Under the pieces are notes generated by a model that had not been told where the DNA came from, ran no database searches, and saw nothing but the letters and a program-made list of their open reading frames with translations. This document shows positions 1-64,000 of a stretch of DNA of 64,000 nucleotides, one piece after another (position 1 is the stretch's first letter; each line of letters begins with the position of its first letter). The translations under genes were made by a program, and so were the position numbers. The DNA comes from Phytophthora colocasiae. Taxonomy: Eukaryota; Oomycota; Peronosporomycetes; Peronosporales; Peronosporaceae. The stretch is from contig JAGKQI010000022.1 in the NCBI GenBank assembly GCA_018806915.1, positions 372,001 to 436,000 on the forward strand, in the 5' to 3' direction.

Positions 1-3000
1 AGAGACAGGAGTGTGTTGGGATCGGTGATAATGTGTACACCACCGAGGGAAGGACGAGGGTCAAGATCACGCTTGCGGGATACTTGGTCTACTTTTTCGA
101 TATTTGGATCGGGGATCTATCCGGGCAAGATGCGATTCTGGGTATGGATTTCATGATCCCGGCTGGGGTCCGGATGGATCTTGCGAAGGATCGATGTGCT
201 TACCTAATGAAGTGGGGATCCCACTTAGTGGTCGCAAGAGGTTATACGGGGAGAAAGTAAGATCGGTAAAATTGGAGGAAGATCTACATATCCCAGTTGG
301 GAGATCTGAAGAGACCGCATCGAGAGTGAAATTATCGGCAACGGAGAAATTATGGGTGACCAGAGGCGACAAATGGGTACCCACCGTGGTAAATGGACCC
401 GGCCGAACTCGGTACTTAGTGATCACGAATTTGAGCGAGAAGATTTTACGACTGGATCACAGATTACATGTCGGGATGGTACTTGATCAAGAAAAAGTTC
501 CTCGCTACCCCGGGTTTGTGTCGGTCGGATCCCGGCGTTACATGGAGTGGCAGAATCTAGCTCTAGAAGCGACAGTGGACGCAAGACCGGAACCTCAGGA
601 AACCGTAGAGATCCCCTTACCGTCGGTCGAACGGCCGACCTACGTTACGCCGCGATCTATACTCCGTCGAGGTGGGGCAATCAAGACCGATCCTGATCCT
701 GCACCAATATCGACATTGGAACCGCGATCACCGACCGATACGGCCGAAGTCAAGGTCGCATTCATCGATCCCCAACCGGATCCCATGGATACCCCACCGA
801 TCACGATCAGTTCCGACAAGGCCCCGAGTGGCGAAGCTGGGGGCGGTGAGACTGAGACGAATGGTGAGACTGAGACGAATGAGAGCTTGCCAGATCAGGC
901 CCCAGGTCGGACAGATCGGACATGTGAAGAGGAAATCGAGGTAAAAACAGAAAAACCAGATTTTCAAATCGAGATCCAACATGTATCCGACGCCGATGCC
1001 GTCTCCATGGTTAAAGACACCCCGATCTTGACAGCCAAGGACGATAGGCTGCGTGATCAATCAACGGATGAACCGGATCCGACATCTCCTGAAGGGATCG
1101 AGAACGCTGATCAGACCCACTTACACGAAAGTGGTGATTTTTCGACCGAAGATCTAGCCGATAATCTCGCAGTAGTACCAGAGATCCAGATCTCCACCAC
1201 CGAAGAAGTCAGTATTGAAGATCTGCAAGTAGGGAATCCGGGATCGGCTACCCCGGAGGAGATCGAGAAACTTCGACAGATTATTTGGAAGAAGCGACAT
1301 CTCCTGATCGGAAAGGGAAACGCACTTCCTCCAGCGGCCAAGGGTGTTATATGCGATATCGACGTGGGTGATGCAAAGCCGATCGCACAACGAGTCCGAA
1401 AGGTGGCGCCACAGTTCCGCGAGAAAGTATCGGATCTCATCAAAGGACTCCTAGCTGCCAAGATCATCCGGCCATCGACCTCGCCATGGGCATCGCCGAT
1501 CGTGGTGATCATCAAGAAGAACGGTGTAGACATCCGACTATGTATCGATTATCGGCTGGTGAACGGTCTCACGAGGCTAATGATCTACCCAATGCCTCTG
1601 ATCAATGACCTGTTAGAAGATCTTGACAAAGTTCTGTGGTACTGTTCATTAGACATGGCAAGTGGATTCTGGGTCGTATCAATGACCGATCGAGCTCGCG
1701 CGATCTCAGCTTTCATCACCCCGTTCGGCCTCTTCGAGTGGAATCGCATGCCGTTCGGGCTGAAGAACGCCCCTCAGATCTATCAACGTCTTGTGGACAA
1801 CGCCCTATATGGATTTTTGAAGATCTCCCAGTCAGGGAATACGAAAGACTCTACAGATGTGTTTGAATCAGGGGTCCCGGAAGATCCTGGTCGCCCGTCG
1901 GTTCTAGGACGGAGATCTTACATCGACGATATCTTGATCACGGCTGGAACATGGGATCAAATGTGCGATCGGGTGGAAGACCTATTGGAGGCCTGTGATA
2001 AGTGGAATCTCTCGATCAGTGTGGCGAAGAGCTTCTGGGGCATGGATAAGGTGGAATATCTCGGACACAAAGTGTCGATCGATGGACTAGAGGCAAACCC
2101 GAAGGACCTGAAATCCCTGACGGATCTACCGTTCCCAGGATCGCTCCGATCTATGCAGTCCTTCTTAGGGAGCCTGAACTATTATAGTCGGTTCATCGAG
2201 GATTACGCGATCTACGCATCGGTCCTATATGAACTACGTGAAGTGGAGTTCGCAGAACTGAAGAAGCGACCAGATCTTCGAAAGATCATGGATAGTACGG
2301 ACCCGATCAATCGAGATCCCGTTGCGCTTAAGTCGAATCAGGATGGATCACCCGACACCTTGACTCAAAAGGGGAATAGTACGCCGGATTTTAACTTGGG
2401 GGCGACGCCTCCCCCCTGTTCAAGCAAGGTCGGAGCCAATCTGTCCCAAAGAGCTGGCGACGAAAGGTGGGGTAGGGCACACAGGGCGTTTACAGCCTTG
2501 AAAACCAAGATCGCGTCGACCCCGATCCTTCGTCACTTCGACATGACAAAGTTACCCGTGGTGATCGTGTATGCCAGTGACTGGGCGATTTCCGCCGCAC
2601 TAATGCAGGAACACGACCAGATCTACCACCCGGTCGCGTTTGCCAGCCGAACCTTGAAGACCAACGAGCTGAATTATAATGTTGCCGAAAAGGAGGTGTT
2701 GGCTCTACTTCGGATCCTGGATCTACACTACACCCTGTTGGTGGGACGTCGGATCAAGGTCCTAACCAGACACTCCACGCTTGCCTGGCTGTTCAGGTCT
2801 GCCGGCCTTCAAGGGCGTCTGGGACAATGGTCTGCTCTCCTGTCCCCATGGACACTCGAGATCACGAAGTGTACGAAGGGAGAGGATGAGATACTGGGGG
2901 CGATCGCAGCTAATATAACGCCTAGATCGGAGATCGACGAAGCCCTGATCGCGATCGCGCCACAGAAGGAACCAAGGCGTAAGATCCAGATGCCGATTCC

Positions 3001-4633
3001 CACCGTAGATCCAGGTGAGGAGCTATGGGTGGTAAGTTTCGACGGTTCGGCACGCGTGAAACGAGGAGGAGGCGCTTTCAGCGCGATCGTGTGGAGTTTG
3101 CCGGAGTGGAAAGTGATCAAAGCTAGATCAGACTATGCGGAGAGTCTTACTGTCAATGAAGCGGAATACCGTGGGCTCTTGCTAGGTCTTGGCATGATCG
3201 CACAGTTAGAACGCCGCCGTTTGGTCATTTGTGGCGATTCGAACCTAGTGATCCGACAAGTCCGGGGCGAGATCGACTGCAAGGCGCCAGGATTGACGTT
3301 ACTGAAACAGAAGGTGCTAGATCACTTGCGGAATTGGGGAGATCATGAGCTAGTCCATGTGAAGAGAGACTGGAATGGGAGCGCAGACAGCTTGGCGAGT
3401 GCCGCGCTGCAGCGAGGAAGCGGGATCGAGGTCCACGATGAAGCAGATCGGTGTGATCTGGTCACCCTAAATCGGCTTGATGAGGTGTTGATCCCTCGAG
3501 TTGAAGATCGACCGGTGCAAGTGTCGGCCGTAGCCACGGGTGCAGCCCGAGCGCGACCCGATGCCGCCGTCCTGCGAGAGGAACTGATCCGGGAGATGCG
3601 GGTTGATCGGATCAGGCGAGCCCAGGACGAGGAGGTCTGGATCGCAGGACTAAAGAAGTACCTGGCTGGGCAGATCGCGGATCTTACTCGAGCCGAATCC
3701 GGATCCTACGCCAAGATCGCCTCCGAGTACGAGGTAGATGAACAGGATCTGTTGTTTTATTGCCCACCAGGGCCGAGATCAAGAGGTGATCGCGACCGCC
3801 TGATGAGACTCGTGGTTCCAGAAACGCTACAGCAGGATGTCCTCCACCACTACCATACGACTCTGGAAGGGGGACATCAAGGGATCGGACGCACTTATCA
3901 GCGGATCCGAGATCATTTCCACTGGAGGGGATTATATCGGAGTGTGCAGCGATACGTAGGCGAGTGTGTAGACTGTGAGACCGGAAAGGGGAGACCCACG
4001 ATCCGGGGCGAGTCACCTGGGAATCTGCAAGCTACATACCCATTCCAGATCATAGCGATGGATCACATACCCTCTCTGCCCAGATCCAACAAAGGCAATA
4101 CTGAACTGCTGATCTGGGTGGATCTGTTCACGGGATATGTGATCGCAAAGGCTAGTTCCTCCCGATCGGCTCAGACCGTCGCGGAATCTTATGAAGAATG
4201 CGTGTTCCGCAGATTTGGCGCTAGCGAGATGATCAGGCACGATCGAGAGCCGGGCTTCATGTCCGACTTCTTCAGATCGTTTAATAGGATCCTGGGGCAG
4301 CGACAACGGGCGACGATGGCCTACCGACCACAGGCCAATGGGACTGCGGAACGGATGGTGCAAACGGCCACTAGGGCAATCAGGATGTATGTTCAAGATC
4401 TCGATCAAAAGGACTGGGATGAATATGCGGAGAGATTGACTTTCGCCATTAACACGTCTCACGATCGGGTCCGGGAGATACCCTCACTATTTGGTACACG
4501 GATGGGATCCAAGATCGACGTTGGAAGCAACGATCCCGATCGGGTCGACCAGACGCCACGATCGCGATCCAAGACGGTGGAGATATCGCGTTCAGAGATA
4601 CTACCAGCAGTCGAGAGAACAGGTCAACGCTAA
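1..4633 (+). pseudogene. pol: Gypsy-A1 pol: protease remnant, RT, RNase H, second RNase H, integrase (frameshifted)
   Basis: Retrotransposon polyprotein that would copy the element RNA and integrate the product. A protease C-terminal piece (GQDAILGMDFM) is open to 260. A one-base loss in a G run near 189 moves the frame into a long stretch open from about 104 to 4633. Along that stretch: RT with LCIDYRLVN near residue 479 and catalytic YIDD near 606; Ty3-type RNase H (YASDWAIS) near 822; a second RNase H with SFDGSA, NEAEYRGL, CGDSNLVI and NGSADSLA between about 977 and 1097, giving a D-E-D-D set; an integrase zinc-binding region (His pair, then CVDC) near 1249-1285; and an integrase core with D in AMDHIP, D in RHDREPG and E in GTAERM. 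Against A2, single bases are missing near 4467 and 4478, ending the frame before the integrase C-terminus. RT has an insertion of about 35 residues just before YIDD, also in A2. Confidence 0.9.
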
Positions 4634-5217
4634 GCTGCGAGAGGCGATCGCGGACCGAGCTGATCGGCACAATGAGGATGTTGATCCGCATCAGATCGAA
4701 GCTGGATCACGAGTTTGGCTATACCTAGATCGTGTGAAGGAAGGGTATGCCCGTAAACTCGCCCACCTTTGGCATGGCCCGTTCCGTGTTGCAGAGAAGC
4801 TCAATGAATTCACGATCAAGCTGGAGATCGCGGGCTCTGATTACCATATCTTTCCGGTGGTTCATGTTTCTAAGCTAAAGCTGGTACGGAATTTCCCAGA
4901 TCGACCGCGGATCGAGTTGACGGTAGATGAAGCAGATCGGCTCGATTTTCGATGAGATCCTCCTTCCGGAGGACAGTTGGGTTCCAGATCTGGATGCCGA
5001 TGAGTACGAAGTCGAACGGATCTCGGACATGCGAAGTGGGAAACGAACTCGCTACGGCCGGATCTATCGTGAGTTCCTGGTGCACTGGGTCGGTTATGAT
5101 GAGCCAACGTGGGTCGACGAAGCTGATCTTAACTGTGGGGCCATATTGAGCGCGTTCCTACGTGATCATGCTAATCGGAACCGGTTCGGCGTGATGCAGT
5201 CGCACGAAGAAGTGTAA
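4491..5217 (+). pseudogene. pol: Gypsy-A1 pol 3' end: integrase C-terminus and chromodomain
   Basis: Continuation of pol in two further frames. 4491-4955 carries the integrase C-terminal region (VWLYLDRVKEGYARKLAHLW, then HVSKLKLVRNF). A one-base gain in a T run near 4945 passes the frame to 4927-5217, which has the chromodomain: YEVERISDMR, then EFLVHWVGYDEPTWVDE. Chromodomains on integrases are known in other Ty3/Gypsy groups to direct insertion to marked chromatin; that role is inferred here. The stop is TAA just before 5218. A2 has the same end with slightly different frames, so the breaks are copy-specific. Confidence 0.88.
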
Positions 5218-5568
5218 GGGAAGCCAGGCGAGGTGACAGGGTTACCTCGCCGGGATCGAAGAAGCTGATGTGGAGGAGAATCCAGATCAAAGCGAGAGTT
5301 TTATATTTGTGTATATGCATGTGCGTAGGGAATTTGACGGTGGAAGATGGTGATCCGGGATGTCGAGATGGAGATGAAAGGGGATCACATTCCTAAAATG
5401 ATAGAGTACGAGGGAATGACTGTGAGAATGGAGATTACGGATTACGGGTGGAGATTATGAGAATTACGAATGGAGATGGAAGAATGTAGAACGGCCCTGG
5501 AAGGGGTTCCGAATCGAACTCGGGGAGAAGCCCTGAGCCTTGCTGCAAGTGATCGAAGTTCGCACGAC
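5218..5568 (+). other. Spacer between convergent pol and antisense gene of Gypsy-A1
   Basis: No gene seen. Similarity to A2 falls sharply right after the pol stop, yet a block at 5299-5323 (TTTTATATTT, a short gap, TGTATATGCATGTG) is kept at 20086-20113 in A2. It lies where sense pol and the antisense gene converge, so it could serve transcript ends; that role is inference. Confidence 0.5.
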
Positions 5569-8366
5569 TTACGGAGAAGCGGCCCCAGCGGGAGGAGGAT
5601 TGAACTTGCCGATAAGTCGGGGAATCCTGGTAGCGGGATGGTTGACCGGGTCTTGCCGATACTGGTTACGCCACGGATCCGCCTCGTCACACTCCTCCAG
5701 AGCCTCGATCAGGTTCGCCGGCTCTGGGACGTTCGCGTTGGGATCCGCCAGGTTGGCACGCCGAGAGACCACGCCGGGATACCAACGAACCACATCCACC
5801 GACGGAATGGGGAGGTGAAGGAAGAACGGATCCAGCAGGATGTCGAGATCGAACCACTGATTGCGCATTATGGGGAAGGAGGCGAGGAATTGGCGCCAAG
5901 CAGACCCAGCCCGACTCCGCCGGGCCTTGCGAGCAACGTAATACCGCTGCAGTTCAAGATCCGCATCCTGCATGGCAGAGGTGATCTCAGTTGTGGGTGG
6001 CCTCCCAAAATGCTTGACGGTGCCGTTCCTCCAGAACGCGATAGGTGGCGGCCACGGCCGCGAGGGGTGTTCCCTCCCTCTCATGCAGATCGAGGTCGAA
6101 CGTAAGGGGACCCGGGTTCGCGAAGTCGTTCCACGGCTCTAGAGCCAGCAGATCAAGCACGTTCACGCCCGTGATCAACTCGTGGAGGTATTCGGTGCGG
6201 GGGGTCGGTGCAGGCCCAGCCTGTATCTGGGAAGGGAACAGCCAACCCGAAGGGATCAACAACCGTTTGCCCAGAGAACTGGCGATCAGACCCACGATCG
6301 AATACTGCCCGATCACCTGCGGATCCCACGGCACGATGTCAGCGGCCACGAAGGTACGCTGCCGATCGTACCCTGGAATGAAAGAGGCGACCGGGAACAG
6401 GGGTGGTCGGAGCCCGGGGGGCGAGGAACCGCCGGAAGGAGGTGGCGGCGGTGACGGGGAACCCGGAGGTGATCCTGGAGACGGCGGGCCTGATCCATCT
6501 GGAGATGGGCTTGAGCCGTCCGGAGACCCCGATCCACGGGTGCCAGAAGGTCCGGATCTCGGAACCTGACCGGACTCGCGCCGGTGCGTCGAGATAGACC
6601 GTTGGCGGCCCATGTGTAGAGTCTCGTCCTCCTCGGAGTCCTCCGCCTCGTTGGAACGTTCCGATTCGGCTTCAGAACTAGTTCCATTGCTGGGTTCTGG
6701 GCTTTCGTCCTCTTCGGACGGCGATGAGAATGGGTGCTGGGGATCGTAGTCGGAGTCTTCCTCGTCCTCATCCGGCGAATCACCCTCGGCGGGAAGCGAT
6801 CCGGACTGATCCGTAGGCGCTGGGGTCGAATCAGGGGCTGGAGTGTCGGTTTCCTCCCCTCCGGCTTGCCCAGAAGCTTGATCCGCCAACAGATCCAGCG
6901 GACTCGCCGTTGATCCTGCCGGGGTCGGGACCACCGTGGGTGTGACAGGCTGGGTTGACCCGGGAGCTTCGGTAGCTGCAGGTTTTAGATCACGGGGAGC
7001 TGAGGTGCTCTGAGCCGGACGCTTGCGTGAGAAAGGAGGAACGGCCGGGAAGCGGAGGCGCTTCGAGATCTTTGGTGGCACGAGCCGCCCGTCGATCCGC
7101 GATCCACGAGGACAACCGAGCAGAGGAATCCTCGGCGTGGTGCAGCTGTTGCTCGGCTTCGGCATAATCAGCGTCCAGCTCTTGGTGAGCCTGTCGAAGC
7201 TCCGCGTTCTGTCGCTGGAGTTGGTCGAGTTCCTGTGTCGCCGCATCCCGGGCGGAACGAGCCACGTCAAGGTCTGTGAGGGCAGACAAACGATCTTGGG
7301 TGGCATCGTCCAGGTCGACCTGGATTCGATCACGGTCTGCCGTTACTCGATTGAGATCTTGCATTGCCTGATCCCGGTCGAGGCGGGCCTGATCCAGGTC
7401 TGCGACGGCCTGATCCCGCTCGGCAATGGCAGCACGATGCTGGACGGAGAGCTGGTCCCGGTCGTGCTGGATTATTTCCAGATTTCCCAAGGCGTCTGCC
7501 AGATCTTGCTCCAAGCTGGATACGGCGGCGGCATCGGCGGTTGCACCCAGAGGCGGAGCGCGAGAATCCGGGGCGGATACGTCCTCCAAGGCGAGGTGTG
7601 CCTGAGCCAGTTCAACCTGGTGATCCTCTGCCTCGCGTTCCAGATACGCGACTTCGGCTCGAGCGGCGAGCAACTCCGCTTGGGTCCGCGTCAACTCCAA
7701 CCTCAACCGAGCTTCCTCTGCTGTCGGGCGAGCCTGATCAGCAGGCATGGCCATAGCCGCTTGTGGACCTTGGGAGGAATCGTTCCTCTGCCAGCGATCA
7801 AGGCTACGCTGAGTGAGGGTCAGGTCATGACGCACGGCGGCGAGCTCCCGTTCGCGATCCTGAAGCTCATCCCGGAGTTCAATCTCCGTCTCCCCGGCTA
7901 TGCGAAGTTCGGCCAGCCGGAAGTCGAGATCCTCGAGCGCAGAGTCTAGCCGCGCCTGGATCCGGGCCAGTCGCTGCTCAGACTCCCGTCGTTCGGCGTC
8001 GTGCTGGGCCCGCTGATCCTGCAAGGCGGCGATCGCGTCCCCACCGATAGCATCTCCGGTTCCCGATCGCAGATGAGCGATTTCGGCGTTCAGCCGCAAA
8101 ATCTCCTCCGCTTGGTCGTCCCGGAAGCGCTCCATATCCTCCATGTCGGATCGCAACCGGCGAATGGTGTCGTCCAGGTGGTCCCGATCGCGACTCAAGG
8201 TCTCGCGCATCCGTTGGCTATGGGCCAGCCTCGCTTGCAAGGTGACCAGCTCAGGGTTTACCCCGGGGGTTGAGAAGCGGGAGGCCGTGGATCGGGCGGA
8301 TCGGATCGAGTGCTCGCTTGAGGGCGTTCTCGGCGTCAAGGGGGGCGAGGAAGGCGGATCGGACAT
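5569..8366 (-). pseudogene. Antisense gene of Gypsy-A1: N-terminal coiled coil, acidic/proline linker, conserved C-terminal domain
   Basis: Unrecognised protein on the strand opposite pol, between pol and the 3' LTR. An ATG at 8366 (MSDPPSSPPLTPRTP) lies about 100 bp from the LTR. Residues about 40-440 form a very long charged coiled coil (repeated RDRDxLxxxLxxA patterns, MERFRDDQAEEI). A frameshift near 7000-7090 leads into a Pro/Ser/Glu/Asp-rich linker and then a conserved region with IPGYDRQR, VPWDPQVIG, SIVGLIASSLGKRLLIPSGW and LTFDLDLHEREGT. Another shift near 5995 gives the C-terminus (DLELQRYYVARKARRSR, DPFFLHLPIP, WYPGVVSRRANLA, DPWRNQYR, GKFNPP). A2 has the same domain order and motifs at far lower identity than pol shows, which argues for real coding. 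Function unknown. Antisense genes at this position are known in some plant Tat-lineage elements; homology to them is not claimed. Confidence 0.72.
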
Positions 8367-8460
8367 TTCGAGAGAGTGGTGGCGCTTGAACGACTTGTGT
8401 TCCAGGTGGTGAATGTGGAAATAAACCCGAAGTGAGCTGCGGCAGCTCAACTTACGTGCT

Positions 8461-8469
8461 GGGGGCGGA
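8461..8469 (+). promoter_or_regulatory. Polypurine tract of Gypsy-A1
   Basis: GGGGGCGGA directly precedes the LTR start TGTGGTGAAG. The identical tract precedes the A2 3' LTR at 30651-30659. This is the expected plus-strand primer. Confidence 0.8.
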
Positions 8470-9864
8470 TGTGGTGAAGCGGACGAAAAATTTTTCCCGG
8501 AGAGGCGATGTCAGCCACGAACCCGAATAGAGTCGGAACGAGCGACAGGGGGGACCTGTGATCGCCAGATCTGGGTCGAATCAGACGAAGGTACGATGGG
8601 TCCCGCCGGGAACAGGCAACGGAGACACCGGCGAAGAAGCAGGTGGAGCGGTGTTCGTGGGTGATCCGAATCCTGCCGTGGTGTTCGTGGGTGATCCGAA
8701 TCCTGCCGGAGGAAGAATGGGGAAATCAAGGATGTTCTCGCGCGATCAACGATGACGGGGCCCCAAGCGAGCATGATCAGCTTAACCTGGCGCCCCGAAG
8801 CCTCTAACAGCATGATCCAACTTCCCCGGGCGGCGACGAAGCGAGATCACGCAAGATCGCGCAATGATCCTCTCCCGTATAAGTACGAGATCAGCTCCGG
8901 ATCAAGGTCAACCCCAGGCGCGACGCAGACTCTTCTTGTGGCCTGATCCGGATTCTTTGAAGGATCACCAAGCGGGATCAGGCAGTGATCAAGTCCCGAT
9001 TAAGTACGAGATCAAGCTCCGGTTAAGTGCGAGATCAAGCTTCGGTTAAGTGCGAGATCAAGCTTCGGTTAAGTGCGAGATCAAGCTTCGGTTAAGTGCG
9101 AGATCAAGCTTCGGTTAAGTACGGAATCGGCTCAAGATCAGGGTTAGGGGAACCAAGCTAGGATCAGCTCTGTAGCCAGTGTCATGTGGTCGTAGGATAG
9201 TAAATCAGGATGGGATTAGTAGGCATAGGAATAACCATAAACAGACTCGAATTTGCCCTGAACCACTCAAGTGTCTTCGCTACGCCTGGAACCGGGAACT
9301 ACATTGGCCCTACAAGCGTCAGGAAGGTAAGGATACGTGACCTAGTATAGCGGTTAAGTCTGGATAATATATTGGCCAGCTTTGCCCTATCTAGTGAACT
9401 ATCCTTTAAGTGCATACATCGGATCGGAAGGAATTGGTTGTTTAGCCTAAGGATCCCGTCGAATCTCGCCCCCTCAAGACCCCCGCTATCGGAAGCGGAA
9501 AACAACGAAAGGAAGGGACTGAATCCCGAACATTGGACTATTGGAAGACCTGGATCAAGAACCAGGCACCCGGATCAAGGCTCGAGAACTCGCCTACGAC
9601 CGGGATCAAGTACCCCGAGGTGGAGTGAAGAACTTCCACGCCGCCTCAAACCCCTGCGTCACCCAAGACCTTCTTCTCGTCCCAAGACATCTTCAGAAGT
9701 TACCTGGAAGAGCGTAACCCGCCTACCGACGGGTACACAAGGTGAACACTACACGCAACAAGATCACGGATCATCGGGGGACCCCCTCCGTTAGTCGGTG
9801 TCTGGGCGCAAGTGGCGATCGCGATCGGCCTCAACCGGATTTTGGCCAGATCCGCTCCACCACA
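8470..9864 (+). repeat. 3' LTR of Gypsy-A1 (1395 bp)
   Basis: Starts TGTGGTGAAG, ends CCACCACA (TG...CA). Ends were set by aligning with the two A2 LTRs. The 3' half is clearly homologous to the A2 LTRs (shared block with GGAATAACCATAAACAGA), while the 5' part diverges and holds an extra 23-bp tandem repeat. It probably also supplies the upstream region of the antisense gene, whose ATG is about 100 bp away. Confidence 0.88.
8999..9135 (+). repeat. 23-bp tandem repeat in the Gypsy-A1 LTR
   Basis: Units of AAGCTTCGGTTAAGTGCGAG plus ATC repeat with an exact 23-bp step: GGTTAAG starts at 9021, 9044, 9067, 9090 and 9113. First and last units are variant. A diverged reverse-complement version lies at about 10125-10280. 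Confidence 0.88.
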
Positions 9865-10355
9865 AAGCTGGCCAATATATTATCCAGACTTAACCGCTAT
9901 ACTAGGTCACGTATCCTTACCTTCCTGACGCTTGTAGGGCCAATGTAGTTCCCGGTTCCAGGCGTAGCGAAGACACTTGAGTGGTTCAGGGCAAATTCGA
10001 GTCTGTTTATGGTTATTCCTATGCCTACTAATCCCATCCTGATTTACTATCCTACGATCACATGACACTGGCTACATAGCTGATCCTCAGCTTGGTTCCC
10101 CTAACCCTGATCTTGAGCCGATTCCGTACTTAACCGAAGCTTGATCTCGTACTTAACCGAAGCTTGATCTCGTACTTAACCGAAGCTTGATCTCGTACTT
10201 AACCGAAGCTTGATCTCGTACTTAACCGGGACTTGATCTCGCACTTAATCGGGACTTGATCTCGCACTTGATCGGGACTTGATCGCTGCCTGATCGGGAC
10301 TTGATCGCGCGTGATCCCGCTTGGTCGTCCTCCAGGGAATCAGGATCAGGCCAAT
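9865..10355 (-). repeat. Inverted Gypsy-A LTR fragment
   Basis: Reads as the reverse complement of about 8930-9381 of the adjacent LTR: the AGCTGGCCAATATATTATCC end, the GGAATAACCATAAAC block, the 23-bp repeat array and the GGCCTGATCC block are all present in opposite orientation. Match is high near 9865 and weakens beyond about 10230; nothing is recognisable after about 10355. Arms of some 450 bp surround a spacer of about 480 bp. It may be an older opposite-strand LTR into which A1 inserted, or a rearrangement. Confidence 0.8.
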
Positions 10356-10710
10356 GGGAGGGTCGCGAGCGCCGGGCTGGACCGTGAGTCAAGATCGTAT
10401 CCACCTAGGACCATGCCAAAGCCGATCACGTGGCAACACCCTTGCTCCTTCCTTCTTGCCACTCGATATGACTTGATTATTGTCAATCACCACTCCACTG
10501 CCACCGATTACACTTGATTAACCGTGATATCCGCTCGCGAACCCGTGCCACAGTTAGCGAGCATCGATCCTTGCTCTTAGAGGCATAATGTAAGATCACC
10601 GGTCTCCGTTCACCATTCTCAGTCAATCTTCGCCGATCTTCACATCGCGTCGGCTAATTACACTTAGTTCGAGCTGATGATCTTCACTGACGTGAACTCC
10701 ACCCCACAGC
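10356..10710. other. Unassigned sequence left of Gypsy-A2
   Basis: GATC-rich sequence with no convincing frame or match elsewhere in the window, though 10356-10400 may be a strongly diverged continuation of the inverted LTR. Together with 32013-32429 it was one contiguous stretch before A2 inserted. Confidence 0.4.
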
Positions 10711-10714
10711 CTAT
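10711..10714. repeat. Left target site duplication of Gypsy-A2 (CTAT)
   Basis: CTAT immediately precedes the LTR start TGTGGTG and recurs immediately after the 3' LTR end at 32009-32012. Four bases; the next base on each side differs. Confidence 0.75.
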
Positions 10715-12087
10715 TGTGGTGAAGCGCGAATAAGAAATCCGAGAAAAGGCAACGTCAGGCCCTAAGAGAGTCGGATCAAGCGACAGGGGCCTCTGGCGAA
10801 GCAAGATGTCAGTTGATGACCCCAGATTGCGCGAACGATGGCTGACGAATGGATCCAGATCGATGTTCGTCTGGATCTCGCCAGCGATGAATGGATGGCG
10901 TCTTGGTCAAGTGAGACTAAGTGATTGGAGAACCCGTCGTGCGGTCCCGCGTGGCGGTTCAGGGTCGGAGGAGAAAAGGGCGCCTTGCCTGAGGTCGCAT
11001 GAGAAGGAGATCAAGGCGGCAGAGGGTCGGGATCGGTGTGATCTATGGTGGGCCGGTGACAACATAACCGTGAGATGCTGCCGAGGGGACCTGATGGCAG
11101 TGTTAGTCGCGTGGGGAGTGGTGATCAAGTCTGGGAAGCTCAAGACCTGGAATGTCGACGACGCAGGCACGCGAGATCAAGTATGAAGGCTGCTGATCGG
11201 GATCATTGTTCAAGACGGTGGACCAAGATCGATGACCGAGATGGTTGATCGAGATCGGCTGATCGGCTGATCGCCAGATCGCCTGATCGCCAGATCGCCA
11301 GATCGCCAGATCGGCTGATCGCCAGATCGGCAGATCGAGATCGCGATCAGGGGTTAGGTGAGATCAAGATCGAAGATCGGAAGGGCAGCTGTGTAGCCGG
11401 ATGTCAGGTAATCGTAGGATAGCAGATGAGGATGGGGCTAGTAGACATAGGAATAACCATAAACAGAATCGAATTTGCTCTGGACATCACAAGTGCCTTC
11501 GTTCAAGACCGGAACTGGGAATTACATTGGCCCCCCGGCATCAAGAAGGTAAGGAGAAGAGATCTAGCATAGAGGTTAATTCTGGATAATACATTGGCCA
11601 GTTTTACCCTATCTAGTGATCTATCCTTTACGTGTGAACTACGGATCGGAAGGAATTGGCTGCTTGGCCTGACGATCTCGTCGACTCTCAACCCATCAAG
11701 ACACCCGCTATAGGAAGCGGCAAGCATCGTAAAGGAAGGGATCAGATCCCCAACATTGGACCTTTGGAAGACCTGGATCGAAGACCAGGTGACCGGATCA
11801 AGGCTCGAGAACTCGCCTGTGACCCGGATCAACCCCTCCGAGGTAGAGTGAAGTATTCCCACGCTATCTCACACCCCTACGTCACCCAAGACATTCTTCT
11901 CGTCCCAAGACATCTTCAGAAGTCACCTGGAAGAGCGTAACCCGCCTACCGACGGGTACACAAGGTGAACACTACACGCAGCAAGATCACGGATCATCGG
12001 GGGACCCCCTCCGTTAGTCGGTGTCTGGGCGCAAGTGGCGATCGCGATCGGCCTCAACCAGATTTTGGCCAGATCCGCTCCACCACA
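10715..12087 (+). repeat. 5' LTR of Gypsy-A2 (1373 bp)
   Basis: TGTGGTGAAGCGCGAATAAG to CCACCACA. Nearly identical to the 3' LTR at 30660-32008 apart from scattered substitutions and copy number of a short GATCGCCA-type repeat at about 11247-11345, consistent with a fairly recent insertion. Confidence 0.92.
11247..11345 (+). repeat. Short GATC-containing tandem repeat in the Gypsy-A2 5' LTR
   Basis: Degenerate 8-bp units CAGATCGC and CTGATCGG in series. The 3' LTR has a shorter, rearranged version at about 31194-31265, so repeat number changed after insertion. Confidence 0.8.
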
Positions 12088-12088
12088 A

Positions 12089-12106
12089 TGGTGCGCGTGC
12101 CCGGAT
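12089..12106 (+). promoter_or_regulatory. Primer-binding site of Gypsy-A2
   Basis: One base after the LTR end lies TGGTGCGCGTGCCCGGAT, which looks like the complement of a tRNA 3' end: TGG for CCA, a seven-base acceptor complement, then CCCGG as T-stem. I cannot name the tRNA without a host tRNA set. Confidence 0.7.
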
Positions 12107-12297
12107 CTTCTGGTGACTTCGGATATCACCGTGAGTCCCAAGAAGATGTCAAGATTAAGGAAGAACAAGGGAAGAAGTGCCTACGAATGTTGGATCGGCG
12201 GAGGCACCACTGAAAACGGAAAGATCCACAGATCAGCAGAGTTCTGGGAGGATCTCTACTGACAGGCACGAGGCAGACCTGGATCGCAATCCAGATC

Positions 12298-14412
12298 TTG
12301 AAGAAAAACCTCGAATTCCTCCCAAGGCCTCTTCGAGGGCCACCGCGGATCTCGATGAGAATCGAGATCCGCACACGAGCGATAAAGGAATCAGCAAAGC
12401 TGAAACCTAATCTGCTCACCAAGTCCACTGTTGCCTCAAGATCGACCAAGAAAAAGAAGATCAAGAGCACCCGGACGAAATTGAAAGCTCCAGACTCAGA
12501 GCCAGAAGACATGATCAGCCCGGGATCGACGATTACCAAGGACGCGATCGAGCAGGCCTATTACAGGAAGATGCTAAGCGAGACCTTGCTTAACGACCCC
12601 GTTCTTACGATCATACAAGTCCGCCAGATCGGTAACCTCACCGGCCCAGTGTCGAAACCCCGGACTAGCTCGGACCGCCTGAACGCGGTGAAGATTCTAC
12701 TTGATCTGCTCCAAGAGGCTGGTTTAGTGGCTGGAGAATTCGACCCAAACTCTCTATTTGACCTGGAACTGGAAGCGATTCAGTATGCAACCCATGACCT
12801 ATTCAACTCTCTCAAAGTCTTGGTCGGCGAACGCCCACTGACGCCCGATCTAGGTTATCAGACTGGATCGTCATGCTACGCGTCAGCGACCTCGGAACCA
12901 GATTCCGACAGCCCGAGAAGGCTGCAACGCATGTCGTTAGGCCCCTCCGGTGCCAAATTCGTGAAATCGCGTATGAAGAAACAAGATACACGATCGATAG
13001 CCACGAAACTGGAGGCTAAGACACCTGATCAGCAAGAAAATCGCCGGACCCGGACAGACCAGACCGCGCCGACGACTAATTCCACGGGATCGAGCAACAA
13101 GCTGGACGACTACTTTCAAATGGCGATGGATCGTTTCTTAAAAGAACGGAATCTCGCGACACCCCGATCGCCGATCAAAGGGGAGTTGGATGTTGAAATG
13201 GAGTCCGTTACGGCCTCGGATCCGGATGCATGGGAATACGATCCGGACGATATGGGCATACCAAGTTCCGGTGGACAGATGTCGAGCCGAGCAGCGATCG
13301 CATCCGCGGCGATCGGTCAAGGAGGATCGTCGATGATCCAGCGGGTCCGGATCTCAGCAATCTCAGATCTGAAAGATTTTGCGGGTAAAGATCTGGACGA
13401 AGATCGCGCTCGGGCCTGGATCAGTAAGGTCAAGTCAGCGTTCCAGCGTGATCAGGCTACGGAAGAAGAAAATGCCTCACGTTTGCAGATCTGATGGTGG
13501 GACCGGCAAAAACTGGTACAGGCAGCTCAGTCGAACGACGAAAACCAAGTGGGCGGATCTGCTGGACAGTTTCCAGACCCAGTATTGTGGGTTGGGTATG
13601 TCGGTCGCGTGGCAATACTATCACGCTCGCAAGCGATCGGAAGAAACTCCCCTTGATTACCTCTACCGGCTCCAACGTGGCGGCTTTACGTGCTAGACTG
13701 AAGATCAAGGATGGGAGCCCTAAGGCCCGCCGGGAACATGTAGACCACTACATCGAGACATTGGGAGATCCGGAGTTAGCTGATCGGCTGACCCTACTCC
13801 GACTGAGCGACGTCGATGAACTGGAGGAGGTACTTCGTGCCCGGGAACGGGCGAAAAGCAGACAACGTAAATCTGCGTTCGGATCGAAGTACAGACAAAA
13901 GGCACCGGCCAGTGCCCCGGCGGCACCCACCCGAGCGGTGGTACGGGCGATCCAAGCCCAAGATCCGGAGCTCGGAATCAGAGGAAGTATCCGGATCGGA
14001 CGGATCCGATTCTGAAGGCGATCTCCGGAGGATATATCTTGCCGCGTCGGAAGACAAGCAGATCGGCACTGGGGGCGTTCCCCACCAACAGGATCAGTCG
14101 CGATCGCAGGTGAACGCGCAAGATCGAGGCCGGATCGCGGATCGCAGGGGTACGTCAGACCACGATCGAGGTCGCTGTTCACACTGTGGATCGCGGAAGC
14201 ATACGGATCTGGACTGCTGGAGACGTCTAACTTGTGAAAAGTGCGGGAAGAGGGGTCACCCAACGGATCGCTGTCTGTATACCTGCCGTGGTTGTGGGGA
14301 GATCCATGAAGCTGGAGAATGCCCCATGGAAGAATTCTACAACCAGATCCGCAAGTGGTACGACCCGACCCGACATGCCGGATTGTTCCCGAGAAGGTGG
14401 AGAAGATGTTAA
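12298..14412 (+). pseudogene. gag: Gypsy-A2 gag: capsid-like region and three zinc knuckles (frameshifted)
   Basis: Structural protein forming the particle and binding element RNA. First frame 12298-13494 opens at a TTG, so the true start is unclear; it is polar, K/R/S/D-rich and ends entering the retrotransposon gag fold (ARAWISKVKSAFQRD). The fold continues out of frame after about 13490 (NWYRQLSRTTKTKWADLLDSF, then EETPLDYLYRL) and again after about 13680 (NVAALRARLKI, DELEEVLRARERAK). The last frame, to 14412, holds CSHCGSRKHTDLDC and CEKCGKRGHPTDRC, both CX2CX4HX4C, then CRGCGEIHEAGEC with three residues before His. At least three single-base breaks. The stop is about 130 bp before the protease frame. 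Confidence 0.82.
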
Positions 14413-14541
14413 ACTAGGACGCTCGCCGGTTTGGAAACCGGTACGAGCCGAGCGTTCTGAGTACTGCATCTATGCATATGTGAACAAGAAATCGAGAGAT
14501 CAAGATAGGAGAATTCGGATCTGCGCGGTAATACATGTAAG

Positions 14542-17133
14542 TTGCATTCGTATACTGCTAAGATCGCGAGTCTTCCCCGGATCGATGAGTTCTCTCGATC
14601 TGGTGCGGAAGTGGCTCTGGATCTCAAGGAAGGAGAGTCCAGGGGGTATTGGAAATACCACGCACCCGGAAAATGGTTCCGCCAAGCCAAGATCTCAGGC
14701 AAGATCAATCACGAAAGGGCGATCTTGCTCCTGGACACTGGCGCCGAGGTATCCATCTTGGATACCGCCTTTGCTCGTAAGGTTGGGTGCCACTTTGACA
14801 CTAGTCAGAGACAGGAGTGTGTTGGGATCGGTGATAATGTGTACACCACCGAGGGAAGAACGAGGATCAAAATCACGCTTGCGGGATACTTGGTCTACTT
14901 TTTCGATATTTGGAACGGGGATCTATCCGGGCAGGATGCGATCCTGGGTATGGATTTCATGATCCCGGCTGGGGTCCGGATGGATCTAGCGAAGGGATCG
15001 ATGTGCTTACCTAATGAAGTGGGGATCCCACTTAGTGGTCGCAAGAGATTATACGGGGAGAAGATAAGATCGGTAAAATTGGAGGAAGATCTATATATCC
15101 CAGTTGGGGCATCCGAAGAGACCGCGTCGAGAGTGAAATTATCGGCTAGAGAAATTGTGGGTGACCAGAGGCGACCGATGGGTACCTACTGTGGTAGATG
15201 GACCCGGTCGAACTCGGTACTTAGTGATCACGAATTTGAGCGAGAAGATTTTACGACTGGATCACAGATTACATGTCGGGATGGTACTTGATCAAGAAAA
15301 AGTTCCTCGCTACCCCGGGTTTGTGTCGGTCGGATCCCGGCGTTACATGGAGTGGCAGAATCTAGCTCTAGAAGCGACGGTGGACGCAAGACCGGAACCT
15401 AAGGAAACCGTAGAGATCCCCTTACCGTCGGTCGAACGGCCGACCTACGTTACGCCGCGATCTATACTCCGTCGGGGTGGGGCAATCAAGACCGATCCTG
15501 ATCCTGCACCAATATCGACATTGGAACCGCGATCACCGACCGATACGGCCGAAGTCAAGGTCGCATTCATCGATCCCCAACCGGATCCCATGGATACCCC
15601 ACCGATCACGATCAGTTCCGACAAGACCCCGAGTGGCGAAGCTGGGGGCGGTGAGACTGAGACGAATGAGAGCTTGCCAGATCAGGCCCCAGATCGGACA
15701 GATCGGACATGCGAAGAAGAGATCGAGGAAAAACAGAAAACCAGATTTTCAAATCGAGATCAAACATGAATCCGACGCCGATGCCGTCCCCAGGGTTAAA
15801 GACACCCCTGATCTTGACAGCCAAGGACGATAGGCTGCGTGATCAATCAACGGATGAACCGGATCCGACATCTCCTGAAGGGATCGAGAACGCTGATCAG
15901 ACCCACTTACACGAAAGTGGTGATTTTTCGACCGGAAGATCTAGCCGATAATCTCGCAGTAGTACCAGAGATCCAGATCTCCACCACCGAAGAAGTCAGT
16001 ATTGAAGATCTGCAAGTAGGGAATCCGGGATCGGCTACCCCGGAGGAGATCGAGAAACTTCGACAGATTATTTGGAAGAAGCGACATCTCCTGATCGGAA
16101 AGGGAAACGCACTTCCTCCAGCGGCCAAGGGTGTTATATGCGATATCGACGTGGGTGATGCAAAGCCGATCGCACAACGAGTCCGAAAGGTGGCGCCACA
16201 GTTTCGCGAGAAAGTATCGGATCTTATCAAAGGACTCCTAGCTGCCAAGATCATTCGGCCATCGACATCGCCATGGGCATCTCCGATCGTGGTGATCATC
16301 AAGAAGAACGGTGTAGACATCCGACTATGTATCGATTATCGGCTGGTGAACGGTCTCACAAGGCTGATGATCTACCCGATGCCTTTGATCAATGACCTGT
16401 TAGAAGATCTTGACAAGGTTCTGTGGTATTGTTCATTAGACATGGCGAGTGGATTCTGGGTCGTATCAATGACCGATCGAGCTCGCGCGATCTCGGCTTT
16501 CATCACTCCATTTGGCCTTTTCGAGTGGAATCGCATGCCGTTCGGGCTGGAAGAACGCTCCTCAGATCTATCAACGCCTTGTGGACAATGCCCTATATGG
16601 ATTTCTGAAGATCTCCCAGTCCGGAGATGTGGAAGGCTCTGCGGATGTGTTCGAATCAGGCATCCCGGAAGATCCCGGTCGTCCGTCGGTGCTAGGTCGG
16701 AGATCATACATCGACGATATCTTGATCACGGCTGGATCATGGGATCAAATGTGCGATCGGGTGGAAGGCCTATTGGAGGCCTGCGATAAGTGGAATCTCT
16801 CGATCAGTGTGGCAAAGAGCTTCTGGGGCATGGATAAGGTGGAATATCTCGGACACAAAGTGTCGATCGATGGATTGGAGGCAAACCCGAAGGACCTGGA
16901 AGTCTCTGACGGATCTACCATTCCCTGGATCACTCCGATCCATGCAATCGTTCCTTGGAAGTTTGAATTACTATAGTCGGTTCATCGAGGATTATGCGAT
17001 CTATGCATCGGTCCTATATGAACTACGTGAGGTGGAGTTCGCAGAACTGAAGAAGCGACCAGATCTACGAAAGATCATGGATAGCATGGACCTGATCACT
17101 CAAGATCCCGTCGCGCTTAAGTCGGATCGATAG
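14542..17133 (+). pseudogene. pol: Gypsy-A2 pol, first part: aspartic protease and reverse transcriptase (frameshifted)
   Basis: 14542-15291 contains the protease active site LLLDTGAEVSILD and the C-terminal AILGMDFM signature; the A1 copy begins inside this domain. A base lost near 15153 shifts to 15155-15769, an acidic linker (PDPAPISTLEPRSPTDTAEV). A second loss in an A run near 15735 and further shifts lead to the RT frame at 15839-16789 with CIDYRLVNGL. An extra G near 16551 splits the RT before YIDDILITAG, which is read in 16512-16976. The connecting region ends at a TAG near 17131. A1 has an 18-bp duplication (GAGACTGAGACGAATGGT-like) in the linker that A2 lacks. Confidence 0.85.
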
Positions 17134-17283
17134 ATCGCTAGATATCCCGACTCAAAGAAGCGATAGTACAACGGATCCTGACTTGGGGGCGATGTCTTCA
17201 CCCTGTTCAAGCGAGATCGGAACCACCTGGGCCTAAAGACTGGTGACGAGAGGTGGGGTAGGGCATACAGGGCGTTTACAGCC

Positions 17284-20002
17284 TTGAAGACCAAGATCGC
17301 GTCGACCCCGATCCTTCGCCACTTCGACACGACGAAGTTACCCGTGGTGATCGTGTACGCTAGTGACTGGGCGATTTCCGCCGCACTAATGCAGGAACAC
17401 GACCAGATCTACCACCCGGTCGCGTTTGCCAGCCGAACCTTGAAGACCAACGAGCTGGAATTATAATGTTGCCGAAAAGGAGGTGTTAGCTCTACTTCGG
17501 ATCTTGGATCTACACTACACCTTGTTGGTGGGACGTCGGATCAAGGTCCTAACCCGACACTCGACGCTTGCCTGGCTGTTCAAGTCTGCCGGCCTCCAAG
17601 GACGTCTGGGACAATGGTCTGCTCTTCTGTCCCCGTGGACACTCGAGATCCCGAAGTGTACGAAGGGGAGGATGAAATACTGGGGCGATCGCAGCTAACA
17701 TAACGCCCCGATCGGAGATCGACGAAGCTCTGATCGCGATCGCGCCGCGAAAGGAGCCAAAACGTCGGATCCAGATGCCGATCCCCACTGTAGACCCAGA
17801 TGAGGAGTTGTGGGTTATAAGTTTCGACGGATCGGCACGCGTGAAACGAGGAGGAGGCGCTTTCAGCGCGATCGTGTGGAGTTTACCAGAGTGGAAGGTG
17901 ATCAAGGCTAGATCGGATTATGCTGAAAGCCTCACTGTCAATGAAGCGGAATACCGTGGACTCTTGCTAGGTCTTGGCATGATCGCACAGTTAGAACGCC
18001 GCCGTTTGGTCGTTTGTGGCGATTCGAATCTGGTAATCCGACAAGTCCGGGGCGAGATCGACTGCAAGGCGCCAGGATTGACGCTACTGAAACAGAAGGT
18101 GCTAGATCACTTGCGGAATTGGGGAGATCACGAGCTGGTCCATGTGAAGAGAGACTGGAATGGGAGCGCAGATAGCTTGGCGAGTGCCGCGCTGCAGCGA
18201 GGAAGCGGGATCGAAGTCCACGATGAGACAGATCGATGCGATCTGATCACCCTGAATCGGCTTAATGAGGTGCTGATCCCTCGAGTTGAAGATCGATCTG
18301 TGCAAGTGTCGGCAGTAGCCACGCGTGCAGCCCGAGCGCGACCCGATGCCGCCGTCCTGCGAGAGGAACTGATCCGGGAGATGCGGGTTGATCGGATCAG
18401 GCGAGCCCAGGACGAGGAGGTCTGGATCGCAGGACTAAAGAAGTACCTGGCTGGGCAGATCGCGGATCTTACTCGAGCCGAATCCGGATCCTACGCCAAG
18501 ATCGCCTCCGAGTACGAGGTAGATGAACAGGATCTGTTGTTTTATTGCCCACCAGGGCCGAGATCAAGAGGTGATCGCGACCGCCTGATGAGACTCGTGG
18601 TTCCAGAAACGCTACAGCAGGATGTCCTCCACCACTACCATACGACTCTGGAAGGGGGACATCAAGGGATCGGACGCACTTATCAGCGGATCCGAGATCA
18701 TTTCCACTGGAGGGGATTATATCGGAGTGTGCAGCGATACGTAGGCGAGTGTGTAGACTGTGAGACCGGAAAGGGGAGACCCACGATCCGGGGCGAGTCA
18801 CCTGGGAATCTGCAAGCTACATACCCATTCCAGATCATAGCGATGGATCACATACCCTCTCTGCCCAGATCCAACAAAGGCAATACTGAACTGCTGATCT
18901 GGGTGGATCTGTTCACGGGATATGTGATCGCAAAGGCCAGTTCCTCCCGATCGGCCCAGACCGTCGCGGAATCTTATGAAGAATGCGTGTTCCGCAGATT
19001 TGGTGCTAGCGAGATGATCAGGCACGATCGAGAACCGGGTTTCATGTCCGACTTCTTCAGATCGTTCAATAAGATCCTGGGGCAGCGACAACGGGCGACG
19101 ATGGCCTACCGGCCGCAAGCCAACGGGACTGCGGAACGGATGGTGCAAACGGCGACTAGGGCGATCAAGATGTATGTTCAAGATCTCGATCAAAAGAACT
19201 GGGATGAATACGCGGAGAGACTGACGTTCGCCATTAATACGGCTCACGATCGGGTTCGGGGAGATACCCCTCATTACCTGGTACATGGATGGGATCCGAG
19301 ATCGACGTTGGAGGCAACGATCCCGATCGGATCGACCAGACGCCACGATCGCGATCCAAGACGGTGGAGGTATCGGGTTCAGAGATACTACCAGCAGTCG
19401 CGAGAGCAGGTCAACGCTAGACTACGAGAGGCGATTGCAGATCGAGCCGATCGGCACAATGAGGATGTCGATCCGCATCAGATCGAAGCTGGATCACGAG
19501 TTTGGCTATACCTAGATCGTGTGAAGGAAGGGTATGCACGTAAACTCGCTCACCTTTGGCACGGCCCGTTCCGTGTTGCAGAGAAGCTCAACGAATTCAC
19601 GATCAAGCTGGAGATCGCGGATCTGATTACCATATCTTTCCAGTGGTCCATGTTTCTAAGCTAAAGCTGGTGCGGAATTTTCCGGATCGACCGCGGGTCG
19701 AGTTGACTGTGGATGAAGCAGATCGGCTAGATTTCGATGAGATCCTCCTTCCGGAGGACAGTTGGGTCCCAGATCTGGATGCCGACGAGTACGAGGTCGA
19801 ACGGATCTCGGACATGCGAAGTGGGAAACGGACTCGCTACGGCCGGATCTATCGTGAATTCCTGGTGCACTGGGTCGGTTATGATGAACCAACTTGGGTC
19901 GACGAAGCTGATCTTAACTGTGGAGCCATACTGAGCGCGTTCCTACGTGATCATGCTAACCGAAATCGGTTTGGCGTGATGCAGTCGCACGAAGAGGTGT
20001 AG
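17284..20002 (+). pseudogene. pol: Gypsy-A2 pol, second part: RNase H, second RNase H, integrase, chromodomain
   Basis: 17284-17466 and 17483-17698 hold the Ty3-type RNase H (YASDWAISAALM, ASRTLKTNEL, then LHYTLLVGRRIKVLTRH) in two frames. The longest intact frame, 17775-19664 (629 residues, true ATG), carries the second RNase H (SFDGSARVKRGGGAFSAIVW, NEAEYRGLLLGLG, VCGDSNLVIRQVRG, DWNGSADSLASAAL), the integrase zinc region, and the integrase core with its D, D and E. The last frame, 19556-20002, has the integrase C-terminus and chromodomain (YEVERI, FLVHWVGYDEPTWVDE). About 3541-4151 of A1 and the matching stretch here show no mismatch that I can see. Confidence 0.9.
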
Positions 20003-20356
20003 ACGCAGAGAAGGCGACGTGACCGGGTCACAACGCCGAGATCGCGGATGCTGATCTGGATGTCTATCTGGATCGGATGTGGAGATTTTATATTTTTCTT
20101 GTATATGCATGTGAAACCGGAGTGATTGGATGGAGGGTGTGGAGATTTCGAAGATGCTAAGTGGGATCGAAACTGTGGAGTAAGTATGGAGAAGAACGCT
20201 GGTTTTTGAAGCTGGAAAGATTACGTGGAATTGAAAAGAGGCTAGGCTGGAGTCAGGATCGCGTGGCGAAGTACCGGATCGTGATAGAGAATATGTAAGC
20301 GTGCTGACCGACTCCGGGCTCAGCTGATCACCTCCGGACTGGTCGAGATCGCGGGA
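20003..20356 (+). other. Spacer between convergent pol and antisense gene of Gypsy-A2
   Basis: No gene seen. Holds the conserved block at 20086-20113 shared with A1 (TTTTATATTT ... TGTATATGCATGTG). Otherwise little resemblance to the A1 spacer. Confidence 0.5.
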
Positions 20357-21971
20357 TCAGGGAGTCCCAGGAGGTGTAGGTGGAGCAGGCGGGTTAAACT
20401 TGTTTTCGAGCCGTGGGATCTGCCGGGACGGGTGATCTGCCGGCCGATCGCGGTAATGGTTGCGCCAAGGGTCCTCCTGATCGCATTCTGCCAACGCAGA
20501 GATCAGATCGGTGGGCTCCGGTCGGCTCAGAGTCGGCTGGGCCAGGTTAGCCATTCGGGAGGCCGATCCGGGGTACCAGTATACCCGATCACGGATAGTA
20601 GGGAAGTGCAGGAAGTAGGGATCGAGCAGAAGATCGATGTCCGCCCACATCGCCCAGGAATCGTCCCAACAGCAGCCGCCAACGTTCTCCGGTACGGCTA
20701 CGCCGTTGCCGACGCTCGAGGTAATACCGACGGAGATCAGGATCAGCTTCATACATCGCCTTCGTGATCTCGAGATAATGGGTCGATTCCCAGTAGGCCT
20801 GCAGGTGATCTGACTCGAAGGCGGCGTAGGCATCCGCGATCTGCCCCAGCATAGTTCCAGCACGACGATGTAGACCGAGATCGAAGGTGAGGGGGGCCGG
20901 TCGGTTGCGGAGCACCTCCCAAGGTCGGGTAGCAAGTAGGGCCTGCACGTTGGGCCCAGTGATCAGGCTAGCCAACCAACCGACCCCGGCTCGGGAAGGG
21001 CGATTAGCCGGTGATCTCGCGGGGTAGAGGAATCCGGGAGGTAGCAGCAGCCTCTTGGACAATGTGGAGAGGATCATACCGACGATCGCCAAAGTTCCGA
21101 CGAACATCGGATCCCACGGGAAGACATCACCAGCCGCAAACTGCCGGACGTTCGCATACCCGGGAATAGACGAGCTGATCGCGAACAGGGAGGGTGCAGC
21201 TGGGGCGTGGCGAGCCGCCGGGAGAGCCGCCACCCGGAGATCCCCCACCGGGAGGGCTCCCGCCAGCTGGACTACCCTCGGGGACCCCTGAGGAGAAGTG
21301 ATCGGAGTCTGTGGGAACTGCCGCGCGGAGGTGTCGGCTGCGCCGGAGGCGTCGATGGAGCAGGGCCCCTTGATCGCCGGATGCTGGAGGAGGATTTCCA
21401 TGCGTGCGGTGCCACGACAGCGATCGGAGTATCGTAGCCCGAAGAGCGTCGTCGGATCCAGCGCCAGAATCCTCCGCGTCATCGTCATGCTCTGGATCGG
21501 GTTTACGTTTGGACCGATCCGAGCCACCCTTCTTCGGGGAAGGTGCTTCCACGGTCACTTGCGAGGTGGCCTGGGTGCGATCTGCTTCCTCCGCATCCGG
21601 CCCAGTCGGGATCGCGGGTTCAGGACCCAGATCGAAGGGGTCTGGGCTTTCCTCGTGCTTTTCTTCGAGCTCGGTCGCCTGGGCCTGGCCACCGGGTTGG
21701 TCTCCAGCGGGAACATCAGGTGGGGCCGCGTCGTGATCGGCCGGGGGAGGCTCCGTCCGCGAGGTCTTGTGCGGGGGCGATGTAGCAGGAGATGGGGGCG
21801 GACTGAGAGCACGTTTGACCCCCCGTTCATCTTGAGCAGCGCGGAGCCGAGACACCATTTCGGTCAGGACGTTGGTGGTCGCCATTACGTCACCTTCTGC
21901 CTGATCGTAGTTCTCCTGCAATGCCTGAAGACTCGCTTCTAACTCCTGCACTTCGGCATGGGTACCGATCA
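20357..21971 (-). pseudogene. Antisense gene of Gypsy-A2, C-terminal part (split by Gypsy-B1)
   Basis: Unrecognised protein, downstream part of an antisense gene whose N-terminus lies beyond the nested B1. From B1: a short coiled segment (GTHAEVQELEASLQALQ), an acidic/Pro-rich linker, then after a shift near 21180 the conserved domain (SSIPGYANVRQFAAGD, FPWDPMFVGTLAIVGM, LSTLSKRLLLPPGFLYP, LTFDLGLHRRAGT, DLRRYYLERRQRRSRTG), and after a shift near 20660 the tail (DPYFLHFPTIRDRVYWYPGS, DPWRNHYRDRP, ENKFNPP). Motifs match A1 one for one despite low nucleotide identity (perhaps 60-65% by eye), against near identity in pol. Confidence 0.72.
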
Positions 21972-21976
21972 GATCA
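21972..21976. repeat. Left target site duplication of Gypsy-B1 (GATCA)
   Basis: GATCA precedes the LTR terminus TGCAGCGGGG and recurs at 29583-29587 directly after CCCCGTTACA. Confidence 0.9.
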
Positions 21977-22395
21977 TGCAGCGGGGCTGCGTAGGTGTGC
22001 ACGGCACAGAGGAAGTTTAGTTGACTCGTAGAGTCCTGCTTGCAAGGCACTAGCCTTCGGTTCTATACAAGAACCAAGTAGTCCACTAAATACGGGACTC
22101 ACAGAGTCGGTGTCCCTATAACAAAGGACTAACACTAACTATGTAAAATGCAAACTGATTTTTATTGACTTTATTGCCCTAATCCTAAATGTAACGGATT
22201 TAGTATCTAACATACTAAATCCTAATCAAAATGCAACGTGAGGCTCTGAGGCCATCTACGTATCTACTCGTGTGCCACACCATTATGTCCCCACATAAAT
22301 GTATCATGAGTGTCACACACTATTATGTACCCACATAAATGTATCCACGTGTGTCACACACCAACGAGAAACATTCGTGTAACATCCCCGTTACA
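21977..22395 (-). repeat. 3' LTR of Gypsy-B1 (419 bp)
   Basis: In element orientation TGTAACGGGG to CCGCTGCA. On the minus strand two AATAAA motifs lie at 22161-22166 and 22170-22175, a plausible polyadenylation signal in the half shared with B2. The other half, U3 in element orientation, is unrelated to that of B2. Confidence 0.92.
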
Positions 22396-22409
22396 CTCTC
22401 CCCCACCAA
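22396..22409 (-). promoter_or_regulatory. Polypurine tract of Gypsy-B1
   Basis: On the minus strand CTTGGTGGGGGAGAG abuts the 3' LTR terminus TGTAACGGGG. Confidence 0.8.
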
Positions 22410-23307
22410 GATTCCGGATACCGTATCCGGAAAGTGTAAACACACGACGCGATTATCGGCCGATGGCCACGGCACCTTGCCTTGCGCGGACGGCGCTGTC
22501 TCTCGTGCGTGTTACACGCCTCCGTACGCGATGCCGCTTGAGTACACACTTGGGCCCAATGCTTACCAAGCATAGGAGCCTACTGGCTCGAGTCAAGGGG
22601 CTCTACGGGCATGGAAAGAAGGCCACAGGTGGCGTATCTATGATACTACTGGATCAGTGATCCACAGGGCAAGCCTTCCAAGCTACCAACGGTTCCACGA
22701 ACCACACAGCAGTGGGGCCCACTCGCTTCACAGTTAATGAGACCCTCGGATGAGCACTGTGTGCAGGGCTTGATGCCCAATTTGTCCTTGAAGCAGGCGC
22801 AAGCGCCACTATGTGTCACAGACACTGTGTCTTGTGAATACACGTGCTCAGCACAGTCGTAGACACGACAACGAGCACCAGACAGCTAAGCTGTCGCTCA
22901 GGAGGAGCTAACCTACCTCCTACTGCTATGCAGCATGCGGGGTCCAATGCATTGGCATCCCTGGCATCCACAGTGCCTCATGACATAGTCATACCCATTG
23001 AACGCTTCTAGCGTCAGGTGATCGGATAGAATCCGTTTCCATCACCACTTGTCGCTTAGACCGAACGTCATTAAGACGGTTGTTCATCACGAACCATCTT
23101 CGCTTCATGATCGCGAAGCTCCGGGCCATAGGCCAGTGTTGTTAAAGGGTCATAGACCCTTGAAACACGCGCGCGAGGCGCATGTAGCTCTACTGCACTT
23201 GCAGTTTGAGCATTCGATGCCATGTCGACGGCACCGACGTGCTCGCTGCAAGTATTGCAGCTACGGGTCAGAGCCTGAGCTCAGCAACGACCCTGTGGAC
23301 CCCCACC
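22410..23307 (-). other. 3' untranslated region of Gypsy-B1
   Basis: About 900 bp between the chromodomain stop and polypurine tract. No convincing sense gene. Contains short hairpins, for example CCGGATACCGTATCCGG near 22414. It is unrelated to the longer region at this place in B2. Confidence 0.5.
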
Positions 23308-23708
23308 TTAGTGGGAGGTGCTTGGCACCCGGCGACTCCGTCGCACCCCCATCGGGCGGTCTGACACCGGGTGTGCCCGATCATACGCGTCAACGACGTC
23401 GGGGCAATCCTGCCGTAGTGGCACCTCAAACTCCCACGAGTTCTGTGAGTGAGGGTAACCTCGCCACTTCACCAGATACTGGTTGTGACCTCGGCGACGA
23501 CGCCGCGCCATCAGGCGATCCACGTGATAGTGAAGCTCACCTTGCTCATCGAGCAGAGCAGGAGGAGGACGAGCGGTCGATGGGTTCTCGCGCTGCGAGT
23601 GTAGACGCGCTGCATTGCTTGCAGACCCGCGTGGGCTCGGTGAAGGAGCACGACCACCACGTCGGTCATCCGACCCATCGCTTAGCGACTGGTCTCGAGG
23701 AGACCTAG
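23049..23708 (+). other. Antisense open frame opposite the Gypsy-B1 chromodomain and its linker
   Basis: Open frame in the same antisense register, relative to the chromodomain, as the ones in B2 and C. Over the chromodomain it reads ATSPDTGCDLGDDAAPSG, matching ATSPDTGFDYGGDAAPSG in B2. Its last 35 residues (about 23601-23705) keep a hydrophobic 3-4 spacing (L, L, V, V, D, V, T, L, L), weaker than in B2 or C, and then it stops. The frame is shorter than its counterparts and the upstream part does not look protein-like, so it may be a decayed copy or chance. Confidence 0.35.
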
Positions 23709-25593
23709 AGTCGCGGGGACCGGTCTGAGTCGCCTCTGGTGCTGCATCAGCGGGTCTATGACCTCCAGCATCACGTTGCTCCGAATCGACAAGACCTGTT
23801 GGTTCGGATGCAACCACCTGTGGCTCTGCCACCTGCTGCCGTGCAGCCTTCGTCCGACCCGGCGCCAGCGCCTCAGAACTCACAAGAGCAGGGTCCCGAT
23901 ATGGCTTAAGCAAGCCCACGTAGAACACAGGATGTGTTCGCATACGCTTTGGCAAGTCAAGCGTGTATGCCAGGCCCTTCTTGGCCACGACCGTGAACGG
24001 TCCAATGAAGCGCGGCCGCAACTTCGTCTTGAAGACGGCCGACACTGCGTGTGTAGGCAGGTTCTTAGCGTTTAATAAAACGTGGTCACCGACCTTGAAC
24101 TCCCACATGTTGCTTCTGCCTTTGGCATCAGCTTGTTCCTTTTGAACATCTTGGCTTTCAGCCATTGCGTCACGCACACGGCGTAAGACGCTAAGCCTCA
24201 TCGAGAGGAAGTCATCGACTTGCTTGCGAACGGCAAGGGGGCTGACATCAGCAAGCTCGGAGTCGAGCGACGGCACAGCCTCTCCCCCACCAAGCCCAAG
24301 GCTACCGCGTGGCGGAGTGAGCGGGACGCGCGGATGCGCAAGGCCGTTCACGTAGAACGGGGTGAAGCCTGTCGAGGCATGCACCGCGTTGTTCATTGAG
24401 AACTCAACGAGAGGGAGCATAGCGCTCCAAAGCTTCGGCGTTTCAGCGCATACGCTGCGGAGGATGTCCTCTAGGACGCGGTTCACGCGTTCAGTCTGAC
24501 CGTCGGTCTGCGGATGATCCGCCGTGGACATGTCCAGTCGAGTGCCAAGCACTTTGAAGACGGACGTCCAGAAGTGACCCGTGAAACGGGGGTCTCGATC
24601 CGAGACAATGGTCTCTGGCAGCCCATGCTGACGGAAGACCCGATCGATAAAGATCGTCGCTGTACCAGCGCCATCGACGGTGTCCGGCACAGCCGCTAGG
24701 TGAGCCATCTTGCTCAGACGGTCAACGAAGACCACAACGCCCGTGTTGCCTGCCGTATCCTTCGGCAGGCCAAACACGAAGTCCATACTCATGGACTGCC
24801 AACACCCAGAGGGTACAGGCAAGCTCGCCAAAGGCGCTGCCGCATGCGGCGAGGGTTTAACCCGCTGACACGTCTCGCACGTGTGCACATATGTGCTGAC
24901 CCACTTGTACATCTTCGGCCACCAGTACATGGAGCTCACCGAGCCGTAGGTCTTCTCGCGACCGAGGTGGCCGCTTGTGGGCGTGTCGTGGGCCTCATAG
25001 AGGATACGATACTTCAGGTCCTCATCGTGAGGAACCACCACACGTGGTGGGTCATCCTGACCCGTGCTGTAGTACAGCAGACCGCCTCCCAGGCTATAGC
25101 GTTGGAGTCTCGCCTTTAGGCGTCGTGACAGAGTCACCTTTGAGTCCTTAAACTCATCGCTCCCTAGAGCTTGAAGCAGCGCGACACAAGAGTCGTCCTG
25201 AGCGTACGCTGCTCGAACCATGTCCGTCACGGACGACGTCACCGAGGTGACATGAGATAACTCATAGTCCGGGCGACGTGATAACGCGTCAGCGAGGACG
25301 TTCTGCCTTCCAGGCTTGTACTTCACCTCGAAGTTATACTCCGCAAAGAAGGAGAGCCATCGGGCCATCCTCTGCGAGAGGTGAGGCGACTGCGTCGCTG
25401 TGCGTAGTGACGCATGATCCGTGTAGATCACAAACGGCTTGGAGCCGAGCAGGTGAACCCTGAATTTGACGAGAGCGTACTTCATCGCAAGTAGCTCCTT
25501 GTCATGAACTGGATAGTTCTTCTCAGCAGCCTTGAGCTGCCGAGACTCAAACGCAATGACGCGTTCGCGCCCGTCGGCGTCCGCTTGTAGCAA
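23308..25593 (-). pseudogene. pol: Gypsy-B1 pol 3' part: RNase H, integrase, chromodomain
   Basis: One continuous frame of about 760 residues. RNase H C-terminal half first (ESRQLKAAEKNYPVHDKELL, VIYTDHASLRTA, FFAEYNFEVKYKPGRQN, ADALSRRPDY). Integrase zinc region (TSGHLGREKT ... CETCQRVKP), then the core with D in SMDFVFGLP, D in SDRDPRF and E in TERVNRVLEDIL. Then the C-terminal region (FKVGDHVLLNAKNLP, KLRPRFIGPFTVV, HPVFYVGLLKPY), a low-complexity Ser/Arg/Pro linker of about 110 residues, and the chromodomain (YHVDRLMARRRRRGHNQYLV, KWRGYPHSQNSWEFE). The N-terminal part of RNase H is in another frame upstream, so this is the surviving piece of a broken pol. Confidence 0.9.
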
Positions 25594-25685
25594 AGCACTG
25601 CCGATGGCAAGTCCGAGGCGTCTACCAGACGACGATGAACGGACGATCGGGGTCTGGCAACGCCAGTATCGGTGCCTGAAGCAGG

Positions 25686-26645
25686 CTATCGCTTGATACG
25701 AGTGAACGCACTCTCGTGCTCAGCAGGCCATACCCATTCGGCATCCTTCTTAAGCGAGATCCGACAGTGGCCGAGCCAACTCAGCGTAGTTATCGCTGTA
25801 CTTGTGCAAGTAGTTGGCCAAGCTTCCAGCCACTTACGCAAGTCCTTCTGGTTCAAGGGAACCGGCCAGTCCACAATGGCCTTGACTTTTGCTGGATCAG
25901 CACGAAGCGCCATGCTTCCCAATGAAGCACCCTAGGAAAGGGATTTCTTCCGCGCCAAAGACGGCACTTGTCCGCGTTGGCGTACAACTTGTTGGTGCGC
26001 ATGCACTCGAGCACTGCTCTCACGTGTTCCACGTGTACCTCGACATCAGTCTTCCCGTGCTCCAGCACGACTGTGGACGAACACATCGTCAAAGTACGTC
26101 TGTGCGAATGCCCGTAGGGGCCTGGAACAACTGCGTCACTAGACGATTGAACGTTGCAGGCGCATTCTGACAGCCCTTGGGGCATGACGAGCCACTCCCA
26201 GAGCATACCGCTCGGGGTGCTCACCGCTGTAAGCGGAATATCACTGGCTCGCATGAGCAGCTGATAGTAGCCATCGACTAAGTCGAGCGCACTGTAAATG
26301 GTGCAACCCACCATGTTGTTCTGAAGAACATCCTTCCGTAGGAATCGGCGTCTGCGCCGGAATCGTGGCAGCGTTGAGCTTGTTAAAAGCGTGAACGATA
26401 CGCCACTTGCCATTCGGCTTTCTGACACAGAACGTTGGCGCGGAGTGCGGAGACTTGCTCTCGCGCACGAGACCCACCGCGTGCTTAGCACGGAAGAAGG
26501 CGTCAATGACGTCGCATTGCTCTTTAGGAAGAGGCCACTGCCGGGTCACGCAGTATTTAGTTCCGGGAACTAAGTCGATCTCGTGACGAACGCCCTCGGT
26601 CAGGAGGCAGGCCACTCGGTGGTTCCTTTGAGACAACGTCTCCAT
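25686..26645 (-). pseudogene. pol: Gypsy-B1 reverse transcriptase (frameshifted)
   Basis: RT spread over three frames. 26645-26241 has HEIDLVPGTKYCVTRQWPLP, SPHSAPTFCVRKPNGKWRIV and HAFNKLNAATIPAQTPIP. 26506-25853 has SALDLVDGYYQLLMRASDIP, LTAVSTPSGMLWEWLVMPQG and a damaged active-site region. 25922-25686 has the connection to RNase H (DPAKVKAIVDWPVPLNQKDL). The YFDD block intact in B2 is disrupted here. Breaks are mainly small indels. Confidence 0.85.
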
Positions 26646-28048
26646 ATTCCTTCAGCAAGGAGTAGAAGGGATCCGAGGGATTCTTGAGGATCTCCGATCC
26701 ACTCCTGGCGCTCAGCGCCTTCTTGACCTCGGCTAAGACGGACTCCGTCAACGAGGGACGATGAGTTTAACTCCTCTTCAGGTCGAACGATGACCACCTC
26801 GGCGAGTTCGCCAGCCTTCAAGGCATCGCCAAAGTCGGCGAACGACATCTCTTCTAGCTCAAGGAGCTTGTCAACACTCGGCAGTCCGTCCAGCAGGACG
26901 CTGCCTTCGGCACTGCCGTCCACTCCATCAACCAGAGTGTATAGCTGCCCACAGCCCTCCCGTGCGTTGACACTTGACGTCACGGACGACTCAGACGCAG
27001 AGCGTCTCGCCCATAGGGCTCTACGACGTCGTCGCCTCAGCCGACGAACGTCCACTCGACGGAGTACGTGCCGCTGCACAGGTAATGGCCTTGCCCGGCC
27101 CAGTGTCAGTGACACTCAGTGACTGACTCGGTCTACCGCCGACGTCACTAGACGGAGTACGTGCCGCCGCACAGGTTTCGGCCCCTTCAGGCCCAGTGTC
27201 AGTGACACTCTGCGATCCACTCGGTCGACGACCGATGCCGCTCAGCGGAGTATGTGCCGCTGCACAATCAATGACCGTAACAGGTCCAGTGTCAGAGACA
27301 CTCAGCGATCGACTTGGTCCACGACCAGTATCACTCGACGGAGTACGTGCCGCCCCACAGTTCACGGCCTGGTAAGGCGTCCGATGCCATCGGCATCCAG
27401 TGACGGTCCATGACCGGCGTCACTCGGCGGAGTACGTGCCGCCCCACAGGGTTACGTGAGCTTTGCCCACACGTTGACTCACTGTCAACCAGGCGCTACG
27501 CGCTCAACAGGACTGCGGTCTCGCACTCGGTGCTGTCCACCAACTCGGACACACCGACTTCCAGCATCATAGCCGACTCGGCTCGATGCTCGCGCCAATA
27601 GCGCTTCTGCTTCCTAGCAGAGGTGGGTTCATGACTCGCCAAAGCTCCACTAGGAGAGAAGTGCGTAGCACCTAAGGTCTTCGACTCTCCAATCAATCCA
27701 TGGCTCGTGGCGCTCCAGCCACGCCATGCCAAGGATGAGGTCGTACCTCGAATCCAGGTCCAGGACCAAGCAGCGTTCCACACTATCGAGAGTCCAAGAA
27801 TCTTCAGCCGCAGGTCCATGGGGACCTTGGCCACCGTGACACGGACGCCCGTCGCTAGACGGACCGTGACTGTGTCACCTCTTCGCGCTCGAAGCGCCTC
27901 AGCATATTGCTGACTACCTTCAACGGTGGAGCGTCTGACGTAGCGTTGCCAGACGCCCCCGAATCGATCAACACGATCCATGGCTTCTCAAAGCCCTTCA
28001 CGTCCACCTGACGACCAGCAAGCCCCTGCTTGCTCACACGTTCCGTGT
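26646..28048 (-). pseudogene. pol: Gypsy-B1 protease and repeat-rich protease-RT linker
   Basis: Protease active site WIVLIDSGASGN (DSG rather than the DTG of Gypsy-A), followed out of frame by RRGDTVTVRLATGVRVTVA and, damaged, the region that in B2 reads RYDLILGMAWLERHEPWIDW. The linker contains tandem repeats (27050-27420) and an acidic segment (LLELEEMSFADFGDALKAGE) just before RT. A short Cys-His search found no zinc motif. Several frame changes between 27496 and 28058. Confidence 0.75.
27050..27420 (-). repeat. Tandem repeat of about 96 bp in the Gypsy-B1 linker
   Basis: Three to four units encoding CAAARTPSSDTGRGPSRSLS, then VSDTGP plus a variable five to seven residues. B2 has about one unit fewer at 54480-54700. 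Units contain internal palindromes such as CAGTGTCAGTGACACT. Confidence 0.85.
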
Positions 28049-29104
28049 TCAAGAGCACGGAGCTCTTCGGGGCTGAGCCCAGTGCCTCTCACGCACTGCA
28101 GAACTCAGTTCTTCCCCAGCAGACCGCCCCGCGTCTACTGGGAGCCGGCGTTTCCTGGGCAGAGCCCAAGCGGGACCCGCGACAGGGTTGCGGCCATTCT
28201 GGCCGGCGCGCTCTTTGCGCAGAGGGCAGTTGGGCCTCAGGTGTGAGGGACTGCCGCATGTATAGCACCGGCGGGTGCTCATACGCTGCACCGCAGCTCG
28301 TAGCTCAGCTACCTCATCTTCAGCATAGCTGAGGTCCATGGGCTCAGGTCCACCGGACCCTGTGCTGCTAGCACCGACCCTCGACACCTTAAAGTTGTGT
28401 TCGGCATTCAATGCCACGCTGACAGCATCTTCGAAGCTGTGGGGGTTTTGACGGAATGTCTCCGTCCTGGCCACGCCAGCTCGTAAGCCTTCCATGAAGA
28501 CGGTCACGGCGACCACCTCAGGTAGAGGGTCGGCAGCCATGCCAGCAATGAGCGTGCGCAGCTCTTGGACATAGTCCACCAGATCCTTCTTGCCCTGGCG
28601 ACAAGCAAGGAAGCGTGACCGCACGCGATACGCCTGGTTAGGCGGAGCAAACACTTGCGTGAGCTTGGCCTTTAGCTCGCCCCATGTGGGGAAGGCCGCT
28701 TCCACCGACGTCCCAGACGTCAAGGCCCATTCTCGTGCTCGTCCTTCGAGCTTAGAGATGGCAAACGCAACGCGTTGCCCCTCCAACTGGAGCATGGCGG
28801 CCCCCATGGCCATTTCGACCTCTCGGGTCCAAAAAGGAGGTTCTCTCCCTCATTCCCGAGGAAGGTCTTCACGCTGAGCGTGACGGGCTTAGCTCTCGGA
28901 GCAGGGGTAACCCCTGTTACATTCCGCTGAATGTGCTCGACGAGAGCGTTTTCGTACGAGGCAAATGCCTCGAGGCGCGCGTTGACGGCCTCCGGCCCTT
29001 TGGGACGCAAGGTGCGCCGTACCTTCCGGGCCCAGCAAGGACGTAAGCTTGTTAAGCGTGTCCCGCTGACTCGGAGTCAAGTGAGCGTATGCTTCTGGCT
29101 CCAT
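28049..29104 (-). pseudogene. gag: Gypsy-B1 gag: capsid-like domain and one zinc knuckle (frameshifted)
   Basis: ATG at 29104 (MEPEAYAHLTPSQRDTLNKL), about 58 bp inside the 5' LTR. Frame changes near 29020 and 28830. The longest piece, 28813-28049, covers the retrotransposon gag domain (LEGRAREWALTSGTSVEAAF, WGELKAKLTQVFAPPNQAYR, YVQELRTLIAGM, VFMEGLRAGVARTETFRQNP) and a knuckle CYTCGSPSHLRPNC of form CX2CX4HX4C. B2 has the same gag with different breaks. Confidence 0.85.
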
Positions 29105-29143
29105 TCTCACAGAGAAACAGTCTTCAACTCAGGAGTTGGATTG

Positions 29144-29159
29144 ACTACTAGTGCTACCA
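29144..29159 (-). promoter_or_regulatory. Probable primer-binding site of Gypsy-B1
   Basis: On the minus strand, two bases after the 5' LTR end, TGGTAGCACTAGTAG begins with the TGG expected opposite a tRNA CCA end. B2 has TGGTAGCACTTGTAG at the same place. The tRNA is not identified. Confidence 0.55.
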
Positions 29160-29161
29160 GA

Positions 29162-29582
29162 TGCAGCGGGGCTGCGTAGGTGTGCACGGCACAGAGGAAG
29201 TTTAGTTGACTCGTAGAGTCCTGCTTGCAAGGCACTAGCCTTCGGTTCTATACAAGAACCAAGTAGTCCACTAAATACGGGACTCACAGAGTCGGTGTCC
29301 CTATAACAAAGGACTAACACTAACTATGTAAAATGCAAACTGATTTTTATTGACTTTATTGCCCTAATCCTAAATGTAACGGATTTAGTATCTAACATAC
29401 TAAATCCTAATCAAAATGCAACGTGAGGCTCTGAGGCCATCTACGTATCTACTCGTGTGTGCCACACCATTATGTACACACATAAATGTATCATGAGTGT
29501 CACACACTATTATGTACCCACATAAATGTATCCACGTGTGTCACACACCAACGAGAAACATTCGTGTAACATCCCCGTTACA
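29162..29582 (-). repeat. 5' LTR of Gypsy-B1 (421 bp)
   Basis: Partner of 21977-22395; differs by a GT insertion and about two substitutions. Ends on GATCA at 29583-29587, the right target duplication. Confidence 0.92.
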
Positions 29583-29587
29583 GATCA

Positions 29588-30536
29588 TCCTCTACGACAA
29601 ACAGAATATGAGTGATCATGGTCAGGTGGAGGGGGATCTAGACTATATGCGCACCTAGACGAGTGGATCGTTGTCGCTCGGCGCTGAGATCCGCCTGTGC
29701 TCTGTCACGATCTGCGAACGCTTGGTCTCGTTCCACGAGTAGGCGATCCCGCTCCGAAGTGACTCGGTTCAGTTCGAAGTTAGCGTGGGCGAGTTGATCG
29801 GTGGCTAGGTCACGTTCACCAGCGATACTGGTCAGGGAAGCGATCGCTCGGGCGGAGTCCGCCAAGGCTCGATCTCGCTCAGCCAGGGCCAATCGGGTGG
29901 GAGCCCCTGTCGAAGGCGTGGGGCTGAAATCCAGTTGGAGATGTGCAAGATCAGCCGAGATCCGGTTGTAGCTGGCCTTGGCAGTGATGGAGTCTTGCTT
30001 CGCCTCAGCCAGATCGCAAGCATGGATCCGGGCTTCCGCCTGGAGATCCTGGATCTCGTTGGTGGCTTGTTCCACCTCTTCGGTCAGACGATCCCTGTCC
30101 TCTGTAGCTCGATCTAGGTCTGCCTGGGCAGAGTTGAGACGCCGCGCGAACTCGTCGCGTTCCGATCGGAGCTGGTGAACCTGCATACGCAATCCATCGA
30201 GATCAGAGGCTTCCTCCGCGAGATCAGCGATCACGCGCTCCAGACGCGCAATCTCGCCCTGCTGGTCTGCCCGGAACCGCTCCATGGCGTCGACATGCGC
30301 CCGAAGTTCCATGGCTTCACGACTTAGTTGATCACGTTCGCGCACCAGGCGATCCCACCCTGGACTGCCCGGCATCGGCCCAGCCTCATCGGATGAGAGC
30401 GGGCGTGCGTGGTCTGGAGCCGGACCCGACGAACGTCGCGAGATGTCGGAATGGGGAGATGGCGGACCGTCGGGATCTTGGGAATCGGGAGGTGTAGGCA
30501 AATAATCGCTCCGGGATCACTTCCTTGCTGGCTCAT
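29588..30536 (-). pseudogene. Antisense gene of Gypsy-A2, N-terminal coiled-coil part
   Basis: Start half of the gene continued at 20357-21971. An ATG at 30536 is the likely start, with a one-base break before the frame used from 30501. Residues from about 50 form a continuous coiled coil (MERFRADQQGEIARLERVIA, RDRLTEEVEQATNEIQDLQA, RDRALADSARAIASL, RDQAFADRDRAQADLSAERQ). MERFRxDQ is shared with A1. A stop occurs near 29638, about 50 bp before the B1 insertion, so the gene was probably already broken or carries an indel there. The start is about 125 bp from the 3' LTR, as in A1. Confidence 0.7.
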
Positions 30537-30650
30537 GGAGACTGGAAGGGATCCGTTGGTGGTCGAAGTGTTGTCAGGGTGACTTGTGCCTTGGGCTGAA
30601 GATTGGAGAATGAGACCTGAAGTGGACCGAGACGGACCAACTTGCAGGCT

Positions 30651-30659
30651 GGGGGCGGA
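30651..30659 (+). promoter_or_regulatory. Polypurine tract of Gypsy-A2
   Basis: GGGGGCGGA abutting TGTGGTGAAG, as in A1. Confidence 0.8.
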
Positions 30660-32008
30660 TGTGGTGAAGCGCGAATAAGAAATCCGAGAAAAGGCAACGT
30701 CAGGCCCTAAGAGAGTCGGATCAAGCGACAGGGGCCTCTGGCGAAGCAAGATGTCAGTTGATGACCCCAGATTGCGCGAACGATGGCTGACGAATGGATC
30801 CAGATCGATGTTCGTCTGGATCTCGCCAGCGATGAATGGATGGCGTCTTGGTCAAGTGAGACTAAGTGATTGGAGAACCCGTCGTGCGGTTCCCGCGTGG
30901 CGGCTCAGGGTCGGAGGAGAAAAGGGCGCCTTGCCTGAGGTCGCATGAGAAGGAGATCAAGGCGGCAGAGGGTCGGGATCGGTGTGATCTATGGTGGGCC
31001 GGTGACAACATAACCGTGAGATGCTGCCGGGGACCTGATGGCAGTGTTAGTCGCGTGGGGAGTGGTGATCAAGTCTGGGAAGCTCAAGACCTGGAATGTC
31101 GACGACGCAGGCACGCGAGATCAAGTATGAAGGCTGCTGATCGGGATCATTGTTCAAGACGGTGGACCAAGATCGATGACCGAGATGGTTGATCGAGATC
31201 GGCTGATCGCCAGATCGGCTGATCAACTGATCGCCAGATCGACAGATCGGCAGATCGAGATCGCGATCAGGGGTTAGGTGAGATCAAGATCGAAGATCGG
31301 AAGGGCAGCTGTGTAGCCGGATGTCAGGTAATCGTAGGATAGCAGATGAGGATGGGGCTAGTAGACATAGGAATAACCATAAACAGAATCGAATTTGCTC
31401 TGGACATCACAAGTGCCTTCGTTCAAGACCGGAACTGGGAATTACATTGGCCCCCCGGCATCAAGAAGGTAAGGAGAAGAGATCTAGCATAGAGGTTAAT
31501 TCTGGATAATACATTGGCCAGTTTTACTCTATTTAGTGATCTATCCTTTACGTGCGAACTACGGATCGGAAGGAATTGGCTGCTTGGCCTGACGATCTCG
31601 TCGACTCTCAACCCATCAAGACACCCGCTATAGGAAGCGGCAAGCATCGTAAAGGAAGGGATCAGATCCCCAACATTGGACCTTTGGAAGACCTGGATCG
31701 AAGACCAGGTGACCGGATCAAGGCTCGAGAACTCGCCTGTGACCCGGATCAACCCCTCCGAGGTAGAGTGAAGTATTCCCACGCTATCTCACACCCCCTA
31801 CGTCACCCAAGACATTCTTCTCGTCCCAAGACATCTTCAGAAGTCACCTGGAAGAGCGTAACCCGCCTACCGACGGGTACACAAGGTGAACACTACACGC
31901 AGCAAGATCACGGATCATCGGGGGACCCCCTCCGTTAGTCGGTGTCTGGGCGCAAGTGGCGATCGCGATCGGCCTCAACCAGATTTTGGCCAGATCCGCT
32001 CCACCACA
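30660..32008 (+). repeat. 3' LTR of Gypsy-A2 (1349 bp)
   Basis: Partner of 10715-12087. Ends CCACCACA and is followed by CTAT at 32009-32012. Shorter than the 5' LTR mainly through fewer GATC-type 8-bp repeats. Confidence 0.92.
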
Positions 32009-32012
32009 CTAT
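32009..32012. repeat. Right target site duplication of Gypsy-A2 (CTAT)
   Basis: Matches 10711-10714. Confidence 0.75.
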
Positions 32013-32429
32013 CGCTTAAACATGACTGCCTCCGTGGATCACACTTAAACTCAAGATCGTCAGCAATCCTAGTTGGTCTCCTCCTCATGACTGCCGAATC
32101 GACTGGATCCTCGGTGATCTTCACTCCTGGGGTGTCACGTGTACCTCTCCATCGAGGATCACAGTCTTTCGACCTCAAGAATATCTATCGACGGTGATAA
32201 TCAGCAGATCACACTTTGGCTTGGACTGAGTATACAGTATACACTCGAAGCGTGATCGAGAAATATCCACCCATATCTGCAGTGATCATGGGTTTACAGC
32301 ACTGGATCAAGCAAAATCTCACTGAACTAGCGTCGTCCAAAGCGATCGGAAGCAGCCATCGGTCCACCATACTAATCCCATGTATTTCTCGAGTAAGTAC
32401 GAAAAATCGAGATGTGCTTTACCACACTG
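32013..32429. other. Unassigned sequence between Gypsy-A2 and Gypsy-C
   Basis: GATC-rich, no recognisable gene. Contains the palindromic GTATACAGTATAC near 32232. It was contiguous with 10356-10710 before A2 inserted. The reading frame entering Gypsy-C is open back to 32216 but this part does not resemble gag. Confidence 0.45.
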
Positions 32430-33188
32430 CCCCCAGCGAGAAGGTTTCTCGCTGTAAGCTGCAAGATGACAAGCCAAACCTTGTCATCCTGAACGTGATG
32501 TCGAAGAGAGTGAACTCTCTTCGTGCCCTAGTGGACTCGGGCATGTCGAACAACTTTGTTCGACAGGGAAGTCTTCGAAGGTTTGACTTCGAAGAGGCCA
32601 ACACGCCTCGCAGCGTGTTGGAGGTGCGGTTGGCAACAGGTGCCACCGTGAGGACTGAGAAGCGCGTAGTCCGTGTGCGCTTCTCTTACAAACGAAGGAC
32701 GTTTGTAGAAGATCTTATTGGCTTGGATCTAGACGATAAGTTCGACTTGGTATTAGGCATGCCGTGGCTTGCACGGCATGACCCGGTGATCAACTGGGAG
32801 AAGCGTACCCTCGTACGCTTCAACAACGCATGCGCGACAGAGAGCGATGGCCCTGTCAGTGCTGCGCATGCACCAGGCGGTGCATGTGATTCCCCAGTTG
32901 AGGCAGCAGCGTCCGCCGCTGCCTCCGATCGCCGCCGGCGACCGCCAGCGACTCAGGGAGTCGTTGGGAGAAAATGTGTGTCGACTCAGAAATCTGAGCC
33001 GAAGGGTCGCGGTCACATGAGTGATGGTCAGGTGAATGTGAATCACCTGACGCGTAAACATCTGAATGATGTTTGTCACATGAGTGATGGTCAGGTGAAT
33101 CGCATTCACCTGAGAGAAGGTAAAATACCGGTATTACCGGTATCCTTGGAGGTACTTCAAGCCCCCAAGGGTCGCGCCGACGACGTCG

Positions 33189-33500
33189 CGTCAACTCTGG
33201 GAGTTGACGAAATAAATAAAATTCGGGGAACCGAAAGGCGTGCGTCAGCTCTGGGAGCTGACGCCACTGGCGCTTCGCTGCTAGTTCTGGGAACTAGCGA
33301 TCGGTCATCAGCTCCGGGAGCTGATGAGACGTGTAAAGGCGAACAGTCGCTGCTAGTTCCGGGAACTAGCGATCGTACATCCGCTCTGGGAACGGATGAT
33401 ATGTGTACAAGCGAACACTCGCTAGCGCAGGAAGCTAGCGAGAGCACGTCGACTCCGGGAGTCGACGATGCGGTTGCTTCATCCGCTCCGGGAGCGGATG
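33189..33500 (+). repeat. Array of nine hairpins in the Gypsy-C linker
   Basis: Palindromes centred on CTGGGAG or CCGGGAG, with stems that differ from unit to unit: GTCAACTC at 33190, CGTCAGCTC at 33243, GCTAGTTC at 33280, CATCAGCTCC at 33306, GCTAGTTCC at 33352, CATCCG (imperfect) at 33378, CTCGCTAGC at 33418, CGTCGACTCC at 33447, CATCCGCTCC at 33480, each followed after one to seven bases by its reverse complement. They encode short units such as SALGAD, LVPGTSD and SAPGAD, the tip falling on the LG or PG pair. Confidence 0.9.
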
Positions 33501-33748
33501 GAGGCGCAGCGGTTCAGGGAACCGACTGCGCGGCAGGAGGTGCTGGCGGTTGCAAACGCCCAGCACCCGAACAACCTGCGTGCTCACGTGCAGCAGCGCT
33601 GCACGCGATGAGCGGCACTCAAGCCGGGCTTGATAGTGCGAGTCAGCGGAAGGAATCCGCTGACGATTGCGATAACGTCCCGTCCAAGGTGCGATGCCTT
33701 GGACGTGGAGCACCTGGAGCCGGGCTCCATGGTAGACCTTCGCGGCGC

Positions 33749-34012
33749 AAGCTCAGGGAGCTGCGCGAGTCTCAGTCCGGGACTGTGGGGGGTGTGTCTG
33801 CGGTGCAGACACCGAGTGTCAAGGCGTTGGACGTCTTGACACGAACTGATACTGCGGTACAGTATCAGAGCGCGCGGCACCAGCTCAGTGAGCTGTGTGA
33901 GTCTCAGTCCGTGACTGAGACGGGTGTGTCTGCAGTGCAGACACCGAGTGTCGAGACGTTGAACGTCTTGACACGTACTGGTACTGGGTTACAGTACCAG
34001 AGGATGCGGTTG
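33749..34012 (+). repeat. Two 132-bp direct repeats in the Gypsy-C linker
   Basis: Units start near 33751 and 33883 (GCTCAG). Encoded protein: LRELRESQSGTVGGVSAVQT then PSVKALDVLTRT, and LSELCESQSVTETGVSAVQT then PSVETLNVLTRT. Each unit carries hairpins, including GTCTGCGGTGCAGAC. Confidence 0.85.
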
Positions 34013-34954
34013 GAGAATCCGCCGACGAGTGCGTCGGCGTTGACCGCACTTCCAACGATGAGTTGGAAGCGCTTCGCGCGAGACTTGTACGATGGACGCA
34101 TCGAACAAATTTGCATTCTCTCGGATATCGAGAGAGTGGATCGCGAAGCCGAAGAGCTGAAGCAGCTCGTCGTCGATGGGATCACTGAGGGTGATGACTC
34201 CCTCAGTGCGAAGACTAAGAAGCAGCGCTTCGAAGAGCAGAGTTGGGACTCGTTGAGGTCGAGTCCCTACTACGAAGTTCTGCGGGAGTACAAGGATGTA
34301 CTCCCGGACGAGATTCCTTCGGAGCTTCCGAAGGATAAGGGCGTACAGCACGAGATTGATCTCGTGCCGGGCACGAAGTACTGTGTTACACGGCAGTGGC
34401 CACTGCCGCGTGAACAAGTGCAAGCGATCGACTTCTTTGAAAGTCGTCGTCTTGCAGGTCAAGTGCGGGAGTCAAAGTCCCCGCACAGTGCTCCAACGTT
34501 CTGTGTGAAGAAACCACAGGGCGGCTGGCGCATCGTTCATGCGTATAACAAGTTGAACGATGCGACGATACCGGCGCAAACGCCGATACCGCGAAAAGAT
34601 GTTATCATCGATTCGATGGCCTTGAGCACTATCTTCAGTGCTCTAGATCTGCGTGATGGATTCTATCAAATCCTCATGCGTGAGAGGGACATCCCTCTCA
34701 CAGCGGTAAGCACTCCAAGCGGTATGCTTTGGGAGTGGCTCGTCATGCCACAGGGGCTTAAGAACGCCCCTGCGACGTTCAATAGATGCGTGACACATCT
34801 ATTGCGCTCGGTGCGCGACTTCGCACCGAGTTACTTCGACGACGTGTTCGTCCACAGCCGGGCTGTGAACGGGAAGACGGACATTGAGATGCACAAGGTG
34901 CATCTCCGGAAGCTGCTAGAGCTTATGAGGAAACATAAGCTCTATGCGACCTGA

Positions 34955-35697
34955 AGAAGTGTATCTTCGGGGCGAGCGAGATACCCGTGCTGGGGTCTCG
35001 TGGGGAAAGACGGCGTGCGCCCTGACCCAGAGAAGGTCAGAGTGATCAATGAATGGCCCACGCCATCCAATGTGAAGGAACTGAGGCAGTTCCTTGGGCT
35101 TGCCACGTACTTGTGCAAGTACGTGGACAACTATGCGGGCAGCTTCTTAAGAAAGAGGCTGAGTGGATTTGGACGACCGAGTGCGAGGAGGCATTCGGTG
35201 CAGTCAAGCAGGGCTTGACTGAAGCGCCGATCTTGGCCGTGGCGGACCAAGATCGTCCATTCCACGTAGTGTGCGATGCATCCGACTTTGCAATCGGATG
35301 TGCATTGATGCAACACGATCACGAAGGGCGTGATCGTGTAGTCTATTATCAATCGCGTCAGCTGAAGCCAGCTGAGCGTAACTATCCCGTACATGACAAG
35401 GAGCTCCTTGCCATGAAGTATGCACTCGCAAAGTTCCGAGTGTATCTACTTGGGAGTAGACCGTTCGTGGTCTATACAGACCACGCATCATTGCGTACGG
35501 CGATTAAGTCGCCGCACATCTCGCAACGTATGGCGAGATGGTTGTCCTTCTTCGCGGAGTACAACTTCCGGGTGGAGTACAAACCCGGAAGACTCAATGT
35601 AGTGGCCGACGCGTTATCGCGTCGACCTGACTATGCGGAGACGGTCGACGCCAACGCTGTTGGCGTCGTGAGGACGGTGTGCCGTCGTCAACGTTGA
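34955..35697 (+). pseudogene. pol: Gypsy-C RT tail and RNase H (frameshifted)
   Basis: RT connection in 35000-35218 (GVRPDPEKVRVINEWPTPSN, KELRQFLGLATYLCKYVDNY), then after a break near 35150 the RNase H in 35053-35697 (FHVVCDASDFAIGCALMQHD, YYQSRQLKPAERNYPVHDKE, FVVYTDHASLRTAIKSPHIS, FFAEYNFRVEYKPGRLNVVA, ADALSRRPDY). The frame runs into a stop near 35695 just before the integrase frame. Confidence 0.88.
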
Positions 35698-36614
35698 TTG
35701 ACGACGTGAAGAACGCGTATGCAAGAGATGCAGACGCGAAGGGGCTGCTGGAGTTCCTCGCAGCACCTTCCGACGTGGCACGTCGGAAGCTAACCCCTCA
35801 TCTTCGAGCTCGTGTACACCGCTATCGTGTACACGAAGGCCTACTGTTGTACAGTGCAGTAGACGACAATGCGGATCGCATTGTCGTTCCAAATGACCAT
35901 GACCTCCGGTTGAGGATCATGTTCGAGTATCACGATGCCCCCACGGCAGGGCATCCGGGTCGTGAGAAGACGTACACTCTTCTCACGCGTGACTTCTACT
36001 GGCACCACCAGTACAAGTGGGTGCGCAAGTACGTACGTGCTTGCGAGGTTTGTCAACGCGTGAAGCCTGCGCAGTTCTCGCAGGCTCCTCTTCAATCACT
36101 ACCGACTCCGTCGGAGTGTTGGCAGTCCATGTCCATGGACTTTGTCTTCGGTCTTCCGCCTGACAGCAAGCGGAGGACGGGCATCGTTGTCTTTGTGGAC
36201 CGATTCAGCAAGATGATTCATCTTGCTGCCGTCCCGGCTACTGTTACAGCCGCGCAGACTGCGCGACTGTTTGTTGACATGGTGTTCAAACACCATGGCA
36301 TGCCGCTCGACATTGTGTCGGACCGTGATCCACGCTTCACAGCGCGGTTCTGGCAAGAAGTGTTTACACTTCTTGGTTCACAATTGTCAATGTCGACTGC
36401 GGATCATCCGCAGACGGACGGACAGACCGAACGTGTCAACCGCGTACTGGGTGACACGCTGAAGAGCTACGCTCACTCGTTCCCGCATTGGAGCGAGTGC
36501 TTGCCGATGGCAGAGTTTGCCATCAACAACTCGGTGCATGCCTCGACAGGGCATACACCGTTCTACGTGAACGCCATGAGGCATCCACGATTGCCGAGCA
36601 TGCTCGGCGGGTAG
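35679..36614 (+). pseudogene. pol: Gypsy-C integrase
   Basis: Open frame of 311 residues. Zinc region: H in YHDAPTAGHPGREKT, then CEVCQRVKP. Core: D in SMSMDFVFGLPPDSKRRTG, D in VSDRDPRFTARFW, E in TDGQTERVNRVLGDTL. Then MAEFAINNSVHASTGHTPFY and VNAMRHPRLP. Stops at 36614; the C-terminal part is in an overlapping frame. Dense hairpins with stems up to 10-11 bp (for example 36206-36228 and 36354-36375). Confidence 0.9.
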
Positions 36615-37654
36615 CTTCCTCCTTAAGTGGGGGAGGATCTACGGTTGCGTCCGAACAACCGCAGAATGCAACTGATAGCAGCACACTATCAGCTGCGGTG
36701 ACGCGTGCGACGTCTCGTTCGAGCAGGAACGAGCGCGCGATGTCTGTGCCGGGCACAGACATGAGAGATGATAGCGAGCAGGCAGGGCCTGCTGCTGACA
36801 AGGGCGACAAGCTGAAAGGATTCAGCTCGGGTGCGCTAGACTTTATCCAGCGAAGACAAGCCGTCATACGGTTTGTCCAGGATGCTATCGCAGCTTCTGT
36901 CGATCGACAGAAGCTGAACGCTGATACTGTTGGTAGAGGCAACACAAATGAATTCGAAAAGGGTTCATTAGTTTTGTTAGCTACACAAAACCTACCTAGA
37001 CATGCAGTGTCTGACTTTGGAGCAAGCAAGCTTGCTCCAAGATTCATTGGGCCGTTCAAAGTACTTGAACGGCACGGCAACGCGTACCGGCTGGACATAC
37101 CGTCTAGCATGAGGCTCCACCCGACCTTCTACGTCGGGCGGTTGAAGCCGTACGTGCAGCACGGACTACCTAAGGCTGGTAGTCCGACTGAGGAGTGCGA
37201 GAGGCCTGGAAGGCCTTCTCGAGACCGTCGACACGGTCGATCACTCTCGTCCCAAGACCGGACGAGAGGTTCGAGGCAGTCTGAGCTGCCTCGCAGACCT
37301 CAGCACGGAGGACACGAACCTCCTGCTTCAGAGCAGCTATCTCAGCGCTCTGTGTCTGCTCCAGCGCAGCAACTCGATCGTGCAGGGCACGATCGTCATG
37401 GTCATAGCGTTGACCATGCGGAGGGAGTGTTCCCACCCCCTCCGCCGCCGTTGCGCGACGCGCGTGGAGCGATCCGCTGGATTGTGGAGCGGATTGTGGC
37501 TCATAAGAGAACGAACTCTCAAGGGGTTCGTTTTCGTATTCGTTGGAGAGGATTTCCTCCCCATCGAGATACATGGGAGCCGCGAAACGTCCTGATGGAG
37601 GACGTTCCGGAAATGGTGAGGGCGTACGAAGCCCACCATAACTTGCAGGGTTAA
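36488..37654 (+). pseudogene. pol: Gypsy-C integrase C-terminus, linker and chromodomain
   Basis: Meaningful from about 36620: SRNERAMSVPGTDMRDDSEQ, QDAIAASVDRQKLNADTVGR, then the integrase C-terminal fold (SLVLLATQNLPRHAVSD, KLAPRFIGPFKVLERHGNAY, HPTFYVGRLKPYVQHG). A basic Ser/Arg/Pro/Gln/His linker of about 90 residues follows (about 37165-37430), then the chromodomain (IRWIVERIVAHKRTNSQGVR, FRIRWRGFPPHRDTWEP). The low-complexity linker is the sense strand of the antisense coiled coil at 37170-37709. Confidence 0.85.
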
Positions 37655-37709
37655 ACCCTGCACGAGGAGTGCTGCGGTCAGCCACAGCACTCGGAGCTTC
37701 GCGTGGCAC
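37170..37709 (-). CDS. Antisense coiled-coil frame opposite the Gypsy-C chromodomain and linker
   Basis: Frame open on the minus strand from a stop near 37770; the 179 residues from 37709 begin at GTG, and the first ATG is near 37574 (MYLDGEEILSNEYEN). So the N-terminus is unresolved or truncated. Residues about 110-165 read as a strong coiled coil: in IAALKQEVRVLRAEV the I, L, V, L, V fall exactly at spacings 3-4-3-4, with further heptads on both sides (DDRALHDRVAALEQTQ, VIDRVDGLEKAF). The sense strand over the same bases is low-complexity, which suggests the antisense product is the constrained one. B2 has a frame in the same antisense register, also leading to a coiled coil. Function unknown. 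Confidence 0.5.
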   Translation of the reverse strand: MPREAPSAVADRSTPRAGFNPASYGGLRTPSPFPERPPSGRFAAPMYLDGEEILSNEYENEPLESSFSYEPQSAPQSSGSLHARRATAAEGVGTLPPHGQRYDHDDRALHDRVAALEQTQSAEIAALKQEVRVLRAEVCEAAQTASNLSSGLGTRVIDRVDGLEKAFQASRTPQSDYQP

Positions 37710-37884
37710 AATACGACCACGGAGTTCCTTGATGTGATCGGGTACACGGACAACCGTGTACCCCAGGAGATCACTTTAAGATAAGCGTGTTGCCAAGGGT
37801 TGGCAACACGGGCAGAGTGTGCCAAAGCGAACGGCACATGCGATCCCCGCTTCCATGGACAGATCATGGAGGCGTTCACACTTA
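37655..37884 (+). other. Gypsy-C 3' non-coding remnant
   Basis: After the pol stop. No LTR recognised. Hairpins continue: GAGTGCTG with CAGCACTC near 37668, GTACACGG with CCGTGTAC near 37742, GTGTTGCC with GGCAACAC near 37787. Ends abruptly at Copia sequence. Confidence 0.6.
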
Positions 37885-38019
37885 CTGAAGAAGGTCGTGG
37901 TAGAGGTTGTCTTGCGAGGGGAGGACTGCCGAAGCTTGGGGCGAGGAGGCCGAGGCGAGGGAAGTCACTTGAGGGGTAGAATGGAAATTCAGAAGTGATT
38001 GATTGATATGAGCTTACAC
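37885..38019 (-). mobile_element. Truncated Copia unit 0 (5' leader only)
   Basis: Matches the leader between LTR and gag ATG of the other units and breaks off at 37885, just before the place where the gag ATG would lie. This is the junction with Gypsy-C. Confidence 0.85.
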
Positions 38020-38167
38020 TGTTTTCTCTACCTGGTCTGCATCCAATCATTTGGTGCATCCAATCACCAACATTCTGTACTCGTCCAATCATCCTACTCG
38101 TCTAATCATCGGTGGCGTAAACATCTTACCGTAATCATTGCGGGATCGTATTGGATCACCTGCAACA
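38020..38167 (-). repeat. Copia LTR L0 (148 bp)
   Basis: TGTTTTCTCT to CACCTGCAACA on the plus strand, so both strands read TGTT...AACA. On the minus strand it is preceded by a purine-rich GAGAGGGGC that can act as polypurine tract. No clear primer-binding site was found beside it. Confidence 0.82.
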
Positions 38168-38174
38168 GCCCCTC

Positions 38175-41100
38175 TCAATGCGAACACGCTTGAACGCCAA
38201 GAGCCGTCGTTAAGTCCTTGTGACGAGGTCCGCCGAGTCCCTTGGTCAAGATGTCGGCCAGCATGGTCGTGGTCTCGCAGTACTCGACGATCACTTCACC
38301 GCGCTTGACTTCATCACGGATGTGGTGGTACTTGATGTCGATGTGCTTCAGCGCGGCCATGGTTCACAGGGTTCTTCGTCATCTTGATGCACGACTGATT
38401 GTCTTCGAAAATCTTCAGATCCGGGATGTCTTCGCCTGCAGCGTCAAGGATCTCACACAGAAGCTTGTGCACCCACTTGCCTTCTTGGATTGCCAGACTG
38501 AGCGCAATGTACTCGGCTTCACTCGTGGAAAGAGACACACTCGATTGCTTCTTGGATCCCCACGACACAGGTCCGCCAAGAACTTGAAACAGGTAGCCTG
38601 AAGTCGACTTGCGGTCACTGTGGTCACCAGCCCAGTCTGCATCCGAATAGCCACGAAAGTCGATTCCCTTGGTCGGCGAAAAACGGAGTCCATGCGACTT
38701 GGTGCCCTGAAGGTAACGGAAGATGCGCTTGACTGCAATCCAGTGCTCGACTTGAGGATTCTCCATGAAGCGCGAAACGTAACCAACTGCAAAAGCAATG
38801 TCCGGGCGAGTCGACGTCATCAAGTGTATGAGAGCACCGACAGCTTCGCGGAACGGCGCATCCAACTTGGTCGAGACGTCACTGGCAACGAGCTTCATGC
38901 TGAGGTCGACTGGACTGGCAGCAGGTTTGCAGTTCTGCATGCCAAAGCGCTCCAGGATGTCGTTGATGTAGCGAGCTTGACTCAATGTGACACTGCCATC
39001 CGCATTGTCGACCACCTCAATCCCCAGAATGAAGGAACATTTGCCGCTGTCGGTCATCTCGAATCGTGCCTTGAGCTGTTTCTTGACTTCAGCAATGATC
39101 GTCGAAGAGCTTCCGGTCACCAAAACATCGTCGACGTACACCAGCATCAGAACGCAGTCACCATCGACAATCTTGATGTAAGAGGCACGGATCGTAGCTC
39201 GAAACGCGAAATCCGATGGAGCGCACATACTCGTCAAAAGTCTCATTCCACACTCGAGAAGCTTGCTTGAGACCGTAGATCGCCTTGAGCAGTTCCACGC
39301 AGTCGTAGCCGTCATCAAGTTCCACGCCTTCTGGAACACTGCAGAACACCTTCTCCTTCATCCAAGCCGTACAGGAACGCCGTGACGACATCAAGTTGGT
39401 CGAGAGGCCAATTGAAGAACTTGGCCACAGCGATGATCATTCGCAGCGTGACGTACTTGACCACCGGCGAAAACGTCTCGGTGTAGTCGATACCATACTT
39501 CTGCACAAATCCTTTCGCGACGAGTCGAGCCTTGTACTTCTCGATGGACCCGTCGGCTTTACGCTGATCTTGAACACCCACTTGGTTCCGACCGCGCGTT
39601 GGTTGTTCGGTAATTTGGCGCCACGAAACACTCCACGAAGTCGCATCGACTTGAGTTCTGCTCCGGATCGCCTTCCGCCAGTGGACTTGGTCTTCGCCGC
39701 TCACAGCATCTTGGAACGTCTTCGGCTCGGCGCTGTCACTCGTCTCCACTGCATTCGCACTCGCACGCCAGTACATCGGCTGAGTCGAGTCATCATCATC
39801 ATTGTCTTCTGATTTGGCTTCTTGATGGTCGGAGTCCGGAGCGCTTGCTTCTTCTAATCCCAGCGCTGCGACGCGGTCGACGAACATGTTCACGATCCTC
39901 AGCATTAGAACGAGCCTTGCGTTTCCCAGCCTGCTTGCATTAACGCGTTCCATGGTCGTTCGAAATCTCGAGGTCTTCAAGGATATCCGCAGCATCTTCG
40001 ACATCTTCATCATCATCCACAACAACATTGGCGTCGTCGAAGGTCGATTCGTCGAAAGTGACATCGCGAGAAATTACTACCTGGCCCGCCTCGATGTCAT
40101 AAACGCGATACGCCTTCGAACGCTCTTCATAGCCCATGAAAATTCCTTCACGAGCCTTGGGGTCCCACTTGAGTCGCTTCTCCTTCGGCGTCAGGACGTA
40201 GGCCTTGCACCCGAAAACGCGCATGTGCTTCACGTTGGGCTTCCTCTTGTACACAATCTCAAAACGGCGTCTTCCCTGGGACCTTGGGTGACGGCAGTCG
40301 ATTCTTGATGTGAAATTGCCGTCATCGCCGCTCTCCGCCCAAAACGTCTTGTCCAAACGTGCGAAGTGAAGCATGCTGCGCCCGATAGTCACAATCGTCC
40401 GGTTGGCGCGTTCCGCAGTAGCATTCGTCTGATGCGCATATCGAACCGTCGGCTGGACTTCAATGCCATGATTGTCGTAAAAGGCCTTGAACGAGTTGGT
40501 CGCGAACTCCCTTGGCACCGTCATGACGCACGAACTTGACCCTGGCATCGAATTGGCGCTCCACTTTAGCGATGAACTTGCGCAGACAGTCTTCACTCTC
40601 CGACTTGGCGCGCAAACAGAATCCCGTCATGCAGCCGCTGGCTTCGTCAGTGATCAGCAGTAGATACTTGCTGCCACCAAGCGACTCTTTCTCCATGGGG
40701 CCACAAAGGTCGAAGTGCAGGAACTCGAATGGCTTGTACTTGGGCTTGTCCGGGTTACTCGGAAAGGGTTTTTGGACCATCTTCCTTTGCTGACACCCGC
40801 GGCATCCGCTTGAGTTCTTCGACGATGTCGGCATTTTCGCGCCCGTCACCATGCCGCTCGAAACCATCTTCCGTAGCACGTCGTTCGGAGCATGACCCAT
40901 CCGCGCATGAAGATCGACACTGTTGATCGAGACCGTAGTCGTCGAATTGGCAGAACGCGCTTGGGTACTCGTAGCCAGTAGAGTCCGTCGATCAGGTCTG
41001 CGGAAGCAACGATCTTCTTCGACGACTTGCGCGCAATGTGCATCTCGGAGCCGTCAAACACCACCTTGAAATCTCCACCGCGGTTAATCTGAGGCACAGA

Positions 41101-42193
41101 CAGCAGGTTCTTGTTCATACTCGGCACGTAGAGAGCATCTTCGATTCGGACGTCGCGCACACTCCGGTTGGGCAGAATCACTTGTTGCACAACGGTACCA
41201 ACTCCCAAAATCTTGGCCGTTTGACCGTTGGCAACTGTGAGTTCGCCTTCGTCGCGCAAGTTGATGTCGATGAACTTGGACTTGTCGTTGCAAATGTGGT
41301 GGGTTGCACCACTGTCGATCGCCCATGAGCCTTGAAACTTCTTGCCCGACGACATTCCACACGCTGTCGACATGGAGACTGCAAACGCGATGTAGTCGTC
41401 ATCGTCGTCGCACCACTCAACGTTGCTGGCACCGCGACCACCTCGGCCGCGTCGTGCTCCTCGATTTTCTTCTTTCTGCTTGGTCCAGCACTTGTCGATA
41501 ACGTGCCCCAATTTTTCCGCAGTAGTCACACCTGGCGAGTTTTGACGCTCGGCGTTGAAGGCCTTTGCTGCTTCCTCGATTTTCACCGCCGCAGTCTTCT
41601 CGCCTTGTCGCTTGATATGCTCATTCGTGAGCACCTTCACTACATCTTGCGTCCGCAGCTCTGCATTGCTCATCTCCATGTTGAGTACGACGTTCTCGTA
41701 GCTCTTGGGCAGACTGCGCAGCAAGCAGATCGCCACATCCTCGTCCTCCATCTTGGCGCCGATACTGCTAAGCTTCGCGCTGATGTTGAGGACTTCGTTG
41801 CAATGGTGAAGGATGTTTCCGCCTTCTGCCATCTCCATGCTGAAGAGCTGACGCTTGAGAATATATGCGTCCAGCCTTCTGCGATCCACCGTAAAGGGTA
41901 CGCAAGCGCGCCCACGCGACCCAGGCTTCCTCGTAGTCGTCGACACCATGATGGTAGTCCGCGTCCATGTGGAGGAGCATCAGACCGAAGGCGACGTTGC
42001 TCGACTTGACATACTCGTCCTTGGCCCTGGAGTCCGTGAACGTAGGCGTCGTCTCGCGGTTCACCACATTCCACACCGACTTGGTCAGGAACACGCCACG
42101 CATGTAACGGTTCCACGTGGCGTAGTTCTCGCCGTTGAACTTGTCGATGGAGATCTTGGTATCTTGGACAGATGACATGGTACTTGGGCTCAT
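38175..42193 (-). pseudogene. gag-pol: Copia unit 1 gag-pol polyprotein (about a dozen frameshifts)
   Basis: ATG at 42193 ([19 protein letters not shown]). Gag-type domain ([19 protein letters not shown]) is broken near 41859 by an extra A. Protease [18 protein letters not shown] and the following region lie in 41949-40846, integrase in 40900-40460 and 40596-39940, RT in 40064-39315 and 39339-38314 (YVDDVLVTGSS), RNase H (DADWAGDHSDRKSTSGYLF, STSEAEYIALSLA) and C-terminus ACSH at 38175. This is the most damaged unit; several breaks lie in homopolymers, for example a longer T run near 41512 and a five-A run near 38680. Confidence 0.85.
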
Positions 42194-42331
42194 AACCTGA
42201 AGAAGGTCGTGGTAGAGGTTGTCTTGCGAGGGGAGGACTGCCGAAGCTTGGGGCGAGGAGGCCGAGGCGAGGGAAGTCACTTGAGGGGTAGAATGGAAAT
42301 TCAGAAGTGATTGATTGATATGAGCTTACAC

Positions 42332-42479
42332 TGTTTTCTCTACCTGGTCTGCATCCAATCATTTGGTGCATCCAATCACCAACATTCTGTACTCGTCCAA
42401 TCATCCTAGTCGTCTAATCATCGGTGGCGTAAACATCTTACCGTAATCATTGCGGGATCGTATTGGATCACCTGCAACA
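42332..42479 (-). repeat. Copia LTR L1 (148 bp)
   Basis: As L0 but carries CCTAGTCG where L0, L3 and L4 have CCTACTCG; shared with L2. Confidence 0.88.
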
Positions 42480-42486
42480 GCCCCTC

Positions 42487-45400
42487 TCAATGCGAACACG
42501 CTTGAACGCCAAGAGCCGTCGTTAAGTCCTTGTGACGAGGTCCGCCGAGTCCCTTGGTCAAGATGTCGGCCAGCATGGTCGTGGTCTCGCAGTACTCGAC
42601 GATCACTTCACCGCGCTTGACTTCATCACGGATGTGGTGGTACTTGATGTCGATGTGCTTCGCGCGGCCATGGTTCACAGGGTTCTTCGTCATCTTGATG
42701 CACGACTGATTGTCTTCGAAAATCTTCAGATCCGGGATGTCTTCGCCTGCAGCGTCAAGGATCTCACACAGAAGCTTGTGCACCCACTTGCCTTCTTGGA
42801 TTGCCAGACTGAGCGCAATGTACTCGGCTTCACTCGTGGAAAGAGACACACTCGATTGCTTCTTGGATCCCCACGACACAGGTCCGCCAAGAACTTGAAA
42901 CAGGTAGCCTGAAGTCGACTTGCGGTCACTGTGGTCACCAGCCCAGTCTGCATCGAATAGCCACGAAAGTCGATTCCCTTGGTCGGCAAAACAGAGTCCA
43001 TGCGACTTGGTGCCCTGAAGGTAACGGAAGATGCGCTTGACTGCAATCCAGTGCTCGACTTGAGGATTCTCCATGAAGCGCGAAACGTAACCAACTGCAA
43101 AAGCAATGTCCGGGCGAGTCGACGTCATCAAGTGTATGAGAGCACCGACAGCTTCGCGGAACGGCGCATCCAACTTGGTCGAGACGTCACTGGCAACGAG
43201 CTTCATGCTGAGGTCGACTGGACTGGCAGCAGGTTTGCAGTTCTGCATGCCAAAGCGCTCCAGGATGTCGTTGATGTAGCGAGCTTGACTCAATGTGACA
43301 CTGCCATCCGCATTGTCGACCACCTCAATCCCCAGAATGAAGGAACATTTGCCGCTGTCGGTCATCTCGAATCGTGCCTTGAGCTGTTTCTTGACTTCAG
43401 CAATGATCGTCGAAGAGCTTCCGGTCACCAAAACATCGTCGACGTACACCAGCATCAGAACGCAGTCACCATCGACAATCTTGATGTAGAGGCACGGATC
43501 GTAGCTCGAAACGCGAAATCCGATGGAGCGCACATACTCGTCAAAAGTCTCATTCCACACTCGAGAAGCTTGCTTGAGACCGTAGATCGCCTTGAGCAGT
43601 TCCACGCAGTCGTAGCCGTCATCAAGTTCCACGCCTTCTGGAACACTGCAGAACACCTTCTCCTTCATCAAGCCGTACAGGAACGCCGTGACGACATCAA
43701 GTTGGTCGAGAGGCCAATTGAAGAACTTGGCCACAGCGATGATCATTCGCAGCGTGACGTACTTGACCACCGGCGAAAACGTCTCGGTGTAGTCGATACC
43801 ATACTTCTGCACAAATCCTTTCGCGACGAGTCGAGCCTTGTACTTCTCGATGGACCCGTCGGCTTTACGCTTGATCTTGAACACCCACTTGGTTCCGACC
43901 GCGCGTTGGTTGTTCGGTAATTTGGCGCCACGAAACACTCCACGAAGTCGCATCGACTTGAGTTCTGCTCGGATCGCCTTCCGCCAGTGGACTTGGTCTT
44001 CGCCGCTCACAGCATCTTGGAACGTCTTCGGCTCGGCGCTGTCACTCGTCTCCACTGCATTGGCACTCGCACGCCAGTACATCGGCTGAGTCGAGTCATC
44101 ATCATCATTGTCTTCAGATTTGGCTTCTTGATGGTCGGAGTCCGGAGCGCTTGCTTCTTCTAATCCAGCGCTGCGACGCGGTCGACGAACATGTTCACGA
44201 TCCTCAGCATTAGAACGAGCCTTGCGTTTCCCCGCCTGCTTGCATTAACGCGTTCCATGGTCGTTCGAAATCTCGAGGTCTTCAAGGATATCCGCAGCAT
44301 CTTCGACATCTTCATCATCATCCACAACAACATTGGCGTCGTCGAAGGTCGATTCGTCGAAAGTGACATCGCGAGAAATTACTACCTGGCCCGCCTCGAT
44401 GTCATAAACGCGATACGCCTTCGAACGCTCTTCATAGCCCATGAAAATTCCTTCACGAGCCTTGGGGTCCCACTTGAGTCGCTTCTCCTTCGGCGTCAGG
44501 ACGTAGGCCTTGCACCCGAAAACGCCCAAGTGCTTCACGTAGGGCTACCTCTAGTACACAATCTCAAACGGCGTCTTCCTGGGACCTTGGGTGACGGCAG
44601 TCGATTCTTGATGTAAATTGCCGTCATCGCCGCTTCCGCCCAAAACGTCTTGTCCAAACGTGCGAAGTGAAGCATGCTGCGCCCGATAGTCACAATCGTC
44701 CGGTTGGCGCGTTCCGCAGTAGCATTCGTCTGATGCGCATATCGAACCGTCGGCTGGACTTCAATGCCATGATTGTCGTAAAAGGCCTTGAGCGAGTTGG
44801 TCGCGAACTCCTTGGCACCGTCATGACGCACGAACTTGACCCTGGCATCGAATTGGCGCTCCACTTTAGCGATGAACTTGCGCAGACAGTCTTCACTCTC
44901 CGACTTGGCGCGCAAACAGAATCCCGTCATGCAGCCGCTGGCTTCGTCAGTGATCAGCAGTAGATACTTGCTGCCACCAAGCGACTCTTTCTCCATGGGG
45001 CCACAAAGGTCGAAGTGCAGGAACCTCAGTGAAGGGCTTGTACTTGGGCTTGTCCGGGTTACTCGGAAAGGGTTTTTGGACCATCTTCCCTTGCTGACAC
45101 CCGCGGCATCCGCTTGAGTTCTTCGACGATGTCGGCATTTTCGCGCCCGTCACCATGCCGCTCGAAACCATCTTCCGTAGCACGTCGTTCGGAGCATGAC
45201 CCATCCGCGCATGAAGATCGACACTGTTGATCGAGACCGTAGTCGTCGAATTGGCAGAACCCTTTGGTACTCGTAGCCAGTAGAGTCCGTCGATCAGGTC
45301 TGCGGAAGCAACGATCTTCTTCGACGACTTGCGCGCAATGTGCATCTCGGAGCCGTCAAACACAACCTTGAAATCTCCACCTCGGTTAATCTGAGGCACA

Positions 45401-46491
45401 GACAGCAGGTTCTTGTTCATACTCGGCACGTAGAGAGCATCTTCGATTCGGACGTCGCGCACACTCCGGTTGGGCAGAATCACTTGTTGCACAACGGTAC
45501 CAACTCCCAAAATCTTGGCCGTTTGACCGTTGGCAACTGTGAGTTCGCCTTCGTCGCGCAAGTTGATGTCGATGAACTTGGACTTGTCGTTGCAAATGTG
45601 GTGGGTTGCACCACTGTCGATCGCCCATGAGCCTTGAAACTTCTTGCCCGACGACATTCCACACGCTGTCGACATGGAGACTGCAAACGCGATGTAGTCG
45701 TCATCGTCGTCGCACCACTCAACGTTGCTGGCACCGCGACCACCTCGGCCGCGTCGTGCTCCTCGATTTTCTTCTTTCTGCTTGGTCCAGCACTTGTCGA
45801 TAACGTGCCCCAATTTTCCGCAGTAGTCACACCGGCGAGTTTGACGCTCGGCGTTGAAGGCCTTTGCTGCTTCCTCGATTTTCACCGCCGCAGTCTTCTC
45901 GCCTTGTCGCTTGATATGCTCATTCGTGAGCACCTTCACTACATCTTGCGTCCGCAGCTCTGCATTGCTCATCTCCATGTTGAGTACGACGTTCTCGTAG
46001 CTCTTGGGCAGACTGCGCAGCAAGCAGATCGCCACATCCTCGTCCTCCATCTTGGCGCCGATACTGCTAAGCTTCGCGCTGATGTTGAGGACTTCGTTGC
46101 AATGGTGAAGGATGTTTCCGCCTTCTGCCATCTCCATGCTGAAGAGCTGACGCTTGAGATATATGCCGTCCAGCCTTCTGCGATCCACCGTAAAGGGTAC
46201 GCAAGCGCGCCCACGCGACCCAGGCTTCCTCGTAGTCGTCGACAACATGATGGTAGTCCGCGTCCATGTGGAGGAGCATCAGACCGAAGGCGACGTTGCT
46301 CGACTTGACATACTCGTCCTTGGCCCTGGAGTCCGTGAACGTAGGCGTCGTCTCGCGGTTCACCACATTCCCACCGACTTGGTCAGGAACACGCCACGCA
46401 TGTAACGGTTCCACGTGGCGTAGTTCTCGCCGTTGAACTTGTCGATGGAGATCTTGGTATCTTGGACAGATGACATGGTACTTGGGCTCAT
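42487..46491 (-). pseudogene. gag-pol: Copia unit 2 gag-pol polyprotein
   Basis: ATG at 46491. Gag is broken near 46370 by a net one-base loss shared exactly with unit 3. 46248-44947 holds the rest of gag with knuckle [14 protein letters not shown] (CX2CX4HX4C), protease [15 protein letters not shown], and the pre-integrase motif [17 protein letters not shown] then CRGCQQGKM. Integrase core in 44996-44535 ([40 protein letters not shown]). 44538-44245 is the integrase tail. 44082-42487 is an unbroken 531-residue RT plus RNase [40 protein letters not shown] near residue 212, DADWAGDHSDRK near 379, DILTKGLGG near the end. Best RT-RNase H frame in the array. Confidence 0.9.
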
Positions 46492-46628
46492 AACCTGAAG
46501 AAGGTCGTGGTAGAGGTTGTCTTGCGAGGGAGGACTGCCGAAGCTTGGGGCGAGGAGGCCGAGGCGAGGGAAGTCACTTGAGGGGTAGAATGGAAATTCA
46601 GAAGTGATTGATTGATATGAGCTTACAC

Positions 46629-46776
46629 TGTTTTCTCTACCTGGTCTGCATCCAATCATTTGGTGCATCCAATCACCAACATTCTGTACTCGTCCAATCA
46701 TCCTAGTCGTCTAATCATCGGTGGCGTAAACATCTTACCGTAATCATTGCGGGATCGTATTGGATCACCTGCAACA
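46629..46776 (-). repeat. Copia LTR L2 (148 bp)
   Basis: Same length and ends as L1, with the CCTAGTCG variant. Confidence 0.88.
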
Positions 46777-46783
46777 GCCCCTC

Positions 46784-48993
46784 TCAATGCGAACACGCTT
46801 GAACGCCAAGAGCCGTCGTTAAGTCCTTGTGACGAGGTCCGCCGAGTCCCTTGGTCAAGATGTCGGCCAGCATGGTCGTGGTCTCGCAGTACTCGACGAT
46901 CACTTCACCGCGCTTGACTTCATCACGGATGTGGTGGTACTTGATGTCGATGTGCTTCGCGCGGCCATGGTTCACAGGGTTCTTCGTCATCTTGATGCAC
47001 GACTGATTGTCTTCGAAAATCTTCAGATCCGGGATGTCTTCGCCTGCAGCGTCAAGGATCTCACACAGAAGCTTGTGCACCCACTTGCCTTCTTGGATTG
47101 CCAGACTGAGCGCAATGTACTCGGCTTCACTCGTGGAAAGAGACACACTCGATTGCTTCTTGGATCCCCACGACACAGGTCCGCCAAGAACTTGAAACAG
47201 GTAGCCCGAAGTCGACTTGCGGTCACTGTGGTCACCAGCCCAGTCTGCATCCGAATAGCCACGAAAGTCGATTCCCTTGGTCGGCAAAAAACAGAGTCCA
47301 TGCGACTTGGTGCCCTGAAGGTAACGGAAGATGCGCTTGACTGCAATCCAGTGCTCGACTTGAGGATTCTCCATGAAGCGCGAAACGTAACCAACTGCAA
47401 AAGCAATGTCCGGGCGAGTCGACGTCATCAAGTGTATGAGAGCACCGACAGCTTCGCGGAACGGCGCATCCAACTTGGTCGAGACGTCACTGGCAACGAG
47501 CTTCATGCTGAGGTCGACTGGACTGGCAGCAGGTTTGCAGTTCTGCATGCCAAAGCGCTCCAGGATGTCGTTGATGTAGCGAGCTTGACTCAATGTGACA
47601 CTGCCATCCGCATTGTCGACCACCTCAATCCCAGAATGAAGGAACATTTGCCGCTGTCGGTCATCTCGAATCGTGCCTTGAGCTGTTTCTTGACTTCAGC
47701 AATGATCGTCGAAGAGCTTCCGGTCACCAAAACATCGTCGACGTACACCAGCATCAGAACGCAGTCACCATCGACAATCTTGATGTAGAGGCACGGATCG
47801 TAGCTCGAAACGCGAAATCCGATGGAGCGCACATACTCGTCAAAAGTCTCATTCCACACTCGAAGCTTGCTTGAGACCGTAGATCGCCTTGAGCAGTTCC
47901 ACGCAGTCGTAGCCGTCATCAAGTTCCACGCCTTCTGGAACACTGCAGAACACCTTCTCCTTCATCAAGCCGTACAGGAACGCCGTGACGACATCAAGTT
48001 GGTCGAGAGGCCAATTGAAGAACTTAGCCACAGCGATGATCATTCGCAGCGTGACGTACTTGACCACCGGCGAAAACGTCTCGGTGTAGTCGATACCATA
48101 CTTCTGCACAAATCCTTTCGCGACGAGTCGAGCCTTGTACTTCTCGATGGACCCGTCGGCTTTACAGCTTGATCTTGAACACCCACTTGGTTCCGACCGC
48201 GCGTTGGTTGTTCGGTAATTTGGCGCCACGAAACACTCCACGAAGTCGCATCGACTTGAGTTCTGCTCGGATCGCCTTCCGCCAGTGGACTTGGTCTTCG
48301 CCGCTCACAGCATCTTGGAACGTCTTCGGCTCGGCGCTGTCACTCGTCTCCACTGCATTGGCACTCGCACGCCAGTACATCGGCTGAGTCGAGTCATCAT
48401 CATCATTGTCTTCAGATTTGGCTTCTTGATGGTCGGAGTCCGGGCGCTTGCTTCTTCTAATCCAGCGCTGCGACGCGGTCGACGAACATGTTCACGATCC
48501 TCAGCATTAGAACGAGCCTTGCGTTTCCAGCCTGCTTGAATTCACGCGTTCCATGGTCGTTCGAAATCTCGAGGTCTTCAAGGATATCCGCAGCATCTTC
48601 GACATCTTCATCATCATCCACAACAACATTGGCGTCGTCGAAGGTCGATTCGTCGAAAGTGACATCGCGAGAAATTACTACCTGGCCCGCCTCGATGTCA
48701 TAAACGCGATACGCCTTCGAACGCTCTTCATAGCCCATGAAAATTCCTTCACGAGCCTTGGGGTCCCACTTGAGTCGCTTCTCCTTCGGCGTCAGGACGT
48801 AGGCCTTGCACCCGAAAACGCGCATGTGCTTCACGTTGGGCTTCCTCTTGTACACAATCTCAAACGGCGTCTTCCCTGGGACCTTGGGTGACGGCAGTCG
48901 ATTCTTGATGTAAATTGCCGTCATCGCCGCTTCCGCCCAAAACGTCTTGTCCAAACGTGCGAAGTGAAGCATGCTGCGCCCGATAGTCACAAT
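46784..48993 (-). pseudogene. gag-pol: Copia unit 3, 3' part: integrase tail, RT, RNase H (split by Gypsy-B2)
   Basis: Continues from the insertion site: SMLHFARLDKTFWAEAAMTA, RVFGCKAYVLTPKEKRLKWD in 49029-48457; then KWVFKIK in 48380-48162, [20 protein letters not shown] in 48241-47849, YVDDVLVTGSS in 47943-47590, and RNase H to ACSH in 47647-46784. Four single-base breaks. The codons at the right edge read into Gypsy-B2 LTR sequence. Confidence 0.88.
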
Positions 48994-48998
48994 CGTCC
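48994..48998. repeat. Left target site duplication of Gypsy-B2 (CGTCC)
   Basis: Matches 56868-56872; the intact Copia units read CAATCGTCCGGTTGG at this place, so removing B2 and one duplicate restores the normal unit sequence. Confidence 0.95.
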
Positions 48999-49410
48999 TG
49001 CAGCGGGGCTGCGTAGGTGTGCACGGCACAGAGGAAGTTGGGTTGACTCGTAGAGTCCTGCTTGCAAGGCACTAGCCTTCGGTTCTATACAAGAACCAAG
49101 TAGTCCACTAAATACGGGACTCTCACAATCAGTGTCCCTATAATAAAGGAACTAACACTAATTATGTAAAATGCAAACTGATTTTTATTTATTTTATTGC
49201 CCTAATCCTGAATGTAACGGATTTAGTATCTAACATACTAAATCCTAATCAAATGTAATGTGTGACTCTGAGCTAACAGCCAGCAACTGGCTACATGTGT
49301 GACGTGTGAGAAACACTATGTGTTGTACACGGATCTGTGACTTGTGACCTGGATGGTGAATACCACACCTATTGTAGCCAAGGCGCGCAGCGCCGTGTAA
49401 CCCCGTTACA
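48999..49410 (-). repeat. 3' LTR of Gypsy-B2 (412 bp)
   Basis: Differs from the 5' LTR at GAAG/GACG, GTGAC/GTGGC and TGAAT/TGTAT. R/U5-like half resembles B1, U3-like half does not. The adjacent polypurine tract on the minus strand is TTTGGTGGGGAGGG (49411-49424). Confidence 0.93.
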
Positions 49411-49424
49411 CCCTCCCCACCAAA
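49411..49424 (-). promoter_or_regulatory. Polypurine tract of Gypsy-B2
   Basis: TTTGGTGGGGAGGG on the minus strand, directly before TGTAACGGGG of the 3' LTR. Confidence 0.8.
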
Positions 49425-49585
49425 CCGTGGATACGGAGTATCTACAACTGTAGACATAACTGCCTTGTCAAGGCCTGTCACCGGCAACTTTCCGATAAAA
49501 GAAATCTCTCAACGAGAGTGCGCGGAGTGCGCTGGCTCAACGAGCACATTCTTCAATTCTCCCCAGCGAGCCAACCGCTCCTGAG

Positions 49586-51483
49586 GTGTCCAGTGACCAG
49601 GCGTCTACGCCCCAGCGCCTCAGCGCTTTCCGGTCTGGAGCCCTCGGCTCCTCTCACGCTCTCCGATTCGGAGTATTTCGCGGCGTCTCGCCTTCGCTAC
49701 GGAGCGATGTTCAAGGCCAGCCCGACGTCAGAAGTGGTAGCGGTGGCTCACCCTTCGAGTACACGACAGCGTCGCCGACGCGCGACCCACGTCGCTCTCC
49801 TACAGAGGAAGGCGAGGTCGAAGTGGACTACGAGGAGTCCGAACAGGGCGATGCCCATGCGTCTCCTGCTCCTGCGAGCCCTCGGACGACCCGATCTGAG
49901 CTGCGCTCTCCACGCGATCCGCGTCGGTACTCAATTCCTCGGCAGCTGCGGCAGCCCAATCCGTTCCCGGAGGGACCTTCGAGCCTCGTGCTCAACGCGT
50001 TGCGCAACGCACCACCGCTTCCTGCTCGCGATGAGCCAGAGTCACTCAAGGGAGTCGAAGACGCGATCACCAACCCTCTGGATGAGGCACAGGAGGCTTC
50101 CCTGAGCGGTGCTCCAGAGTCACGTCGACCGGTCCAACGGGACATCGTGGGGACTTCGTCGCGGCGCGACTACGGCTTCGAGCCTCGCGACCCTGCCGAG
50201 CAGGTGAAGCAGTTGATGGCGCAGCCAAACCTGCATGGTTACGCCATAGGCAATCCTCCACGTACGGTGGCTGAGACTCAGCAGCGACAGGGGCTCCATG
50301 AGCGTTTCCTGACCCCGCAGGTGTGCACACTCGCCGAGTATCGGCAACGCTTAGATAAGCAACGGCGACGGGAGTCTGTGCCTCAGATGAGGACTTATCC
50401 ACTCCTGCTCCAAACCGGAGAGACCACCCGGGACTACATGGTCCATGTGGCCACCTGGGCCGAGGCTTCACGGAAGCTCGCGTCGTTTGACCGGCTCATG
50501 GAGAGCTGCGCCGAGGTGGACGTCCGCCTCGCCCGAGGTCTACTCTTCCAGTACGCGAAGATACGCGTGCGGCCCGGCCGCTTTCCTCGTCACACGACGG
50601 CAGTGGCTCCCGCCTCTCAGGCCACTATCCCTGCTTCGCAGGATGCTCCTTCAGTCTCCGAGGGAGACTCGCTGGCTATGCCAGCCACGGACCAGAGCCT
50701 GAGCTCGGCTGCTGGTCCGTCAGCTTCTCACACTAGTGGTGAGAAGCGGGTGTCGACCGAGTGGTCGACCTCGAGCCCTTCAGGCGCCCCGATCTTCGCG
50801 ATCAAAAGCGTCCACGACGTCAGGGCAGTCCTGCCTCAGGGACCCTTCAAACTCCCACGAGTTTTGGGAATGAGGATATCCACGCCACTTCACCAGATAC
50901 TGGTTTTGACTACGGTGGCGACGCCGCGCCATCAGGCGCTCCACGTGGTAGTGGGGAGTCCCCTGCTCATCGAGCAACGGCGGAGGAGGCCGATTCGCTG
51001 CGGAACGCCGTACTCGATGAGTGTGACGAGCGCCATTTGTCGCATCGCGCCTGGTACCAACTCGATCACTCGATCGGTACTCTCCGGAGTCAGACTCAGT
51101 CCCTTCAAGGGAACGTCGAGAGTGTTTGGCATTCGCATGCCCGTCTCGCTCATGACATGGAGGAGATTGAAAGCCGGATGGCTTGGCTCGAAGGTCCTCA
51201 GTCCCTGACTGCTCGCCTGCACCAGCAGGAGCTTCAGCTCGCTGAGTTGCGAGGTCAGGTGACGTTGCTGCTGCAGATGACGCAGCCTGGGCACGTGTCG
51301 TCGGTGCCAGCGCCTCCGCGCTCACCCCGCGGGGTCCCGATATGGCTTAAGCAAGCCGACGTAGAACACCGGGTGTGTTCGCATCCGCTTTGGCAAGTCA
51401 AGCGTGTATGCCAGGCCCTTCTTGGCCACGACCGTAAATGGTCCGATGAAACGCGGACGCAATTTCGTCTTAAAGACATTTGA
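49586..51483 (+). pseudogene. Antisense gene of Gypsy-B2: polar N-terminal region and C-terminal coiled coil overlapping the chromodomain
   Basis: Unrecognised. Opposite strand to pol, between the 3' LTR and integrase. First frame is open 49586-51208 (starts at GTG) and looks protein-like from about 49720 to 50760: acidic/Ser-Pro segment (SPTEEGEVEVDYEESEQGDA), then QVKQLMAQPNLHGYAIGNPP, CTLAEYRQRLDKQRRRES, YPLLLQTGETTRDYMVHVAT and AEVDVRLARGLLFQYAKI. A break near 50740-50860 moves to the frame 50761-51483, whose residues 108-143 (about 51082-51189) form a coiled coil with hydrophobic residues at strict 3-4 spacing (SLQGNVESVWHSHARLAHDM, EEIESRMAWLE). That part lies opposite the pol chromodomain and its low-complexity linker. 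About 1.0 kb is non-overlapping. Function unknown; B1 lacks the non-overlapping part. Confidence 0.6.
50780..51325 (-). pseudogene. pol: Gypsy-B2 integrase-chromodomain linker and chromodomain
   Basis: Frame of 181 residues continuing pol after a shift near 51325. Linker of about 110 residues is low-complexity (SAEALAPTTRAQAASSAAAT, then Arg/Ser-rich) and unlike that of B1. Chromodomain: LLDEQGTPHYHVERLMARRR, NQYLVKWRGYPHSQNSWEF, DCPDVVDAFDR. Stop directly after DREDRGA. Confidence 0.85.
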
Positions 51484-52619
51484 CACTGCATGTGTAGGTA
51501 GGTTCTTAGCGTTTAATAAAACCTGGTCACCGACCTTAAATTCCCATACATTGCTTCTACCTTTTGTATCCGCTTGTTCCTTCTGAACGTCTTGGCTTTC
51601 AGCCATCGCGTCACGTACACGGCGTAATACGCTCAATCTCACCGAGAGGAAGTCATCGACTTGTTTACGCACAGCAGAAGGGCTGATATCGGCAAGCTCG
51701 GAGTCGAGCGACGGCACAGCCTCTCCCCCACCAAGCCCAAGGCTACCGCGTGGCGGAGTGAGCGGAACGCGCGGGTGCGCAAGGCCGTTCACGTAGAACG
51801 GGGTGAAGCCTGTCGAGGCATGCACCGCATTGTTCATGGAGAACTCAACGAGAGGGAGCATAGCGCTCCAACGCTTCGGCGTTTCAGCGCATACGCTGCG
51901 GAGGATGTCCTCCAGAACACGGTTCACGCGTTCGGTCTGACCGTCGGTCTGCGGATGGTCCGCCGTGGACATGTCCAGTCGAGTGCCCAGCACCTTGAAG
52001 ACGGACGTCCAGAAGTGACCCGTGAAACGGGGATCTCGATCCGAGACAATGGTCTCAGGCAGCCCATGCTGGCGGAAGACCCGATCGATGAAGATCGTCG
52101 CTGTACCAGCACCATCGACGGTGTCCGGCACAGCCGCTAGATGAGCCATCTTGCTCAGACGGTCAACAAAGACCACCACGCCCGTGTTGCCTGCCGAGTC
52201 CTTCGGCAGGCCAAACACAAAGTCCATACTTATGGACTGCCAACACCCAGAGGGTACAGGTAAGCTCGCCAAGGCGCAGCCGCATGCGGCGAGGGTTTAA
52301 CCCGCTGACACGTCTCGCACGTGCGCACATATGTGCTGACCCACTTGTACATCTTCGGCCACCAGTACATGGAGCTCACCGAGCCGTACGTCTTCTCGCG
52401 ACCGAGGTGGCCGCCTGTGGGTGTGTCGTGAGCCTCATAGAGGATACGGTACTTCAGATCCTCATCGTGAGGAACTACCACTCGTGGTGGGTCATCCTGA
52501 CCCGTGCTGTAGTACAGCAGACCGCCTTCCAGGCTGTAGCGTTGGAGTCTCGCCTTTAGGCGTCGTGACAGAGTCACCTTTAAACTCATCGCTCCCCAGA
52601 GCTTGGAGCAACGCGACAC
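51322..52619 (-). pseudogene. pol: Gypsy-B2 integrase
   Basis: 52619-52230 has the zinc region (HDTPTGGHLGREKTYGSVSS, CETCQRVKPSPHAAAP). After a break near 52275 the core is in 52272-51322: SMDFVFGLPKDSAGNTGVVV, VSDRDPRFTGHFWTSVFKVL, TDGQTERVNRVLEDIL, MNNAVHASTGFTPFYVNGLA, FKVGDQVLLNAKNLPTHAVS, KLRPRFIGPFTVVAKKGLAY. D, D and E are in the expected places. Confidence 0.9.
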
Positions 52620-53430
52620 AAGAGTCGTCCTGAGCGTACGCTGCTCGAACCATGTCCGTCACGGACGACGTCACCGAGGTGACATGAGATAACTCATAGT
52701 CCGGGCGACGTGATAACGCGTCAGCGAGGACGTTCTGCCTGCCAGGCTTGTACTTCACCTCGAAGTTATACTCCGCAAAGAAGGAGAGCCATCGGGCCAT
52801 CCTCTGCGAGAGGTGAGGCGACTGCGTCGCTGTGCGTAGTGACGCATGATCCGTGTAGATCACAAACGGCTTGGAGCCGAGCAGGTGAACCCTGAATTTG
52901 ACGAGAGCGTACTTCATCGCAAGTAGCTCCTTGTCATGAACTGGATAGTTCTTCTCAGCAGCCTTGAGCTGTCGCGACTCAAACGCAATGACGCGTTCGC
53001 GCCCTTCGGCGTCCGCTTGTAGCAAAGCACTGCCGATGGCAAAGTCAGAGGCGTCACAGACGACAATAAACGGACGAGCGGGGTCTGGCAGCGCCAGTAT
53101 CGGTGCCTGAAGCAGGCTATCCTTGATACAAGTGAACGCATTCTCGTGCTCGGCACGCCATACCCACTCGGCATCCTTCTTAAGGAGATCCGTCAGTGGC
53201 CGAGCCAACTCAGCGTAGTTCTCGCTGTACTTGTGCAAGTAGTTGGCCAAACCCAGCCACTTACGCAAGTCCTTCTGGTTCAAGGGAACCGGCCAATCCA
53301 CAATGGCCTTGACCTTTGCTGGATCAGCACGAAGGCCATGCTTCCCAATGAAGCACCCTAGGAAGGGATTTCTTCCGCGCCAAAGACGCACTTGTCTGCG
53401 TTGGCGTACAGCTTGTTCGTGCGCATGCAC
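52492..53430 (-). pseudogene. pol: Gypsy-B2 RT tail and RNase H
   Basis: Frame of 312 residues: RT connection (GLRADPAKVKAIVDWPVPLN, WLGLANYLHKYSENYAELAR), RNase H (FIVVCDASDFAIGSALLQAD, ESRQLKAAEKNYPVHDKELL, FVIYTDHASLRTATQSPHLS, ADALSRRPDYELSHVTSVTS). The end is out of frame with the integrase piece; an 8-base-scale deletion near 52583 (TTTGAGTCCTTAAAC shortened to TTTAAAC) differs from B1. Confidence 0.88.
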
Positions 53431-55118
53431 TCGAGCACAGCTCTCACGTGTTCCACGTGCACCTCAACGTCAGTCTTGCCGTGTTCGGCCTGACTGTGGA
53501 CGAACACGTCGTCAAAGTACGTTTGTGCGAATGCCCGTAGGGGCCTGAACAGCTGCGTCACTAGACGATTGAACGTTGCGCGCGCGTTCGAGAGCCCTTG
53601 GGGCATGACGAGCCACTCCCAGAGCATACCGCTCGGGGTGCTCACCGCTGTAAGCGGAATATCACTGGCTCGCATGAGCAGCTGATAGTACCCATCGACT
53701 AAGTCGAGTGCACTGTACATGGTGCAACCCACCATGTTGTTCTGAAGAACATCCTTCCTAGGAATCGGCGTCTGCGCCGGAATCGTGGCAGTGTTGAGCT
53801 TGTTAAAAGCGTGAACGATACGCCACTTGCCATTCGGCTTTCTGACACAGAACGTTGGCGCGGAATGCGGAGACTTGCTCTCGCGCACGAGACCCGCCGC
53901 GTGCTTCGCACGGAAGAAGGCGTCAATGACGTCGCATTGCTCTTTAGGAAGAGGCCACTGTCGGGTCACGCAGTACTTAGTTCCGGGAACTAAGTCGATC
54001 TCATGACGAACGCCTCGGTCGGGAGGCAGGCCACTCGGTGGTTCCTTCGAGACAACGTCTCCATATTCCTTCAGCAAGGAGTGGAAGGGATCCGAGGGAT
54101 TCTTGAGGATCTCCGATCCACTCCTGGCGTTCAACGCCTTCTTCTTGACTTCGGCCAAGACGGACTCGTCAACGAGGGACGACGAGTTTAACTCCTCCTC
54201 AGGTCGAACGATGACCACCTCGGCGAATTCGCCAGCCTTCAAGGCATCGCCAAAGTCGGCGAAGGACATCTCTTCTAGCTCAAGGAGCTTGTCAACACTT
54301 GGCAAGTCGTCCAGCAGGACACTGCCTTCGGCACTACCGCCCACTCCATCAACCAGAGTGTATAGCTGCCCACAGCCCTCCGGTGCGTCGGCACTTGACG
54401 TCACGGATGACTCAGACGCAGAGCGTCTCGCCCGAAGGGCCTTACGACGTCTTCGCCTGGCCGAAGATCGTCTACTCGACGGAGTACGTGCCGTCGCACA
54501 AGTTTCGGCCTCTCTCGGCCCAGTGTCAGGGACACTCAGCGATCCACTCGGTCGACGACCGATGCCGCTCAGCGGAGTACGTGCCGCTGCACAATCAATG
54601 ACCGTAACAGGTCCAGTGTCAGAGACACTCAGCGATCGACTTGGTCCACGACCAGTATCACTCGACGGAGTACGTGCCGCCCCACAGTTCACGGCCTGGT
54701 AAGGCCCGATGCCATCGGCATCCAGTGACGGTCCATGACCGGCGTCACTCGGGTTACGTGAGCTTTGCCCACACGTTGACTCACTGCCAACCAGCGCTAT
54801 GCGCTCAACAGGGCTGCGATCCTCGCACTCGGTGCTGTCCACTAACTCGGACACACCGACTTCCAGCATCATTGCCGACTCGGCTCGATGCTCGCGCCAA
54901 TAGCGCTTCTGCTTCCTAGCAGAGGTGGGTTCATGACTCGCCAAAGCTCCACTAGGAGAGAAGTGCGTAGCACCTAAGGTCTTCGACCTCCAGTCGATCC
55001 ATGGCTCGTGGCGCTCCAGCCACGCCATACCAAGGATGAGGTCGTACCTCGAATCCAGGTCCAAGACCAAGCAGCGTTCCACGCTGTCGAAGTCAAGGAA
55101 CTTCAGCCGTAGGTCCAT
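53358..55118 (-). pseudogene. pol: Gypsy-B2 protease C-terminus, linker and reverse transcriptase
   Basis: Unbroken 586-residue frame. Protease tail CLVLDLDSRYDLILGMAWLE, RHEPWIDWRSKTLGATHFS; repeat linker (VNCGAARTPSSDTGRGPSRS, CAAARTPLSGIGRRPSGS); acidic segment (LLELEEMSFADFGDALKAGE); RT with HEIDLVPGTKYCVTRQWPLP, HAFNKLNTATIPAQTPIPRK, SALDLVDGYYQLLMRASDIP, SGMLWEWLVMPQGLSNARAT and the active site TYFDDVFVHSQAEH. Intact where B1 is broken. Start of the frame is not ATG-defined; the protease active site lies upstream. Confidence 0.9.
54480..54700 (-). repeat. Tandem repeat of about 96 bp in the Gypsy-B2 linker
   Basis: Two to three units encoding ARTPSSDTGRGPSRSLSVSD plus TGP and variants; B1 has about one more unit. 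Confidence 0.82.
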
Positions 55119-56397
55119 CGGGACCTTGGCTGCCGTGACACGGACGCCCGTCGCTAGACGGACAGTGACGGTGTCACCTCTTCGCGCTCGAAGCGCCTCA
55201 GCATATTGCTGACTACCTCAACGGTGGAGCGTCTGACGTAGTTGCCAGACGCTCCTGAATCGATCAACACGATCCACGGCTTCGAAGCCCTTCACGTCCA
55301 CATGGACGACCAGCAAGCCCTGCTTGCTCACGTTCCGTGTTCAAGAGCACGGAGCTCTTCGGGGCTGAGCCCCAGTGCCTCTCACGCACTGCAGAACTCA
55401 GTTCTTCCCCAGTAGACCGCCCCGCGTCTACTGGGAGCCGTCGTTTCCTGGGCAGAGCCCAAAGCGGGACCCGCGACAGGGTTGCGGCCATTCTGGCCGG
55501 CGCGCTCTTTGCGCAGAGGGCAGTTGGGCCTCAGGTGTGTGGGACTACCACACGTGTAGCACCGACGAGTGCTCATACGCTGCACCGCAGCTCGTAGCTC
55601 GGCTACTTCATCTTCAGCATAGCTGAGGTCCATGGGTTCGGGTCCCCGGACCCTGTGCTATTAGCACCGACCCTCGACAACTTAAAGTTGTGTTCAGCAT
55701 TCAATGCCACGCTAACAGCGTCCTCGAAGGTGCGAGGATTCTGACGGAATGCCTCCGTCCTGGCCACGCCAGCTCTCAGACCTTCCATGAAGATAGTCAC
55801 AGTGACCACCTCAGGTAGAGGATCGGCAGCCATGCCGGCAATGAGCGTGCGCAGCTCTTGGACATAGTCCACCAGGTCCTTCTTGCCCTGTCGGCAAGCG
55901 AGGAAGCGTGACCGCACGCGATACGCCTGGTTAGGTGGAGCAAATACTTGCGTAAGTTTGGCCTTAAGCTCACCCCAAGTGGGAAGGCCATTTCTACCGA
56001 CGTCCCAGACGTCAAGGCCCATTCTCGTGCTCGACCTTCGAGCTTAGAGATGGCGAACGCCACGCGTTGGCCTTCCAACTGGAGCATAGCGGCCCCCATG
56101 GCCATCTCGACCTCTCGGGTCCACAATAGGAGGTTCTCTCCTTCGTGCCCGTGAAAGGTCTTCACGCTGAGCGTGACGGGCTTAGCTCTCGGAGCGGGAT
56201 TAACTCCTTTTACATTCCGCTGAATGTGCTCAACGAGAGCGTTCTCGTACGAGGCAAATGCCTCCAGGCGCGCGTTGACGGCCTCCGGCCCTTGAGACGC
56301 AAGGTGCGCCATACCTTCAGGGCCCAGCAAGGACGTAAGCTTGTTAAGCGTGTCCCGCTGACTCGGAGTCAAGTGAGCGTATGCTTCTGGCTCCCAT
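55119..56397 (-). pseudogene. gag: Gypsy-B2 gag and protease N-terminus (frameshifted)
   Basis: An ATG at 56397 corresponds to the B1 gag ATG but an extra base follows it at once. 56372-55797 reads TPSQRDTLNKLTSLLGPEGM and LEAFASYENALVEHIQRNVK into the gag domain; after a break near 55985, 56022-55603 gives WGELKAKLTQVFAPPNQAYR and MEGLRAGVARTEAFRQNPRT; 55633-55382 holds the knuckle CYTCGSPTHLRPNC. Protease DSG region lies near 55230-55265 (GSC at the end of 55491-55264 is just before it) and is out of frame with the 586-residue piece. Confidence 0.8.
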
Positions 56398-56439
56398 TCT
56401 CACAGAAGAAACAGTCTTCAACTCAGGAGTTGGATTGAC

Positions 56440-56453
56440 TACAAGTGCTACCA
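56440..56453 (-). promoter_or_regulatory. Probable primer-binding site of Gypsy-B2
   Basis: Minus strand TGGTAGCACTTGTA starting two bases inside the 5' LTR; agrees with B1 except at one position. Confidence 0.55.
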
Positions 56454-56455
56454 GA

Positions 56456-56867
56456 TGCAGCGGGGCTGCGTAGGTGTGCACGGCACAGAGGACGTTGGGT
56501 TGACTCGTAGAGTCCTGCTTGCAAGGCACTAGCCTTCGGTTCTATACAAGAACCAAGTAGTCCACTAAATACGGGACTCTCACAATCAGTGTCCCTATAA
56601 TAAAGGAACTAACACTAATTATGTAAAATGCAAACTGATTTTTATTTATTTTATTGCCCTAATCCTGAATGTAACGGATTTAGTATCTAACATACTAAAT
56701 CCTAATCAAATGTAATGTGTGGCTCTGAGCTAACAGCCAGCAACTGGCTACATGTGTGACGTGTGAGAAACACTATGTGTTGTACACGGATCTGTGACTT
56801 GTGACCTGGATGGTGTATACCACACCTATTGTAGCCAAGGCGCGCAGCGCCGTGTAACCCCGTTACA
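56456..56867 (-). repeat. 5' LTR of Gypsy-B2 (412 bp)
   Basis: Partner of 48999-49410. Right target duplication CGTCC at 56868-56872. Confidence 0.93.
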
Positions 56868-56872
56868 CGTCC

Positions 56873-58656
56873 GGTTGGCGCGTTCCGCAGTAGCATTCGT
56901 CTGATGCGCATATCGAACCGTCGGCTGGACTTCAATGCCATGATTGTCGTAAAAGGCCTTGAGCGAGTTGGTCGCGAACTCCTTGGCACCGTCATGACGC
57001 ACGAACTTGACCCTGGCATCGAATTGGCGCTCCACTTTAGCGATGAACTTGCGCAGACAGTCTTCACTCTCCGACTTGGCGCGCAAACAGAATCCCGTCA
57101 TGCAGCCGCTGGCTTCGTCAGTGATCAGCAGTAGATACTTGCTGCCACCAAGCGACTCTTTCTCCATGGGGCCACAAAGGTCGAAGTGCAGGAACTCGAA
57201 TGGCTTGTACTTGGGCTTGTCCGGGTTACTCGGAAAGGGTTTTTGGACCATCTTCCCTTGCTGACACCCGCGGCATCCGCTTGAGTTCTTCGACGATGTC
57301 GGCATTTTCGCGCCCGTCACCATGCCGCTCGAAACCATCTTCCGTAGCACGTCGTTCGGAGCATGACCCATCCGCGCATGAAGATCGACACTGTTGATCG
57401 AGACCGTAGTCGTCGAATTGGCAGAACCCTTGGGTACTCGTAGCCAGTAGAGTCCGTCGATCAGGTCTGCGGAAGCAACGATCTTCTTCGACGACTTGCG
57501 CGCAATGTGCATCTCGGAGCCGTCAAACACAACCTTGAAATCTCCACCTCGGTTAATCTGAGGCACAGACAGCAGGTTCTTGTTCATACTCGGCACGTAG
57601 AGAGCATCTTCGATTCGGACGTCGCGCACACTCCGGTTGGGCAGAATCACTTGTTGCACAACGGTACTAACTCCCAAAATCTTGGCCGTTTGACCGTTGG
57701 CAACTGTGAGTTCGCCTTCGTCGCGCAAGTTGATGTCGATGAACTTGGACTTGTCGTTGCAAATGTGGTGGGTTGCACCACTGTCGATCGCCCATGAGCC
57801 TTGAAACTTCTTGCCCGACGACATTCCACACGCTGTCGACATGGAGACTGCAAACGCGATGTAGTCGTCATCGTCGTCGCACCACTCAACGTTGCTGGCA
57901 CCGCGACCACCTCGGCCGCGTCGTGCTCCTCGATTTTCTTCTTTCTGCTTGGTCCAGCACTTGTCGATAACGTGCCCCAATTTTCCGCAGTAGTCACACC
58001 GGCGAGTTTGACGCTCGGCGTTGAAGGCCTTTGCTGCTTCCTCGATTTTCACCGCCGCAGTCTTCTCGCCTTGTCGCTTGATATGCTCATTCGTGAGCAC
58101 CTTCACTACATCTTGCGTCCGCAGCTCTGCATTGCTCATCTCCATGTTGAGTACGACGTTCTCGTAGCTCTTGGGCAGACTGCGCAGCAAGCAGATCGCC
58201 ACATCCTCGTCCTCTATCTTGGCGCCGATACTGCTAAGCTTCGCGCTGATGTTGAGGACTTCGTTGCAATGGTGAAGGATGTTTCCGCCTTCTGCCATCT
58301 CCATGCTGAAGAGCTGACGCTTGAGATATATGCGTCCAGCCTTCTGCGATCCACCGTAAAGGGTACGCAAGCGCGCCCACGCGACCCAGGCTTCCTCGTA
58401 GTCGTCGACAACATGATGGTAGTCCGCGTCCATGTGGAGGAGCATCAGACCGAAGGCGACGTTGCTCGACTTGACATACTCGTCCTTGGCCCTGGAGTCC
58501 GTGAACGTAGGCGTCGTCTCGCGGTTCACCACATTCCCACCGACTTGGTCAGGAACACGCCACGCATGTAACGGTTCCACGTGGCGTAGTTCTCGCCGTT
58601 GAACTTGTCGATGGAGATCTTGGTATCTTGGACAGATGACATGGTACTTGGGCTCA
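56873..58656 (-). pseudogene. gag-pol: Copia unit 3, 5' part: gag, protease, integrase core (split by Gypsy-B2)
   Basis: ATG at 58656. Gag carries the same net one-base loss near 58535 as unit 2. After it the frame is open to the insertion point: [40 protein letters not shown], knuckle [14 protein letters not shown], protease [86 protein letters not shown]. Gypsy-B2 interrupts directly after ANRT, within the integrase. Confidence 0.9.
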
Positions 58657-58795
58657 TAACCTGAAGAAGGTCGTGGTAGAGGTTGTCTTGCGAGGGAGTG
58701 ACTGCCGAAGCTTGGGGCGAGGAGGCCGAGGCGAGGGAAGTCACTTGAGGGGTAGAATGGAAATTCAGAAGTGATTGATTGATATGAGCTTACAC

Positions 58796-58943
58796 TGTTT
58801 TCTCTACCTGGTCTGCATCCAATCATTTGGTGCATCCAATCACCAACATTCTGTACTCGTCCAATCATCCTACTCGTCTAATCATCGGTGGCGTAAACAT
58901 CTTACCGTAATCATTGCGGGATCGTATTGGATCACCTGCAACA
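58796..58943 (-). repeat. Copia LTR L3 (148 bp)
   Basis: CCTACTCG variant as in L0 and L4. Confidence 0.88.
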
Positions 58944-58950
58944 GCCCCTC

Positions 58951-61900
58951 TCAATGCGAACACGCTTGAACGCCAAGAGCCGTCGTTAAGTCCTTGTGAC
59001 GAGGTCCGCCGAGTCCCTTGGTCAAGATGTCGGCCAGCATGGTCGTGGTCTCGCAGTACTCGACGATCACTTCACCGCGCTTGACTTCATCACGGATGTG
59101 GTGGTACTTGATGTCGATGTGCTTCGCGCGGCCATGGTTCACAGGGTTCTTCGTCATCTTGATGCACGACTGATTGTCTTCGAAAATCTTCAGATCCGGG
59201 ATGTCTTCGCCTGCAGCGTCAAGGATCTCACACAGAAGCTTGTGCACCCACTTGCCTTCTTGGATTGCCAGACTGAGCGCAATGTACTCGGCTTCACTCG
59301 TGGAAAGAGACACACTCGATTGCTTCTTGGATCCCCACGACACAGGTCCGCCAAGAACTTGAAACAGGTAGCCCGAAGTCGACTTGCGGTCACTGTGGTC
59401 ACCAGCCCAGTCTGCATCCGAATAGCCACGAAAGTCGATTCCCTTGGTCGGCAAAAAACAGAGTCCATGCGACTTGGTGCCCTGAAGGTAACGGAAGATG
59501 CGCTTGACTGCAATCCAGTGCTCGACTTGAGGATTCTCCATGAAGCGCGAAACGTAACCAACTGCAAAAGCAATGTCCGGGCGAGTCGACGTCATCAAGT
59601 GTATGAGAGCACCGACAGCTTCGCGGAACGACGCATCCAACTTGGTCGAGACGTCACTGGCAACGAGCTTCATGCTGAGGTCGACTGGACTGGCAGCAGG
59701 TTTGCAGTTCTGCATGCCAAAGCGCTCCAGGATGTCGTTGATGTAGCGAGCTTGACTCAATGTGACACTGCCATCCGCATTGTCGACCACCTCAATCCCC
59801 AGAATGAAGGAACATTTGCCGCTGTCGGTCATCTCGAATCGTGCCTTGAGCTGTTTCTTGACTTCAGCAATGATCGTCGAAGAGCTTCCGGTCACCAAAA
59901 CATCGTCGACGTACACCAGCATCAGAACGCAGTCACCATCGACAATCTTGATGTAGAGGCACGGATCGTAGCTCGAAACGCGAAATCCGATGGAGCGCAC
60001 ATACTCGTCAAAAAGTCTCATTCCACACTCGAGAAGCTTGCTTGAGACCGTAGATCGCCTTGAGCAGTTCCACGCAGTCGTAGCCGTCATCAAGTTCCAC
60101 GCCTTCTGAACACTGCAGAACACCTTCTCCTTCATCAAGCCGTACAGGAACGCCGTGACGACATCAAGTTGGTCGAGAGGCCAATTGAAGAACTTGGCCA
60201 CAGCGATGATCATTCGCAGCGTGACGTACTTGACCACCGGCGAAAACGTCTCGGTGTAGTCGATACCATACTTCTGCACAAATCCTTTCGCGACGAGTCG
60301 AGCCTTGTACTTCTCGATGGACCCGTCGGCTTTACGCTTGATCTTGAACACCCACGTGGTTCCGACCGCGCGTTGGGTGTTCGGTAATTTGGCGCCACGA
60401 AACACTCCCACGAAGTCACATCGACTTGAGTTCTGCTCGGATCGCCTTCCGCCAGTGGACTTGGTCTTCGCCGCTCACAGCATCTTGGAACGTCTTCGGC
60501 TCGGCGCTGTCACTCGTCTCCACTGCATTGGCACTCGCACGCCAGTACATCGGCTGAGTCGAGTCATCATCATCATTGTCTTCAGATTTGGCTTCTTGAT
60601 GGTCGGAGTCCGGAGCGCTTGCTTCTTCTAATCCAGCGCTGCGACGCGGTCGACGAACATGTTCACGATCCTCAGCATTAGAACGAGCCTTGCGTTTCCC
60701 AGCCTGCTTGAATTCACGCGTTCCATGGTCGTTCGAAATCTCGAGGTCTTCAAGGATATCCGCAGCATCTTCGACATCTTCATCATCATCCACAACAACA
60801 TTGGCGTCGTCGAAGGTCGATTCGTCGAAAGTGACATCGCGAGAAATTACTACCTGGCCCGCCTCGATGTCATAAACGCGATACGCCTTCGAACGCTCTT
60901 CATAGCCCATGAAAATTCCTTCACGAGCCTTGGGGTCCCACTTGAGTCGCTTCTCCTTCGGCGTCAGGACGTAGGCCTTGCACCCGAAAACGCGCATGTG
61001 CTTCACGTTGGGCTTCCTCTTGTACACAATCTCAAACGGCGTCTTCCCTGGGACCTTGGGTGACGGCAGTCGATTCTTGATGTAAATTGCCGTCATCGCC
61101 GCTTTCCGCCCAAAACGTCTTGTCCAAACGTGCGAAGTGAAGCATGCTGCGCCCGATAGTCACAATCGTCCGGTTGGCGCGTTCCGCAGTAGCATTCGTC
61201 TGATGCGCATATCGAACCGTCGGCTGGACTTCAATGCCATGATTGTCGTAAAAGGCCTTGAGCGAGTTGGTCGCGAACTCCTTGGCACCGTCATGACGCA
61301 CGAACTTGACCCTGGCATCGAATTGGCGCTCCACTTTAGCGATGAACTTGCGCAGACAGTCTTCACTCTCCGACTTGGCGCGCAAACAGAATCCCGTCAT
61401 GCAGCCGCTGGCTTCGTCAGTGATCAGCAGTAGATACTTGCTGCCACCAAGCGACTCTTTCTCCATGGGGCCACAAAGGTCGAAGTGCAGGAACTCGAAT
61501 GGCTTGTACTTGGGCTTGTCCGGGTTACTCGGAAAGGGTTTTTGGACCATCTTCCCTTGCTGACACCCGCGGCATCCGCTTGAGTTCTTCGACGATGTCG
61601 GCATTTTCGCGCCCGTCACCATGCCGCTCGAAACCATCTTCCGTAGCACGTCGTTCGGAGCATGACCCATCCGCGCATGAAGATCGACACTGTTGATCGA
61701 GACCGTAGTCGTCGAATTGGCAGAACCCTTGGGTACTCGTAGCCAGTAGAGTCCGTCGATCAGGTCTGCGGAAGCAACGATCTTCTTCGACGACTTGCGC
61801 GCAATGTGCATCTCGGAGCCGTCAAACACCACCTTGAAATCTCCACCTCGGTTAATCTGAGGCACAGACAGCAGGTTCTTGTTCATACTCGGCACGTAGA

Positions 61901-62959
61901 GAGCATCTTCGATTCGGACGTCGCGCACACTCCGGTTGGGCAGAATCACTTGTTGCACAACGGTACCAACTCCCAAAATCTTGGCCGTTTGACCGTTGGC
62001 AACTGTGAGTTCGCCTTCGTCGCGCAAGTTGATGTCGATGAACTTGGACTTGTCGTTGCAAATGTGGTGGGTTGCACCACTGTCGATCGCCCATGAGCCT
62101 TGAAACTTCTTGCCCGACGACATTCCACACGCTGTCGACATGGAGACTGCAAACGCAATGTAGTCGTCATCGTCGTCGCACCACTCAACGTTGCTGGCAC
62201 CGCGACCACCTCGGCCGCGTCGTGCTCCTCGATTTTCTTCTTTCTGCTTGGTCCAGCACTTGTCGATAACGTGCCCCAATTCTTCCGCAGTAGTCACACC
62301 GGCGAGTTTGACGCTCGGCGTTGAAGGCCTTTGCTGCTTCCTCGATTTTCACCGCCGCAGTCTTCTCGCCTTTGTCGCTTGATATGCTCATTCGTGAGCA
62401 CCTTCACTACATCTTGCGTCCGCAGCTCTGCATTGCTCATCTCCATGTTGAGTACGACGTTCTCGTAGCTCTTGGGCAGACTGCGCAGCAAGCAGATCGC
62501 CACATCCTCGTCCTCTATCTTGGCGCCGATACTGCTAAGCTTCGCGCTGATGTTGAGGACTTCGTTGCAATGGTGAAGGATGTTTCCGCCTTCTGCCATC
62601 TCCATGCTGAAGAGCTGACGCTTGAGATATATGCGTCCAGCCTTCTGCGATCCACCGTAAAGGGTACGCAAGCGCGCCCACGCGACCCAGGCTTCCTCGT
62701 AGTCGTCGACAACATGATGGTAGTCCGCGTCCATGTGGAGGAGCATCAGACCGAAGGCGACGTTGCTCGACTTGACATACTCGTCCTTGGCCCTGGAGTC
62801 CGTGAACGTAGGCGTCGTCTCGCGGTTCACCACATTCCACACCGACTTGGTCAGGAACACGCCACGCATGTAACGGTTCCACGTGGCGTAGTTCTCGCCG
62901 TTGAACTTGTCGATGGAGATCTTGGTATCTTGGACAGATGACATGGTACTTGGGCTCAT
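58951..62959 (-). pseudogene. gag-pol: Copia unit 4 gag-pol polyprotein
   Basis: ATG at 62959. Gag is open to about 62370, where an extra T shifts the frame. 62297-61032 holds protease [15 protein letters not shown] and almost the whole integrase ([59 protein letters not shown]) up to an extra T near 61104. 61096-60416 is the integrase tail and acidic spacer ([20 protein letters not shown]). 60411-58951 is RT and RNase H with YVDDVLVTG, DADWAGDHSDRK and ACSH, with local shifts near 60014 and 60108. The best preserved complete unit. Confidence 0.9.
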
Positions 62960-63097
62960 AACCTGAAGAAGGTCGTGGTAGAGGTTGTCTTGCGAGGGGA
63001 GGACTGCCGAAGCTTGGGGCGAGGAGGCCGAGGCGAGGGAAGTCACTTGAGGGGTAGAATGGAAATTCAGAAGTGATTGATTGATATGAGCTTACAC

Positions 63098-63243
63098 TGT
63101 TTTCTACCTGGTCTGCATCCAATCATTTGGTGCATCCAATCACCAACATTCTGTACTCGTCCAATCATCCTACTCGTCTAATCATCGGTGGCGTAAACAT
63201 CTTACCGTAATCATTGCGGGATCGTATTGGATCACCTGCAACA
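63098..63243 (-). repeat. Copia LTR L4 (146 bp)
   Basis: As L3 but lacks two bases of the CTCTCT stretch near its left end. Confidence 0.86.
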
Positions 63244-63250
63244 GCCCCTC

Positions 63251-64000
63251 TCAATGCGAACACGCTTGAACGCCAAGAGCCGTCGTTAAGTCCTTGTGAC
63301 GAGGTCCGCCGAGTCCCTTGGTCAAGATGTCGGCCAGCATGGTCGTGGTCTCGCAGTACTCGACGATCACTTCACCGCGCTTGACTTCATCACGGATGTG
63401 GTGGTACTTGATGTCGATGTGCTTCGCGCGGCCATGGTTCACAGGGTTCTTCGTCATCTTGATGCACGACTGATTGTCTTCGAAAATCTTCAGATCCGGG
63501 ATGTCTTCGCCTGCAGCGTCAAGGATCTCACACAGAAGCTTGTGCACCCACTTGCCTTCTTGGATTGCCAGACTGAGCGCAATGTACTCGGCTTCACTCG
63601 TGGAAAGAGACACACTCGATTGCTTCTTGGATCCCCACGACACAGGTCCGCCAAGAACTTGAAACAGGTAGCCTGAAGTCGACTTGCGGTCACTGTGGTC
63701 ACCAGCCCAGTCTGCATCCGAATAGCCACGAAAGTCGATTCCCTTGGTCAGCAAAAAACAGAGTCCATGCGACTTGGTGCCCTGAAGGTAACGGAAGATG
63801 CGCTTGACTGCAATCCAGTGCTCGACTTGAGGATTCTCCATGAAGCGCGAAACGTAACCAACTGCAAAAGCAATGTCCGGGCGAGTCGACGTCATCAAGT
63901 GTATGAGAGCACCGACAGCTTCGCGGAACGGCGCATCCAACTTGGTCGAGACGTCACTGGCAACGAGCTTCATGCTGAGGTCGACTGGACTGGCAGCAGG
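63251..64000 (-). pseudogene. gag-pol: Copia unit 5, RNase H end (runs off the window)
   Basis: Open over its visible length: KLVASDVSTKLDAPFREAVG, TRPDIAFAVGYVSRFMENPQ, DADWAGDHSDRKSTSGYLF, STSEAEYIALSLA, NHGRAKHIDIKYHHIRDEVK, DILTKGLGG, ACSH. No break seen in 240 residues. RT and upstream domains are outside the window, so intactness is unknown; called pseudogene only by analogy with its neighbours. Confidence 0.7.

Follow-up and report, generated by a model that had tools for sequence, protein, structure and literature searches.

Why should a retrotransposon carry a perfect inverted repeat every few dozen bases, within its conserved pol domains as well as in its non-coding DNA? A sequence-only reading of the window (the whole 64,000-nucleotide stretch of Phytophthora colocasiae DNA analysed here) raised this question for an element called Gypsy-C, and proposed as causes either selection for a highly folded genomic RNA or strand switching by the element's own reverse transcriptase. 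Behind it lies an old question: is RNA structure along whole genomes under selection and, if so, for what?

The element and the abundance of its hairpins

Gypsy-C is a chromodomain Ty3/gypsy element of 8.3 kb with at least 40 near-identical copies. The copy in the window (32427..37885, plus strand) is a fragment without LTRs that blastn matches at 96-97% identity to locus L063, where a full-length element of 8325 bp (989-9313) has paired long terminal repeats of 462 bp each, 99.8% identical. Its Pfam domains, all on the plus strand, have the order typical of Ty3/gypsy LTR retrotransposons: an aspartyl protease (RVP_2, PF08284, E 8e-7; 32516..32812, residues 101-199 of the ORF 32216-34954), a reverse transcriptase (RVT_1, PF00078, E 1e-21; 34505..34942), a Ty3/gypsy-type RNase H (RT_RNaseH, PF17917, E 3e-36; 35245..35562) and an integrase (35895..36410) with its zinc-binding domain (PF17921, E 4e-21; 35895-36068) and catalytic core (PF00665, E 7e-11; 36123-36410). 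A Tf2-1-like SH3 domain (PF24626, E 5e-16; 36965-37156) lies upstream of the chromodomain at the end of pol (PF00385, E 5e-12; 37478..37633). The oomycete element Chronos has the same protease-RT-RNase H-integrase order and a chromodomain, but also a second, archaeal-type RNase H (PMC5348765), whereas a Pfam scan of the four Gypsy-C ORFs found no second RNase H (PF13456 or other). The word "hairpin" is absent from the main text of the Chronos paper.

An inverted-repeat scan of 32436..37880 (no strand assigned) gave 107 perfect, non-overlapping hairpins with arms of 7-13 and loops of 0-16 bases, 60 of them with arms of at least 9. Over these 5445 bp this amounts to 19.7 per kb (arm at least 7, loop at most 16), or about one per 50 bases along the whole length. 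Sixty dinucleotide shuffles of the same sequence held on average 5.5 hairpins (maximum 11), and only 0.42 (maximum 2) with arms of at least 9. Shuffling synonymous codons while keeping the encoded protein (200 shuffles per ORF segment) left all four segments far above expectation: 56 hairpins against a mean of 3.8 (maximum 9) in 32438-34951, 13 against 0.8 (4) in 35053-35694, 16 against 1.3 (5) in 35679-36611 and 19 against 1.8 (5) in 36488-37651. The seven hairpins originally quoted all exist, two of them slightly better than claimed (32544-32565 rather than 32545-32564, with arm 10 and loop 2; 36206-36228 with arm 11 and loop 1), and for 34020-34960 the scan finds 20 with arms of at least 7, two of which overlap each other, where 16 had been counted by eye.

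The Copia and Gypsy-A sequences of the window were said not to look like this, and indeed, unlike Gypsy-C, the Copia sequence at 38300-42300 has one hairpin (shuffle mean 4.3) and Gypsy-A at 104-4633 has two (4.4), neither being an excess; the interval 12298-20000 has 10 (6.8). The enrichment concerns inverted repeats: the full-length copy holds 19.3 of these per kb, 0.72 mirror repeats (Gypsy-A 0.88, Gypsy-B2 1.29) and 2.6 direct repeats (Gypsy-A 0.88, Copia 1.5). Chance or base composition as the source is excluded by both kinds of shuffle, and mirror repeats are no denser in Gypsy-C than in Gypsy-A or B2. Tandem repeats are likewise rejected, as Tandem Repeats Finder reports only 33275-33423 and 33741-34002 and the hairpin density is the same elsewhere. 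All 30 of the loci L001-L030 have 16.5-21.3 hairpins per kb; these 30 ranked highest among 40 scored places, drawn from 851 first-look candidates, and are therefore the nearest to the window copy rather than a random sample.

Geometry, folding and variation among copies

Coding and non-coding DNA are both affected, as had been claimed, and evenly so, with densities per kb of 19.5 in the LTR, 19.5 in gag, 19.1 in pol, 17.1 in the 3' part and 19.7 in the 3' non-coding region (LTR hairpins are taken twice in whole-element counts, the test of end composition excepted). The arms have marked ends: the outermost pair is G-C in 110/152 hairpins and the innermost in 100/152, against 542/1023 for middle pairs (p 7e-6 and 0.003), an end effect absent from the hairpins of shuffled sequences. 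Longer arms are richer in A-T (Spearman -0.20, p 0.012). Of the codon registers in the pol ORF, those that put more pairs at third positions occur more often (23 and 22, against 11), a bias that is consistent with synonymous change without being decisive. Regular spacing was rejected, the standard deviation of the gaps (26.7) falling within the random range of 25.2-34.0.

Windowed RNA folding, which the sequence-only reading had suggested as a check, gave an energy excess over dinucleotide shuffles (five per window) in 23/23 windows of 350 nt, ranging from 20.3 to 49.5% with a mean of 36.3%, and predicted minimum-energy folds of the plus strand contain 144/157 hairpins. Near-hairpins, however, lack the coding-strand G-U preference of ordinary RNA stems: their mismatches in L063 comprise 28 G-U, 50 A-C and 72 others, and the G-U/A-C counts are 4/8, 9/7 and 3/3 in the relatives L068, L067 and L066, 11/12 in Gypsy-B1 and 5/13 in Gypsy-B2. 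The genomic RNA is consequently only a candidate for the selected molecule.

We compared polymorphism among 30 copies (L003-L030 without L004 and L027, plus the window copy, L061, L062 and L063), taken from 33 aligned rows after removal of L002, L004 and L027, which duplicate the loci L061, L063 and L062, respectively. Synonymous pol variants number 45 singletons and 9 shared in arms, against 87 and 52 elsewhere, a deficit of shared variants in arms (odds ratio 0.33, p 0.006; mask-shift p 0.001). By copy number, the ratio of arms to elsewhere goes from 45:87 in singletons to 8:30 at 2-3 copies and 1:22 at four or more; one copy against at least four gives p 0.003, but taken by itself the last step falls short of significance (p 0.13). 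Compensated cells number 11 where 3.0 are expected. Such a pattern suggests selection on folding as such. Recombination between copies may be another source of shared variants. No significant depletion is seen outside the pol ORF (p 0.13), and with all variants pooled the depletion is as strong at 2-3 copies as at four or more (ratios 0.64 and 0.62, p 1.0). Singletons show hardly any deficit in arms (180/1438 sites, against 335/2418 outside). Many of them are probably older than the insertion of their copy, as L063 carries 16 in 3.9 kb while its two LTRs differ from each other once in 462 bp. The singleton spectrum includes 117 G>A and 56 T>C against 94 C>T and 44 A>G. Nothing indicates that variants by which a hairpin would grow longer are favoured: 12 are shared and 23 are singletons, compared with 27 and 29 (p 0.28).

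Relatives of Gypsy-C

Two minus-strand relatives in the window, about which the sequence-only reading had made no claim, are mildly enriched (their approximate ends were taken from repeats): Gypsy-B2 (48999..56755) has 22 hairpins, 8 with arms of at least 9, against a shuffle mean of 7.8, and Gypsy-B1 (21977..29550) has 24, 3 of them as long, against 6.7. Within the one clade the density climbs through about 1, 3, 4-8 and 20 per kb and, since Gypsy-B and other relatives share the enrichment mildly, hairpin density is a graded trait of the clade. The hairpin places differ from family to family. Gypsy-C shares one hairpin centre with L068 (0.67 by shift), two with L067 (0.65 by shift) and none with L066, B1 or B2. 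Conserved functional stem-loops are thus excluded by the unshared positions, and mobile insertion of hairpins by the fact that Gypsy-C can be aligned to L068 and L067 over some 2.3 kb (64-65% identity). Residues encoded in Gypsy-C arms are conserved (126/181) like those elsewhere (298/468); for L067 and L068 the picture is mixed, protein identity within arms being lower in some comparisons (7/16 against 163/234, p 0.049; 9/22 against 131/213, p 0.07) and not lower in others. Arms diverge about half as fast as gaps between L068 and L066 (0.077 against 0.143), but hardly more slowly between L068 and L067 (0.249 against 0.268) or between B1 and B2 (0.055 against 0.065). The viral-contig and genome-contig collections yielded no DNA of Gypsy-C relatives from other species. 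At the protein level, other Phytophthora genomes do contain integrases with 83-89% identity across almost the entire query.

What could have made the hairpins

Our preferred explanation, to which we give a probability of roughly 0.55, is a long-term, weak and diffuse selection on single-stranded nucleic acid to fold wherever it can. It draws on the excess over dinucleotide shuffles (107 hairpins against 5.5) and over codon shuffles, at an even density and in 30/30 loci; on the depletion of synonymous variants in arms, the compensated cells and the slower arms of L068/L066; on the GC-clamped ends, the AT-richer long arms, the hairpins' presence in predicted folds and the 36% energy excess; and on positions that differ by family while the arm residues of Gypsy-C stay conserved. 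Against it count the lacking G-U preference, the random spacing, the unfavoured lengthening variants, the non-significant depletion outside pol, the arms of L068/L067 and B1/B2 that are hardly slower, and the all-variant depletion that stays flat. Under such selection each lineage would accumulate its own GC-clamped hairpins of 7-11 bp, built for the most part at codon positions that can change freely. Of the original proposal of a selected, folded genomic RNA, the folded nucleic acid has support from the arm depletion, the GC clamps and the energy excess, while the genomic RNA specifically is no more than a candidate (28 G-U against 50 A-C).

We infer selection rather than biased mutation as the cause, and structure-dependent mutation, in which bases paired within single-stranded RNA or cDNA would be copied, or kept, with higher fidelity and the sequence would drift into pairing and stay there to no benefit, seems to us unlikely. 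It does predict fewer transmitted arm variants, GC-rich helix ends (because A-T ends fray), random spacing, no favour for lengthening and the flat all-variant depletion that is observed; by a rough reckoning, a 2-3-fold rate difference per pair, over 9 pairs, could suffice. But it sits poorly with singletons that are hardly depleted (many of them probably predating insertion) and with a synonymous depletion that deepens from singletons to variants in four or more copies, and it gives no reason for the restriction to one clade. A little less probable still is selection that targets single-stranded DNA, or both strands (with minus-strand cDNA and antisense transcripts), rather than plus-strand RNA alone. 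Only Watson-Crick pairs fold both strands, the near-hairpin A-C mismatches that become G-U on the minus strand outnumber G-U, and in 26 windows of 160 nt the minus strand has an energy excess of 46%, the plus strand one of 39%. The A-C surplus may, however, partly reflect base composition and mutation spectrum, and among arm variants G-U are the best transmitted (shared to singletons 19:47, against 16:63 for A-C and 17:76 for others, no formal test), which points to the plus strand.

Hairpin-templated strand switching, the other cause first proposed, would turn imperfect palindromes into perfect ones, as template switching does when it corrects quasi-palindromes, and would explain why pairing is perfect, why both strands are used equally and why hairpins occur in coding and non-coding DNA alike. 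We nevertheless consider it improbable. Compared with the commonest state, the 45 rows of hairpins that are private to few copies (26 places) show no changed base in 4, one in 33 and two in 8, and the two-change cases have a single arm change in 7/8 and both changes in arms in one; the multi-base mirrored arm changes of quasi-palindrome correction are not seen in these rows. Four-mismatch clusters in single copies, at four hairpins, break the hairpins instead, the arm residues are conserved like the rest, and strand switching does not predict sharp arm ends, GC clamps or AT-richer longer arms. Dispersed packaging or Gag-binding hairpins could cover the whole element, LTR included, as the hairpins do, but their loops span 0 to 16 bases with no common motif noticed by eye in the hairpin list (an informal inspection) and their positions are not conserved between families, making this the least credible of the candidates.

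As to what selection for folding would be good for, our guess is protection against antisense RNA and RNAi: element RNA, and perhaps cDNA, would be kept from pairing with antisense strands from the many copies, a pairing that would otherwise feed Dicer and Argonaute. Each Gypsy-C stem is far below the length of a Dicer substrate. A defence by base pairing along the whole element, in which Watson-Crick hairpins would fold sense and antisense alike, opposite copies would not anneal into long dsRNA and the stems would be too short for Dicer, seems possible to us, though rather doubtful; if true, it would to our knowledge be the strongest genome-wide folding of any mobile element or virus. For RNA replicase cycles, too, there is the idea that strands must fold, wherever they can, to stay apart; there both strands are RNA and a DNA stage is absent.

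Gypsy-C is a natural extreme case of apparent selection for folding per se, and suggests that base pairing can drive synonymous codon choice in a retrotransposon. No title or abstract describing a hairpin-saturated retrotransposon was found in our search, which lay outside most subscription journals. A single genome holds numerous young copies together with graded relatives, which makes the question of folding selection testable by population genetics and small-RNA sequencing.

The selection proposed for Gypsy-C is best read as resembling the genome-scale ordered RNA structure (GORS) of viruses, in a stronger form and in an LTR retrotransposon. As in GORS, the energy excess spans the whole sequence, coding included, with many consecutive stem-loops, and pairings are poorly conserved between relatives, from which it seems, for the viruses (PMC7642675), that folding as such matters more than any particular structure. 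The same source gives excesses of 7.5-10.7% for hepatitis C virus and about 15% for SARS-CoV-2 and, for vertebrate RNA viruses, a highest stated genome mean of 23.4%, with single windows above 50%. Gypsy-C differs in being an LTR retrotransposon integrated in a cellular genome and not a positive-strand RNA virus, in a mean excess of 36% that lies above the highest genome mean stated there, and in hairpins that are discrete, perfect and without G-U preference.

Hairpin saturation of the Gypsy-C element

The Gypsy-C copy in the window (32427-37885) is only part of the element, which is 8325 bp long and complete at locus L063 (989-9313), where its two 462-bp LTRs are 99.8% identical. Its domains follow the Ty3/gypsy order: protease, RT, RNase H, integrase, chromodomain. 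When 92.5 Mb of the genome (105 contigs) were searched, a 941-bp piece of the element matched at 97-100% in 40 of 40 scored places (from 851 first-look candidates), and we infer a copy number in the hundreds. The proteins nearest to its integrase (best 120 of 2337) come mostly from Phytophthora-named records. One protein in a record named Aeromonas veronii (P0029) carries an integrase 89% identical over 82% of the query; its source contig has 1189 bases and it is probably oomycete contamination. Tandem repeats within Gypsy-C (window 33275-33423, 72 bp, and 33741-34002, 132 bp) have hairpins inside their units.

Counting perfect hairpins with arms of at least 7 and loops of at most 16 bases, we find 107 in the window copy, 60 of them with arms of at least 9 (5.5 and 0.42 in 60 dinucleotide shuffles), and 161 in L063, 93 with such arms (7.3 and 0.42, again 60 shuffles). 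This bears out the sequence-only reading of an element saturated with short hairpins, whose count by eye for 34020-34960 was, in fact, too low. The excess persists against codon shuffles that keep the protein: the two longest ORFs hold 56 and 19 hairpins versus 3.8 and 1.8 after synonymous-codon shuffling, with similar ratios for the remaining two. Density is roughly equal in LTR, gag, pol and non-coding DNA and spans 16.5-21.3 per kb across 30 copies (L001-L030). Arm length in L063 has its mode at 9 and exceeds 11 in only 4 of 161 hairpins. In Gypsy-C mirror repeats are not enriched and direct repeats slightly so; of 157 hairpins, 144 form in the predicted plus-strand folds and 145 in the predicted minus-strand folds. 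Among the 160 inter-hairpin gaps of L063, 11 are of exactly 1 base (two of these repeated via the second LTR) and none of 0 or 2, while random placement predicts about 5 of each of these lengths.

Hairpin density is a graded trait of one clade, as grouped on a 200-residue RT stretch. Gypsy-C (19-20 per kb) clusters with its relatives L068 (7.7), L067 (6.2) and L066 (4.0 for the whole locus, 7.1 in its first 2.1 kb); the next group outward contains the window elements Gypsy-B1 (approximately 21977-29550, minus strand; 3.2) and Gypsy-B2 (approximately 48999-56755, minus strand; 2.8), and 30 Gypsy-B loci (L031-L060) have 2.4-3.1. The excess is absent from L064 (1.5), from L065 (0.5) and from nine loci farther out, Gypsy-A among them (0-1.3). 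Gypsy-C shares 1 hairpin centre with L068 (0.67 expected by shifting), 2 with L067 (0.65) and 0 with B1, B2 or L066; L068 and L067 share 2 (0.27). Since the families hardly share centres, density is inherited and the places mostly are not.

Stability, arm copying and the fate of variants

Strand switching templated by the hairpins, in which one arm is copied from the other, had been suggested from the sequence as a possible cause. A stability threshold fits better, because hairpin ends are mostly G-C, long arms are AT-richer and pairing is lost abruptly. G-C pairs are outermost in 110 of 152 hairpins and innermost in 100 of 152, versus 542 of 1023 middle pairs, an end effect absent from shuffled sequence; GC content is lower in longer arms; and beyond the arm pairing drops immediately near chance (0.36, 0.32 and 0.26 at the second, third and fourth positions). 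Hairpins confined to a few copies (45 rows) differ from the commonest state by one substitution in 33 rows, by none in 4 and by two in 8. Identity to the L068 protein is 126 of 181 codons fully inside Gypsy-C arms and 298 of 468 outside (p 0.17). The 5' outermost base in L063 is C in 67 of 152 and G in 43 of 152 (p 0.028), an orientation bias beyond GC-clamping.

We compared singletons with variants in at least two of 30 Gypsy-C copies over 3.9 kb, arms being chiefly defined as at least 8 in any copy. The singleton/shared counts are 219/56 in arms and 296/134 elsewhere (odds ratio 0.56, p 0.0017), 45/9 and 87/52 for synonymous pol variants (0.33, p 0.006), and 92/6 and 120/18 for non-synonymous ones (p 0.12). 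When the arm mask is shifted, p is 0.006 (all), 0.001 (synonymous), 0.048 (non-synonymous) and, outside the pol ORF, 0.13. Requiring the arm in at least 2 copies gives p 0.056 for all variants and 0.028 for synonymous ones; in at least 10, 0.0007 and 0.008. Split by frequency (1, 2-3, at least 4 copies), the arm:elsewhere counts of synonymous variants are 45:87, 8:30 and 1:22 (first versus last p 0.003, second versus last p 0.13). With all variants pooled they are 219:296, 31:73 and 25:61, so the share in arms falls no further in the top class. Double changes that keep pairing occupy 11 cells (6 kinds) versus 3.0 predicted under independence, beside 374 cells changed on one side.

Where L068 aligns with L066 (963 bases at 91% identity, 781 at 75%), the fraction of differing sites is 0.077 in arms against 0.143 in gaps, or 0.068 against 0.140, according to which locus supplies the hairpins; 2 and 3 pairs are altered on both sides, sets that may partly coincide. 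Little or no such effect appears for L068/L067 (0.249 vs 0.268), B1/B2 (0.055 vs 0.065) or Gypsy-C/L067 (0.291 vs 0.307).

If the plus-strand RNA were selected, a G-U preference should be expected. One-mismatch near-hairpins in L063 number 28 G-U, 50 A-C and 72 others. In raw counts, G-U-making arm variants are the best transmitted (shared:singleton 19:47, against 16:63 for A-C and 17:76 for others).

Folding strength and possible shielding

In windows of 350 bases with 5 shuffles each, the folding energy of Gypsy-C exceeds shuffles by a mean of 36.3% (20.3-49.5%, 23 of 23 windows). The excess is 12.2% in Gypsy-B2, 7.1% in L068, 6.2% in L067, 0.3% in Gypsy-A and -3.1% in Copia. The consulted portion of PMC7642675, a paper on coronaviruses, puts hepatitis C virus at 7.5-10.7%, SARS-CoV-2 at about 15%, the highest genome value recorded among vertebrate RNA viruses at 23.4% and single regions at up to >50%, from windows of the same length that overlap and with another shuffling program; the Gypsy-C mean is higher than any genome mean in that portion. 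Gypsy-C behaves like genome-scale ordered RNA structure; its hairpins are discrete and perfect, and the element is an LTR retrotransposon. No earlier description of such saturation appeared in the literature listings searched, drawn from a collection with few subscription journals.

According to the consulted part of PMC3522703, most small RNAs of P. infestans map to transposable elements, with LTR retrotransposons foremost; there the 21-nt class, which is Dicer-dependent, is about twice as abundant as the 25/26-nt; they cover two Gypsy-type elements in both orientations. Self-folded strands would be expected to pair badly with antisense RNA and to leave little of their sequence accessible. 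Shielding from antisense RNA may be the benefit of the hairpins. In predicted folds, 0.25% of the 21-mers in Gypsy-C are open (at least 16 unpaired bases), against 0.7% in the first 4.5 kb of Gypsy-B2, 1.1% in Gypsy-A and 1.5% in Copia.

Other features of the window

In the Gypsy-A ORF (104-4633), in which no chromodomain was found, RT-RNase H and integrase are separated by a second RNase H (PF13456), a feature it shares with the oomycete group Chronos as described in the consulted part of PMC5348765. Copia-like units stand in tandem at 37900-49000 and 57000-64000; they are spaced by about 4.3 kb, and identity between the repeats reaches 100%. A large inverted repeat (8976-9384 and 9863-10295) has 225-bp arms that are 99% complementary and adjoins 23-bp tandem repeats.
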